Source: Protonemura montana (lineage: Eukaryota > Arthropoda > Insecta > Plecoptera > Nemouridae). Taken from it: a stretch of DNA of 64,000 nt. This document shows, piece after piece, positions 1 to 64,000 of the stretch. The stretch's first letter is position 1, and the number at the start of each line of letters is the position of its first letter. The notes below the pieces were generated by a model. The model was not told where the DNA came from. It worked only from the letters and a program-made list of their open reading frames with translations, and did no database searches. The stretch covers positions 28,110,651 through 28,174,650 of the forward strand of contig OX387603.1 of assembly GCA_947568835.1 (NCBI GenBank), written 5' to 3'. The position numbers and the translations under genes were made by a program.

Positions 1-125
1 ACCAGCCACCGCTTAGCCTTGTCCCTTTGACACACTGTGTTGGCTGCTCCTGTCCAACAGCACCAAGGACCGGCCACCGCTTAGCCTTGTCACTTTGACA
101 CACTGTGTTGGCTGCTCCTGACCAA
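1..125. repeat. 69-bp tandem repeat at the window edge (about 1.8 copies)
   Basis: Two nearly identical segments follow one another, both containing CCACCGCTTAGCCTTGTC and ending in the same GTTGGCTGCTCCTG. The array probably continues left of the window. Confidence 0.8.
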
Positions 126-808
126 TGTCTTTCAGATTTAAGAGACGGTCGCCTTACAAATGTTTAATCCATGAAAGCTTCGTCTTTATTATTCCCTGAT
201 TCCGCTTTGCCTGCTAGCTACGCGTTCCCCTCACCCATTTAGAAACCCCCATTCGAAATCAATGGAAACAATTAGCGTAATTGCATTGCAATCAGTGCAC
301 TAGTAGTAAATCTAACCTTGATTGCGTTTCCTATTGATAACAAATGCACTTTCTTCAAAACTAGTAAAATTAATCGATGTGTTACCACGGTAAGCAGATG
401 CGAATAATTGACCTTTTCATAGCTACCTGTAGCAGCGGGGTCAGATCTGAACACAATAAAACCACTCGTAACTTCCCACCTGTGTAACCATGATTATAAC
501 CAAGACGATAGAAGAGATATTTGACAGACCGGACCCGACCCGACCCGACTTTCGGGCAATGAAGTCGGCCCTTTTTGAAGTCGGGTCGGGTCGGGTCGGG
601 CCTGATGTCTCTTTAGGGGTTCACTTGCCGACTCCACGTTCTAAGAAACAGTTTAAGGTTGGGCCTCAAAGATTGGTTGGGCCTAGATTAGCTATACTTT
701 GGATGACGATTCATTTAGGCATAAACCCCAAGAAATGAGGTAACTTCCCCTGGAACCTGTCCCGTAATCGATATTCCACGTTAAACCTTACTTATTTTTG
801 TTATCAGC
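126..808. other. Intergenic; short inverted GGGTC runs at 528-602
   Basis: No gene is seen. Around 528-552 there is an (ACCCG)n run and around 583-601 its reverse complement (GGGTC)n, a small inverted pair resembling the ends of some hAT-type MITEs. The 82-codon open frame from 490 runs through this repeat and is not taken as a gene. Confidence 0.5.
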
Positions 809-2478
809 TTGGGCCCAACGTTCAGGCCCAACGTTCAGGCCCAACGTTCAGGCCCAACGTTCAGGCCCAACGTTCAGGCCCAACGTTCAGGCCCAACGTT
901 CAGACCCAACGTTCAGGCCCAACGTTCAGGGCCCAACGTTCAGGCCCAACGTTCAGGCCCAACGTTCAGGCCCAACGTTCAGGCCCAACGTTCAGACCCA
1001 ACGTTCAGGCCCAACGTTCAGGGCCCAACGTTCAGGGCCCAACGTTCAGGCCCAACGTTCAGACCCAACGTTCAGACCCAACGTTCAGACCCAACGTTCA
1101 GGCCCAACGTTCAGGCCCAACGTTCAGGCCCAACGTTCAGACCCAACGTTCAGACCCAACGTTCAGGCCCAACGTTCAGGCCCAACGTTCAGGCCCAACG
1201 TTCAGGCCCAACGTTCAGGCCCAACGTTCAGGCCCAACGTTCAGGCCCAACGTTCAGGCCCAACGTTCAGGCCCAACGTTCAGGGCCCAACGTTCAGGGC
1301 CCAACGTTCAGGCCCAACGTTCAGGCCCAACGTTCAGGCCCAACGTTCAGGCCCAACGTTCAGGCCCAACGTTCAGGGCCCAACGTTCAGGCCCAACGTT
1401 CAGACCCAACGTTCAGACCCAACGTTCAGGCCCAACGTTCAGGCCCAACGTTCAGGCCCAACGTTCAGACCCAACGTTCAGGCCCAACGTTCAGGGCCCA
1501 ACGTTCAGGGCCCAACGTTCAGGCCCAACGTTCAGACCCAACGTTCAGGGCCAACGTTCAGACCCAACGTTCAGGCCCAACGTTCAGGCCCAACGTTCAG
1601 ACCCAACGTTCAGGCCCAACGTTCAGGGCCAACGTTCAGGCCCAACGTTCAGGCCCAACGTTCAGGCCCAACGTTCAGGCCCAACGTTCAGGCCCAACGT
1701 TCAGACCCAACGTTTAGGGCCCAACGTTCAGGCCCAACGTTCAGGCCCAACGTTCAGGCCCAACGTTCAGACCCAACGTTCAGACCCAACGTTCAGGCCC
1801 AACTTTCAGGCCCAACGTTCAGACCCAACGTTCAGGCCCAACGTTCAGGCCCAACGTTCAGACCCAACGTTCAGGCCCAACGTTCAGACCCAACGTTCAG
1901 GCCCAACGTTCAGGGCCCAACGTTCAGGCCCAACGTTCAGGGCCCAACGTTCAGGCCCAACGTTCAGGCCCAACGTTCAGACCCAACGTTCAGGCCCAAC
2001 GTTCAGGCCCAACGTTCAGACCCAACGTTCAGGCCCAACGTTCAGGGCCCAACGTTCAGGCCCAACGTTCAGGCCCAACGTTCAGGCCCAACGTTCAGGC
2101 CCAACGTTCAGGCCCAACGTTCAGGGCCAACGTTCAGACCCAACGTTCAGGCCCAACGTTCAGGCCCAACGTTCAGGCCCAACGTTCAGACCCAACGTTC
2201 AGGCCCAACGTTCAGGCCCAACGTTCAGGCCCAACGTTCAGGCCCAACGTTCAGGCCCAACGTTCAGGCCCAACGTTCAGGGCCAACGTTCAGACCCAAC
2301 GTTCAGGCCCAACGTTCAGGCCCAACGTTCAGGCCCAACGTTCAGGCCCAACGTTCAGGCCCAACGTTCAGGCCCAACGTTCAGGCCCAACGTTCAGGCC
2401 CAACGTTCAGGCCCAACGTTCAGGCCCAACGTTCAGGCCCAACGTTCAGGCCCAACGTTCAGGCCCAACGTTCAGGGC
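809..2478. repeat. 13-bp minisatellite, about 125 copies, unit CCCAACGTTCAGG
   Basis: Nearly uninterrupted copies of CCCAACGTTCAGG, with G/A variation at the last positions (CAGG or CAGA) and occasional one-base length changes (CAGGG). Each unit contains the palindrome AACGTT. Because 13 is not a multiple of 3 and the unit lacks stops, long open frames arise automatically (repeating QRSGPTFRPNVQA); they are not genes. Confidence 0.95.
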
Positions 2479-5245
2479 CCGATTTGAAATCACGTCTCTG
2501 TGGTGACCGGGTTTTATTGATCTAGAAAGTGCGAAGTCTCCACAAATAATGTATTTTCTATTATTTTCGTTTCGATTTGTTCGGCCCAGTGGCGTTGCAC
2601 GCTACCATTCAATCCACGCCTTATCACAGGATAACAGTTGTGTGTTCCCGAACTTCGTGCGGACAAAGTGTAGCAAATGATGACCTAGTTTTTTAAAAGG
2701 TGATTTTATTTAAAATTTTCTTTTCGCCCATGGATAAGATTTCTGGGAGAAGCGATGACACTGTTTTGGTGAGAACGTAAAGACAAAGACGAGGGAAGAT
2801 AGTTTCATGGACGCCGTTAGAATGTTTGGGGGTGTGAAGTACCGAGCAGAATTTAGCCAAGCGGCAATATGTGATTCAAACCAAGACAGCTTTGTAATTA
2901 CCTTCTCCAACAGAACATTAAAAACACTTCCTGAGAGGGTAGATACACTTCCTGTCAAACGTTCAGCCACAGTTTCAAATAAATTATATTCTAGAAATTC
3001 TATAACAATACTGGCACAAAATAAAAATCTGTATGATGGTTTTTAGACTCATGTCTACTTGATTTATCCTTAGCACAAGTTTTAACAAACACTATTTATG
3101 TGACAAAATCCATTTCAACCCATTTGAAATTGATAGCCGTAACTCACGGAATCACGTGCTGGCAACAGTTTAAACAAGTTTATAAATCGATTACATTTTT
3201 CATCAATTAATTAAAACGGGTGGAAAATATTGGCACATAACTTGATTGTGCCAAATTATATTTCTTATTCTTCCATACTTCTCTGTCAGATTCAGCTTGA
3301 AAATACTCTAAATAGGAAACCGTACTGAACCGACCTGTACTTGAAATATCTATGAAATTCTTTATAAGACAATCATTCCTTGTTCTTCCCTTGGTTAGAG
3401 GTGATTCAGTAGAACACACAGATCCACAGCTCTGCACATATATCTGCTATGTGATAAGCTAGTAGTAAGTACCCCACCTCAGTACCCCACCTCGTTGTTG
3501 ATTGGTCTGAGCAGCCAAACTACACATGTCTTCCTTCCTTCCCGTCAATATTTCCACCTGCTGACTTCAAAGTTTCAGCAAAGTTAAGCAACACTCGATG
3601 AAGACAGTTGTCGGAAGGGTGACCACAAAACTAACAGATGCAACGTGCTGTGATTGGTTAGTGATAATTAGCATCACATTATGGATCCAGTGGAACTTTA
3701 CTGATGACGTAGGCGGATATATGACGGATATATGACGGATAATGCACAATAGCATAGTCTAGCCTAAACGGGACGACAGGAAATACCCGGTACCGGTACC
3801 AAGAAGCCGGTACTACTCGAGTGATATGATTCATCCACAGACCCTTGCTGTCGAGAGATTGAAAAGAAGGATGAGTTGAGCTACTCAAGAAAAGCGTCTA
3901 AGAATTCCATAATTTCATCAGGAATCATAATTGTCATCTTTACTTTCCCTTAATAAGCAACCTCATAGAATCAGTACCACTAAATATTGCAGCTCAACAA
4001 TTCATCTACTCGATCGCAATGCAATTAGGATCGCCCTGTTACATTTCCTGACCGAACCAAGACGTCGAGTACATGAACATTACAACGCGTTAATTGCGTC
4101 AAACGAGCTCCTTTTAATCGAGATGTTTACAAAGTTAAACTTTAATGACCTACGGTTTAGTAAACTTTGACATATCCTCGATGATAAGGGACAAACAAAT
4201 CGGGAACCAGGCACCCGTATTGATTCAGCATATCCACAGTAGCAACCAGCAAACAGTCATCTCCTGACTCCCTTTGTTCGGCGGGATAATGTAGAACACA
4301 TATCAAGGAAGCTACAGTTGTCTCCTATACACATACTGAAATAGGCACACTACGTGTTTACTACACTTTTCTGTGATAAAAGTAGTAATAAAGCGATCAT
4401 TCAGAATTATCCGATTCTGCATCACAGATATGAGATTCGTTATCGCTATAGCTGGACGATATGTAATGTCACTCTGCTATCTCTCATCCGATCTTTGCTT
4501 GCTACAATCGATGACTAAACCAAGTCTAAACCTGCCTGCGAACTGTAAATGCTAATGTCAACTGTCACAGAGATGACACCTTTATTTAATAAATGTATGC
4601 ATGCGTACCTATTCACACAATTTACTTTAAAATTTTGCGAAGATTAATTTTCTGAAACACTCGTTAAAAAAACAAAAACATGGGGGATTTCATCGGAATT
4701 TTAGAGTAACGAATAGGCAACATGTGTTCCAAACATGCAAAACCATGCTTTATGTTTGCCCTCGAGTTTTCCCGATTTTTGTTTTAAAAAAGCAAGACCA
4801 CTAACAAAACTCACAGTGGATGTAGTGGATGTACTTCTTGGCCGTGCGATCACTTCCGTTCTGTCAGACTAGTTGAAAAGCGGCAAGGAACTGTCACTGG
4901 CGTTATAAAAGAATATTAATAAAACCTTGCATATGGAGCACGCCCTTCCCCTTTGGCTTTTGAAAGGTAACTAACAGCTCTGCTAACAGACTACGGCTCA
5001 CAGCTGGGGAAGGCGGCAGCCGGGCATGCTCGAAGGGATCTGCGGTAGTAGCGCCAATCCATATGTGGGAGAAACTTGAAGTTCAGTAGTGTTTGCGAGG
5101 AAGTTGAATACATAGCGACGTGAATATTTGTAGGTTATGAAGAGTAACAAGTGGTGTAATTGAACATTCAATACCGCAATTAGAGCAAATATCGCGATAT
5201 ATTTATGTATAAGTGAAGACTAAGTGTTGAATTGATTGGTTCAGC
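2479..5245. other. Intergenic and presumed 5' flank of RCC1L
   Basis: No recognisable gene. At about 3035-3125 lies a degraded half copy of the foldback element found at 7.03-7.40 kb (shared text TTTTTAGACTCATGTCT and AGTTTTAACAAA). Open frames at 2710-3046 and 3207-3437 match nothing I know. The last few hundred bases before 5246 must hold the RCC1L promoter, but no clear core element can be fixed. Confidence 0.5.
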
Positions 5246-5599
5246 ATGTTAAATACACTGAAATGTCTCTGTAAGTGTAATAAATATTCAATTTGTTTCG
5301 AGTCGCGACTGTCAACTTCAGCAGTTCACTGGAAACAAAAATACAAATATCCACGCGAGGAGAAAGATTTAGAAGAAGTTCGCTACCCCATATCGAGTGA
5401 GAGCGATAGACGTGTTTACGCTTGGGGGTTGGCTGATCACGGAGCGTTGGGAAACACTCGTCACAAGGATCAAGTCAAAGTACAAGCTTATAACCATAAA
5501 CCGTTTCGGCTTCATTTTGCTGAGCAGCGAAGGATCAAGGATGTTGCCTGTGGCTACGGGTTCACTGTGTTTGCTGTAGATACCAAAGAATCTCGCAAG
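5246..5599 (+). CDS. RCC1L: RCC1L exon 1
   Basis: Starts at the ATG before LNTLKCLCK and ends in AAG with donor GTAAAT (phase 0). Encodes the presequence and the first RCC1 blade (VYAWGLADHGALG near residue 55). The frame runs on into the intron for 22 codons after the donor, which should not be included. Confidence 0.9.
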
Positions 5600-8500
5600 G
5601 TAAATTTTAACTCTTTTAATGTTGTTAGATTCACAGCCTTTCTTTCTTTTACTTCTTTGACCTAGGTACTTACCTATGCCTAGATCAGAGGTAGATTTCT
5701 TGCAGTATTTCTAATGGCTTTTATGCATCAGTTATAGAGCGATAATAAACTCAAAAACCAGAAATGAATGTGCATTTACTTCTTGCCCTGAGGTGTATGG
5801 CTGTGGAATCAATACAGACTCACAACTAGGATACCAAGCGGCTGCGCTTGACCATCCCATGGACTTGCTTCTGTCCCCGGCTCCAATCGAACTACCCCTA
5901 AGTTCTGAAAGCAACATAGTTGGACTTGCCGCAGGCAGGGCACATTTGGCAGTTGTTACTGATGTTGACGGCGTGATGTTGCTGGGAAACAACGCTTATG
6001 GACAGTGTGGTCGAAGAGTGGTCAATTTGGAAAAGTACTCTGGTGAGTAGGTTTGCAGAACAAGGTGTTTTCAACCCAGGTAAGTACTAAAAAAACCAAG
6101 TCTGGTGCTTTGGGCATCAAAGTAATCTCAAATTTCATCTCAAATTAAGTTTTTAAGACCCAAGTCTACTATATATCTAGCCTTTGCTCTTTTTTATTTC
6201 TAAAAAAAAACACGGAATTTCCAAATTAAGTTTTGAATGTTAATTTCTTTAACACTTTCCAATCACTTGCAGTGAAATACTGATGATTCCTTTAATTAGC
6301 AAAGGAGTGTTTTACATTTGCCGATTTGAACCGCCCACCCCTGATGCCAGTGCATTTGGTTCTGCAGGTAGCCACATGGTGAATGTGGTGCCATCTCTTG
6401 AGGGCAAGCGTGTGGTTTCTGCATGCTGCGGCCAGGACCATACAATGCTGGTAACGGAGGACGGCGTTGTCTACACGTGTGGTTGGGCAGCCGATGGCCA
6501 GACCGGTCGCGGGACGTTCGACTCAGACTACCAGCTCCGATCCGTGCAGGTGCGCTGAAATAGAAAGTCCATGTCATTGTTTGAGGTTAGCCATGAGTTC
6601 CACCTGCTGCAATCATTTTGTGGCGAGTTAGAGAAGTAAGGTGGAAATTAAGTCGTAGTAGAAATCAAATTCACAAACTAGCATCGGAAATAGGTTATTC
6701 GATATAATTTATTTTTAACAGTCACTTGTAGGTTATGTCTTGAGCGTATTACCTCTGAACTAGGTGTACATTGACTTTTTAAAGATTCTTGCATTTCTCT
6801 CTGCCAGAGACCTACAGCAAAGGTTCTGTTCATAGAAGGTGAATATTCTTGCATTTATGTTTTGACAAGTTTTTTGAGAGTGAATTTCGCAAAATGATGA
6901 AACGATCGGCGCTCCTCTAAACATTGATATTCAAACAAGTTAAAGCACTTTATAAAGATAGGAAATGTTGCTAATTGTGTTGAGCTGAATGTTCATGATT
7001 GTTTTTAGACTCATGTCTTCTTGATCTAAACTTAGCACTAGTTTTAACAAAAACTATTTCAACTGGGTTTTGAATGCTAAGTGAAGGACAACTAATTTTC
7101 CCAACGTTTCGTAACTTGTACCTGTTACTTCTTCAGGGGTAAGAGCAGTCCTGACAATTTTCCAATAACAAAAGAACCACATAAAATTATAACAATTACC
7201 AAGTTCAGTAGGTTCATAGTTGTATGTAGGATGCTTGAACTTGGTAATTGTTATAATTTTGTGTGGTTCTTTTGTTATCGGAAAATTGTCAGGACTGCTC
7301 TTACCCTTGATAAAGTAACAGGTACAAGTTACGAAACGTTGGGAAATTCAGTTGTTCTTCACTTAGCTTTCAAAACCCAGTTGAAATAGTTTTTGTTAAA
7401 ACTGTTAGTGCACTTTACATAGCAAAGAGTGACTTCATGAAGTGTAACTGTGTCTGTGTTTTCAGGGCGATGTCGTCGGTGAACGAGTGGTGAAGCTGAG
7501 CTGCGCCGCCGACTGCGTGCTTGCGCTAACAGAGTCGGGTCAAGTCTTCGGTTGGGGCAACTCAGAGTACAGTCAACTGCCCACCACTGGAGATTCTCAG
7601 CAGGTCAGGCCAACCAATGATTCCACAATAAATAAAATTAATTTTATTTTTTATTATTATCAACACTATAACTAAAATTGATGCCTAAACGGGAACTCAA
7701 ACCCTGATCTCCACCTGTCGCGGGTGTTGCTCTAACCAATTGAGCTACTTGGACCCCAATCTCCACCTGTCGCGGGTGTTGCTCTAACCAATTGAGCTAC
7801 TTGGACCCCGATCTCCACCTGTCGCGGGTGTTGCTCTAACCAATTGAGCTACTCAAACCCCGATCTCCACCTGTAGCGGGTGTTGCTCTAATCAATTGAG
7901 CTACTTGGACACCGATCTCCACCTGTCACGGGTGTTGTTCTAACCAATTGAGCTACTTGGACCCCAATCTCCACCTGTCACGGGTGTTGCTCTAACCAAT
8001 TGAGCTACTTGGACCCCGATCTCCACCTGTCACGGGTGTTGCTCTAACCAATTGAGCTACTTGGACCCCGATCTCCACCTGTCGCAGGTGTTGCTCTAAC
8101 CCATTGAGCTACTTGGACCCCGATCTCCACCTGTCACGGGTGTTGCTCTAACCAATTGAGCTACTTGGACCCCGATCTCCACCTGTCACGGGTGTTGCTC
8201 TAACCAATTGAGCTACTTGGACACTGGCTTTTTGAGACTATTCTAGTGTATTTGATGATTATTGTTATAAAAAAATAATATATAAATATTTTCATTTAGT
8301 GTGTTGCAGTGTTGATAATAATAAAATACCCTACGCATTGCAAGCGTTTGCAATTTCAATCAGATTTCATCTAAAGTTAATCTTATTCGACATTTATGAT
8401 TGCATGATGTTTATGTTGTCAGTGCAAAAAGGGAGTAAGTTATGCGCACACAGAGCTCGGAGCAAACAGGAAAGTATGACAGCAACATTTCAAAAACCAC

Positions 8501-11500
8501 ATCTAGCAATCTGCAGCAATAACATCCACAATCCCACTTTTCAAGCACGCTTTACAAATCAAAAGCTCGGTGATGTTCGATGAAATCTCATTTAAAATGC
8601 AAACGCTTGCAATGCACGGGGTTATTTATTACAAGGAACACTAGAAACATTTCAAAAATTGATGCCCTTGTTCTACTCCTTGGAGATCCGTCATTTTCGT
8701 CTAATAAACTAAAATATTCTCAAAAAGCCAGTGTTCAAGTAGCTGAATTGGTTAGAGCAACACCCGCGACAGGTGAAGATCGGGGTCCAAGTAGCTCAAT
8801 TGGTTAAAGCAACACCCGTGACAGGTGAAGATCGGGGTCCAAGTAGCTCAATTGGTTAGAGCAACACCCGTGACAGATGGAGATCGGGATCCAAGTAGCT
8901 CAATTGGTTAGAGCAACACCCGCGACAGATGGATATCGGGGTCCAAGTAGCTCAATTGGTTAGAGCAACACCCGCGACAGGTAGAGATCGGGGTCCAAGT
9001 AGCTCAATTGGTTAGAGCAACACCCGCGACAGGTGGAGATCGGGGTCCAAGTAGCTCAATTGGTTAGAGCAACACCCGCGACAGATGGATATCGGGGTCC
9101 AAGTAGCTCAATTGGTTAGAGCAACACCCGCGACAGGTAGAGATCGGGGTCCAAGTAGCTCAATTGGTTAGAGCAACACCCGCGACAGGTGGAGATCGGG
9201 GTCCAAGTAGCTCAATTGGTTAGAGCAACACCCGCGACAGGTAGATATCGGGGTCCAAGTAGCTCAATTGGTTAGAGCAACACCCGCGACAGGTAGAGAT
9301 CGGGGTCCAAGTAGCTCAATTGGTTAGAGCAACACCCGCGACAGGTGGAGATCGGGGTCCAAGTAGCTCAATTGGTTAGAGCAACACCCGCGACAGGTGG
9401 AGATCGGGGTCCAAGTAGCTCAATTGGTTAGAGCAACACCCGCGACAGGTGGAGATCGGGGTCCAAGTAGCTCAATTGGTTAGAGCAACACCCGCGACAG
9501 ATGGAGATCGGGATCCAAGTAACTCAATTGGTTAGAGCAACACCCGCGACAGGTGGAGATCGGGGTCCAAGTAGCTCAATTGGTTAGAGCAACACCCGCG
9601 ACAGATGGAGATCGGGGTCCAAGTAGCTCAATTGGTTAGAGCAACACCCGTGACAGGTGGAGATCGGGGTCCAAGTAGCTCAATTGGTTAGAGCAACACC
9701 CGCGACAGATGGAGATCGGGGTCCAAGTAGCTCAATTGGTTAGAGCAACACCCGCGACAGGTAGAGATCGGGGTCCAAGTAGCTCAATTGGTTAGAGCAA
9801 CACCCGCGACAGGTAGAGATCGGGGTCCAAGTAGCTCAATTGGTTAGAGCAACACCCGCGACAGGTGGAGATCGGGGTCCAAGTAGCTCAATTGGTTAGA
9901 GCAACACCCGCGACAGGTGGAGATCGGGGTCCAAGTAGCTCAATTGGTTAGAGCAACACCCGCGACATGTGGAGATCGGGGTCCAAGTAGCTCAATTGGT
10001 TAGAGCAACACCCGCGACAGGTTGAAATTTAGACTCCGGTTAAAAGAAAATCAAAGACGGAACAATCAAAAAGACAAGTCCTGTTAATAACGTAGCTAAC
10101 TTCAAATAACTTGGCTAATTTCATTGCATAACTTCACTGTATTACTAAATTTAATTTAATGTAACACTAACCGTACACCATACAACTGGCGATCATGATT
10201 TAACAGAAATGTACTTTCCTATTACTCTAAGAACTTGCATGAGAACATGTACCATGGCTAAGTATGAGAATAAATTAATAATAATAATAATAAAATAGAG
10301 GTGATGTTAACAAAATTTAAAGTGTTTAACTTGACATCAAAATCTATGATCTAACCTGTCGTTGTCCAGGTTTGTGAGTCGCGGCACTTGTCGCACCTGA
10401 ACGGTCTCGGTCGTATCGTCGACGTTGCTGCCGGCGGAAGCTCGTGTGCGGTGCTCACGGAGGACGGCGGCGTGCACGTCTGGGGCTTCGGAATCCTCGG
10501 CAAGGGCCCGGCACTAGAGCGCAGCACTGAGCCCCAACTCATCCCACCCACGCTGCTCGGCACCACACAGTTCAGTCCAGACGTGAGTAACGGAAGGAAA
10601 ACCAGACGCAACTGCGGAGATCCAGGGTTCGAGTCCCCGAAAGTAACGAAATCATTGAGGGGAGGCTTACAAGAGGTATTCTGAAACCAGATGTTGGTAG
10701 AACCGTTGAGTGTGCAGGTTCTAGGTAGAGACAGAAAGTTAATGTTAAACCGTTGAGTGTGCAGGTTCTAGGTAGAGACAGAACGTTAATGTTAAACCGT
10801 TGAGTGTGTAGGTTCTAGGTAGAGACAGAACGTTAATGTAAAACCGTTGAGTGTGCAGGTTCTAGGTAGAGACAGAACGTTAATGTTAAACCGTTGAGTG
10901 TGCAGTTTCTAGGTAGAGACAGAACGTTAATGTTAAACCTTTGAGTGCAGGTTCTAGGTAGAGACAGAATGTTAATGTTAAACCGTTGAGTGTGCAGGTT
11001 CTAGGTAGAGACAGAACGTTAATGTTAAACCGTTGAGTGTGCAGGTTCTAGGTAGAGACAGAACGTTAATGTTAAACCGTTGAGTGTGCAGGTTCTAGGT
11101 AGAGGCAGAACGTTAATGTTAAACCGTTGAGTGTGCAGGTTCTTGGTAGAGACAGAACGTTGATGTTAAACCGTTGAGTGTGCAGGTTCTAGGTGGAGAC
11201 AGAACGTTAATGTTAGACCGTTGAGTGTGCAGGTTCTAGGTAGAGACAGAACGTTAATGTTAAACCGTTGAAGGTGCAGGTTCTAGGTAGAGGCAGAATG
11301 TTAATGTTAAACCGTTGAGTGTGCAGGTTCTAGGTAGAGACAGAACGTTAATGTTAAACTGTTGAGTGTGCAGGTTCTAGGTAGAGACAGAACGTTAATG
11401 TTAAACCGTTGAGTGTGCAGGTTCTAGGTAGAGACAGAACGGTAATGTTAAACCGTTGAGTGTGCAGGTTCTAGGTAGAGACAGAACGTTAATGTTAAAC

Positions 11501-12799
11501 CGTTGAGTGTGTAGGTTCTAGGTAGAGACAGAACGTTAATGTTAAACCGTTGAGTGTGCAGGTTCTAGGTAGAGACAGAACGTTAATGTTAAACCGTTGA
11601 GTGTGCAGGCTCTAGGTAGAGACAGAACGTTAATGTTAAACCGTTGAGTGTGCAGGTTCTAGGTAGAGACAGAACGTTAATGTTAAACTTTCTGCGTGAA
11701 AGATGGCCGCCAAATGACTACTTTACCGACAAAATGCAGAGTACCGAAACACGCCGTTAAGTGGAGCCACTGTCGTATGAAATTTAATTTTGATATTTCT
11801 CGTAGGTTACTCGCTTTTGAGACTTTTCATGCTCATATGATCTCCATCAATGTTTACCTCAACGATTGATATACACGTAAAGATATTCAAAAGCGAGTTA
11901 ACCTACGAGAAACATCGAAATTAAATTTCATACGACAGTGGCTCCACTGAACAATGTGTTCCGGTACTCTGCATTTTTGTCGGTAAAGTAGTCATTTGGC
12001 GGCCATCTTTTACGCAGAAAGTTTAACATTAACGTTCTGACAACTAAACAATTCTAATTTTTTTTCGAGCGGAGATATCCAGTATAAGTAGAGTCATTAT
12101 TATGGGCGCAAACGCTTATTTTCTCCGAATTTGAGTGAGAAATTTGAAGCTTATGCTAATTTAGGTTTGTGCTCTGTGTATTTTGAGAGACAATGTAATT
12201 GATAAGACTTGGTAATCATTATCCTTTGTTAGGTTATGTTGATCATTTCTGCTCCTATGGTTAATCCTACTCAGTGGGCGTTTGTTTGTTTGAATAAGAT
12301 CACTCCCAATATATGGCATTTGAGCAAAATAGTTCACGTCTTCCTGCACCAGCCTAGAAGGTGGCGTCAGTTAAAACTCTCAAGTCCAATCAATACACTG
12401 GTTTATACTGTAAAGAGATGTCAAATTATAAATCTTTTGAAAATGATGAACCTTTCTGGGAAGCTTTTTACTGTATTTTGTTTTGATTCAGTCCAATTCT
12501 TTTTCCTCTAACAGAGCTGGGAGTGAACCTAGAGTTCGGTGACTGTCTACGTGTTAACTGAAACAAGTTTTTGCCGTTGACAGGTAAGAGTGACGAGCAT
12601 AGCGGCAGGTCTCAGCCACATGATGGCTGTCACTTCGACGGGCGATGTTTTCGCGTGGGGTCGCAATCGATGGGGCTGCCTCGGCTTGGGCCACGATCGC
12701 GACCAGTTCTTCCCGCTGAGGGTAGCGCTTGGGGCGGCGGCACTAAAAGTCTCGCTCGGTGTTGACCATTCCGTGGCGCTGTGCAGGCCGTACGTTTGA
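5246..12799 (+). CDS. RCC1L: RCC1L, mitochondrial RCC1-repeat protein (six exons, 450 aa)
   Basis: Exons 5246-5599, 5793-6042, 6368-6549, 7466-7603, 10370-10582 and 12584-12799 join with matching phases (0,1,0,0,0) and GT-AG borders into 451 codons including the stop. The product is a seven-bladed RCC1-type propeller: repeated blade signatures such as VYAWGLADHGALG, GCGINTDSQLGY, GNNAYGQCG, CGWAADGQTGRG, GWGNSEYSQL and AWGRNRWGCLGLG are visible. The basic, Cys/Ser-rich N-terminus (MLNTLKCLCKCNKYSICF...) fits a mitochondrial presequence. Length is close to human RCC1L (about 464 aa), which is known to act in mitochondrial ribosome assembly and OPA1-related functions. Introns 4 and 5 are swollen with repeats. 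I see no frameshift or missing blade, so the gene is probably functional. The alternative, another RCC1-family protein, is less likely given the presequence and the C-terminal VDHSVALCRPYV ending. Confidence 0.92.
5793..6042 (+). CDS. RCC1L: RCC1L exon 2
   Basis: Acceptor CCCTGAG, exon starts GTG TAT GGC (VYGCG), donor GTGAGT after TCTG (phase 1). Encodes blade 2 and the GRAHLAVVTDVDGV segment. Confidence 0.9.
6368..6549 (+). CDS. RCC1L: RCC1L exon 3
   Basis: Acceptor TTCTGCAG; two bases complete the split Gly codon, then SHMVNVVPSLEG. Ends GTG CAG with donor GTGCGC (phase 0). Contains the blade signatures CGQDHTMLVTEDGVVYTCGW. An upstream in-frame extension to 6283 is intronic. Confidence 0.88.
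7034..7405. repeat. Foldback MITE in RCC1L intron 3 (arms about 160 bp)
   Basis: The two halves are near-perfect inverted copies: the left arm runs from CACTAGTTTTAACAAAAAC, the right arm ends GTTTTTGTTAAAACTGTTAGTG. The spacer around 7196-7230 is short. A related half copy sits at about 3035-3125. Confidence 0.85.
7466..7603 (+). CDS. RCC1L: RCC1L exon 4
   Basis: Acceptor TTTTCAG, then GGC GAT GTC GTC; donor CAG|GTCAGG. 46 codons, phase 0 at both ends, with CVLALTESGQVFGWGNSEYS. It lies between a foldback MITE upstream and the SINE-head array downstream. Confidence 0.9.
7604..7679. other. Intron sequence between exon 4 and the SINE array
   Basis: AT-rich intronic stretch leading to the ATTGATGCC tail end of the SINE described next. 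No gene content. Confidence 0.5.
7680..8282 (-). repeat. tRNA-derived SINE, reverse orientation, head expanded to about 10 x 52 bp
   Basis: On the minus strand each unit reads GTCCAAGTAGCTCAATTGG then TTAGAGCAACACCCGCGAC, then AGGTGGAGATCGGG. TAGCTCAATTGGTTAGAGCA is a canonical tRNA D-arm / Pol III box A. The distal end (minus strand) carries GGGTTTGAGTTCCCG, a box-B/T-loop-like sequence, followed by the TAGGCATCAATTTT tail. The proximal end has the family's 5' segment CTCAAAAAGCCAGTGTCC. Each unit lacks a full cloverleaf, so these are not tRNA genes. Confidence 0.88.
8290..8640. repeat. Inverted-repeat core between the two opposed SINE arrays
   Basis: The sequence around 8312-8370 (CCCTACGCATTGCAAGCG then TTTGCAATTTCAATCAGAT) is the imperfect reverse complement of 8578-8632 (ATGAAATCTCATTT then AAATGCAAACGCTTGCAATG). 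The whole block 7.68-10.03 kb is therefore a large inverted structure with unequal array lengths on its two sides. Confidence 0.7.
8652..10030 (+). repeat. tRNA-derived SINE, forward orientation, head expanded to about 25 x 52 bp
   Basis: Begins with the SINE 5' segment (GTTCTACTCCTTGGAGATCC, then CTCAAAAAGCCAGTG) and continues as about 25 head-to-tail 52-bp units carrying the box-A-like TAGCTCAATTGGTTAGAGCA. Variation is mostly GGTGGAG/GATGGAG/GGTAGAG and CGCGACA/CGTGACA. It ends at CGACAGGTTGAAATTTAG without the normal tail. It lies in RCC1L intron 4. Confidence 0.9.
10370..10582 (+). CDS. RCC1L: RCC1L exon 5
   Basis: Acceptor GTTGTCCAG, then GTT TGT GAG; donor GAC|GTGAGT. 71 codons with AAGGSSCAVLTEDGGVHVWG. 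It is isolated between the 52-bp SINE array and the 47-bp array. Confidence 0.9.
10583..10704. other. Start of RCC1L intron 5
   Basis: Short intron segment after the exon 5 donor. It contains GGTTCGAGTCCCCG (10627-10640), a box-B-like motif, but no partner box A was found. Confidence 0.4.
10705..11685. repeat. 47-bp tandem array, about 21 copies
   Basis: Unit: GTTGAGTGTGCAGGTTCTAG, GTAGAGACAGAACGTT, AATGTTAAACC. Copies differ by few substitutions; one copy lacks two bases. The last 19 bp of the unit (CAGAACGTTAATGTTAAAC) are identical to the terminus of the foldback element that follows directly. Confidence 0.92.
11667..12042. repeat. Foldback element with about 160-bp inverted arms
   Basis: Left end CAGAACGTTAATGTTAAAC, then TTTCTGCGTGAAAGATGGCC; the right end is its inverse (GGCCATCTTTTACGCAGAAA, then GTTTAACATTAACGTTCTG). 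The arms also share CGTATGAAATTTAATTT and CTCGCTTTTGA. The loop lies at about 11840-11885. No coding capacity. Confidence 0.85.
12043..12583. other. Rest of RCC1L intron 5
   Basis: AT-rich intron sequence with no recognised element. The 91-codon open frame at 12236-12511 shows no family resemblance. Confidence 0.4.
12584..12799 (+). CDS. RCC1L: RCC1L exon 6 (last)
   Basis: Acceptor CGTTGACAG, then GTA AGA GTG ACG; ends with TGA after RPYV. Encodes the last blade AAGLSHMMAVTSTGDVFAWG. Confidence 0.9.
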   Translation, partial: VRVTSIAAGLSHMMAVTSTGDVFAWGRNRWGCLGLGHDRDQFFPLRVALGAAALKVSLGVDHSVALCRPYV

Positions 12800-12829
12800 A
12801 TGATAGTTTTTGAAAGCTCGTGAGTTTTT

Positions 12830-12835
12830 AATAAA
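12830..12835 (+). terminator. RCC1L: Poly(A) signal of RCC1L
   Basis: AATAAA about 30 bases after the stop codon, followed by TTTTGTTGTCGTG, a GU-rich downstream element. Placement fits a very short 3' UTR. Confidence 0.75.
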
Positions 12836-13950
12836 GTTTTGTTGTCGTGTTAAGAGTTGTTGTTCGACTTATTTTGACATGGAGATAATGACCCCTTCGA
12901 GGCTGGTACCTCACCTTGGTGAAGTGGTTTGTCATGCCAGGCCATTCTGGTGGGGAGGTTTCACTCCCCATCAAGGTCTACTATACCAGACGAGCTCCCA
13001 GTGAGAACCCAAACCAAAGTAAGCCAACACCGTCACTGTCACAAGACACTGTCATTGGATGGGAAGGATCTGTGCGATCTTCATCTTTCATCTCTTTCCT
13101 TTCACCACCTCTACTTCTTATTTCTTGTTTCATTCCTTGCCTAAACGCTTACCAACATGTTTGCGTATTTGGAGACCCGTGAGGGGGGTAAAGATTTATC
13201 TCGAAGCTGAGGAAGTATTGCCTGTACTGCTGGACACAGACGTGTAGTATTTTGCCAATTTGCCTCTTTGGTTTCTGCTTCACCCAAAACAGGAGGCTGG
13301 GGTGCTCATCCACCCCCAGTCATCGGCTCGTGTCTTGGTTTCATGCTGAACACAGGAAGAGCTCTTGCCCGGGTTGCGTCGGCTGCAATAGCTGGGCAGG
13401 AGAACTGTATGACAATATCGGTGCCCTCTGCCCGGGAAGGTCGATTGCGCCCGCGCTGTGTCCGGGTGTAAAATTGGCTCTTTCCTTCTCATGTCCGGTT
13501 GACAGGATTATCACTGTATCCGGGCGCTGGAGGGGATTTCCCCCAAATACAACCAATAGCTACCATTGATTGTCATAATCCCCACCCCAACCAACCTTTA
13601 AAAACTCCTTCGTCCTCTAATGAAGGCACAAATCTCTTTCAATGACGTTACGCAGTGGTTCATTTCTAACGAAAAAGGTGAGTTGAATTCAGGTGCTGTT
13701 CTAGATCAGGAGCTGTGCAAAAAGGCGAAAAATATTGGAACAATTTCTTTACTCTCGCTATGCTTTGTCGGCGCTGCCTGACAAAGGCTAGCGTTGCCTG
13801 AGCTTAGCTAAGCTTAGCCTTGCTATCGCTTTGCGTTGTCATAATTATGAGCTTGTGTATTTGGCATTTATTTTTCAGAATGTTAAGATTCTGTGAATAT
13901 ACCTACGTTCTGCTGAATAACATTTCCAAATAAAATTTTCACCAACACGT
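12836..13950. other. Intergenic, unassigned
   Basis: Several short overlapping frames on both strands at 12.9-13.6 kb, none convincing. The GC-richer block 13260-13560 contains strong local hairpins (for example GGTGGGGAGGTTTCACTCCC near 12950), so a decayed structured-RNA or repeat origin is possible. A short (GCTTAGC)-type run occurs near 13785-13835. No gene is called. Confidence 0.4.
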
Positions 13951-14089
13951 AAAAATAACATGTGTTTCTTGAATTTAAATTTAGAGCAGACCAAACTTTT
14001 CCCGCAATGAGTGATCGACGTACGCTATTGCAAGAAGAGGTGCGTGAGCGTACGCACAAAATAACCACTGCAGATCGCAGACATCCTCC

Positions 14090-14278
14090 AGCTCTGCAAG
14101 TTTCACGGCGACCTTTAAAAGCGTCAAGCAAACGGCGGAAAGAAAACTGCTGGACTTCTGTTCGATCAATCTTGAGGTCTACAATCTACTGTTCAGCGAA
14201 TGGGAGTCGGATTCAGCTTTGCGTTCAGCAAAGTACACGTCACATCTGAAGCCAAGTCATATCTTCTGCCACTACTGA
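14090..14278 (+). pseudogene. Coding-like relic of unknown origin
   Basis: One plus-strand frame reads about 60 residues of plausible protein (FTATFKSVKQTAERKLLDFC, then SINLEVYNLLFSEWESDS) to a TGA at about 14278. The upstream part is plausible in a different frame, suggesting a frameshifted relic. I do not recognise the family. Confidence 0.3.
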
Positions 14279-14639
14279 ACGGAATATTCTTACAAGAAAC
14301 TGGTTTTTATGAGAAGATTTAACTTTAAGAGTCACTAGCAAATGTTTTTTTTAAACTTTATGCACTTTTTATACTTAGTGTCTCATTTGATTCTTTTCGC
14401 AAATATTTATAAAAAATGCGTCAAGAACGACTGATATTTTAACACATCTACTTAGAAAGACTTCGTGTCTTTCTTGAAGCATCTTAATTTTCAATCTTGT
14501 TTCCGGCATTTCGATTTTTAAATAAATTGATTTTCCTCCTAGAAGCTGACGAATTTTTCTTCAGAAAATGATCCAGCCGGTCTTTTTACTTCCAAAACCG
14601 CAGATAATTTATTCATGTGTTTATGAATGGCATATGTAC

Positions 14640-14766
14640 AGCTGCACTGAGCAGTGAGCACTGAGCACTGAGCAGTGAGCACTGAGCACTGAGCAGTGAG
14701 CAGTGAGCACTGAGCACTGAGCAGTGAGCACTGAGCACTGAGCAGTGAGCAGTGAGCACTGAGCAC
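14640..14766. repeat. AGCAGTGAGCACTG minisatellite
   Basis: Irregular 6-7-bp subunits (GTGAGCA / CTGAGCA) arranged in a roughly 34-bp higher-order pattern. Open frames through it are repeat artefacts. Confidence 0.85.
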
Positions 14767-15184
14767 ATGACCAATTCCAGAATCGAGCATAAACCAAGTA
14801 CATCTGACATCCTCTCGACGCAACCCGCAGAGCAAACTTGACTCCTCTAAGCTAAACTGCTAAATCTGCAAGACACAGGGTCATTATAATGGTTTGACAC
14901 TTTCTGTCAAAACACTATCTCCACTTGGCAAGTAGGTGTGTATTTTTCATTCATGATTACGCTATCAATAACGTAAATCTGAATTATTTTCACTTAAAAC
15001 AAAGAATGTAACTGCATGAACACCTTGTGTATTTACCGCAACAAAGAAGCTGGTATTTATTTTAATAAAATGACAGATTTCATTATTTAATTGGCATATT
15101 TAATTTTATGATTTCCAAAATAAATAATTGATTAAAAACGTTAGTTACTAAAAGCGAAGAAATAATTATTAAAAAATAAATTAT
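14767..15184. other. AT-rich intergenic stretch
   Basis: Nothing recognised on either strand. Confidence 0.5.
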
Positions 15185-15400
15185 TTCGCTCAGTCAAAAT
15201 TGACTCTAAAGTTTGTTAAAAAAACGATCATCAGTTACGAGTCTATGCAGTTATGACAGAAATCATCAAAGAATTGAAATCAAGAAATTACTCGATTTTA
15301 AATGTATTAATTTTTATCTCCTCTAAGAATTTTGCTAAATATTTTATTGCCTCGCTTCATGCGCAGAGCAATGAAAACATGAGTCCTGCGATAAGAAGGC
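15185..15400. repeat. Outer inverted repeat, left copy
   Basis: Inverse of about 20820-21020: shared text includes TTTTTATCTCCTCTAAGAAT, TATTTTATTGCCTCGCTTCA and CATCAGTTACGAGTC. Together with the 15.75-18.18 kb palindrome this suggests one large foldback whose right arm was later split by 2.6 kb of insertions. Confidence 0.75.
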
Positions 15401-15748
15401 TTAGCGAATAGCGATGACTCATTGCAAGGATACGAGAAATCATTATTTTACAGCGCGCGAACGCACTTGGCGTTCCGCATTTCTTGTGCTAGAAAATCGA
15501 TTGAAATTGATTTGAAATCTTGATGTTATCACGAACTCAATGATATCAAGAAAATAATGAAACTCCCGATTTAGTAGGTTTTTTGTTGTTGTTGCATTGG
15601 TTGGGGAATTACTTGATAATTAATAATCCTTCGAGTGCGATAAGCCTGGTAGTGTTTACAACATGATATAATTTTGCTCCTTGGCTAGACTGAATTCTAG
15701 CAGTGGAATGAGAAGCAATAGTAATAGCGATTTTTAGAGCCATACCTA

Positions 15749-18180
15749 GACATGAATAGTGTCAAGCTGAATTTTGCAGGATATGTTCCTTACACCTCCC
15801 CTAACTTTGGCCAGAAAGTTGATAAAAATCTAACCATGGCGTCATTGTTTTTCACCCCTATTTAGGGGCGGCGTTGCTGAAATACGCCATTATTGGCGAA
15901 GATAAGGGAGGTATCAAAAAAGTTTCAACGGCAATGTTGTAGCTTATAAAATTACAAATCAAACAGTATCAATTACATTGCAAATCTATTCAGGAATGAC
16001 CAAGATATTGCAGTTTAAAGATGACGCATTTTTTTGAATTTGCTTTTTCTGGGCTATCTCTTGGGTTTTGACTATAATATTTTGAGTTCTATCAACGAGG
16101 AAAGCTTATTAAGTGTAAATAATAACTAAAAGTACATAGTTACGGCAGATTCCATTTTAGTAGCGTATAAAACATCCCAATAGAAACTCTAATAACGGTG
16201 TATCGAACTAAACTATATTGGTTTTTATTTTCACTTTTGTGAGAAAAATCTCATGCAAATTCAATAGGTAGTGCTTTTATGTAGTCTCTTAGTTTACAAT
16301 GTTATGTGTAGATATATTTAAACAATTTGTTAGGGATGATTGGCATGTATCGCCTTTAAACGTAAAACTATTCATACACAGAGCTGGAGTTAATATAAGC
16401 TGCAGATTGCCAGCACATCTCTAGTACTTTCGATATTGGTCTAACTTTACATTTCGGTTCAACTCTGGGTCATCTGGGTCCTCTTCGAGTAAAATGTCGT
16501 TGTTGCACTTTGCTCCGTTGCACTGCCTGCACATATGGGAGCAGCGTAATCCATCTCGCTAACAGCTGCACTTTCCACTGCACGATGTCTTGCAATTGCA
16601 GCTCACTACATTAAATAACTGATCGGGAGCTGGCAGCTGCAGGGTTGGTACTGGATGAAGTTCGTCATTTTCCAGTTTCCATCCCCAGAGGGTGGCTGGA
16701 ATGTCATTCCCTCTCCACTGCTGCACTGGGTGGTAGACACGGAAGGAATGTTGTCACGCTGCAGCTGTTGTTGGCGGAAGGGTGGCCAAGTCGCAGTTGG
16801 AACTTAAAGCTTGCTTAGCCACCGTTCTCTTGTAGGATATTAACCTCAGCGCATCGAGGGATGTGGAGGTGGTGTCACCATTGAGAGCTATCGGGAACTA
16901 CTCCCCTGCAGCAGCGATCATTTCTGCGTCAGCATCAGGAGAGTTAAAAACTTTTAAGGTTTGGCGCAGGCTTTCCTTCCGTGAAAAGATCTTGAGCGTC
17001 TTTTTCTTGCCCCGAAGGAACAATGCGGAGGTTCCTTCCACCTCCACATCCCTCGATGCGCTGAACGGTGGCTAAGCAAGCTTTAAGTTTCAACTTCGAC
17101 TTGGCCACCCTTCCGCCAACAACAGCTGCAGCGTGACAACATTCCTTCCGTGTCTACCACCCAGTGCAGCAGTGGCGAGGGAATGACCTTCCAGCCACCC
17201 TCTGGGAATGAAAACTGGAAAATGACGAACTTCATCCAGTACCAACCCTGCAGCTGCCAGCTCCCGATCAGTTATTAAATGTAGTGAGCTGCAATTGCAA
17301 GACATCGTGCAGTGGAAAGTGCAGCTGTTAGCGAGATGGATTACGCTGCTCCCATATGTGCAGGCAGTGCAACGGAGCAAAGTGCAACAACGACATTTTA
17401 CTCGAAGAGGACCCAGATGACCCAGAGATGAACCGAAATGTAAAGTTAGACCAATATCGAAAGTACTAGAGATGTGCTGGCAACCTGCAGCTTATATTAA
17501 CTCCAGCTCTGTGTATGAATAGTTTTTACGTTTAAAGGCGATACATGCCAATCATCCCTAACAAATTGTTTAAATATATCTACACATAACATTGTAAACT
17601 AAGAGACTACATAAAACTAAAAGCACTACCTATTCAATTTGCATGAGATTTTTCTCACAAAAGTGAAAATAAAAACCATAGATTTTGTAACACAATTATA
17701 TAGTTAATCATATAGTTTAGTTCGATACACCGTTATTAGAGTTTCTATTGGGATGTTTTATACGCTACTAAAATGGAATCTGCCGTAACTATGTACTTTT
17801 AGTTATTATTTACACTTAATAAGCTTTCCTCGTTGATAGAACTCAAAATATTATAGTCAAAACCCAAGAGATAGCCCAGAAAAAGCAAATTCAAAAAAAT
17901 GCGTCATCTTTAAACTGCAATATCTTGGTCATTCCTGAATAGATTTGCAATGTAATTGATACTGTTTGATTTGTAATTTTATAAGCTACAACATTGCCGT
18001 TGAAACTTTTTTGATACCTCCCTTATCTTCGCCAATAATGGCGTATTTCAGCAACGCCGCCCCTAAATAGGGGTGAAAAACAATGACGCCATGGTTAGAT
18101 TTTTATCAACTTTCTGGCCAAAGTTCGGGGAGGTGTAAGGAACATATCCTGCAAAATTCAGCTTGACACTATTCATGTCT
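15749..18180. repeat. Large palindrome, arms about 1.1 kb, spacer about 160 bp
   Basis: 15749-16873 and 17036-18180 are inverted copies with few differences: both ends carry AGACATGAATAGTGTCAAGC and its inverse, both inner edges GAGGGATGTGGAGGTGG and its inverse. The right arm has an extra stretch near 17685-17712, the left arm a short insert near 16829-16846. In each arm a Cys-rich frame (LRCTACTYGSS, CTFHCTMSCNCS) points inward-to-outward, possibly from a former transposon protein. No target duplication was identified. Confidence 0.88.
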
Positions 18181-18255
18181 TCCTCAAACCTTATTATGCC
18201 TGGACTACAAGGCGTAAGTGGGCAAGAGCATGAGGTTTCAAGGGATTGGCCATCC

Positions 18256-18496
18256 ATCATGAATAACAATCTCAATTCCTGACTTCGGTAAGAAATAAAT
18301 CCGAGGTGTTTCCACGGAAACTTGCCTCTTTGCCTGGTTAGATTCGTTCCCCGGTGCAGACAGTTGTGTGTAATATTTGCTCTTCATAAACCAAGAATAA
18401 TGTTTCAAATCGTTGAGAAAACCAACATGCTGCGAGTTGTTTGTAGGGAGTTCAATCAATTGCATCATATGAATCAATAATTCATTCATTTCAAAA
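18256..18496. repeat. 240-bp direct repeat, copy A
   Basis: About 95% identical to 20335-20577: both contain CAATTCCTGACTTCGG, GAGGTGTTTCCACGGAAACT and CAATCAATTGCATCATAT. The hAT MITE lies between the copies. Confidence 0.85.
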
Positions 18497-19004
18497 GAGG
18501 TTAGTCATTTTCTCGGCAATATAGGTGAATGTTAGACAACGGGTGGCACCATTGAATTGACCGCATCCACCAATTGCTCCTTCATCACAGAATCCACACT
18601 TTATATAATCTTTGTAAGACAAATAAATAATGCTAACTAACCTACACAGGTTTACACAGTGCAAGATATTGTAGCAGTGATATCAGAGATATTCAAGTTA
18701 TGAAATGAGAGAGTTTCTAGATGGGTTCAAGTTCAGATTTCAACAAAACTTTTAGCACAAACAGGATAGGTACTTTCACAACTAATTTAGTTTGATATTC
18801 AATTTGACAGCTGTCATCACGTATTACACTTAAAATAACAATATCTTAGCCCCCTTGAACTCTTCCACATCAAAGAGACCTAATTGACTTTGCCAATACG
18901 GCCTTCTCACAAATTCATTAGCAAGGGAAAACACTCTGGCCGTATTTGTGATGGATTCTTTTTTTTTTATAAAATATTTTACCCGCCATAGAACCACTTC
19001 AAAA
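18497..19004. other. Unassigned spacer between direct repeat A and the hAT MITE
   Basis: AT-rich, no recognisable gene; ends with a poly(T) run at 18958-18968. Confidence 0.45.
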
Positions 19005-19012
19005 GTGGTCAG

Positions 19013-20246
19013 CAGGGACCCGAACCGAAATGATTAAAGGTTCTGGTTCCGGTTCCGGTTCCCAATTTTTTCAAATTAGGGTTCTGGTTCTGGTTCCGGT
19101 TTTACGTTTTTAAAGGTTCCGGTTTCGGTTCCGGTTCCATATTGTGAAGAGGGGTTCCGGTTCCGGTTCCGGTTCCTAATTTTCTCAAATAAGGGTTCTG
19201 ATTCCGGCTTTAAGTTTAAAAAGGTTCCGGTTCCACTTGATAAATAAAGCGTTATTTTTTTAAATTTTGCTGTTGTACAGGTTCAAGTTTTAGTGGTTTT
19301 TAGTGACATTTAGTTTTGTTTTTCCATCTGCCAGGGACAGGTCTTTTTCCTCACATTGGGTTTCAAAGCACACGAAGCCAGTTGCATAAAAGATAGGGGT
19401 GTAACGAAGTCGTAATAATTTTTTTGATTCAATTTCTCTGCACCAGTAGAGTAACAGAGTACTACTATGTACGGAGTAAAAAAGGCAGGCTAGTCCATCT
19501 CTATAAGACAAAGCATGCACGACAAGGGGTAAGTTTGTTTGAGGCTTTCAAGTAAAAAATGTAAAGAAATGGATTTACGGTTACACTCTGATGGGGACAG
19601 GCAAAGGGTTATTTAACACTAGACATAAAATTAACTATAAACTGGATGAACCAGCTTTTCAAAATTATGAAAGGGGGCCCACCTATGCGGGTTGTGAGCT
19701 TGCCGGCGGATCTTCAAATCAAAAAGGACAAGAAATTCAAAATTGTGCTCAAGAATTTTCTACTTGAAAAATGTTTTTCTACTGTAAAGATTTTTTATTG
19801 TATAAGGTAGAGACAATGCAAAATTGTAGTGTAAATGTAAATATTATAGTACCTAAAAATGTTGCTATAGATACATAAGACGTATTTGTTGTTTAAAATG
19901 CCTTGTGTTTTCCCCAAACAAAATCGTGGATACAAGATGAGTCAATGGATGTTTTCGGAACAAACCAGTGAAACATTTTTTTTTCGTGTGGAAAAATTAA
20001 AAACAAAAAAGTTGTAAACATAATAAGCAAATAATTTTAATCTGAATTTCTGAAATCTCAATATAACTTCGGAACCTTTATGGAACCTTTAAGGAACCGA
20101 AAAGAACCCATAATTTAATAAGGGTTCCGGTTCTGGTTCCGGTTCTTGGAAATTAATAATAACGGTTCTGGTTCCGGTTTCGGTTCCAAGAAAATACGGG
20201 TTTTTTCGGGTTCCGGTTCCGGTTCCGGTTCCGGTTCGGGTCCCTG
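19013..20246. mobile_element. Non-autonomous hAT element (1234 bp) with exact 8-bp target duplication
   Basis: The ends are perfect 15-bp inverted repeats, CAGGGACCCGAACCG and its inverse, flanked by identical GTGGTCAG at 19005-19012 and 20247-20254. An 8-bp duplication and a CAGGG start are hallmarks of hAT transposons. Subterminal regions are (GGTTCC)n runs (about 19040-19240 and 20120-20240). There is no transposase; the interior holds a non-LTR fragment. An autonomous hAT elsewhere must have mobilised it. Confidence 0.92.
19610..19815 (+). pseudogene. 3' end of a non-LTR retrotransposon inside the hAT MITE
   Basis: A plus-strand frame reads LPADLQIKKDKKFKIVLKNF, then LLEKCFSTVKDFLL, the same C-terminal block as in the other non-LTR copies here (compare LPTDFKNQTTCIFKTKIKNV, LIKNAFYSVKEF at 40.7 kb). 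Only the extreme C-terminus of the ORF2-type protein is present. Confidence 0.7.
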
Positions 20247-20334
20247 GTGGTCAGGCTTGTTTGGTTCATAGAACATACTTTGGCTAGAAATAAAGTACAT
20301 TCAGCAACTAAAAGGTCGTATTAACAATGACCAT

Positions 20335-20577
20335 CCATTGTGAATAACAATATCAATTCCTGACTTCGGCAACAAATAAATCCGAGGTGTTTCCACGGAA
20401 ACTTGCCTCTTTGCCTGGTTAGATTCGTTCCCCGGTGTAGACAGTTGTGTGTAATATTAACTCTTCATAAACCAAGAATAATGTTTCAAATCGTTGAGAA
20501 AACCGACATGCTGCGAGTTGTTTGTGGTGAGTTCAATCAATTGCATCATATAAATCAATAATTCATTCATTTCAAAA
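20335..20577. repeat. 240-bp direct repeat, copy B
   Basis: Second copy of 18256-18496 in the same orientation; see copy A. Confidence 0.85.
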
Positions 20578-20819
20578 GGTTTTTTTTTGTTTGTTTGGTT
20601 ATGTAAGGGATCGGCATTGGACTGCACCTAGTTCCACTCAGATAGGTAGTTAGTTGCATGCAAATTCAAATCATTATTCTGTACGCTGATGACAAAAACA
20701 GCCAATCATTTTCTTTCACCGTCAAGACTTATTTTTCAATAACCCGACTAAATCAGTACCTAAACGATGTTGACGCCCGAGTATGAACATTTCTCCTTCA
20801 CCCACACTCGTCCAAGATT

Positions 20820-21020
20820 TCAAGATACAAGATACATTGCTCTGCGCTTGAAGCGAGGCAATAAAATACTCAGCAAAATTCTTAGAGGAGATAAAAATTA
20901 AAACTTTTAAAATCGATTGATTTCTTGTTTTCAATTCTTTGGTAATTGCTATCGTAACTGCATCGACTCGTAACTGATGATCGATTTTTGAACGAATTTC
21001 AGATCAATTTTGACCGAGGG
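20820..21020. repeat. Outer inverted repeat, right copy
   Basis: Inverse of 15185-15400. Confidence 0.75.
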
Positions 21021-21430
21021 ATAAAACCTCGTGAAAGGGCCGCTGGTAAAAATGTCCAGAATCTTACGCACATTCCAATCCGGTAAAATCCAATCCCTCT
21101 ATTGAGCACTCAACGCGATCGCAAGAACTTTTATTCAGGTAAATTGTTAATCTGGTTCTGGTAATTGGCTAATTATAAGTAAGATGGTACAACATGGTAT
21201 CGCTGCAAAGAGCAGCAATACGTTCTTGCATGGAGTTGAGTCTGGAGGTCAAGAGTTGGTAGATTCGATGACAAAACCTTGTGAAGAGTTAAGAACAAAC
21301 TGTCTGGCAAACTTGCTTGTAAAGCGAGGCCAAAAACACATTAGACTTCGAAAACAAATGCTGCACAGAGTTTCTGGACTTCCTGAAAGAAGAAGTGCCG
21401 AGAAAAACATGTGAATTTAGCTTTAGATTT
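21021..21430. other. Unassigned
   Basis: A 76-codon plus-strand frame at 21184-21414 is basic and unrecognised. It lacks support and is not called a gene. Confidence 0.35.
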
Positions 21431-22062
21431 TTTTTAAATAAAAATTTTTGAAGTTCTATTGTTTGTTTATTATCTTGGCTGAGGTTTGGTTTAAAGGATA
21501 GGTATAAATGAGATATTTAGACAAATGTAAAAAAACTCTAAAAAGTAACATTCAAATATTAACTTAATAAAAAAAAAGAAAATTTCTTATTGAAAAAAAA
21601 ATAATAATTTTGTTTAAATTCGATTAAAATCTAATTTTTTAAATGAGAGAAAATAATGCCAGACATAACTGTAGCATATTTCTTCATTGAAAAACATTGC
21701 CATTTGATTCCTGTGCTAAAACATTTTCCAGCGATGTAAATAAGGCCGTTGTAACATTAAAAGAACAGTTGGCAATCAACCAAGGAAACAAAAATGTGTG
21801 ACTTTTAAAACAATGGAACAAAACAAACATTTAACCAAAACAAACGCAGCTGAAAGACAAAAATAATCAAACACACAACAATCAACCTCAATAGACACTA
21901 TCAATTTAAAACTCATCATCTTTGTACTCTTGTCTAACTAATTACCGTAATTTCAAGATCTTCGTGTAGCGATGTGCGTGGTGGCCGTCATGAGAAACAA
22001 ATACCCATAGAGAAAGTCGCTGACGAAGACGCCCTTGTGCTCCGGTCTTTTACAAAGACTTC
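21431..22062. repeat. Downstream duplicate of the GPCR 3' region, lacking the 36-bp array
   Basis: Aligns with 22395-22850 plus 24030-24210: shared text GCCATTTGATTCCTGTGCT (one change), AAATAAGGCCGT, TGTCTAACTAATT(A/G)CCGTAA. At 21984-22056 the minus strand encodes a remnant of the receptor's last membrane segment (VFVSDFLYGYLFLMTATTH). In this copy the position of the minisatellite holds ordinary single-copy sequence. Confidence 0.8.
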
Positions 22063-22074
22063 TGTCGCCCATTG

Positions 22075-22358
22075 TTTAAAAAGTTGACGATTCTTACAGT
22101 AACATGTTTGTTCATTAACAGTTGTATTTATTTTATTATTCATCACAAATCGTTGATCCCAGACTTGCCGAGCCAACAAGGAACTAGAAACAAGGATAAC
22201 CTTGCCCTCGCCTGGCACCAATTGATGTTGTTTACCAAAGACATACAGGACATATGCAGGACATATGCAGGACATACCATGTTTAACGCACTGCCTTGTC
22301 ATATCAAGACTGCAAGCAAGCCAAGTTTTAAATCCAAATTAAAAGATTTCCTTTAATT
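22075..22358 (+). pseudogene. Non-LTR retrotransposon C-terminal fragment
   Basis: The frame ends MFNALPCHIKTASKPSFKSK, LKDFL, the typical last block of Jockey/CR1-like ORF2 proteins (LFNxLPxxIK...FKxxLKxFL). It truncates the duplicated GPCR remnant at its right edge. The GGACATATGCA unit is repeated three times at 22247-22272. Confidence 0.6.
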
Positions 22359-22849
22359 AACTGCTTCTGTAAGTAATATTGGTAGCTGATTTCACCAACT
22401 TCAAGATAAACTCGGCTGAGGTTCGGTTTAAAAGTCAAGTGTCTTTGTCTGTGTTTACTGATTCAATGGTATTTTGGAGATGTTCAAGGATATAACTGCA
22501 CAAATACTAAAAAAAACTCAAAAATTAACATAATGTATTATTCGCAAAAACTACTCTGCTCTTCAACGGATTTTTTTTGGTAGAATTTTGATTGAAATCC
22601 GATTTTTTCACTGAGAAAAAGTAACGACAGACTTAATTGTAGCACATTTCGTTATTGAAAAACACTGCCACTTGATTCCTGTGCTGAAACATTTGCCAGT
22701 GGTGCAAATAAGGCCGTAGTAATATTTCTAAAGAATTAAAAAAAAAACAGTTGGCGATCAAATTAAGGTAATAAAAATCTGTGACTTTAAAGACAATGCA
22801 ACAAAAAGACAAAATAAAAACGTAACCCACAAACAACAAACACATGTCT

Positions 22850-24032
22850 CTTGTCCATCACAGCCTGGTCATCAACTTCATGATTTCTTTCCATCACAGC
22901 CTGGCGATCAACTTCATGATTTCTTTCCATCACAGCCTGGTCATCAACTTCATGATTTCTTTCCATCACAGCTTGGTCATCAACTTCATGATTTCTTTCC
23001 ATCACAGCCTGGCGATCAACTTCATGATTTCTTTCCATCACAGCCTGGTCATCAACTTCATGATTTCTTTCCATCACAGCCTGGCGATCAACTTCATGAT
23101 TTCTTTCCATCACAGCCTGGTCATCAACTTCATGATTTCTTTCCATCACAGCTTGGTCATCAACTTCATGATTTCTTTCCATCACAGCCTGGTCATCAAC
23201 TTCATGATTTCTTTCCATCACAGCCTGGTCATCAACTTCATGGTTTCTTCCCATCACAGCCTGGTCATCAATTTCATGATTTCTTTCCATCACAGCCTGG
23301 TCATCAACTTCATGATTTCTTTCCATCACAGCCTGGTCATCACCTTCATGATTTCTTTCCATCACAGCCTGGTCATCAACTTCATGATTTCTTTCCATCA
23401 CAGCCTGGTCATCAACTTCATGATTTCTTTCCATCACAGCCTGGTCATCAACTTCATGATTTCTTTCCATCACAGCCTGGTCATCAACTTCATGATTTCT
23501 TTCCATCACAGCCTGGTCATCAACTTCATGATTTCTTTCCATCACAGCCTGGTCATCAACTTCATGATTTCTTTCCATCACAGCCTGGTCATCACCTTCA
23601 TGATTTCTTTCCATCACAGCCTGGTCATCACCTTCATGATTTCTTTCCATCACAGCCTGGTCATCAACTTCATGATTTCTTTCCATCACAGCCTGGTCAT
23701 CAACTTCATGATTTCTTTCCATCACAGCCTGGTCATCAACTTCATGATTTCTTTCCATCACAGCCTGGTCATCAACTTCATGATTTCTTTCCATCACAGC
23801 CTGGTCATCAACTTCATGATTTCTTTCCATCACAGCCTGGTCATCAACTTCATGATTTCTTTCCATCACAGCCTGGTCATCACCTTCATGATTTCTTTCC
23901 ATCACAGCCTGGTCATCACCTTCATGATTTCTTTCCATCACAGCCTGGTCATCAACTTCATGATTTCTTTCCATCACAGCCTGGTCATCACCTTCATGAT
24001 TTCGTTCCATCACAGCCTGGTCATCAGCTTGT
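22850..24032. repeat. 36-bp minisatellite, about 33 copies, directly downstream of the GPCR stop
   Basis: Unit on the plus strand: CATCACAGCCTGGTCATCAA, CTTCATGATTTCTTTC. On the minus strand it encodes DDQAVMERNHEV in perfect 12-residue register and is open for over 400 codons; the plus strand is also open. Variants are limited to a few positions (GTC/GCG, AAC/ACC, CCTGG/CTTGG). The minus-strand frame differs by one register from the receptor, whose stop is at 24052, so it lies in the 3' UTR unless a splice or frameshift joins them. Confidence 0.92.
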
Positions 24033-24051
24033 CTAACTAATTGCCGTAACT

Positions 24052-25904
24052 TTAAGACCTTCGCGTAAGTTTGCTGACCGACTTGCTGATCAACTGCAAC
24101 CAATTCTTCCTCGTAGATTCCTGTAATACCACGAAGAAGAGTGACAAAGTGAAGATGTGCGTGGTGGCCGTCATGAGAAACAAATACTCGAAGAGGAAGT
24201 CGCTGACGACGACGCGCTCCTCGGCGAAGATGTGAAAGACCCAGGTGAACCCGAAGAGAAAAAAGATGAAGAAGCTGGTCTTGAGCTTGTTCAACTGCTC
24301 GGCCTTCTGGTTCTTGCTGTGTCGCGTTATTTCCCCCTCGCCATCTTTCTTAAAGATGTGCATCAAAATCTTGGCGAAGATGCAGGCGTTGACGAACAGG
24401 ATGAATCCTGCCGGTCCCTGGACCGTCACCTGGAAGACGATTCCCTCGGGATAGCAGTATCCACGGTCGAACCTGTCGGTCTGGTAGAAGCCGGGGTTGC
24501 AACTCAGCAGGATGATGATAGGCACTAACGGTACGCCCCAAGCAAACGCTGACACCTTCAGGATAAGGTGAGAGGTCGCCTTGGCACCGGCCACAGTGGT
24601 CAGCCTCTTTAGCTGTAGGCAGGATAACACCAGCATCCAGAGGAACATGGCGAGGAACGAGTAGTGACGTAGCACGCCGTAAACTAGACAGACAACGCTC
24701 TCTGTCGTCATGCGCACAAAGCTGGCGGTGAAACCGAGAACTAGGTTGCAAGTCAGTGCTAGTACCATGTGCAGGAGGATCTTATGCCCCGTGTTTTCCC
24801 GCCATTGTTTAAAGAAGATGGCCGTGCCAAAGATGGAACCCAAACCAAGTACTGACAGAAAACACTCGATGACAGCAGCTGTCATTAGACCCGGTTTGTC
24901 CTTCAAGAAGTCTGTCCATGGGTTGTTGACAAATGCTTGCTCATCATTTGCATAGCCTTTCTTCAAGGCAAACCTTGCGATCGGAACGCCGTCCTGCATT
25001 ACAAAGTACTTGCCGCTGCAACGACAAGCGCTGAAATTACTCATACCACTGAACAACATCCTGGAGCTCTCACGCGACCAATCACGGAGGTCCTTGTTCC
25101 ACGCGACGCAAGATAAATAGTTATAAATTGAGCCAGCCATTCGGAATTGATCGTACGTGATGTCGACGTGGTGGTTGGCGTAAGACGAAAACGACCACGC
25201 AGACACCTCGTTCTTGCGAGGAAACATCACGGTCACTTCTGGATATTGTTCATTGTAGTTCTTCTTTAGAAAATAGGGATCAGAAAGCGTATTTTTCCAG
25301 ACAACGACAAAGGCTACACGCGTGTGAGCTTCCAAAAGCCTCGCCGAAACGTCCAACGCAAACGGGGCTAATCTTTGCGTCGTCGGCCTTCTATTCACCG
25401 TGATGTTGTCACGCCCACCTATTTTTTTGGGATCGAAGTCTAACGTGAACCCCTCAACCGACTCACTGCCTTCTAGTTCGGCAACTACCAGGAAGATGTG
25501 TAGCTCTGATGACACAATAAAGTCAGTTTCTAGGATGAGATTTGCAGTGATGATGATGAGGTCAAGAATGATACGTTCGGACAACTCGTTGTGTATTGTG
25601 ACCTCGCGTTCGACAACGCGTGCGACCTCCTGGAAAGTGTTTGTGTCTACAGAAGTTGTGGTGAAGTTATTTAACACTTCCTCATGGTGACGTTTGATGT
25701 CAGATGCGATCAGGAACTGAATGTAATACTCCTCGTTGATAAACTGCTCGTCGAGAGTGCAGCTCTTATTCCAGACGAGCTCCCACCTGGAGATCCTTGG
25801 AAGCCATTCAGCTTGGAAGATCTCGTAGTTGAAGCGACAGTCGCGGCGGCTGATGGCACCAGTTGTCGCGTTTGTGAAGAATTTATAATAATTCTCTTCG
25901 TCAA
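24052..25904 (-). CDS. GPCR exon 4: GAIN/GPS-like region and 7TM domain
   Basis: Acceptor TTTTTTGTTTTAG, then TTGACGAAGAG; 616 codons plus stop. The sequence before residue 335 (DEENYYKFFTNATTG and onward) is in frame and belongs to the exon, although an open frame starting at 25677 would omit it. Contains the GPS-like Cys cluster and all seven membrane segments, then ends in a basic 15-residue tail. Confidence 0.9.
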
Positions 25905-28900
25905 CTAAAACAAAAAAAAAGTACTTTCCGACCTTCTGCTAATTGGTCGAGTTTGTGAAGAATTGATAATAATATGATAATAATAAAAAATATGCTTACA
26001 TGCCTAATTATTAACAAAGCAATGCGGTTTGCAAATACAACGCTTGGTCAGGTATTGGATAGGTGACCATCATACACATGACCAGTTCTGTTAGGGTCAT
26101 TCCATATCAAGTGCCCACACTCAAAACCTTCACTATCTCAGAACTTGACGAAATTTTCAGGAGGGTTAGAACACCGGAAATAAAAAATCTCTTTTAAAGT
26201 TTTTTTCCATACGCCTAGCGGTTTGCCCGTGGCAGGGGATGGAAAAATAAAATATTTTACTTTTTGCCCCGCACGGCCATTCACTATATTCACTCTAGCG
26301 TTTGAACAAATAAACTTAAAACGATGGGATTAGTTCTAAAATGATAATCGTGCTTTCATTAACAAGAAAAAATGCATAAATTGCTTACTTATCAAGTTTA
26401 GGGGTAGAAAAAATCCACCCTTAAATTTCAACCCTTAATAACTCGAGAAGTAATTTTTTTTTTTTTTTTTGTTTTGTTGTGAAGCATCTCCTGTCTATTA
26501 TCTTTCCATGAAAAAAAAATTAATCATTAACAGCCGTATGATCAGAAGTTATGAGATTTTTATTGTATAGATGTGTATGAATTTAGAAGTGCTTTTGCTA
26601 AATAGTTTGTTGAGCATGAACCAAATTGAATTCAGAAGCATTCGATTATGCTAAGTTTGTCATAGCATAAATAAAGCTTGAAAAGATTTGAATTTGGGAT
26701 GGAGTCGAGCAATTAAAATTTTATTATAAGGATGTGATATTTTTGGGCTTTGTGCTATAAACATGATAATATGTGGCTCTGGTCACGATACTAGGTCTGT
26801 GTTTCTGCCGTGCATTATGACCACGGATCTGACGAAATTCATATTTTACCTACTTCTATTTAAAGAATCCCACCACGAACACGTGCAGCCCTTGCTACCT
26901 GTTTCTCTTTTCAACCCTTATGGCCGGAAGTTTAGCCGTGAGACAGCGAATTCAGTTGTTTCTGCATTGGTTTCTTGGTCAGTCGCAAAACACTTAGCTC
27001 AGTGCAAGTAGACGAGTGATTCGAAGTTTTCTTTGCATTATTTTTGTGCGTCGTGAATTGAGGGGTGTTAATAATACCGTTGGAAGTGTCTTGTGAACAT
27101 ATTTTTAATTAATAGCAATAGTATAGTAATAGCTAGTTTATTTAATAGTTATAATCACAGCGTTTAGTTTTGTATATTTTATGTAATTTAATCATGGACT
27201 CGTTTACTCGAGCGAAGTGCTGCAATCCTTTTAAACACGTTTCCCACACACAGCTGAAGTCTCTCCTCAACGTCCAGCCGTGGATGATTGAAAAGATTTC
27301 CTCGATTCCAGTAGGAAGCAAAATCTGTGCCAAATGTAGGAAAGATTTAAATAACTACGTAAAACCAATCAGCAGCGACTCTCCAGTGACGACGACGACC
27401 TCCAGCGATGGCGACAACTCGCAGCCCGGCTGCAGTGGTGCAAACGCCGAGAGTCAAGCATATTTTTTCCGACAAGACGCTGCTTTGTCTAACATCAACG
27501 TGGGCTTGGCGGAGCTAGGGCAATCGCCCATTGTTAAGAAAAAGTTGGCGCAATCCAGTTATCCCAGGAAGAAATTGAAGAAACTCGAAGGTGCGCTTAA
27601 AAGAACCACTACCTCCGACGCTGAAAGCGACAGTGGCCAAGATTCAGCTGATGGTCGCGAAATGATTAATCAGCTGAAAGAGAAGTTTCACTCGTCCACA
27701 TCCAACAGCGAGAAAGTGCATGTTCTAACTGTCCTCCCGAAGAGCTGCTCTGTCCGGCGAACAGTGGCAGAGTTTCAAGCGTCAGAGCGCATGGTCCGCA
27801 AGGCAAAGAAGCTCGTCCTGGAAAAGGGAATTTTGTCAACCCCGAATCCAAAGCCAGGAAAAACAATTGACCGAGCCACAGTTGACCGAGTAAAATCTTT
27901 TTACAATTCAGACGATGTGAGCCGAGCCATGCCGGGCAAGAAAGACTATGTTTCCGTCAAGGAGGCGAGCGGCACTCGAGTGCACATCCAGAAAAGGCTC
28001 GTACTCTCAAACCTTAAGGACCTCCATACCCAATTCAAGGACAAATTTCCTAATAAAAAAATAGGATTTTCAAAATTTGCAGAGCTGCGGCCGAAGAACT
28101 GTGTGTTGCCTGGTGCCAGTGGGACTCATTCGGTGTGCGTGTGCACTATCCACCAAAACGTCAAGCTAATGATCATCGGTGCCGACTTGACGAAGTTGAC
28201 AGTGGACCAATCTTATCCGATAACATCTTACCACGACTGCCTTGAGCAGTTGGTCTGCGACAGTCCCCTCCCCGAATGCCATCTAGGCGAGTGTGAGGAG
28301 TGCCCGGGCATCGAGCCGTTAAAGGAGCGCCTCACGCAACTGCTGGACGACGAAATGGTGGACAATGTTATCTACAAGCAGTGGGAGAGCACCGACCGAT
28401 GCACCCTGCAAACGCACATCGATTCATCCGAGGAATTCGTGGACAGTTTTTGTGCAAAATTAGTTGCTCTGTGCCGCCACTCTTTTATTGCTAAAAAACA
28501 ATCTTCGCACCAATCGGACATCAAGTGCGGTCTCCTGCCCGGCGAGTTTTTGGTGATCTGTGATTTTGCCGAAAACTATGCGTTCGTGCTACAAGACGAG
28601 GCCCAGGGGTTCCACTGGAACAATGCGTCCGCCACCATCCACCCCTTCGTGGCATATTACAAAGAGGGCGGGGAAGAGCGCCACATCAGCTTTGTTGTAA
28701 TTTCCGAGAGTTTGATCCACAACACTGTCGCAGTGCATCTATTCATAAAAAAACTCGTGAGCTTTTTGCACAATAAATTTCAGACCATAAAGAAGATGTT
28801 CTTTTTTTCTGATGGGGCAGCCTCGCAATATAAAAATAGGAAAAATTTTGCCAACTTGTGCCACTATCAAAGAGACTTTGGGGCCGACGTGGAGTGGCAT

Positions 28901-31900
28901 TTCACGGCGACGTCACATGGGAAGAGCGCCTGCGACGGCGTCGGAGGGACGGTCAAGCGGCTGGCAGCGCGGGCGAGTCTTCAGCGCCCCTACGAGTCGC
29001 AAATAATAACACCCCGGCAACTCTTCGATTGGGCGGTCGAAGCCATCCCGACCATCAACTTCACATTCGGAACTATTGAGGAGCACCAAGACACAGAACA
29101 GCTGCTAGCCACACGATTTGCGTCATCCCGGCCAATTCCCGGCACGCAAAAACTGCATTGCTTCGTACCCGTGTCTGAGCACTCAGTAGCCACGCGGGTG
29201 TTCTCCTCCTCGCCGTTGTTCGAAGAAGCCAGAGTGATAGGTCAGAGTGAAACGAAGAAATGAGTGAGTAAAAAGAATCTTTGTAGTACTTACACACAAT
29301 TTTTAAACTGAAAAATTATATAATCTATCAATTTACGGGTGAATTGCATGGACCATGCTAACAGACTTGCAGAAACACAACTAAATGCACACACATTTAT
29401 ACAATAAAAATCTCATAACTTCTGATCATACGGCTGTTAATGATTAATTTTTTTTTCATGGAAAGATAATAGACAGGAGATGCTTCACAACAAAACAAAA
29501 AAAAAAAAAAAAATTACTTCTCGAGTTATTAAGGGTTGAAATTTAAGGGTGGATTTTTTCTACCCCTAAACTTGATAAGTAAGCAATTTATGCATTTTTT
29601 CTTGTTAATGAAAGCACGATTATCATTTTAGAACTAATCCCATCGTTTTAAGTTTATTTGTTCAAACGCTAGAGTGAATATAGTGAATGGCCGTGCGGGG
29701 CAAAAAGTAAAATATTTTATTTTTCCATCCCCTGCCACGGGCAAACCGCTAGGCGTATGGAAAAAAACTTTAAAAGAGATTTTTTATTTCCGGTGTTCTA
29801 ACCCTCCTGAAAATTTCGTCAAGTTCTGAGATAGTGAAGGTTTTGAGTGTGGGCACTTGATATGGAATGACCCGTTAGGGAGAGAGGTTGGAGGGATGAA
29901 AGTTAAGCAACACTGAGCCGGGTCAGATATTGGATAGGTGACCTTCATACACATGACCAGTTCTGTTCGGGTGAGAGGGTAGAGGGTTGAAAGTTAAGCA
30001 ACACTGCGCTGGGTCAGGTATTGGATGGGTGACCACCGTACACGTGGCCAATTATGTTCAGGAGAGAGGTTGGAGGGATAAAAGTTAAGCAACCCTGCGC
30101 TGAGTTAGGTATTAGATAGATGACCATCATACACATGACCAGTTCTGTTTGGGAGAGAAGTTGGAGGGATGAAAGTTTAACAAAACTACCCTGGATGAGG
30201 TAATGGATAGGTGACCATCATACACATGACAAGTTCTGTTCGGGAGAGAGGTTGGAGGGATGAAAGTTAAGCAACACTGCGCTGGGTCTGGAATTGGGTG
30301 GGTGCTCACCAAACACATGACGAGTTCTGTTCCAGTGGACTTGTAAAAAGTTCCACCACAGCAATGCCACCAGACCAGTGCCACCAGACCAGTGCCACCA
30401 GACCAGTGCCACCAGACCAATGCCACCAGACCAGTGCCACCAGACCAGTGCCACCAGACCAGTGCCACCAGACCAGTGCCACCAGACCAGTGCCACCAGA
30501 CCAGTGCCACCAGACCAGTGCCACCAGACCAGTGCCACCAGACCAGTGCCACCAGACCAGTGCCACCAGACCAGTGCCACCAGACCAGTGCCACCAGACC
30601 AGTGCCACCAGACCAGTGCCATCAGACCAGTGTCACCAGACCAGTGCCACCAGACCAGTGCCACCAGACCAGTGCCACCAGACCAGTGCCACCAGACCAG
30701 TGCCACCAGACCAGTGCCACCAGACCAGTGCCACCAGACCAGTGCCACCAGACCAGTGCCACCAGGCAAGTACCACGAGGCCAGTAGTCAAAAGAGTGCG
30801 TCGTTAAACCATATCTTAAACTTTATGTCACTTTCATGACGTGGTTAAGCGCAGAATAAGCGATTGGCTCTGTACAAAAATCTGTTTGATTTATCGTTTG
30901 TGCAGATTATAAAAAAAATATTACTTTTTTTTAAAGTGCTGTGCAAGATGACAAACCTACAATCAATCAGGAAAACATGTAAATCCGTCACCAGAACAAA
31001 TTGTAAAGCAATTTACGTGGCAAATCTAGCTGTGGCCACAAAGTCACGGCTCCATCGACATCGATTGTCTCTCCTTCGGGACAGAAGTTAACGTCCTCGA
31101 CCCGCATCAGGTAAGTGTCGTTGAAGACGCTGGTTTTAGTGTCGCGGCCGATTGGTATCGAGCTTGAGATGTGACTGTTGACTCGGAACTCAATGTTCAA
31201 GTGTTGGGCTTCGTCCAGGCTCTCGTTGATGTACATGATATAGCAGAAACTACAGACAAGTTCGGACAGATCCCACACGAGCTTGCTCTTTCTCTCTTGG
31301 GTAAGTTTGTCTTTCACGTTGCCGTCAGTTCGAGTCAATTGAAATCGGAACCTGTTGCTAGCTGTCAGGTCGTCAACTGGCAAAAAATTAATACGAAAAT
31401 TATCATTATCAAAAAAAATGTGTTCGTTCCTCCGAACTCCCGGCCATACACATGACCAGTTCTGTTCGGGAGAGAGGTTGGAGGGATGAAAGTTAAGCAA
31501 CACTGCGCTGGGTCAGGTATTGGATGGGTGACCATCATACACATGACTAGTTCTGTTCGGGAGAGAGGTTGGAGGGATGAAAGTTAAGCAACACTGCGCT
31601 GAGTCAGGTACTGGATGGGTGACCATTATACTTATGACCAGTTCTGTTCAGGAGATAGGTTGGAGGGATGAAAGTGGTTCCCTTGGTAATCTTCGACATG
31701 AACAGGCTGCGTGCTATCAGTGTTGTGACTTATCTTCATAAAATTACTTAGATCATCTTTTTCATCTATTATCTTTATCTAGATAATATTTTGTGTCGTT
31801 ATCTTTAACTAGATAATAAATTAGTTATCTAAACGCAATGTTTAGATAATAGATAACTTGTTCTGTAATTGTAACTGAACACCTCTGAACTTTGACTGTC

Positions 31901-34900
31901 CAGACATTTCGCAAGTCATTACAGCTCAGACTTCAATCAAGGTTCAAAAAAAATATATTAATGTATATATAATAATGTTTGTATTTCGCGTGATAACAAG
32001 ACAAAATCCGCCGCTTCAGAATCAGAAGAGCCACTACTTCTGTCAAGTAATGTGTAATCTTGAGAGTAATGCCTCGTGATTTGTAAATCTGGACCCTCTA
32101 TGTAAAAACATCTACCTATTGGAAGTCAGGATGCGGTCCCACAGCATTGGTATTCAACGAAAATACTTTCCAATATTCTAAAATCCATTTCAAATAACAA
32201 AAAAAATCATCTATTATCCAAAGAAAATTATCCAGATACTTTATTTTATCTATTAGATTTTAGATAGATTATTTTTTTGAGAATTATTTATTATCTTATC
32301 TAGATCAAAAAAATTCCCAATTATCTTTATCTAGATCAAAAAAAAATCTAGGAACTACACTGCGTGCTAGCAAGTCACAATGTTTGCTGATGATACCAGT
32401 CTTCTGATAAAGGGTATATCAACTGATTGCCTGCTAGAGAAGGCTAACTCTGCAATTAAAGACCTTTCAGAGTGGCTTAAATTAAACCAGCTTTCCCTCA
32501 ATACCAAAAAAACTAAATTGATTCACTTTCAAACGAAAAACACTAGATCTATTTCACAAGATAAACTTCAAATTTCTGCTGGCAACGATGTTTTGGAATT
32601 ATCTAGCCATGTAACTTTTTTGGGACTTGAATTAGATAAAAATCTTGATTGGGCAATGAACATTACTAGACTAAAAAATAAACTTTTAAAACAATGTTTT
32701 GCCTTTCGTATTTTGAAAAGGGTCGTCCCAGCTAACTCATTAAAATCTATCTATCACGGACTATTTGAGTCTCTAATGAGCTACGGTATAATATTGTGGG
32801 GTAATGCTTCAAACGCCAAATATATTTTTTCTCTACAAAAAAGAGTCATTAGAATTATTCTTCATTTGAAACCAAATTCAACGTGTCGCAAGCAATTTAA
32901 AAATCTGAAAGTAATGACGATGCCAAGCATTTATATTTTCAAACTCTTAATTTTTATCAAACTTAACGCTAACTCTTTTCCCACCAGTAACCATAAGCAT
33001 CATACGCGTAGCAGGGGTGGCTTTGAAGTACAAAAAGATTCTATGGCACTAACTCAAATTAAACGTCAAACTAAACTCTCTGGCCTTATGCTATTTAACT
33101 TGCTACCAAATAATTTAAAAATATCAAACTTCAACACCTTTAAGCTATCAATTAAATCATTTCTCATTGAAGGAGAATTTTATTCTTGCGACGAATTTAA
33201 ATCGGCCCTCATTAAATATAATAACCCAGTTTTTAAATTAACGACGTGATTTATCTTGACCTAATTAAATTGCATAAGAAATATATCTGTAACCATCAGA
33301 AATGAAAGATAGTTTCGATGTTACTTTTAACGATGACGTAAGAAGTATACACCATTGGCAACATTGATTTTTACACCATTGGTTTTTACACAAACTGTAA
33401 ATGTAACATATGTAACTAGGATTAGTAACAATTGTATTTAGTATTAGATACATTTAGTTATTTGTTAAACAATTTACTTTGTAAACAAACAAATAAAATC
33501 AAAATCAAACCTAATTATTTACCCACATTTTGACCGATTCCACAGGATCCTATGAAACAACAATGCGTCGTTTAACACCTTCCATTCGGCCTACATTGTC
33601 AGAAACTATATCTATGCTTACAGTGAACTTGTTTCTTGTAACGTGGAAACACAACGTAGTCAAGTTGGCACAAGGCGCAGGAGAACATGAAGTCGCTGCT
33701 GACATTTTCAACCACCCCCGATGTCGGATTCATGGCTTTCCACGTGGACTTGTTCGCCTGCAAGCCAAGAGGTACGTTTGTAAAACTGAAGCTGGACACC
33801 TTATAAGCTTGTATTGTTTGTTTAAGAAAAAAAAACTTAATATCAACCCAAACATCATTTGATTTATAAAAATCTCTGTCTTAACACTTCTGTTGAACGT
33901 TCTGCTAAGCAAACTTCGGATTTTCAAGAGTGATAAGTCTGAGTGACACGAAATATGCGTTATTACAAAAATCTTTGAAGCACAAACAATTTTTGAATTG
34001 GAAAATTATATAATCTATCAATTGACGGTTGATTTGTATGAACCATGCTAATAGACGTGCTGCAGAAACACAACTAAATGCACACACATCTATATAATAA
34101 AAAAATTATTAAAAATGATTAAAATAATGATCAATTTTATTTATAATGAAGAAATAATAAGCTGAAAATGCTTAAAAACAAAAACACGTTAAGAAAAAAA
34201 ATTATTTGTTGAAATGTGTTGACATTTAAGGGTAGATTTTTGCCACCTCTAAACTTGATAAGTAGGGGTCGGTCTAGTTGTCTCAAAATCAGTTACTTTA
34301 TGACAATACCGAGTCAATGTTCGATAATTTATGTCAAAATATTTTGCCACTTTTTCCTGCAACACAAATTGAGCAGCGCGTAACATGACATCGGGTGTTA
34401 CCAGCCACTGATAAGATTTTTTTTTGACAAACTCGTTATCAACTCGTAATTGGTAAATTTTTGTAAAGTGGTTCTGTTAAAAGTAAAAAAAAATCAATTA
34501 CTTACAAAACAAACAAAATGAACTTATACTGAAAGCTACTTCTGGGGTTTTGTCATTTGTGACAACTAAACCCATCATCGACTTTCAGCTTTACATTTAA
34601 AATAAATATACTTCTCATGCATAAATTCATCATATAAGAAAAATTATAAACAGACAATATGTTTGCTTAAAAGAATATAAATATGCACATTCAATTAGAT
34701 GGATACTTTTACGAAAAGTATGAAATAACTTAGCTGCAGAAAAGTTACTAACCACCTGTCAAAACAAACAATCTCTTCCAGGAGTGTGAATTATGCACCG
34801 AAACGAATGAAATTTTCAAAATAGTAAGATATTTAGACGTCGAAGCTGCCCGGATCAGTATTTTGCTTCTGGTACCATTTGGAGTCGAGATTGGAACACT

Positions 34901-37154
34901 GAGACAACTAGCCCCTGAGACTTTTAGACCCCTCCTACCCTTGGAGTCGAGATTTGAACACTGAGACAACTTGCCCCTGAGACTTTTAGACCCCTCCTAC
35001 CCTTGGAGTCGAGATTTGAACACTAAGACAACTTGCCCCTGAGACTTTTAGACCCCTCCTACCCTTGGAGTCGAGATTTGAACACTAAGACAACTTGCCC
35101 CTGAGACTTTTAGACACCTCCTACCCTTGGAGTCGAGATTTGAACACTGAGACAACTTGCCCCTGAGACTTTTAGACCCCTCCTACCCTTGGAGTCGAGA
35201 TTTGAACACTAAGACAACAACTAGCCCCTGAGACTTTTAGACCCCTCCTACCCTAAGCAATTGATGTATTTTTTCTTGTTGATATAAGCACGATTATCAT
35301 TTTAGAACCAGTCCCATTCTTTTAAGTTTATTTGTTCAAACGCTAGAGTGATGGAGTGAATGGCCGTGCGGGGCAAAAAGTAAACTATTTGGTTTTCTCA
35401 TCCCCTGCCACGGGTAAACCGCTGGGCGTATGGCAAAAACAATTTAAAAGGAATTTTTATTTCCGGTGTTTTAAACCTCCTGAAAATTTTGTCAAATTAT
35501 GAGATAGTGAAGGTTTTGAGTGACGGGCACTTGACATGAAATGACCTGATAGTGAAGGTTTTGAGTGACGGGCACTTGATATGGAATTACCTGATAGTGA
35601 AGGTTTTGAGTGACGGGCACTTGACATGAACTGACCTGATAGTGAAGGTTTTGAGTGACGGGCACTTGACATGGAATGACCTGATAGTGAAGGTTTTGAG
35701 TGACGGGCACTTGATATGGAATGACCTAAAAGTGAAGGTTTTGAGTGACGGGCACTTGACATGGAATGACCTAATAGTGAAGGTTTTGAGTGACATGCAC
35801 TTGATATGGAATGACCTGATAGTGAAGGTTTTGAGTGACGGGCACTTGACATGGAATGACCTGATAGTGAAGGTTTTGAGTGACAGGCACTTGATATGGA
35901 ATGACCTGATAGTGAAGGTTTTAAGTGACGGGCACTTGACATGGAATGACCTGATAGTGAAGGTTTTGAGTGACGGGCACTTGACATGGAATGACCTGAT
36001 AGTGAAGGTTTTGAGTGACGGGCACTTGACATGGAATGACCTGATAGTGAAGGTTTTGAGTGACGGGCAATTGACATGAACTGACCTGATAGTGAAGGTT
36101 TTGAGTGACGGGCACTTGATATGGAATGACCTGATAGTGAAGGTTTTGAGTGACGGGCACTTGATATGGAATGACCTGATAGTGAAGGTTTTGAGTGACG
36201 GGCACTTGATATGGAATGACCTGATAGTGAAGGTTTTGAGTGTCGGGCAGTTGACATGGAATTACCTGATAGTGAAGGTTTTGAGTGACGGGCAGTTGAC
36301 ATGGAATGACCTGATAGTGAAGGTTTTGAGTGACGGGCACTTGATATGGAATGACCTGATAGTGAAGGTTTTGAGTGACGGGCACTTGATATGGAATGAC
36401 CTAACAGAACCTTTTATAAATACAATATCTGACTCTGAAAAAAAGCAACAGTTCGTATATAAAGAGAAAATCTTAAGACATTTCTGTACTGTTCCATTGG
36501 ATTTTTTTCTTTGTATTTGTCTCTATATAAATCATTTTATTCACTGGAAACTGAATCTTAGCATTTCTGTTTCACGTTCTGCTAAGCCAACTTTTAGTAG
36601 TAACATCGGTGGCCACGTGATGGAGCTTGCGGCGGTCCTTTTTAACAAACCGTTAAAATTAAATAATTGTGACTCTAAATATCGACACATGTTTATCAAT
36701 CATTGTTGTTAAAAATATCGATTTAGCGTAAACCAGTCTCAAATACGAGTAAACTGCGAGAAAAAACGAAACGAATTTTCTTAAAAACCCTAAACGACGA
36801 TGAAAACTAACTTCACATTCTGTGGCAAAACTTGTGTACTGCGTTTGTCGAAGATATGAAAAAAAAAATACTCACGAGCCATGACCAACTAAGATGTTCC
36901 TTCGACTCATCGTATGGTACCAACTGGTCGCCACAAAGCGCTCTCTCCTCTTCGTTCAGCTTCTCGAAATCCAACAAGATATTTAAGTGAAGTTTATAGC
37001 AAGCCTTAGACGCTTCTGTCCAGTTAACCGACTTCTCAAGGTCAATCTTGACCGCGCCGAGCTCCTGCAGATGTTCCACACAACGTCCGACCTCCGATTG
37101 ACATGGATCGGCAAAGATGGCTGCCAAAAGCACGACCAGAACTTCGGTGTGCAT
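24052..37154 (-). CDS. Adhesion-type GPCR with C-type-lectin-like N-terminus (four exons, 875 aa)
   Basis: Exons 37154-36876, 33757-33622, 31376-31017 and 25904-24052 have GT-AG borders and compatible phases (0,1,1), giving 876 codons including the stop. Residues 1-20 are a signal peptide (MHTEVLVVLLAAIFADPCQS). Residues 25-140 resemble a C-type lectin domain (NWTEASKACYKL, later FSCALCQL). Then comes a long extracellular, GAIN-like part. Residues 524-555 hold a GPS-like Cys pattern (CVAWNKD, later CRCSGKYFVM) without the HLT/S cleavage triplet, so self-cleavage is doubtful. Seven membrane segments span about 598-852, with the family mark HYSFLAMFLWMLVLSCLQL in TM3. The cytoplasmic tail is short (LQLISKSVSKLTRRS). 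Ligand and pathway cannot be read from the sequence. The introns are packed with transposons and arrays. No stop or frameshift is seen, so it is probably functional. Confidence 0.85.
26035..26093. repeat. 5S-rRNA-derived repeat, fragment left of the transposon
   Basis: GGTCAGGTATTGGATAGGTG, then ACCATCATACACATGACC, matching the 3' half of the 91-bp units at 29.88-30.30 kb. The long-TIR transposon interrupts the unit at GTTA. Confidence 0.75.
26094..26570. repeat. Left terminal inverted repeat of the 3.78-kb transposon
   Basis: Inverse of 29396-29873; includes a poly(T) run at 26457-26470 mirrored by poly(A) at 29498-29513. Confidence 0.92.
27194..29263 (+). CDS. Transposase of the long-TIR element (about 689 aa)
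   Basis: An uninterrupted frame fills the transposon between the arms. I prefer the ATG at 27194 (MDSFTRAKCC) over 27170 because it begins directly with the N-terminal zinc-finger-like segment (CCNPF, then GSKICAKCRKDL, residues 9-60). A basic, serine-rich region follows. The C-terminal half has candidate catalytic acidic residues: VICDFAENY (about residue 454), FFSDGAASQYKNRKN (about 538) and SHGKSACDGVGGTVKR (about 575), the arrangement of a DDE/D nuclease. A Cys cluster HLGECEECPG lies between. I know similar uncharacterised proteins with the SDGAASQYKN block in invertebrate genomes, but no biochemical function. No frameshift or stop is seen. Confidence 0.85.
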   Translation: MDSFTRAKCCNPFKHVSHTQLKSLLNVQPWMIEKISSIPVGSKICAKCRKDLNNYVKPISSDSPVTTTTSSDGDNSQPGCSGANAESQAYFFRQDAALSNINVGLAELGQSPIVKKKLAQSSYPRKKLKKLEGALKRTTTSDAESDSGQDSADGREMINQLKEKFHSSTSNSEKVHVLTVLPKSCSVRRTVAEFQASERMVRKAKKLVLEKGILSTPNPKPGKTIDRATVDRVKSFYNSDDVSRAMPGKKDYVSVKEASGTRVHIQKRLVLSNLKDLHTQFKDKFPNKKIGFSKFAELRPKNCVLPGASGTHSVCVCTIHQNVKLMIIGADLTKLTVDQSYPITSYHDCLEQLVCDSPLPECHLGECEECPGIEPLKERLTQLLDDEMVDNVIYKQWESTDRCTLQTHIDSSEEFVDSFCAKLVALCRHSFIAKKQSSHQSDIKCGLLPGEFLVICDFAENYAFVLQDEAQGFHWNNASATIHPFVAYYKEGGEERHISFVVISESLIHNTVAVHLFIKKLVSFLHNKFQTIKKMFFFSDGAASQYKNRKNFANLCHYQRDFGADVEWHFTATSHGKSACDGVGGTVKRLAARASLQRPYESQIITPRQLFDWAVEAIPTINFTFGTIEEHQDTEQLLATRFASSRPIPGTQKLHCFVPVSEHSVATRVFSSSPLFEEARVIGQSETKK
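29396..29873. repeat. Right terminal inverted repeat of the 3.78-kb transposon
   Basis: Inverse of 26094-26570, ending GGAATGACCC followed by GTTA. Confidence 0.92.
29878..30305 (+). repeat. 5S-rRNA-derived 91-bp tandem units (about 4.7 copies)
   Basis: Each unit contains GAAAGTTAAGCAACACTG, TATTGGATGGGTGACC at the spacing of the 5S rRNA gene's internal control region (box A AAGTTAAGCAAC, box C TTGGATGGGTGACC). The 5' third of 5S is missing and replaced by GTTCGGGAGAGAGGTTGGAG. These are 5S-derived repeats, not functional 5S genes. They sit in the GPCR's third intron. Confidence 0.85.
30364..30772. repeat. 14-bp minisatellite CCACCAGACCAGTG, about 29 copies
   Basis: Very homogeneous array next to the last 5S-derived unit. 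Three long open frames per strand result from the 14-bp period without stops (for example DQCHQTSATRPVPP) and are artefacts. Confidence 0.95.
31017..31376 (-). CDS. GPCR exon 3: extracellular stalk
   Basis: Acceptor TTTTTTGCCAG, then TTGACGACCTG; donor CCAC|GTAAAT; 360 nt, phase 1 in and out. Encodes DLTASNRFRFQLTRTDGN through FCPEGETIDVDGAVTLWPQ. It is bracketed by 5S-derived arrays on one side and the 14-bp array on the other. Confidence 0.8.
31441..31672 (+). repeat. 5S-rRNA-derived 91-bp units (about 2.5 copies), right of GPCR exon 3
   Basis: Same unit as 29878-30305, in GPCR intron 2. The series is therefore interrupted by exon 3 and the 14-bp array. Confidence 0.85.
31673..32369. other. 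AT-rich intron with ATCTAGATAA-type simple repeats
   Basis: Recurrent TTATCTAGATAA / TATCTAGATCAAAAAA motifs at 31750-31860 and 32200-32350. No gene. Confidence 0.5.
32370..33512 (+). pseudogene. 5'-truncated non-LTR retrotransposon (reverse transcriptase C-terminal half)
   Basis: A 289-codon open frame (32380-33249) starts at the catalytic MFADDTSLL motif and continues through KTKLIHF, VTFLGLELDKNLDW, SYGIILWGNAS and LFNLLPNNLK, the usual order in Jockey/CR1-like ORF2 proteins. The N-terminal endonuclease and most of the RT fingers are missing, as expected from 5' truncation. The 3' UTR ends in AATAAAATCAAAATCAAA. It lies in GPCR intron 2, opposite to the gene. The frame is intact, suggesting a fairly recent insertion. 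Confidence 0.88.
33622..33757 (-). CDS. GPCR exon 2: end of lectin-like domain
   Basis: Acceptor CTCTTGGCTTGCAG, then GCG AAC AAG; donor CACT|GTAAGC; 136 nt, phase 0 in, 1 out. Reads ANKSTWKAMNPTSGVVENVS, then FMFSCALCQLDYV. The reading frame and both splice sites agree with exons 1 and 3, which is the main support for so short an exon. Confidence 0.75.
34267..35261. mobile_element. About 1-kb non-autonomous element inserted at TA, with amplified right terminus
   Basis: It interrupts AAGTA...TAAGCAATT of the host relic; comparison with the intact transposon arm (AAGTAAGCAATT) shows the empty site and suggests a TA duplication. The left end GGGGTCGGTCTAGTTGTCTC and the inverse of the right end (GGGGTCTAAAAGTCTC, then CTAGTTGTCTCAG) are imperfect inverted repeats. 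No coding sequence. Confidence 0.6.
34867..35258. repeat. 62-bp tandem array (about 6 copies) of the element's own right end
   Basis: Unit: TTGGAGTCGAGATTTGAACA, CTGAGACAACTTGCCCCTG, AGACTTTTAGACCCCTCCTAC. Period exactly 62 (TTGGAG at 34941, 35003, 35065). The first and last units carry CTAGCCCC, the inner ones CTTGCCCC. Confidence 0.88.
35530..36402. repeat. 45-bp tandem array (about 19-20 copies) of a transposon terminus
   Basis: Unit (inverse) AGGTCATTCCATGTCAAGTG, CCCGTCACTCAAAACC, TTCACTATC equals the first 45 bp of the long-TIR transposon. GACATGG/GATATGG alternates between copies. Because 45 is a multiple of 3, the array is open in several frames (SARHSKPSLSGHS); these are artefacts. 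Confidence 0.93.
36403..36875. other. GPCR intron 1, segment next to exon 1
   Basis: No element identified. The stretch TTTCACGTTCTGCTAAGCCA (about 36572) recurs as AACGTTCTGCTAAGCAAAC at about 33896, so the relic's two flanks may share a short repeat. Confidence 0.4.
36876..37154 (-). CDS. GPCR exon 1: signal peptide and start of lectin-like domain
   Basis: ATG at 37154; 93 codons; donor CTC|GTGAGT, phase 0. Encodes the signal peptide then CVEHLQELGAV and VNWTEASKACYKLHL, the W-x-x-A-x-x-x-C pattern typical of C-type lectin domains. The open frame continues 20 codons into the intron. Confidence 0.8.
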
Positions 37155-38395
37155 CGCTTGTTCCGGACTTAAAACTTGGCCTGCACTTTACTCGTACTTG
37201 ACAAGTAGTTGACTCACAACTTGAATAATTCACCTGCACCTGTCATAGAATACCAGAGCATACTTGTTTTATAATAACCTTACCAGGGTCACTGGAAGCA
37301 CAACTTGCCACTTAAATCAAGAGTCAACTCAAAGAATATTGAATTACCTGTTGTTTTTAATGAGATTAAGGAATTTTACAAACGACAAAGCACAATTGAA
37401 CACTGATTTTACTCTCTAAATTTCAACAAAATTTGGAAACGTTCAACTTGGACAAGTTTTGACTCCGTAATGGCTAGAAATGTTAAAACAGCTCGTGTAA
37501 TTGGGCAGCGATAAGATATTAAAGTGGCCTAGGGTAGCGTAGCGTGCTTGTGTCCATTGCTTGATAGCCTATCATTTCCAGGAAATGTTTCGACGTAAAA
37601 CAGGTCAAGTTTTATCAAAAACACTATCAGCCGCCCTTGACTACGATATACTATGACTCGTGTGGTTTCTATATGAATTCGGTGAAGTAACTTAATGTGA
37701 ATACTCCTAAATAGTATACAAACCCAGCACAAAATATTGCAATCCCGGCACGATGGTGGCTTCGGCTTTGATACGAGGCATAGACACGGTGGAAATATAA
37801 ACCCATATTTATTACTGACAGTATTTGGTGTATTGAGAGCACCGACAAAGGGTTATTTGTCCAGATTCCCGGCAAAATCTCAAACTGTTCTCCCTTGACA
37901 AAACAAAAGGATGTTTCAAATGATGCACGGCTTGGTCAGTCACACTCAAACTTTTACACGGGAAACATGTCGCGACAGAGATCTTTGAGTGCTGTTGGTT
38001 TTTGTGCATCAAAGTCCAAAAAACAAACGTAACCCGATGATGATAACAAAATTATCATAGAAAGCAGAAACTATCAACGTTCGCGAAACACAAATACGAT
38101 CCGTCGTAGATTCAGTTTGATTTAACATTTCACATACAAAATGACATTCAACTGTCATTATGACGTGTTATCTGTTTTAAAACTCTCGGCAAAAAGCCAA
38201 ACAAAATGAAGCGGGATTTGGAGACTGAACACGGCCAGTTCAAAGACAAGATGCAGTGTTGTTTCTTGGGCTTCCACCACTGGCAGTTCAAAATTTTGCT
38301 ACTCTTCCTCACCAACCTTAAAATTACCTTAACCTTAACATTGCTCTACTTACGCAATGATTTCAAAAAATGATAATCGAAATATATTGTAGAAA
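37155..38395. other. Upstream of the GPCR; unassigned
   Basis: Contains the presumed GPCR promoter immediately right of 37154. No clear TATA or initiator is identified. Frames at 37.5-38.0 kb (minus) include hydrophobic stretches but no recognised family or splice context. Confidence 0.4.
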
Positions 38396-38399
38396 AACT

Positions 38400-38965
38400 T
38401 GTGCTAAGAATAAATAAAGTAGAAATGAGTCTAAAAACCATCAGTAATATATTGTGTTTTTCTTACATCATTCGGGATGCCTTCTTCTTGGGCACCACTA
38501 GCATCTCCTTCCACCAGAGTCTTCCCCACAATGGCAAGAACGCGCCGTTGGAAAGAATTTTTTTTTTTTCCTGGTGGCCCACCGCCTGTCCTTGCCAGGC
38601 TTGCCTTTGCCTCGGCTCCAGCCTTTTTAGCATTGGACTTAATGTCTATCCATGACTGTAATTAGGACGAATAATGGGCATTATTTATCAGTAAAAAGGA
38701 ATTTATTGTCGCTAGTAGCAATTCGAATAGGTAAACTAATGCATGGAAAGAAACAATACCACTCACCCTCTTCCACTGGCAAACCGATTTCTTTGCACCT
38801 AGTTCACCGTTCAGAATTTCGGCAAGCTCTTCCCATTGAGCTGACAGTTTCTTGTTTGTAAAGTCGTTATCAAAATTTTGTAGATTCATACGAGCCTACA
38901 AGATTTCAAAAAAATCTAACATTAGAAACTTTTGGTCATATGTTATTTGCTTCGCCATCTTTTCG
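38400..38965 (-). pseudogene. Myb/SANT-like protein of the Zeste / PIF-Harbinger accessory type
   Basis: The minus strand reads ITYDQKFLMLDFFEIL, a TAG, then MNLQNFDNDFTNKKLSAQW, EELAEILNGELGAKKSVCQW, KR. A donor GTGAGT follows (about 38772), then after acceptor AATTACAG a second exon WIDIKSNAKKAGAEAKASLA, TGGGPPGKK, VLAIVGKTLVEG. This is the tri-helical Myb_DNA-bind_5 layout with the TGGGPP linker. Such proteins accompany Harbinger transposases. The TAG could be an intron acceptor (TTTTTTGAAATCTTGTAG) or a real stop. The coding text is otherwise clean. Confidence 0.7.
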
Positions 38966-39286
38966 AATTTCATTGCGATGTCACCGCTTGTTTGAAAATG
39001 AGAGCCACTATGGCCGAGAAATTTGAAGCGTTCCTATTGGCTGATTATTTAGTACGTCACTATCATGACGTTTTTGAATCGCGCTATTGCGGTTGCTATG
39101 CGAGGGCAAGGTTGTCAATCCGCGAAGTGCGATTTGGATTCGAGACTTCCATTTTCGCATCTAGCAAAACGCCATCGGACTTGGCATGCGAGGAAGTTCA
39201 AGTTCGCATGGTGGATGCGAAAACTCGAGACTAGGCACAAAGGACCGAACTAAAATCAAACTTCGGCTCAGAACCGTTTAGAGTTA
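38966..39286. other. Unassigned spacer
   Basis: Open frames at 38932-39253 (plus) are short and unrecognised. Confidence 0.35.
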
Positions 39287-39360
39287 ACTTACTTCAATAT
39301 ATCGCAGTGGTGGGCCACGCATTCCTTGAGTATTCGATCTCTTCGGTACTTTCACGTCCT
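39287..39360 (-). CDS. Candidate small exon of the receptor gene
   Basis: Before a strong donor (GAA|GTAAGT at 39293/39292) one minus-strand frame reads RDRILKECVAHHCDILK, like the conserved L-x-x-C-I-x-x-H-x-x-I-L-x-F block of insect odorant receptors. The acceptor is not resolved and the phase does not join directly to 39528-39847, so an intermediate exon or another splice choice is needed. Confidence 0.35.
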
Positions 39361-39527
39361 GCGACCACTTCCGGAATAATTTCTAAATTGTGCTCATTAT
39401 TACTCGTCATTATAATTCTGGCAATACGCCATTTTGAACTGTGCAGCGTATTCATGCCGTAAGAGCCAAGTTTAAATTGATAAGTGTAAAAAGCCTCACA
39501 ATCGCCTCCATCTTGGAAATCGGTTAC

Positions 39528-39847
39528 CTTGTCTGCTCTCCAAGTGTTCCAAGCTTCCGTGTGTCTCCACAAAACAATTTTCCACCGCATCTTGTTGTTC
39601 TTCTATTGGCGTCAGACTCTCAGCACCAACTTCTCGTTTATCGCGCACCGCGGCCTCTGCAGAGGACCGAAGAGTGCCGAACTTGTGGTTCAAGTTCCTC
39701 AGTTGACAGCGCACGTTGATGAACATGCAGAGGATCATCAGGTTGCAGCTGGTTACCATTAACGTGGAGTAGACGAAGTAGCCGGCAAAAAGCAGCAGGG
39801 AAAGTTTGAACAGGCCTGATTTGGTAACGTCAAATAGGTAGTCACAC
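39528..39847 (-). CDS. Orphan exon of a multi-pass receptor, odorant-receptor-like
   Basis: Acceptor ATAATTTTCTAG, donor AGACAAG|GTAACC; 320 nt, open with G/C-rich third positions typical of a constrained gene. It encodes one strong membrane helix (KLSLLLFAGYFVYSTLMVTS, CNLMILCMFI) followed by RCQLRNLNHKF and an acidic loop. The helix plus Q-L-x-x-L-x-H-K pattern resembles the TM3-TM4 loop of insect odorant receptors (7tm_6). Other exons are not securely found; a Harbinger accessory gene and SINE/non-LTR copies surround it. It may be a fragment of a dispersed gene. Confidence 0.55.
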
Positions 39848-39984
39848 CTAGAAAATTATCAAATGCTAGGAAGAAAATTAAACAATTACATAAATCGATT
39901 AAAAGTCGCTAGACATGTAATACGCAATATTTAAAAAAGCGTGCAAACATAATAGAATGTTAATATTATGAACACTTCTAAACT

Positions 39985-40195
39985 ATCAAAAATTAATGCC
40001 CAAACGTGGACTTAAACCCCAACCTCCACCTGTCGTGGGTGTTGCTCTAACCAATTGAGCTACTTGGACCCCGATCTCCACCTGTCGCGGGTGTTGCTCT
40101 ATCCAATTAAGCTACCTGGACACATAATTTTTTAATATGATTTTAGCGCATCTGATGAGAATGACGAATCTCCAAGAAGTAGAACCACAAGGCTG
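39985..40195 (-). mobile_element. tRNA-derived SINE, complete, with two head units
   Basis: On the minus strand: 5' segment GTTCTACTTCTTGGAGATTC, CTAAAATC, then two 52-bp tRNA-like units (box A TAGCTTAATTGG and TAGCTCAATTGGTTAGAGCA), then the box-B-like GGGGTTTAAGTCC and tail TTTGGGCATTAATTTTTGAT. It shows the ordinary form of the family expanded at 7.7-10 kb. Confidence 0.82.
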
Positions 40196-40299
40196 TGAAC
40201 TTAGTTGGGGAAGGATCTTTTTTTAGTGATCTTCGGACTGATCGCGATCTTTTTATAAGGATCGTCTTCACATCTTCACGTCTTAAGGACACATCTCCA

Positions 40300-40895
40300 C
40301 TCCCCAAACAATGCGCACTATATATTATGGACTATTCCAATCCACAATGGACTATGCCATAGTCTTTTGGGGCAACGCTTCCGAGTGTAAGGCAATTTTC
40401 AAGCTGCAGAAAAGAGCCATAAGGTATATGTTACACTTACCAAGGAGAACCTCGTGTAAAGAAATATTTAAAGATTTACTGATTCTGACAATGCCATGCC
40501 TTTTTATCTATAAGATACTTGTTTTTATCAAATTACATATTGAAGATTTTACTACAACAAGTGAAATACATCCTCATGCAACCAGACAACGGCACGATTT
40601 ATACATTGACATGCAGCCTCTGGTGAAAGGTAAAAAAACTGTAAATTTTTTAGGTCAACAATTGTTCAATGCACTGCCAACTGATTTTAAAAACCAGACA
40701 ACATGTATTTTTAAGACTAAAATCAAAAATGTTTTAATCAAGAATGCCTTTTACAGCGTCAAAGAATTTAAATCATATTTAGGCATGGTAAGGGAGTAAA
40801 GGATTATTGTGTTTTATTGTATTATTATAACTATGTATGTATTGTACAAATTGTTAAAACAATGTTCTTGTTAAAAACAATAATAAATAAATTGA
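40300..40895 (+). pseudogene. 5'-truncated non-LTR retrotransposon, RT C-terminal end
   Basis: The frame 40311-40799 reads MDYAIVFWGNASECKAIFKL, QKRAIRYMLHL, LFNALPTDFKNQTTCIFKTK, homologous to the C-terminal half of the 32.4-kb copy. The 3' end is AATAATAAATAAATTGAAAT. Everything before the thumb region is missing. Confidence 0.82.
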
Positions 40896-40989
40896 AATGG
40901 CTTAAAAGATCACGATCGTTTGCACAGTCGTTGCTTTTTTGGTGTTCGTTGTTGGTGTTTGTTTTTTGTTGTTGTTGACAATTGAAATT

Positions 40990-42300
40990 TGAAACCCAGC
41001 AGCTGCCATTAAGATTCACGATCGTTCCATGGCATGTTGGACAACAATTTACCTTGGAAATTGCACCTTGGAAATTAGCTCGAAAGCACCATCAGCCAAA
41101 TCTTGGGCGACGATCCCAAACAAATCGACAAAACCAGAAAATTCAAACGAAGGTTTCCAGAAGCGGAGGAGTTATTCTTGGGTCACTCATGGCAGATGAG
41201 ATTGCTCTGTTGAAACAACTAGACTACAATGGAAAGAGAGTAGTAGGCCAGTGTAGCTTGGGCAATGAATGCCTTGATAACGACAATGTCCCCATGGCAA
41301 AGGACGCGTTAGTCTTCATGTTTACGGCATTAAATCGATCGTGGAAGATTCCCGTTGGTTATGCATTAATTAACGGGTTGAGTTCTGATGTGAGAGTAAA
41401 TTTAATTAGTCAGTATATCAGAAAACTCCACTAAACTGGGGCTGTCGTAGTGTCTCTAGTCTGTGATGGTGCTGCAGTGAACAAAGCGATGCTTGAAGGG
41501 CTGGGTGTCAATATTTCATTGAATAAACCCTGATTTCCTGCCGACCCACAGAAGAAAATCTATGCACTTCTCGATGCATGTCAGAAGCTGAAGTTGTTCA
41601 GAAATTTTCTTGGGGAAAGAAAGGTTCTTCTGGACAGTTCCGGAGGTAAAATCCGATGGATTTATTTTGAAGAGTTGGAAGCTCTGCAAGACAAAGAAGG
41701 ACTTCATGAAGATAACAAGCTTAAGAGAAGGCACATTGAGTGGCAAAGACAAAAGATGAAAGTGTCACTTGCAGCACATACACTTAGTAATTCAGATGCA
41801 AATGCAAAGATATTTACAAAAACATGGGACCGCATCAGTTCAAAGACTGCGACGCTACAGTAGAATTTTGAAAGAAAATTGATCGGGCTTTCGACCTTCT
41901 GAATTCGTGCCATCCAATGGGTGCTGGGACAAAATCACCTGTTAGAAAATCAAATAGGTCGACGGTAGTGAAAAGCAAGCATAGAATATATCAAGGGTAT
42001 CAAGCTCTCCCATGGAAGTCTCGCCTGGAATTACACCCCATTTATGGCTTTGTTTTAGACCTCTTGTCAGTGAAAGGTTTAGCAGAGGAATTTGTCTGGG
42101 GTGAAACGCCTCTGTTGCGCTTTCTATTGACGAGGAGGCTTAGCTAAGACCACCTTGAGCTTGTTTTCTCGTCGATAAGGAACCGGAGCGGCAACAACAA
42201 TTATCCTACACCCATGGAATTTCGTTCAGCGTACCGAAAATGCTTAATGACTCGCATTGACCCTTCGGCAAGCGCCTTGTTTCTTATAGTCATGTGGTTA
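40990..42300 (+). pseudogene. P-element transposase relic (THAP9-like)
   Basis: Consecutive frames spell a P-type transposase: MADEIALLKQL, YNGKRVVGQCSLG, ALVFMFTALNRSWKIPVGYA, LINGL; after a TAA, VVSLVCDGAAVNKAMLEGLG; a TGA; then KIYALLDACQKLKLFRNFLG, KIRWIYFEELEALQDKEGL, HIEWQRQKMKVSLAAHTLS; finally HLELVFSSIRNRSGNNNYPT, EFRSAYRK, the insertion-domain C-terminal block. At least three stops and a frameshift inactivate it. No N-terminal THAP finger is seen. Terminal inverted repeats were not identified. Confidence 0.85.
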
Positions 42301-42630
42301 TGCATGTAGGAATGTTTACGAATGTCTGATTTTTGTTCAAATATAAAGAGAATCGATTTTAAAATATATGTGCCAGGTATTGACATTATTTTTTCCTTGG
42401 TAAATAGTTTTCTATTTGATTTTCTCTTTCTGGACCTGTTTAAGTTCAAAGTGTGTTTTTCTGTAAATAAAATACCCTTTTCAAAACTGACACCGAGTTT
42501 CTCCAGACTTTTATACCATAAGCTTAGATATTAAACTTCTTTGAATTTAGCTTTAGTTACGATATCTCTGAATTTAAATACATGATGTGCGACGTTTATT
42601 GCATGGGTACCTATTCTTCATGCTGATTTC
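42301..42630. other. Flank of the P-element relic
   Basis: AT-rich, no recognised feature. Confidence 0.4.
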
Positions 42631-42639
42631 ATTTAGGAT

Positions 42640-43130
42640 GTTCATCAATGATAAGCCCAAGAAATCAAGCATGGGGCACAGTCTCAATCTAGACTTCGTC
42701 AATTTCAAGTGATATATCAACTTACTTTCTTACTTTTAAATTGAATAATTTTTTATTGAATAATTGAATTGGATTTAAATTAAATGGAAACATTTGTAAA
42801 GCTTGGTAAATAGAATATTGTGATTGACGGTCAAAAGCCTCGGTTAGGTCACACATGATAAAACCATAGATAAGAAGCTAAATTGTCCACCAAAGTGATA
42901 ATATTTTGAACAAGCTGCAAGTTACCGTCGGTTTCCTTCTTTGAAACCCACATTCAGTCCCTGACAAAACATTTTTTCGGGTAAAAAGAATGTTTAAAAA
43001 TCTTCAAATGACACTTTTTGTCCAAGTTCAGGACCGCGCACAAATCAAAGTAAATTGATTTCTGTACACAAAAACTTGTTAGATGTTTAATCCTCGCGAT
43101 TAGTTTATCAGAATCCGATGGCAAGATGTT
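42640..43130 (-). pseudogene. Heavily decayed non-LTR RT fragment
   Basis: The minus strand reads CVQKSIYFDLCAVL, VGFKKETDGNLQLVQNIITL, VDN, then after a shift GFIMCDLTEAFDRQSQYSIY (the RT block that precedes the F/YADD motif), and after a large deletion SLEIDEV, FLGLIIDEH. The catalytic F/YADD region is deleted. Confidence 0.6.
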
Positions 43131-43144
43131 GTTGTCGACAGCAG

Positions 43145-43315
43145 TTCTGGGCGGAACCGTAATCAAATCGAAAAGAACCGCTATATTTTTGATCCCAATA
43201 ACGATTCCGGTTCCGATCCCTCTTCTGGCAAAATCTCGAATTACGGTGCCGATTTCGGTTTCTCAAAATATTTCGGTTTTTTGGGTTCCGGTTTTGGGTT
43301 CCTGGTTCTAATACC
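43145..43315. repeat. Decayed GGTTCC-rich hAT-MITE end
   Basis: GATTCCGGTTCCGATCCC, TTGGGTTCCGGTTTTGGGTT, resembling the subterminal runs of the 19.0-20.2 kb MITE, with many substitutions. Confidence 0.5.
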
Positions 43316-43319
43316 AATA

Positions 43320-44290
43320 ATCACGGTGTAAGTGGCCGCTGAGTATTTTATATTTTTACGCACAATACGAAACAACCAACGCCCATCTTAGCTGGTTTCA
43401 TCCAGTTCCACTCACGCAATAGTGAGAGATTTTCAGGCGTGTACAGATGGTTTTCGGCCATATCGTCTGTGTCCTGCCGAGTTGTTTGTGTTCCCGTGTG
43501 GAGGAAATTCACGAGATCCTGAGCAATAGTTGATGATGGTCCGTGACTAGAATGATGGCAAGATGGTAAAATGTGTCTTTCTATGCTGCCTAGCGACACA
43601 TTTCAAACATACTCGCAAACATCTCAAACACAAGATGTTTGTCATTTTTAACATTTTTTAAATTAAAAAATAATACATAAAAATAATGTTGTCAGAGAAG
43701 ATTCAAAACTAAAAATCATATATTTTCTACAGCACGTCAGGTGGAACTAAAACTTATTTTAAGCAGTCCAGGAACTCTTTGACACTTAAGCATGCTTGCT
43801 CAAGCAAAAGATTTTTTAGCCTCTCTAAGAACATATTTGTGGATGCAGCTTGCGAAATGTTTGTTAGGAGTTGGTTAACATTTTTAATCCCACGTCGTGT
43901 CCTGCTGAAAGTTGCATAGTTGCCGTTTTACATTCATCAACACCTACCTAGTTTTCCTCATTTCTGGTGAAGTGTCCAGTCCAGTGGTGAAGACCAGTCT
44001 TTAACTTTTGACAGTCTATCGTATTGGTTTCTTTCATCGTTGTACCCAATTCAATTGGTTTGTATTTTTCAATCGAAATAAGTTGCCATAGGTTTTAGGT
44101 AGGTTAGCTGGTAAACTACATCTTAGTCAAATGCTCGTATAGACTGAATATTGGTTAAATTCGATTCAATAAAAAGTCAACAACACACCCTTATTACAAT
44201 ACCATATTATAGCACCGTGTTTATAAAGATTAAAACATAATAATCAATACAGTCTTATAATAACCAATACATATCACAATAACTACATTT
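43320..44290. other. Unassigned spacer
   Basis: No gene recognised. CAAACATCTCAAACACAAGATG near 43616 is a short inverted motif. Confidence 0.4.
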
Positions 44291-44329
44291 GCAATCTTTT
44301 GTTACGCTCAATTCATCTACGGTATAAAA

Positions 44330-45195
44330 TCCATGGTTCACAAGGAATTTTTTCGTAATTTCTTTAAAAATTTTTTTTTTTTTCACTTTGTGACTTGAGT
44401 TTGTCTGGTAGATTATTAAAAATGCGTGCCCCTAAGTTTTTAGGGGTCCCTTCTGTTATGTTTAATCTTATTCTAGGTTGGCGCAAGACATTTTTGTGTC
44501 TTGTATTTAAGTTATGTACATCATTATTTTTCGTAAAAACACCGGTATTATCTACTACAAATAAGAGTACTTCTGGTTTAAATATATGCATGTCATGGTT
44601 AAAATCTGGTGTTTTATAAATAACGGCTTACAGGGTTGTTGATTTCGTAAATTGTAGACTATTTTTAATGCCTTCTTTCGTTTAAAGAAGATTTTTTTTA
44701 TGCTGCTGGCGAGCTACCCCAAAGGAGAATTCCAAATCTAATTTTATCTTGAATCAGGGCGTGGAAAGCGATTTTTGCAGTAGACTCGTTTACTTGGTTT
44801 GTTAAATTCGATAGTTCGTAGCATGCCATGTTTAACGCGCCGCTAAGTTCTTTGTGTGTTCTTTCCATTTCAGTCTTTGGTCTACTGTGTTACCTAGAAA
44901 GTCACACGCCTCTTTAGTGTTTAAAGTAGTGTTTTCACATGTCACTTCTGTTATGCCTGCGTTTCCTTCCCTTTGAAGATTACTATGTTCGTCTTGTCGT
45001 GATTTAATTTAAGTTGGTTTGGACTGAACCATCTTTCTGCCGTGCTAAATGTTCTTTTCAAGTTACGTAATAGGTCAATGTCATTTTGTCTATCAACTAT
45101 TAAGCTAGTATTGTCCGCATATAAAATTACTTCCGTATTTGCATTCGTTGTGGCAGCGGCCAGGTCGTTAACATAGAAACTAAAAAGAACAGTGA
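44330..45195 (-). pseudogene. Non-LTR RT, 3' portion, split from its 5' part by a hAT insertion
   Basis: Minus strand: LFSFYVNDLAAATTNANTEV, ILYADNTSLIVDRQNDIDLL; then NQLKLNHDKTNIVIF, FLGNTVDQRLKWKEHTKNLA, FGILLWGSSP, and the C-terminal ARIFNNLPDKLKS. The catalytic motif reads YADN rather than YADD. The upstream RT blocks lie at 47555-47870, beyond the hAT element. Confidence 0.8.
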
Positions 45196-45256
45196 CAGTG
45201 GCAGTGACAGTACAGTGACTAGGTAATCCTGGGCCCGGGGGCAAGATTTTTCGTTG

Positions 45257-45277
45257 CCCCCCCCCCCCCCCCCCCCC
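45257..45277. repeat. Homopolymer C21
   Basis: Twenty-one consecutive C within the left end of the hAT element. Length may be unreliable in any sequencing read. Confidence 0.9.
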
Positions 45278-45542
45278 AAGGAAGATGAACGAAGAAAATT
45301 TACAGTTTTTATTTTTCTGTATTGCATGCATTTTTATACGTTCACTTGCGAGTGCTGCTAAAATAACACATGGATACCCGGAAAAACACTTTAGTTACTA
45401 GCAATTAACAATTATTTGTTATTCAATGTGATAAATCGAGATCAAATAATATGATTCATGGAGGAAAATGACATATCGTGTCAAGCCAAAGCTCCTACAT
45501 CTAAAATGGCAACTTTAAAGTTTAAGTTCATAGTAAATGAAG

Positions 45543-46259
45543 TCACCCGGGAAACAAGTGTGAACTCTTCTTACAAAAGAAAACTACTATTAAGTCGAGA
45601 TCTTTGAGTCGAGCTTGGACCCCGGTGTAAGCTCCACTCATAGTTGCGGCTCCATCATAACCTTGGCCACGACAGTTGTCAAAACTCATTCCTCTTTTCT
45701 CAAGATTTTCTAAAACCAAGCTTTTGATCCCAGCTGCTGATTGGTCTTCCACAACCTCGAAACCAAGGAACGATTCATTGATTTTTATATTTGTTGGTTT
45801 CCCTTGATCGTCTTTTTCAATGCTGGTGTAACGGAAAACAGCACTCATCTGATCAGTCTTCAATTTACTATCCTGTGTTGTGTCTACTATTATAGAAAAA
45901 AATAGAGCTGCTTTGATGGACTCAGATAAATCACTAGGAATTACAAGAGTTATTAGCTCGTTCTGGATGGCAGGGCTAATATATCTGATTGATCCTTTGG
46001 GCATTTCCATTATTTGCTTCATCACTTGGTCGAACATCGATAAAACTTCAAGAATAGACGTGAAAACCCCTCGCTTAGCTGAATCGACAGCTTCTAGGTG
46101 GCCTCTGAAAGGCAAATTATTTTTTGCAAGTGTAAGGAATGTTGCAAGTATCCGATGCAAAGCATTTTGCCAGAATATTTTCTCGGCTTGAATTTCTATT
46201 TCCATGCTCTCTACGAAAGTTGATTTCCTGAACTGCTCGTAAACTAGGCAGGCGATCAA
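45543..46259 (-). pseudogene. hAT transposase, central part (ZMYM1/DUF4371-like)
   Basis: 238 codons: FWQNALHRILATFLTLAKNN, LPFRGH, later SIIVDTTQDSKLKTDQMSAV (first catalytic Asp region) and FDNCRGQGYDGAATMSGAYT (second), GVQARL. This order is characteristic of ZMYM1-type hAT proteins. The frame stops at 45543, before the C-terminal dimerisation domain, and an N-terminal part is on a separate frame, so the copy is inactive or relies on unrecognised introns. Confidence 0.8.
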
Positions 46260-46815
46260 GTGGGACTCGCTCTCTTAATGGCGCTTGATTTTCTCCAAGA
46301 GATGCTTCCAGTCACGAATCCCACTAGCCCAGGATAGTTTCCCTTCCAACATGGTTGACAATATGCAGCATCAAGTGCCGGTGAATAACCGAGCCACGAC
46401 CTTGCTAGTGTTAATCCCATTTTAGTTATTGTTGCTAGCAGAAAAGCTTCTCATGGACTCGCTTAAAGTTGGAAAAGGCCCTGAAGGACGACATGGGCCA
46501 TTGTCAATAAAATATTTTTTTTTGTACGGGCATCGACGTCAGGGAAATGTTTTCGATCTGTAGGATGGTTAGTTATATTTTCATTTCAAGAAATTTGGTC
46601 TGTCTCGACACCAGTATCGTTGATGAAATCCGGTCAGAGAACCCAAGTATTTCAGTCGCATACACGCGCTGAGACAGCTTAAAATTAGCATCAAATGTGA
46701 TTACAGAGTGCAAAAGCAGATAAACTGTACTTTATGTGGAAGGAAATTAAACAAAACAGCTTGCGCCAAATTTGAATGAGAATAACTACAACTGGGTTTC
46801 TTAATTAACGCTTGC

Positions 46816-47094
46816 CTATATTAGTATAATCTTATTTATTCTTACCGTAGTTTCTGGTAGTGCACTTTCAGACGAAGTGCCAGTGTTATGAGAAATTTCT
46901 GTTGCTACGGCCAAACTATCGCTGCATACAATCATATTAACGGGAACTTTGTTTAAATATGAATTTTCCACTGGAAAACTCGAAAGAGCAGCCGCGAAAA
47001 AGGTGCTAATTTTGAGAATTTTGTTCGCTTTCTTGTCATTTTCACATTTAACACGCCTTTTTTGGGCCCCGCTTAAGCTAGGCTTTGAAGTCAT
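46816..47094 (-). pseudogene. hAT element N-terminal exon/fragment
   Basis: Reads MTSKPSLSGAQKRRVKCEND, KKANKILKISTFFA, the lysine-rich start typical of ZMYM1-like hAT proteins. The start at 47094 fits the distance to the right terminus. About 550 bp of unassigned sequence separates it from the next transposase block. Confidence 0.6.
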
Positions 47095-47554
47095 TAACTC
47101 ACAAAGAAAAAAATTATATCTCCGCGCTCACTGCCGTCACCCAACGTAGTCGAGTGATCAGTGAATACTAAACCACTAACTGAATTGTGTAAACGCAGTT
47201 TTCCCACTATTGGGAAAAGTAAATTACCCTTTAAAAGCCGAGATGATACGAATTTGCGCCGACAAAGGGTAAGGCCGCAGCAACGTAGTAACTATGTAAC
47301 CATAGTCAGTAGTGAGCTAGCTTGTACGTTAGTATATTTCTGTGAAGTTCCACAGTCTTATGTTTAAATGAGGTAGTGAGTGACGGAAATGCAACTATTA
47401 AATTCACGTTATTCACTCTACACACGACGTGGATCGTCCAAACGAGCTCGTCGGCTGGCGCGAGGTAAGCACGCGACCACGTTTGTCCCTGACAAGCTTT
47501 GGGCCCGGGGGCGGTCGTCCCGCCTGCACTGCCGATAGTTACGCCACTGCCAGC

Positions 47555-47870
47555 AAGGTCCCCTGCGGGATTCCTCGTCATAATTGATTTTCACTTTCTG
47601 TTTCCTGTCTGATAGGTAGAAACTATCAGATCCAGTTTAAAGCCACCCCATTTACGCCGTAATATCTGAGTTTTTCTATTAAAATCGAATGGTTTATTGT
47701 GTCAAGACAAGTCACAGAAAATAACGCCTACTGCTATTTTTCTTCCGAGACACACTAGACTGGTCGCTGCAGTCGTCGTTGAAAACCCTTTGCGAAACCC
47801 GTGCTGATTGGTACATAATATATAATTTTCTTTAATAAAGTTGAGCAACTTGATGAACTTTCACGAAAAT
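47555..47870 (-). pseudogene. Non-LTR RT, 5' part of the element interrupted by hAT
   Basis: Minus strand: NQHGFRKGFSTTTAATSLV, VIFCDLS, then in a shifted frame DTINHSILIEKLRYYGVNGV, ALNWI and finally GIPQGTLL, which stops exactly at the hAT border. These are RT fingers/palm blocks preceding the catalytic motif at 45.1 kb. Confidence 0.8.
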
Positions 47871-48590
47871 CACAAAAACGGGGACAAGTTACAGAAGCTG
47901 TCAACGCTGTGGGTCCATAGAAAGTGTAAGTTTAACTCTGTTTTACAAGTTCTGCAAGGGACGAGGGTAACAATCTTTGTAGGCAATTGGAGGGTGGATT
48001 GGAAGTAAATCAACGTTTACTTAAAATGTCATATCAAGGGGTCTCGACTGAAAAGCCAATCCAGCCGGTTGGTAATAATGTATTTTCTCAACAGTTTAAA
48101 TCGAAGTGGAAAGTGATGAAGAAAAAGGTGAAACAAAAGGTGCAACAAACGTGAGATGGCCAAGACGGGTGGCGGTGTCGCTAAAATCTTAGAACTCTCG
48201 TCAGTCGAGATGATGATCGGCAAGGCCTCTCTCCACAGAGTGGGTGGCATCGACACCCTTTGAAGTTTCGTTTGGACATTTAAATCACAAATCCACATTC
48301 TGGTTACATTTTATTTTTAGCAAGTACCTATGTAATATCTGTACACTTTCAAATACAATTCCACAGGCCTGTGAAATATCCAAAATCTTGTACATACTAT
48401 TTAACTGGTTTATGATCAGTCTCAAGACAGTCAGTAACAGTTTTAAATATGCAATATATTTATTGCCATGTGCTACACAACAAATAAAATGTGTATCTAG
48501 GTCTAACAAAAAATCTTTGCAAGTTTTACAAAGAGTAGGTATGTTGTGAAATCTTACTCTGAACAAAATACATCGAATGTAGGCATTCAT
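47871..48590. other. Unassigned; possible flank of the non-LTR copy
   Basis: Short frames on both strands, none recognised. Confidence 0.35.
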
Positions 48591-48599
48591 GTTAATCTC

Positions 48600-49130
48600 A
48601 ATTAAAAAAATTTCAGCCTCTTTTCAGCAGCCCCGGAAGGAGAATGATAACAATAACAAAATGTGCCCGGCAACAATAACCCGGCTAGTGATCGAGCAGG
48701 TCCCAGATCACCACTGCATGACCGTGATAGAAGACTCTCCTCCGCCAAGCCACAAACCTTGGCTGCTGCGCCGGCACCAGCCGCAGAACTAGATCCGCTG
48801 GGTGCCAATGACAATAACAAAGACGACCTAGTATCGAATCAAGACGCCACTAAAAAAGAGACCGCAGGTGAGACGCACTGCAGAAGAGATCTAATTAGCC
48901 GTAGTGTCCAACCAGGCAACACTTAATGATAATGTTGCGGAGCTGACGAAGGAGATCAAGCGGCAAAATTATATTTCTGAGTCCATCCTAGAATTATAGA
49001 GGGAGGCACTGAGACAAAAGGAAACGCAGCATCGGGAGACGATGGTAATGCAAAGCAAGATTTCAAGTTCACTTGCTGAAATAAAAAATAAACACACAAA
49101 GTGCCCATCGGTTGATAGGTTTTCATTGTT
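48600..49130 (+). pseudogene. Decayed coiled-coil coding relic, Harbinger Myb-accessory-like
   Basis: Plus-strand text KPQTLAAAPAPAAELDPLGA, then LNDNVAELTKEIKRQNYISE, SILEL, stop, REALRQKETQHRETMVMQSK, ISSSLAEIKNK. Acidic linker plus heptad-rich C-terminus is typical of the Myb/Zeste-like accessory proteins, and a Harbinger transposase relic follows on the other strand. Multiple stops. Confidence 0.45.
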
Positions 49131-49560
49131 TTAAATATTTTAAATATATATATATATTCATATTTGAATACATTATATTCATGATTTTTATTATTCATAT
49201 TATTTATTTTCTTATTTTAACTTGAGCCAACTTTTCAGTTAGTTATTAATGCCAAAGGGCTGATTGATCTGATGATGATGAAGGAATTGAAACTTAAAAA
49301 TTATATTTTTAGCAAAAAAATTGTTGCTTAGAAGGAATTGAAACTTCTTTTGGGACCACGCTCAGTGGCAACCCGGAACGAATTGAATTTCTACATTTAT
49401 TTCTTTTCCCCATCTGATTGTACTACTTACCATGTGATTTAATTAAGTGAACCTCATTTATAAAGTGCCAAATTCAAAATGTTCCGTAATCATTGTAAGA
49501 AATAAAACAAATTTGTCACGTACAAACCGTTCATTCTTGTTATTGCAATTCAGGCCAAAC
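49131..49560. other. AT-rich spacer
   Basis: A short duplicated GAAGGAATTGAAACTT occurs at 49280 and 49332. No gene. Confidence 0.45.
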
Positions 49561-49569
49561 TGATTCTTC

Positions 49570-49965
49570 GATCAGCCGTCGTTGCCTGGCAGCTGCTACG
49601 CCAGCCTGTGGTGCAGCCTGCCATCTCTGCGATGCGCTCTACGACCGCAGGAGCCATCTCGTGAATAATGCCGGCTCCAGACAGAGGTTGTGTAGCACAA
49701 CAGCAGGCGATGGTGATGTTGCAATACACAGTATTCCTCCAAAGTCATCCAGGCATCGGTACCTTGACTTGAGCAATCCGAATGCCCTCTCATTAGAGCA
49801 TCTGGTTTTGGTGTGGGCAGCCTGGTATTGTCTCTCGGCATTGGTTGTAGGGTTGTGGAGCGGCGTCATCATCCACATTTGAAGTGGATGTGCAGAGTCT
49901 CCTGATAATTGAGAAAATATATTTTTGGTTGGTTTTTCCTCATGTAAGAAAAAAAAAAATTGCAA
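49570..49965 (-). pseudogene. PIF/Harbinger transposase fragment (HARBI1-like, C-terminal)
   Basis: Minus strand: LSGDSAHPLQMWMMTPLHNP, TTNAERQYQAAHTKTRCSNE, RAFGLLKSRYRCLD, then VVLHNLCLEPAL. GDSAYPLxxWLMTP and the NxxxERAFGxLKxRFRCL block are diagnostic for DDE_Tnp_4. About 110 residues of an approximately 350-residue enzyme remain. Confidence 0.85.
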
Positions 49966-50054
49966 GAAATTTTGACAATATTACTGTAGGTACTACAAAC
50001 CTAAGAGCCAACCGTTAACTATGGTGCCATTAGCAAATAGCCGAGCTAACGCGC

Positions 50055-50720
50055 TATGCCTGCTAAATTAATTGAAACCTAGTACCAGTTCTCTGCTGGT
50101 ACATTAATTTATTAGGTAAATTAATAATTAGTAATCTTCGGTGTTTAGTGCCTTGTCGGGGCAAGGTGGTCATGCGATAGAATTTCTTTGAGAAGCTCAT
50201 TGGGGGCTTTTTCAAGAGAAAGTCCTTGGCCTGTTCCTTGACAAGCACTTGAAGAGTGCAATGCCAAGTTGTCTATGAATGTCCCTTATTTCTAACTTAC
50301 CAGTGTGATCGTGTTATGCGACAAAGCGCTGCAATTTGGACCATCGGGTGTCTTTGATAAAACGCTTTTCAGATGGCACTCCAGACGGAACTGGCGTATG
50401 TCATAATTGGTAAAATTAGACTCTAATAAAGAACCAGTCCATTCCTAGTGCTAAGTGTACTTTGTCTACTGACAAGTAGAAGACTTTTTACTGTTAAGTG
50501 TGCGCCTGCCAAGTAAGCTTCGAGTCCATAGTTACGCCTAGATATTTAGCTTCCTTCTGCCAAGAAATGGGCTCGTCAGAGAGAGAAATATTGTCAGTAT
50601 TTACAAAATATTTCTTTATACTTTTAGAAAATAAGAAAATGATGACCGGTTGTCAAAACTATGCGTCATTTAGCCCTAGTAATTCATCAAACGATCTTGG
50701 CAACAAAGTCGGAAACAATT
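50055..50720 (-). pseudogene. Jockey-like RT, C-terminal relic
   Basis: Minus strand: SLSDEPISWQKEAKYLGVTM, DSKLTWQAHT, later HDHTGKLEIRDIHRQLGI, ALFKCLSRNRPRTFS. KYLGVxxDxKLTWxxH and the IHxxLxIxxxxE block are typical Jockey-clade features. Several frameshifts. It belongs to a different clade from the other non-LTR fragments in the window. Confidence 0.7.
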
Positions 50721-50767
50721 GATTTGATTGCACGGCTTGGCACTCAGAGATGGATGTAAGTGTGGCC

Positions 50768-50803
50768 TATAAAAGCAAGCGACTGCCGTGCAGTGGCTCA
50801 GTC
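50768..50803 (+). promoter_or_regulatory. TATA-box plus initiator-like pair
   Basis: TATAAAAG at 50768-50775 and TCAGTC with A at 50800, a spacing of 32 nt, matching an arthropod-style TATA/Inr core promoter. No convincing ORF follows (the first downstream ATG at 50929 gives 14 codons), so this may be a remnant of a lost transposon promoter or chance. Confidence 0.3.
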
Positions 50804-50809
50804 TCTCAG

Positions 50810-52300
50810 CGTCCGTCGGCGGGCAAACATCGACTGGCCCAGAATCTTGACTTCTATCGACTTTCAAAGCTTCTCTGGTGAACTGTAATTCTTCGGTGTA
50901 GAGCTGTTACTTCGCCAATTTTTCGGAATGGCACGGGAGTCGGCATTGTCAGTCTATGTCTTCAGTGGCTAACTTTATAATCAATCCAAGTTTCGTTAAG
51001 ATAAACTGGAGTCCGTGACACATCGGCCCTCGTGTTATTGATACACTCGACGATCAATCTTGCATCCCGGGGCAAGACTTGATCCATCCTGGGAGCAGTA
51101 GATGATGGTGGCTCGGCTTACCTCATGGATGCTACGGCTCATCATCGTTTGGCACCACATTGTGCTTGCCATCAATGCTGCGTTCAGAAGAGTGGATGGC
51201 AAAACATGTAGTGGTACAAACATCTAGATTCCACTTTTTTTAACATCAATATCTCTTTATTTTCTAGTTGATACAATCAGGTGGAGTTTCACTTGGGCTT
51301 ACATTTTAAAACTTCCTGATTTTTAACAGGTTATATTAAAATACTCTGCATTGTCAAAACCATCATTTTGTCAAAAGTGTGTTTTAGCAATTTAGCAATT
51401 GCAACAAGAATATCATTATTATAAGGTGAACTGCTCCAAGCGGAACAATCCAAATTATGAGATTGTACACTTGCAATGAATGCTTCTCTTACAATATTCT
51501 CACAACATTGGTTAGCAATTTATTTTAGAGCAAAACAAGCTGACGCAAGTTTCTTGCAAATTTATCTTCCATAGTCTTTCCATTTGCCTCGTTATTTAGC
51601 GCCGGGACTCAAAACTTACTGAAATCTCCACCTCGACATTCTTCGAGTTCTTAGTCTGGATTAACACTGTATGTGTTGAGCTCGCTTTAAGAGCCAGGAA
51701 GTTACTAGGAAATCAGTCGTGAGCGTCTGTCATAACTAATGGCATTCTCCAAATCTTCTTTCCTTATATATTCTACACTATAAAGCTTTGATGATTTCCA
51801 TGAAGAAAATCACAAACCGAGGCACGCAAATTGAAAAACAAATCCGTAATTTTGCAGTAAAGGTAAAGAAAGGTTAAGCCAGTTACATTTTATTTGCTTT
51901 TCCATCACGTGGGAAATCGCGGCGAATTGATCTTGGTGGAAACACTGACAGTGCAGTGACATATACTCGTAGGATCCTGCCATCGTAGGAACTCCATCCT
52001 CTCGAGATTCCCAGCATTGATGCCTTCTTGCAGGCCCAGCGGTAGTTCCCAACACTCATTTTCTTCACAATTTTTTAAAAATCTAAGTGCCTAGTAGGAT
52101 CCAGCACGAGCGCTGTATTATTAAAGTGGATGTTCATTACCGCGGAGTCTTGACTGTGCTGCTGGGTAAAACGCATGGCAGCCTCTAGTGCCCTTCACCG
52201 TCTTCAGGTCCGTTTAATCGTAGATTTAACTTCTTGCCAGATTATGTAATACTGTCTGCACTTGCTACGAACACAACGGTGGTATTCTTGATACCATGCC
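50810..52300. other. Unassigned, with decayed coding-like text on the minus strand
   Basis: Minus-strand frames at 51.7-52.1 kb contain protein-like runs (IRKEDLENAISYDRRSRLIS, SVGNYRWACKKASMLGISRG) broken by stops and shifts. I do not recognise the family. Confidence 0.3.
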
Positions 52301-52307
52301 TTGTATA

Positions 52308-52430
52308 TGTGCCATGCCATGCCATGCCATGCCATGCCATGTATTCTCCGTGCCATGCCATGCCATCCCATGCCATGCCATGTATTCTCCGTGCCATGCC
52401 ATGCCATGCCATGCCATGCCATGTATTCTT
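52308..52430. repeat. CCATG pentamer array with higher-order GTATTCTCCGTG spacers
   Basis: Blocks of (GCCAT)n separated by GTATTCTCCGTGCCATGCC at about 54-bp intervals, three blocks. Open frames through it (MAWHGMAWHG) are artefacts. Confidence 0.85.
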
Positions 52431-55400
52431 CGTGCCTAGAGAAACATGTCCGTAGATGTTTGTCATGATATGGCCATCAGACGGCTGACGAGCGCAACAA
52501 GTCGCTTCACTGAGCAGCCGATGCCGCCACAAGGCCCTTTGTCATGTGAGCTAGTAATAATGGCATTCTAGAGCCCAAGTATTTTAGGGTAGCAGAGGTT
52601 AGCGAATTTGCTCTTGTTCATTTATTGAGCTGACATTTCATCGGCAAAATGAAGTCCATGAACGATATTCGGGATTTGAGTACAAAGAATACTTCCAAGT
52701 TTGTAAAAACTGTACCTACACAACCGGTATGCCACGAGTCAGAGAATCAGGAATAACTTGTTGATTGGATGAGTACATAATTCTAATTGCATGTCATTAC
52801 ACAAGATACAATGCTGTTGTTAAATATATCGTACAACCTCTCAGTCCATTTGTTACAACCATCATCAACCACAAAGCGATGCACGTACGATTTACGACTG
52901 TTCTACGATGTTCGTGCTCTGTTGTTTCAGTGCAACATCTGGGCTGCATCTTGCAAGAAAAAAGCACGATTTTCGAACCCAATTTGCTGGTGTGTTTTCG
53001 ACTATCTGTTCGTAATATAAGATAACTTAGGCCACACACTTTTCGTTTTGGTAGATTGCTGCCAGATGCACCGGCCAAGAACTGTTGCAGCCAAAGTTAG
53101 GCGAACTCTGGGAACTCGATTTAAATGTTGACATAAAATTGATTTACGCTGATAAATGTTAGTCGCTTCTGCTCGCGGCGGCCATCTGCCTTCACTATTG
53201 TCCTGGCTCAATGCGACTGTTGGCATCATGCTTGTAAAATCCACGCACTTATTTCACCGTTTCTTCTGTCAATCTTTGTCCTGCCCTTGGGTTAGATTTG
53301 GCAATGCACCTTGATTTCTCATCATATATATCCTTAGCTTTGCAAACCAGGGAACGCAAGGCATAGAACACGCGCACTTTTTTCATACGTAACAAACATT
53401 TTCTCGATGAATTCCTTCTCTCCTTCACTAATGGTCATTTCTCCATGAATATGCAATAATTGAATCAGGAACGTCAATATCATCTGCCGGTGATATGAGA
53501 GCCAACGGATTGGTTGTTAGTTTAGCTTCGTTTGTAAGAATATATAAGCTTGTTTTTATTTTACTTCTTACTTTTAGCTTCCGTCATTCTAAGTGTGAAA
53601 CTCTCAAAACAGTAAGAGACTGTACCATGGCTTCGTTTACACGAATTTCCATACCGGCATGCCGAATTTGTTTATTTAATATTTTTCTCCGATCGAACAT
53701 AGATTTAGTTAAGAGAGAGTGTACCGACAGAAAAAATAAAAAAGGTCACAAGAACAACACTTTCAGGTAGAGGATCATTCTCGCATTTCTAGTTAATCGA
53801 CGTCAATCCACTGTATTTCTTGTCAACGTGGTCGTCCAACAGATCACAGCGAGTATGATTCGTCATCTTGAAGAGTAACTTCATGCACGTTAACCATGGC
53901 ATCAAATGTTTACCGAAGACGTTTTTTTTTCGTTGAAACAACAACTCCTGTCATTCGCCGCTGCTTCATTAACTTCTTCAAAATGAGTTGGTTTAGCAAA
54001 TGCAACCTTTGCGATTGTAGGCGCTTCGTGTGCGGAGTCTGCTAGCGTTAGGGTTGTAGAAAATTGCGTCTCTTTCCCAGCAAAGTCACTTTAGTCCGTC
54101 ATAGGGCCAGTCTTTTGCCAGCCACCACCCACTTTGCGGGACTCCACTTTCGGGATACAGTGTCAACGAGCTCTTCTACCTCGGCCACCCGATAAATCTT
54201 GTTCCGGGATTAAACATCATTTAATAAAATAGTTATAATATTGTTGATTTCCATCTTAAAAAAGTTTGCTGATAGGAATGACAATGTTCTGAGTTTGCGC
54301 CTTAAAACTCTTCAATAGACAATATTAAACACGGTAACACTTGGAGGCTTACGTTTAAAATTATTGTGAATCTTACCTTTTTGTTCTATTGGAAGTACAT
54401 TGTAAAGTATGCATCGAGCTAAAAAGGGTCATTTTTATTAAATTGTCAAATTTGGCTTTTGAAGCTTGAAACAATTTCCTTGCCTGGTCTGATAAGATTC
54501 CATCCTGGCCGTACCTTGGCGTTTTTAATTTTAAACATACATACGTTCTAAATAAAAACAATGATACTATTAATAAATAATAAGAATATCATAATAATAA
54601 TCCCCGCAGTGCAATTGCAATTTAAATGAGATTTCAAATAATTTAGGATCAGTTTTTAAAACGTGAAAATAATTGTCTACGCGAATATCTTAACTCCAAT
54701 ATTTCGCACAAGGATCGATGCTAACTGCCATGAATCCTAAATTCGCTGTAATTTAAAAATTTTATTCACAATTCTTCCCTAGGTCTACTATGATAGTTTT
54801 TCTCCCATGCATGGTTGAGGGATTTTCAGTAGTTGCCCGAAATCATATTAGCGATGATCCGCGCGTGCCCCTGTCTTTGTTACTTTGCTTTCGGCGGCAG
54901 GTTCAACAGTTTCTAGTATACGCCGGTGCTTGCTCGGCGTTGGCGCGCCTTCCGGTAATGTTCTACAAGTTGATTGCACCTTCGGTACTTGAGGAACGGG
55001 TGTGATGTAGAAGTCGATGTTTGTGTATATTTGGGGTCGCTTGAGTCTTTGAAGCAACGCGGGTATCTCCCTCTACTGAACCCAAGTCTCTTCTATTGTC
55101 GATACCCGACACTTCGCGTATTGCCTGCGTTATCAGCAATATGTATACATGTACATGAATCAAGTTTTTGAAACCACTAATGCGGCGTCTCTTGCTGCTT
55201 CATCGTCATTGTACACAACCAAGTGCGGACGTTCGAGCCGAACTTTTGCAATTTTAAATGCCCTTTTATCTTCTGTGTTTCTTTCTAATCTGCCTTTTAC
55301 CGTTTTTATTTGCAGTGTATTAAGCCATCGTGGGAATTGGCAAATGGGTTGGCGTCAGATCGTGACCGAAGAAGCACTTTTGTAATCACGTGTCCCTTCC

Positions 55401-55700
55401 TGTAGACTTTTAATGATTTGCGTCCCAACCCTAAACACCTGAAACACGAAGTACGGGATCTAGCCTGGGACTCGTCAATCAGGTCCACGAGACGGGAGGA
55501 GGTCGTCCTCGCACGCCTGAGGATCGGACACACACTACTGACCCACTCATTCCTATTCTCATCTAACAAGATCCTGATCTGACTGATGTTAACTGTCCGA
55601 CACATCCTTATACAGAGGGGTGTGCAGGCGCCTTAAGCTAGAACGCAATACTAGCCAAGTCCCCAAGTCCTAGGCGACGGTCCCAAACAAATCGACAAAT
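52431..55700. other. Unassigned decayed sequence
   Basis: Minus-strand protein-like runs at 53.0-54.1 kb (EFIEKMFVTYEKSACSMPCV, LLFKMTNHTRCDLLDDHVDK) are broken by many stops; family unknown. At 55667-55697 GCGACGGTCCCAAACAAATC is nearly identical to 41107-41126 in the P-element relic, suggesting another fragment of that family. Confidence 0.3.
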
Positions 55701-55756
55701 TCTTTGAGTTTTTTAAAGCAACAAACATTTTATAAAATATCTAGTCGCCACTGTAA

Positions 55757-56152
55757 CTATATTTCATTTTTTATTTTATTTTTTCCTTCACGGGCACCTG
55801 TACCCCCAATCCCCGGCACCAGGTTGGCTTGCATATCCGGTGAAACGACGCCGTGTTGGACGATTGCTGGGTTGTCGGGGTCGTCATCTTCTTCGTCCGC
55901 TACTCCTGCCAGCCGATTCTGGGCGGCTAATTGGAGTTCGAGCCGTAAACACCTGGAGTCAAATGTGTGCGCCTTCCTTGCCAGGAAAGCTATCAATGGT
56001 AGACCATTTGCAAGGGTCTGGTATGCCTCGTGAATATTGTTATTCTGTATGTCATGGGTTTGTCGCGTCCTCCGAGTTGGCTCACCCGTCTGCACGAGTT
56101 CGGCAGCTCGACACTCGGTGCCGTCGCACATCACAAGCTTTCCTGGAAGCAT
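55757..56152 (-). other. 131-codon open frame, unassigned
   Basis: Open from 56152 to 55757 with an acidic stretch (ADEEDDDPDNPAIV) and YQTLANGLPLIAFLARKAH. Possibly part of a decayed Harbinger-type protein, but no diagnostic motif is present. Not called a gene. Confidence 0.25.
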
Positions 56153-56420
56153 TACGAGTTATATTAAGCGATATATTTAAAGAAAAGTTGAGAAATTAAA
56201 GAGAAAAGAAACCGTACCTATCTCAAATAGCGTTCGCGAAACGCTAGTAACTAACGTAGTCATTGGCAAGTCTTATCCTCTTGACCTAATTAGTCTCAGT
56301 ATGTTGAATTGAACCGTCAAATACTAGGCGAAGGTGAATACTAGGCGTGGTGATGCTATTTTCTCTGACGCTGGATATTGGTGTCGTTGTGGCCGAACAA
56401 GAAACTTCATTTAAGATGGG
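56153..56420. other. Spacer downstream of the Helentron endonuclease
   Basis: Short repeat AATACTAGGCG(A/T)(A/G)G at 56321 and 56337. Otherwise nothing. Confidence 0.4.
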
Positions 56421-56426
56421 GCGATG

Positions 56427-57060
56427 TTAAGAAAAATATGTCACAAAGGCGAAAGTTTTAAAGTCGAAGTGTTTGGCGATTGTTGTGCCCCCTAATGTGG
56501 TCGACTGATGGGTGTCTAAAGCACAGTTAAGGTTGAACATTTTCTTCATGTAATCGCAAAAATTATTTTCAGTTTGGATATTTGATTTGAAATCTCCACA
56601 CAAGAGGATCGGTGTGTTACAGTCTTTTTTCAACAGAGTGTCCTGGTTGTTTTTGAAAAGAGCATTTCTGATCAAATTGCCTGTGTCCTCCACGCTGGTT
56701 TCCGGATGGACATATAGGGCAACCAAAATGAAATAATAATTTTCATGGACACCTCTACCAAACAAACGTCGCCCACACAGTTGGTACATGGCGGTCTCGC
56801 AATTTCTTTACATTTTGACTCCGAGGACGTCCGACGATATACAGCAACGCCACCGGCTGCATTCGAGGTGCGATTGCTGCGACTATTCCACCTTGATACA
56901 CCCTCGAAGTTATTGATTTGTTTTGTGTCAAGTTCGTCGCGCAACTATGTTTCTGTTAACGCCAAGTAATCGAACAGTTGTAAAACTGCGTCCGTCTCCA
57001 CGTCCGCCGCATGCGCGATCGAGCTCTGCACATTCAGATTTGTGACTGTCAGATGCCCGG
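56427..57060 (-). pseudogene. Helentron C-terminal endonuclease domain
   Basis: LTVTNLNVQSSIAHAADVET, LFDYLALTET, an in-frame TAG where family members usually have W, LRDELDTKQINNFEGVSRWN, GGVAVYRR, then LVALYVHPETS and ILLCGDFKSNIQTEN. These are the N-x-Q, LTETWL and GDFN-like motifs of the EEP (AP-endonuclease) fold shared with non-LTR elements. Confidence 0.75.
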
Positions 57061-57069
57061 CATCTTATA

Positions 57070-58985
57070 GTCCTTCTTTGGGTCCTTCCTTGGGAGTCGC
57101 TTGTACTCATTGCGAATTTCTCTCGTGGCCGGTGTGTCGCTGCCGTGTCTGCCATGAGTAAAGGTGTTCTCAGTGGTGATGTGTAGGCCCGAAAGACTGA
57201 TCACCCTGCTCATAAACGAGTTGTTGAGGCTGCTTTGGCGAGTATTTGTAGACAATCTCGTCAAATGTCCCACCCTGAGACTTGTGGGTGTGATAGCCCA
57301 AGCAGGCACGCAAGGGAACTCCTTGCGCTTCCACTTTACAGATTTGGACAACGCTATATTTACTACGCGCTTGTTAAGTGGCACCCATTCGGCAGACAGC
57401 GAGCCCGGTTTGCTGAGCATGTGCGGCCGACACTTTCTTTTGGCGCTAGCACCCGTCGTCTTCTCCGGGATCTCGAACCACAGAGTTATACCGTCTGTGG
57501 TAGATGATGGTGTCGCTGTGCTGGTCGAAGGTGTTTTTTCGACAAAATAATTGTCTGTTTCGAACTGTCGGCGTTCGATGTGTCTTAAATTCCGATGACA
57601 CCGTTCACAAGCCCGTCGGCGACGTCTATATTGGTCGTTATCATATAAGGACGCCCTTCAGCCAACGGCAGCAGGTAAGGCAAGTCGTCTGTTTCCGCTT
57701 CGGTAAATTTGTGCACCTTGGCTCGACTCTTGCGCTTTTTCAGAAGGGCTCGAGTAGCTGAGCATAATGTCGATGGCGAGACAGTCGTGAGCGCTGTTGA
57801 TGGTGTCGCAGTTGTACGAGTCAACTTCGTGGTTGGTGAAGTACAAACGAACTGAGTTCGGCACGTTCTCCTTGCTGTCGGGCTTGTGTCTCGACTCGAT
57901 GATGACGAGCTCTTCCGCGGTCAGTTGATCCCCGTTACCAATTTTGGTTAGGATGTATGTGAACGTCTTGTCAACGGGAAGTAGTCCACACCTTGCCACA
58001 ACACCGATCCTCCGAGTTGGTCGTGTGGTGTGCTGTAACAAGGACTGGCACGCACGGGTGGGAGTTGTCGGAAGTCACCGCACAGAAACATGTGCATGCC
58101 TCCAAACGGTTGATCGTAGACCGCGATGATTTTCTGCCGTACTGCTGAACTCAGCATGCTGATCTCGTCGACGATCACCGACGAACATGTTTCGATAGGT
58201 GTGCATGGCTTCGGTGGACAACGGTGTGGTGACTCGAGAACGGGTCAGACGAAACGCCGAGTGGACTGTGCTACGTACGCGTTGCGAAGCGAGTTGTGCT
58301 GCTGAGTGAAATGATTATAAGTTTCCGTCAGAGTATTCAGCGTGTAGGTCTTGCCACACCCCGCGGGGCCGGTGAAGAACACTTGCAACGACAAGTCACC
58401 GCCTCCATCGTCGTGAGCGTGTAGACGGTTGTTGTCTCGCAATACTGCAGTTTTGTCATCACGTTCCTGCGCTTCTTTACAACCGACAAGCCGTGGTACG
58501 CTTCAATGTGTTCGATGTCACCCACATTCTCCGCGCCTTGAGCGCTCAGAAGCTGCTCGACAAACTCGGTTCTTGTCTCGTCGCGTCATTAAAGCTGAAA
58601 GCTCTGCGGTTACCTTGTCGATCTCGAGATTTGACTCGCACAGGCTGCGTCGCTCCATGATCGTTCCCTCGTTTTCATGGAACAGTTGCAGGAATTTGTT
58701 ACAGTCCAGAATTTCGGACGTTTCGTTGCGGAACAAACAGCACCATTTCCCGTTGATAATTTACGGTGTCATCTATGTCGTAGTGACGATATCGCATAAC
58801 ACGTCCTTGCCGCCGCTTGCGATACTGTCTCGACGGCCGCGCTTGTGAGACGACAGCGTTAGTCCGGCGCTGACCTGACTCTCGTCAACCTCGTTGTTGT
58901 CGTCATGAATCACATCGACGCTGTCTTCTGTATCGATGCATTCTCGAGCGTGTGCATACCATTGGGCGAACTCGGCCAGATACAC
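57070..58985 (-). pseudogene. Helentron Pif1-like helicase region
   Basis: VYLAEFAQWYAHARECID leads into the helicase: Walker A FFTGPAGCGKTYTLNTL (about 58340-58390), Walker B MIVDEISMLSSAVRQKI and GDFRQLPPV (58178-58050), then LAEGRPYMITTNIDVADGLV, NGVIGI, and near 57240-57330 PAWAIT with HKSQGGTFDEIVYKYS in the adjacent frame, then SRVISLSGLHI. All core motifs are recognisable but lie in different frames. Confidence 0.82.
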
Positions 58986-59009
58986 GGACTCTAGGCTTCC
59001 AGGACGTTT

Positions 59010-60416
59010 CTCTTAGCGCTGGACGATATTTTTGGTCCACACGTCGGTGCAGTCAGCATCAAGATTTTCCCGGTGCATCTGCTGCCGACGCTTGCGACTC
59101 TTGTGGCGCTCCGACTGCCACACCGTGGGCACGGACACAACCTTGTGACTGGTCTCGCTCATTGGCAGCCGCAGTAGATACCACGCCGCCTCCTGGGCCA
59201 ACATTTCTACCGCGTTCAGCAGTTTTACACCAAGCGCTTTTAAGTGGCCTGTATAGTCGCGATCGGGATGCTCCTGCATCATCTTATTTAGCTCGCGATG
59301 CAGATCTCCAATTCCGCTTGCCGATTCGTTTACATATTCGACGACATCGCCGCGCAACTGTACTCGTCCAAGATGAACTGAATGTCCATGTTAGAGCTCA
59401 ACTCCCCGGCAATGTACGGGTTGAACGTGTTGGTCATGATCTGCTCAAAGTTTCGTTTGAACACAAGCGCCGGCCTGCGCAAAGTTATGCTGCTTGAGAA
59501 AATCGTCGAGGCACGAGTAAGCGCGCTCCTCAAGACTGACGCGCAACGTCTTGGCCTTCGATTGCTGAGTTTTGAGTCGTGAGTCGGTTTTCGATATTGG
59601 AATCAGGACGCGAGTGGCTGGCGTCGGCCAGTATGGAATGCCGAACCTGCACCTCGCCTCGCTTCGTGCAAGTGAACGTGTGTCAGTGTACCTGGTTGCC
59701 GTGAACTGCGACACTAGGCACGTCTGCACGGGCGACGGAAGTCAAGTGCTCGACAAGTTCTATCGTCGCGGGCATATTTTTAGACACGGTCTCTCGTGGG
59801 TCGTCGTTCAACCACAGCAGGACGTGCGCGTGTGGACTGCCACGATGTTGAAACTAGATTCGGAGGAAGTAATCGAGCACGCGATACCGACCGAAAGGAT
59901 AATATCTCTTGTTGGCTTTCAGCATGTTCATCAGACGGCCGAGGAGATTGTGGAAGTAGACGCAGCACGTGACCGGATCGTCGCTAACCAAAGAGCAGCG
60001 CTGAGCGCTGTTTAGATCCTCTGCCACTATTCCCGGATACTTTCCACTCAGTTTGTTCAACAGGCTCAGAAGCGTAGGCCAGAGTCGCTCATGGTAAGAC
60101 AGACATTTGGTTTGCCCAATTGCCGAATCATTCCGAACAAGTCTCGCTTGCGCTCTCCCCGGCATTGAACTGAGTTCGGCACCGTCTTCATGAAAGCCAA
60201 ATTCCTTATCAGACAAGTCTCGAGAAACTGTTTGTCCTCTAACACGCGCCGAGTGATCGTTTTTGTACTTGACAGGTTGCGAAATGTATTGTGGATGCCG
60301 TCCACCACGCGCAACCGAAGAATTTTCATGGTGACGTATAAGATTTTCTGTGGAGTAGCCCCGCGTCTTCGCAACTCGCAAGTCGCAATCATGTTAGGTG
60401 TTGCCGACACACCCAT
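59010..60416 (-). pseudogene. Helentron Rep (HUH) domain region
   Basis: Readable pieces: TVPNSVQCRGERKRDLFGMI, RQLGKPNVCLTMSDSG, LLNKLSGKYPGIVAEDLNSA, DPVTCCVYFHNLLGRLM, YRVLDYFLRI, a shift, FQHRGSPHAHVLLWLN (HUH at about 59815-59845), MDIQFILDEYSCAA, a shift, DVVEYVNESASGIG and QEAAWYLLRLPMSETSHKVV. The first tyrosine of the usual YVxxY pattern reads D here. Confidence 0.82.
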
Positions 60417-60423
60417 GTTGTAA

Positions 60424-60607
60424 CTACTCGGCTCTCCATGGCAGTCGGAAGGCTAGGCCAACTTCTTTAGCGGTGTGGCTCGATGACCCGGTGCAATATG
60501 GAGGCAGTCTTCTTCGTTCCACATCATTGCGTGTTGCCTCGCAGCGAGAATCTCCGACTCCCGGGGTGGTGTCAGATGAGATTTCTTCGATACGCAAACC
60601 ATCGCAG
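60424..60607. other. Junction between Helentron and Harbinger fragments
   Basis: Minus-strand frame ISVDLSRLPLPPVSTVDCDG, LRIEEISSDTTPG is open but unrecognised. It may be the Helentron N-terminus. Confidence 0.35.
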
Positions 60608-60964
60608 TCAACTGTTGACACCGGCGGCAACGGCAGCCTCGACAAATCGACGCTGATGTCGTACAAACGCTAGAGCGTAGTTCAACACGTTTTGAAATGT
60701 ACAAGAGGCCATGACACGAAGAGAAACAAGAACCTGCGTCATGACAGGCAATGCGTGCGATCTGAGTGTATTTCTTGCTAGCGCAGGTTCCAATACCTCA
60801 CAAAGTTCCACAATAACATGTCTTGGAAAGCGATAATATCGCATCAGATAGTTGTCTGATCTTGATAAAAAATCCAATCTTTGGCGAAAAAGTCTCTCTG
60901 GCCGAACTTCTTCTTGGTTATTTTCTCTTCGGTTGTGCAGATGAGCAATTCCTGCGCCAAACAT
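60608..60964 (-). pseudogene. PIF/Harbinger transposase N-terminal fragment
   Basis: RPERLFRQRLDFLSRSDNYL, MRYYRFPRHVIVELCEVLEP, ALARNTLRSHALPVMTQVLV, SLRVMASCTFQNVL is the conserved HARBI1 N-terminal helix-turn-helix region (RFSRExIxxLCxxL, RSHALPVxxQVLxxLRFxAxGSFQ). It stops abruptly at the Helentron side. It is the complementary half to the 49.6-kb fragment but not necessarily the same copy. Confidence 0.82.
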
Positions 60965-61337
60965 TTCGCAACGATGTATTTGTGATCTACTCGCACTGAC
61001 TCACCTCACCTGACATGACAGTGTCTTGCTACCACTAAAGTCTGAACTGGTACGCCCACTTTGCAATTTGCCGCTCAATGCAAAAACCTCTTGTGCACTT
61101 AGCAGAAAAAATACCAATGAAGTTGTCAATGGATAATTTCGTATTTAAACATTTTTATATTTCAAAATGAAGTTCTATGTAACTTGATCCGCCATATTGA
61201 TGTTACAAATAATGGGGCTATTTCGATAACCCCGAATCGGAAGCAGGTGATAAATTACGGGGCTATTTTAACCTCGAAAAAGCATAACCTCTCTCTGTGG
61301 ATTCCAATTGGGGCTAAAATCAAGGGGTTATGCAATG
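60965..61337. other. Unassigned spacer
   Basis: No feature recognised. Confidence 0.4.
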
Positions 61338-61696
61338 GACGATATTCTTGGTCCACACGTCGGTGCAGTCAGCGTCAAGATTTTCCCGGTGCATCTGCTG
61401 CCGACGCTTGCGACTCTTGTGGTGCTCCGACTGCCACACCGTGGGCACGGACACAACCTTGTGACTGGTCTCGCTCATTGGCAGCCGCAGTAGATACCAC
61501 GCCGCCTCCTGGGTCAACATTTCTACCGCGTTCAGCAGTTTTACACGAAGCGCTTTTAACTGGCCTGTATAGTCGCGATCGGGATGCTCCTGCATCATCT
61601 TATTTAGCTCGCGATGCAGGTTTCCCATTCCACGTACCGATTCGTTTACATATTCGACGACATCGCCGCGCAACTGTACTCGTCCAAGATAAACTG
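61338..61696 (-). repeat. Second copy of a 360-bp Helentron Rep segment
   Basis: About 96% identical to 59030-59380. Encodes GDVVEYVNESVRGMGNLHRE, QEAAWYLLRLPMSETSHKVV and shares the same frame break before DVVEY. It breaks off at GGACGATATT on one side and at CCAAGATAAACTGAATG on the other. Confidence 0.88.
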
Positions 61697-61854
61697 AATG
61701 AAGGAAATGAGCGAATGAGCGTAGAATGCAATTTTAATAAGATTTCATCTAAATACAACGAATCCAACGTCAAATTGGAGTTATTCGAGTTTGACAGGTT
61801 GTGTCGTGATATAGCGTCACTAGAATCAGAGTGACTGTGAGTATTCACAGCCTC

Positions 61855-61922
61855 ATGGTTCTACTCCTTGGAGATCCGTCATTCTAATCAAATACACTAA
61901 AATCCTCTCAAAAAGCCAGTTG
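61855..61922 (+). repeat. SINE 5' segment without tRNA part, at the truncation point of the Gypsy element
   Basis: GTTCTACTCCTTGGAGATCC, GTCATTCTAATCAAATACAC, CTCTCAAAAAGCCAGT matches the 5' segment of the SINE copies at 8.65 and 40.1 kb, stopping exactly where the tRNA-like part would begin. Confidence 0.78.
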
Positions 61923-63188
61923 ACGGCGGTAAAAATTTAGCATCCCTAGAAATTGTCGTAATTGTTTCACATTGCTTGGCGGTGAAAACGAAACGATTGC
62001 TTCGACCTTGTCGTCAAGGGGTCGTGTCCCATCAGCGTTGACAGTGTGGCCAAGAAATTTCACTTCAGATGCGCCGAAGACACACTTGGAAAAGTTAATT
62101 AAAACACCATATTCGGAGAGCCTAGCAAAAAGCAGGCGAAGATGTTGTTCGTGCTCCGTTTGTGACGATGATGCTATAAGAATATCGTCGATGTAGGCGT
62201 AGGCGAAATCCAAATCACGAAGGGCTTCATCGATAAATCTTTGAAAAGTTTGAGCTGCGTTCCTCAAACCAAAGTTCATGAACGGAAATTCGAATAAGCC
62301 AAAGGGGGTCGTTATCGCCGTTTTGGCAATGTCTTCTGGCGCGACGGGAATTTGATTGTAAGCCCGAACTAAATCTACTGTTGAAAATACGGTCTTACCG
62401 GTAAGCGCTTGAGCAAAATCTTGTATATGCGGAACAGGATACCGGTCTGGAATGGTCCTGCTGTTCAAGGCTCTGTAGTCACCACACGGTCTCCATTGGT
62501 TGTCCTTTTTGGGAACGAGATGAAGGGCAGCCGACCAGTTACTGGATGAACGTCTAGCTATGCCTGTCTTAAGCATAGTGTTGAATTCAGCCTTGGCGAT
62601 TTGTAGTCGATCTGGTGCTAGGCGTCGAGGTTTGCACGACACTGGATGACCAGCTGTCGTGTGGATGTGATGCAATGTTTCGTGTTTAGTTTTGCGCGAA
62701 ATACCTGCTGGTCTCGTGATATCCGGGAATTCAGCAAGAATGGCATGGTATGGCGAGTGACCATTGACTGCTTTGACATGTTGCTGGTTGTCGTTGATCA
62801 ACTTGCCGGCGATAGCAAAAGATGTGAGACTGTCGATAAGACGATGGTTTCGGATATCCACCATTATACTGTAAAATGATAGGAAATCAACACCGATGAT
62901 AGGTTTGGATACGTCGGCGACGACGAAACTCCAGGAGAAATTGCGTTTAAATCCCAGATTTAAGTTGAGGCTAAATGCACCGAATGTAGATATGATTGAA
63001 CCATTGGCGGCGAATAGCTCATATGTGGACCTTTCGCGAGTTCCTTTAATCATCTTGCGCGGGTAGACACATAAATCGGATCCGGTGTCAACAAGGAACT
63101 GTTGCTGGGTTGTGATATCTGTTACGAAAAGGCGACGTGAATTTGGACAGCCGTCCGTCGCGTCTACTGACTGTCCTTCGAGTTTTTT
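61908..63188 (-). CDS. pol: Gypsy pol fragment: aspartic protease and reverse transcriptase
   Basis: The pol frame enters at the slippery site and is open to 61908. The protease motif [14 protein letters not shown] lies near 63100-63060 with the IIGVDFL flap region after it. The RT follows with [35 protein letters not shown] and the catalytic [13 protein letters not shown], then [16 protein letters not shown] and [12 protein letters not shown]. After RRQ the frame runs into SINE-derived sequence (LAF, stop). RNase H and integrase are absent, so the copy cannot be autonomous. Starting at the first Met (63053) would omit the protease active site. Confidence 0.9.
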
Positions 63189-63904
63189 CCGTCAAAACTA
63201 CAGGGTTGACGACACATTTTCGCTCGTGCGCCAAACTTATGGTGATACCAACACATACCATCCGTTAATGAACGTGGATTGGCCGGCAGTCGCACCCGAT
63301 TCGATGGTCGTTTACCTGAGAGTGCTTCAATTTGGCGCGACAACTCTTCAACCTGCATTCGAAGTTGGTTGTCGTCGTTGACTACCGCTATGCGCATAGG
63401 ACATGAGGCGTCCTCGTGAATCCGATCGGCGATCTCGGAGAGGGCGTCCAGGTCGTCAGGCGGCGACGCGGAAAGGACATCTCGCATCCTAATTGGCAAA
63501 CGTTCGAGCCATAATATCCCTAAAACTTTGTCGGTCACTTCTTTGTCCGCTAAGCTTCGCAATTGCAATAATAATTCTGATGGTTTTCGATCACCCAACT
63601 CTTCATGTTGAAGAAGTCGCTTAATTTGAACTTCAGACGACTTCGAGAAACGACGAATAAGTTCCGATTTGAGACGTTCGTATTTGCCTGTCTCGGGTGG
63701 ACTTACTATGATGTCGCGTACGGCGGTAGCATATCTGTGCTCCAGGGCACTTGCAACCTGGCAAAACTTCGTTGAATCGCTTGTAATTCCACTCAATTTG
63801 AACTGGCTTTCTATCTGAGCAAACCAAAGTGTAGGGTCTTCGATCCAGAACGATGGAATCTTGCAGCTAATTCGGTCTACCGATGCGGATTCGTTTGTAG
63901 CCAT
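63164..63904 (-). CDS. gag: Gypsy gag
   Basis: About 246 codons. I choose the ATG at 63904 ([10 protein letters not shown]) rather than 63925, since it is closer to the usual gag start. It contains [20 protein letters not shown] and [20 protein letters not shown], typical of one arthropod/flatworm Gypsy gag type, and ends with a [18 protein letters not shown] zinc-knuckle-like segment. It overlaps pol through the -1 slippery site. Confidence 0.88.
63182..63188 (-). promoter_or_regulatory. -1 ribosomal frameshift slippery site AAAAAAC
   Basis: In gag phase the codons are GGA AAA AAC, a canonical X XXY YYZ heptamer (A AAA AAC). A slip of -1 leads directly into the open pol frame ([13 protein letters not shown]), and the gag stop follows seven codons later. 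Confidence 0.75.
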
Positions 63905-63919
63905 CGTAGGTCGGTTGCA

Positions 63920-63939
63920 AATCACGTCGGGGTCACCAA
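63920..63939 (-). other. Primer-binding site of the Gypsy element
   Basis: TTGGTGACCCCGACGTGATT directly follows the LTR end (minus strand), as seen in many invertebrate Gypsy elements. Confidence 0.7.
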
Positions 63940-64000
63940 TGTAACGTAGTACACACGAGTCGTGAACAGTTTATGTTTATTTACAAGTGTACAATATTAC
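63940..64000 (-). repeat. 3' end of the 5' LTR (continues beyond window)
   Basis: The minus strand ends ...GTGTACTACGTTACA immediately before the primer-binding site. CA is the standard LTR terminus. Confidence 0.75.

Follow-up and report, generated by a model that had tools for sequence, protein, structure and literature searches.

Minisatellites are head-to-tail arrays with units of roughly 10-100 bp, and the first duplication from which they grow is usually invisible. Described systems that resemble the locus analysed here include the foldback element Tetris of Drosophila virilis, where tandem repeats (TIR-220) are reported to have grown inside the terminal inverted repeats and to have seeded satellite arrays, with 610 repeats in 69 contigs (PMC4079207). 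The F subfamily of Galileo, of the P superfamily, is similarly described as carrying tandem repeats in its terminal repeats, their copy number being unequal between the two ends of an element (PMC3573991). A further likeness is with Xmix/Xstir and other MITE-derived tandem repeats, where a part of the transposon became the repeat: the table of one review derives Xstir from the terminal repeat (PMC9659126), and by the account of another the Xstir repeats may come from internal MITE sequence (PMC12628747).

In the window, i.e. the whole stretch of 64,000 nucleotides analysed, a 45-bp minisatellite lies at the right end of a relic related to an intact transposon that is found in the same window (Table 1). 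The intact element has the termini GGGTCATTCC...GGAATGACCC and inverted arms (26094-26598 and 29369-29873) that are 99% identical, or 98.6% over 505 bp by alignment, and the GTTA at either flank constitutes a 4-bp target duplication. In the one copy examined, it thus combines the terminal inverted repeats and short target duplication of a cut-and-paste transposon. Sola2-type elements also make a 4-bp target duplication (PMC3627910); this match in length is insufficient for membership, and we do not file the element as Sola. A Pfam-A search with the putative transposase recovered no transposase family (top match E 0.15, to an unrelated family) and a PDB search recovered no relative (top match E 0.83), while the positions of certain acidic residues in the protein would allow a DDE/D core. 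Its single-sequence AlphaFold model (mean pLDDT 41.0) is not good enough for use; the order of strands and helices in it could be RNase H-like, a signal too weak for use. Searches of viral contigs for the transposase gave nine pattern matches and no confirmed relative, and the terminal 21-mer was found neither in viral contigs nor in contigs of bacterial and archaeal genomes; since eukaryotic transposons are not expected in either, these results carry little weight.

Table 1. Coordinates of the elements and arrays discussed in the text (positions in the window).
Feature	Position	Strand	Remarks
47-bp array, 21.1 copies	10701..11688	+	Straddles left edge of a palindromic element
Intact 3780-bp cut-and-paste-type DNA transposon	26094..29873	+	Inverted arms, GTTA on both sides
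689-aa putative transposase	27194..29263	+	Without Pfam-A family
Relic, inner part	33927..34264	+	Aligns to intact element positions 3138-3488, 75.8% over 355 columns
989-bp second element splitting the relic	34265..35253	+	Flanked by TA, ends GGGG...CCC
62-bp array, 6 copies	34879..35253	+	Unit ends exactly at right terminus of the insert
Relic right arm, inner to 45-bp array	35254..35502	+	Intact positions 45-294, 222/251 columns identical
45-bp minisatellite	35503..36402	+	20 copies of terminal 44/45 bp; outermost copy is the relic's right terminus
Relic outer flank	36403..36410	+	With the array's last base, read inwards: GTTCTGTTA

The relic aligns to the intact transposon on both sides of the 989-bp insert, with one extra TA, and its right arm together with the first part of the array (35254-35546) is 88.8% identical to positions 3487-3779 of the intact element. 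Its left arm and left end are lost, and its target duplication with them. The flanking GTTCTGTTA is also the left flank of the intact transposon, and occurs three times in the window when both strands are counted (26085, 34471 and 36402).

Tandem Repeats Finder describes 35503-36402 as an array of period 45 with 20.0 copies, 95% matches, 0% indels and a score of 1611, which places it within the definition of a minisatellite. With up to three mismatches allowed, the window contains 22 occurrences of the 16-mer GGTCATTCCATGTCAA, of which 20 fall in the array and two at the ends of the element at 26094-29873 (mean 0.69, maximum 4, in 100 shuffles); when each of the 20 units is aligned to the intact element's terminal 44 bp, 38-42 of the 45 columns match. 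Judged by this homology to a part that is single in the intact element, the array is a tandem repeat derived from a DNA transposon. The edges of the unit have no bases in common, and hence its phase cannot be shifted; all 20 units begin with A where the intact element has G, which fixes the terminus only to within 1 bp. A prior sequence-only reading had proposed that the relic's right arm continues into about 20 head-to-tail copies of its terminal 45 bp, with the unit starting at the transposon terminus. Both the copy number and, to within 1 bp, the starting point agree with our results; the placement requires correction, in that the array, though phased at the terminus, lies inside the boundary of the element.

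The single state of the terminal unit at each end of the intact transposon bears on whether such arrays are instead a property of a foldback-type arm, with tandem repeats of the terminal repeats being inherited by the family and perhaps selected as extra transposase sites. Such repeats are known within the terminal repeats of Galileo and Tetris, for which secondary binding sites are reported or proposed (PMC3573991, PMC4079207). However, Tandem Repeats Finder detected no tandem rows in the arms of the intact element, and comparison of its terminal 44 bp with positions 45-543 recovered no trace of a second unit (top ungapped match 21/44): its terminal repeats are not built of tandem repeats, as those of a foldback element are. 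Moreover, going by the same accounts, the repeats of Galileo and Tetris are internal to the arm and do not occupy its tip. We accordingly regard this explanation as quite improbable.

The element that splits the relic presents a comparable picture. The terminus of its family reads GGGTAGGAGG..., and its left end shows inverted similarity to the innermost 62-bp unit, which was picked by eye, in 14 of 15 bases (a score reached by none of 2000 single-base shuffles). Tandem Repeats Finder gives its array a period of 62, 6.0 copies and 96% matches with a reported end at 35254; the outermost unit is of 65 bp and the other five are of 62 bp, and the edges of the unit have one base (A) in common. Between this insert and the 3780-bp transposon the only sequence matches are A/T runs. 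Terminus-phased arrays thus occur in two elements without sequence relationship, at a distance of 250 bp from each other, and a single window holds the source sequence, an unduplicated relative and an exact edge, with the outer edge being alike in both elements. These are the only two terminus-phased arrays, both belong to one locus, and only the 62-bp array offers a semi-independent test because the 45-bp array was picked for its phase.

Terminal phase is not universal, since the 47-bp array, which we considered as a third example and rejected, straddles the edge of a palindromic element: its unit comprises 28 bp from outside and 19 bp of the element's end, with a 3-bp microhomology (AAC) at the edges. 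Thus, one of the three arrays in the window whose unit contains an element's end straddles that edge. The 52-bp tRNA-like arrays were not counted as terminal because the longer element that contains them has similar sequence upstream of them. The intact transposon is bordered at either end by a 91-bp array, solely because it is inserted there: the 91-bp sequence continues beyond both of its ends and is unrelated to them. This 91-bp unit may resemble 5S rRNA, but such an origin was left unsupported by an Rfam search of 29800-31700, in which 5S gave no hit with an E-value of 1 or below.

These other arrays speak for ordinary minisatellite birth, in which slippage or unequal exchange in an array-rich genome would have started at a terminus by chance in both cases: the window has 27 Tandem Repeats Finder rows, some of them for the same array, and several arrays have no recognised transposon end beside them when their flanks are read. 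The 47-bp array, straddling an element edge with its microhomology, likewise counts in favour. Against this, two coincidences of phase would be needed; by a simple count, a duplication of random phase overlapping the terminus would fall within 1 bp of it with a chance of 0.03 for the 45-bp unit, and within 2 bp with a chance of about 0.04 for the 62-bp unit. Birth by slippage is further disfavoured by the unit edges, which share no base in the 45-bp case and one in the 62-bp case, and we consider ordinary birth unlikely. The slippage at the transposon end proposed in the sequence-only reading is therefore a poor account of the first duplication, though it fits the later growth of the arrays.

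Such later expansion is indicated by several patterns: the four middle 62-bp units have CAAG where both end units have CTAG, rare variants are common to non-neighbouring 45-bp units (4 and 19; 8 and 18; 12 and 14), and the mean likeness among the 45-bp units is 95%, as against the 88% identity of the relic arm to the intact element. The shared rare variants support more than one round of amplification, which had previously been argued from the interspersion of GACATGG and GATATGG. These two forms (11 : 9 among the 20 units) are indeed interspersed, but no more than a random order would give (12 runs, shuffled mean 10.9, P 0.40). Likewise, no higher-order structure was detected in the 45-bp array, identities at lags 1 to 14 being no higher than with the units shuffled (lowest P 0.144, at lag 10).

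We propose, with about an even chance of being right, that the minisatellite arose out of, and within, the right terminus of a degenerate element related to the 3.78-kb transposon, and that the cleavable end of the element set the first duplication. The seeding step would thus be anchored at that end. A nick would free the 3' end of the element, and if the opposite strand happened to be nicked 45 (or 62) bp further in, the result would be a break whose two 3' overhangs are complementary. Filling in and joining these ends would then give a second copy of the terminal stretch, its outer edge lying at the terminus and its inner edge at any position. From this tandem pair the array could subsequently grow through slippage or unequal exchange, accompanied by some homogenisation. 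Where a break leaves complementary 3' overhangs (of 50 bp in one test), fill-in and NHEJ are reported to produce tandem duplications (PMC8355091). In the same account, the near-full-length duplications are those made by polymerase theta, in which microhomology is much commoner than in the wild-type majority; near-complete fill-in is reported to be possible, but by implication the greater part of the wild-type duplications cover less than the full overhang (PMC8355091). For this reason fill-in does not guarantee an outer edge exactly at the tip.

The events at the terminus invoked in the sequence-only reading consequently differ in their fit, even as the terminal unit, its phase and the second element bear out its general idea that they seed arrays. 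Aborted excision with break fill-in would fit both arrays. Tandem insertion fits the 45-bp junction: a directly oriented copy that inserted between positions 45 and 46 of its own end, with the rest lost and the dimer expanded, would produce an exact terminus phase with no need of microhomology, and insertion of copies beside the original is named in a review, which cites McGurk and Barbash 2018, as a route to tandem dimers (PMC9659126). However, the implied target is TATC, as opposed to GTTA at the one known insertion, and the far end that should bear the target duplication is missing. In the 62-bp array, AA precedes the internal terminus where the TA flanking the insert is expected, such that self-insertion does not simply explain both arrays. 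We rank self-insertion below break fill-in as the seeding duplication, and hold it to be an improbable origin for the arrays. More tentatively, transposon ends might be hot spots of minisatellite birth across unrelated families, with cleavage and staggered-break fill-in duplicating the terminal 40-60 bp, always with the terminus as outer edge, ahead of slippage. If the phase rule were true genome-wide, the birth of tandem repeats would be tied to transposon cleavage; the locus gives a hint that tandem repeats can originate from the cut end of a transposon. No function of the 45-bp array is implied.

In the largely open-access literature searched, we found no terminus-exact array described. The small tandem duplications that form where breaks leave 3' overhangs are akin to the arrays in size range and in needing no sequence homology, but were produced with a Cas9 nickase in mouse and human cells and not by a transposase (PMC8355091). 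In Tetris the 220-bp units do not form the tip, being set between the outer flanking domain and an inner one (PMC4079207), and in Galileo two or three repeats of about 210 bp are described about 264-467 bp from the end (101-196 bp in one copy) (PMC3573991). Transposon terminal repeats are thus already known as sources of tandem repeats, and it is the terminus-exact phase that is the less usual part of this locus.

The right arm of a decayed relative (the relic) of the intact 3780-bp DNA transposon runs on, up to 36402, into 20.0 copies of a 45-bp unit, a copy number taken from one sequence with Tandem Repeats Finder. The unit corresponds to the outermost 44 bp of the intact element plus one additional base, with 38-42 of the 45 columns identical across the 20 units, which bears out the proposal of the sequence-only reading that the array is built of the transposon's own end. 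A search of the window for the 16-mer GGTCATTCCATGTCAA, allowing up to 3 mismatches, gave 22 occurrences, of which 20 lie in the array and two at the ends of the intact element; the mean in shuffled sequence was 0.69. Going inward from the outside, the flank is followed by units 1-20 and then by arm position 46; hence, the element boundary encloses the array, and the terminus is formed by the outermost unit. No bases are common to the flank end and the unit end, or to the unit start and the inner continuation, and accordingly the phase cannot be shifted. The first base is A in 20 of 20 units as opposed to G in the intact element, implying either that the terminal base of the relic has mutated or that one flank base belongs to the unit. 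Thus, the earlier claim that the unit starts exactly at the terminus holds to within 1 bp.

Coordinates of the transposons, arrays and associated features in the window
Feature	Position	Size or copies	Remarks
Intact transposon	26094-29873	3780 bp	505-bp inverted arms, 98.6% identity
Protein of intact transposon	27194-29263	689 residues	
Decayed relative of this protein	52484-53404		minus strand; tblastn within the window alone, in two pieces (E 1e-6 and 3e-4)
Relic, inner part	33927-34264		element positions 3138-3488, 75.8%
Relic, right arm	35254-35546		element positions 3487-3779, 88.8%
45-bp array	35503-36402		end of relic right arm
Insert splitting the relic	34265-35253	989 bp	relic aligns with intact element on either side
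62-bp array	34879-35253		right end of insert
47-bp array	10701-11688	21.1 copies	overlaps left edge of palindromic element
Palindromic element	11670-12039		arms 85% identical
91-bp array	29874-30332 and 31445-31675		host site of intact transposon
14-bp array	30349-30785		starts 16 bp past 91-bp array
52-bp tRNA-like arrays	7701-8222 and 8736-10022	10.0 and 24.8 copies	mutually inverted, about 0.5 kb between

The left end of the relic is missing. The relic stands between the two copies of a 38-bp direct repeat (33879-33916 and 36556-36593), which a pairwise search found to be 87% identical (E 3e-9); the left copy stops 10 bp short of the truncated left end. The repeat could be filler templated during repair or a duplication of earlier date. 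The intact element has the termini GGGTCATTCC...GGAATGACCC and is directly flanked by GTTA at either end. An identical 9 bp, GTTCTGTTA read inwards, lies outside its left end (26085-26093) and at the right end of the relic (36402-36410), possibly reflecting a target preference. The 689-residue protein of the intact element retrieved no family from Pfam-A (best E 0.15) and no relative from the PDB (best E 0.83); from the stretches ICDFAENY, FFSDGAASQYKN and HGKSACDGVGG we infer a putative DDE/D-type transposase, the predicted structure (mean pLDDT 41.0) being too weak for confirmation.

The insert that splits the relic offers a semi-independent test of terminal phase, as it was not selected by the earlier reading. 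TA is present at both its junctions with the relic, as would be the case for a TA-targeting element, and a pairwise search against the intact element gave A/T-run matches only. Its left end shows inverted similarity over 14 of 15 bases to the innermost unit of the right end, a unit picked by eye, and none of 2000 single-base shuffles reached this score. Six copies of the insert's own terminal 62 bp (one of 65 bp, five of 62 bp) make up its right end, and the outermost of them stops at the terminus, with one base (A) common to the flank end and the unit end; no array was found at the left end among the Tandem Repeats Finder rows. CTAG occurs in the innermost and outermost units and CAAG in the four between, a pattern compatible with an initial duplication and later multiplication of the middle units. 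As both arrays occupy one locus, they may have a common local cause.

Tandem arrays are abundant in the window, with 27 Tandem Repeats Finder rows, in which some arrays are represented more than once. Three of the arrays found here have an inverted-repeat element's end within their unit, and terminal phase holds for two of them. In the third, the 47-bp unit is composed of 19 bp from the end of the palindromic element and 28 bp of the sequence beyond it; AAC is common to the duplication edges, and the case looks like ordinary microhomology slippage; no clear target duplication was seen at that element's edges, and its terminus is accordingly defined solely by the palindrome. The flanks of the 13-, 36-, 14-, 7- and 52-bp arrays presented no recognizable transposon terminus, nor, by eye, did a 41-bp array of TGCCA units (52309-52436) adjoining the decayed third copy of the transposase. 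The 91-bp array was rejected as a terminal array of the intact transposon, since its sequence runs on past both ends and is thus the insertion site.

With random phase, a simple count gives a chance of about 0.03 that a terminus-overlapping duplication falls within 1 bp of the terminus for 45 bp, the array that had been selected for its phase, and of about 0.04 that it falls within 2 bp for 62 bp. Chance slippage is a possible origin. An arm of the foldback type, inherited with its repeats, is a weakened explanation, as the intact element bears no trace of a second terminal unit. Self-insertion accounts for the 45-bp junction as well as a break at the element's cleavable end does; however, it would require TA at the 62-bp junction, where AA is found. 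We favor a seed break anchored at the cleavable end. Transposases of the DDE/D type cut their element free at its 3' end, and we infer that this happened at the termini described here. A nick there on one strand and another further inside on the other strand would yield a break with complementary 3' overhangs, whose fill-in and end joining would leave a small tandem duplication. The available text of an experimental study describes such duplications from breaks of this kind, with 50-bp overhangs among those tested (PMC8355091). There, duplications of nearly the whole overhang are products of polymerase theta with more microhomology, yet fill-in can be near-complete; hence, the model permits, but does not predict, that the outer edge coincides with the tip itself (PMC8355091).

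As for subsequent growth, 12 of the 20 45-bp units are distinct, with a mean pairwise identity of 95%. More than one round of amplification had been read from the interspersion of GATATGG and GACATGG; the underlying A/G site is split 9:11, and its two variants follow one another along the array as they would by chance (12 runs, P 0.40). The idea is instead supported by rare variants common to units 4 and 19, 8 and 18, and 12 and 14, which need later duplication, exchange, conversion or recurrent mutation. No block period was supported in this array.

The window has a eukaryotic appearance: besides its tandem arrays it contains RCC1-repeat exons, a secretin-type receptor and one reverse transcriptase above the Pfam cut-off, and a second reverse transcriptase below it. 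Rfam tRNA matches lie at 7682-7754 and 39997-40069; a two-copy relative of the 52-bp tRNA-like unit (40016-40121) has upstream sequence in common with the arrays. A 36-bp array (22790-24103) is stop-free on the minus strand, giving a 438-residue protein with a 12-residue repeat; a left-handed helix domain matches this protein below threshold, probably because of its composition. The 91-bp unit may bear some likeness to 5S rRNA, but Rfam returned no 5S match at E up to 1 over 29800-31700. There are also a large palindrome (15748-18180; arms 15748-16872 and 17038-18180, 94% over 1163 columns, short center), a 96% identical 365-bp direct repeat (59020-59384 and 61336-61700), whose copies begin 2.3 kb from each other and may be the ends of a retroelement, and a match (E 3e-17) to DUF4371, a domain of hAT-like transposases, in a minus-strand reading frame (45546-46259).

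Terminal inverted repeats are named among the sources of tandem repeats in the available text of two reviews (PMC12628747; PMC9659126). As far as the accessible parts of their descriptions go, Tetris (PMC4079207) and Galileo (PMC3573991) likewise carry tandem repeats within their arms, although in both these lie away from the tip, whereas those described here are terminal. Taken together, these sources indicate that tandem repeats derived from transposon ends are already known in kind; what is new in detail, as far as the literature searched shows, is the exact terminal phase, seen twice in elements that have no sequence relationship.
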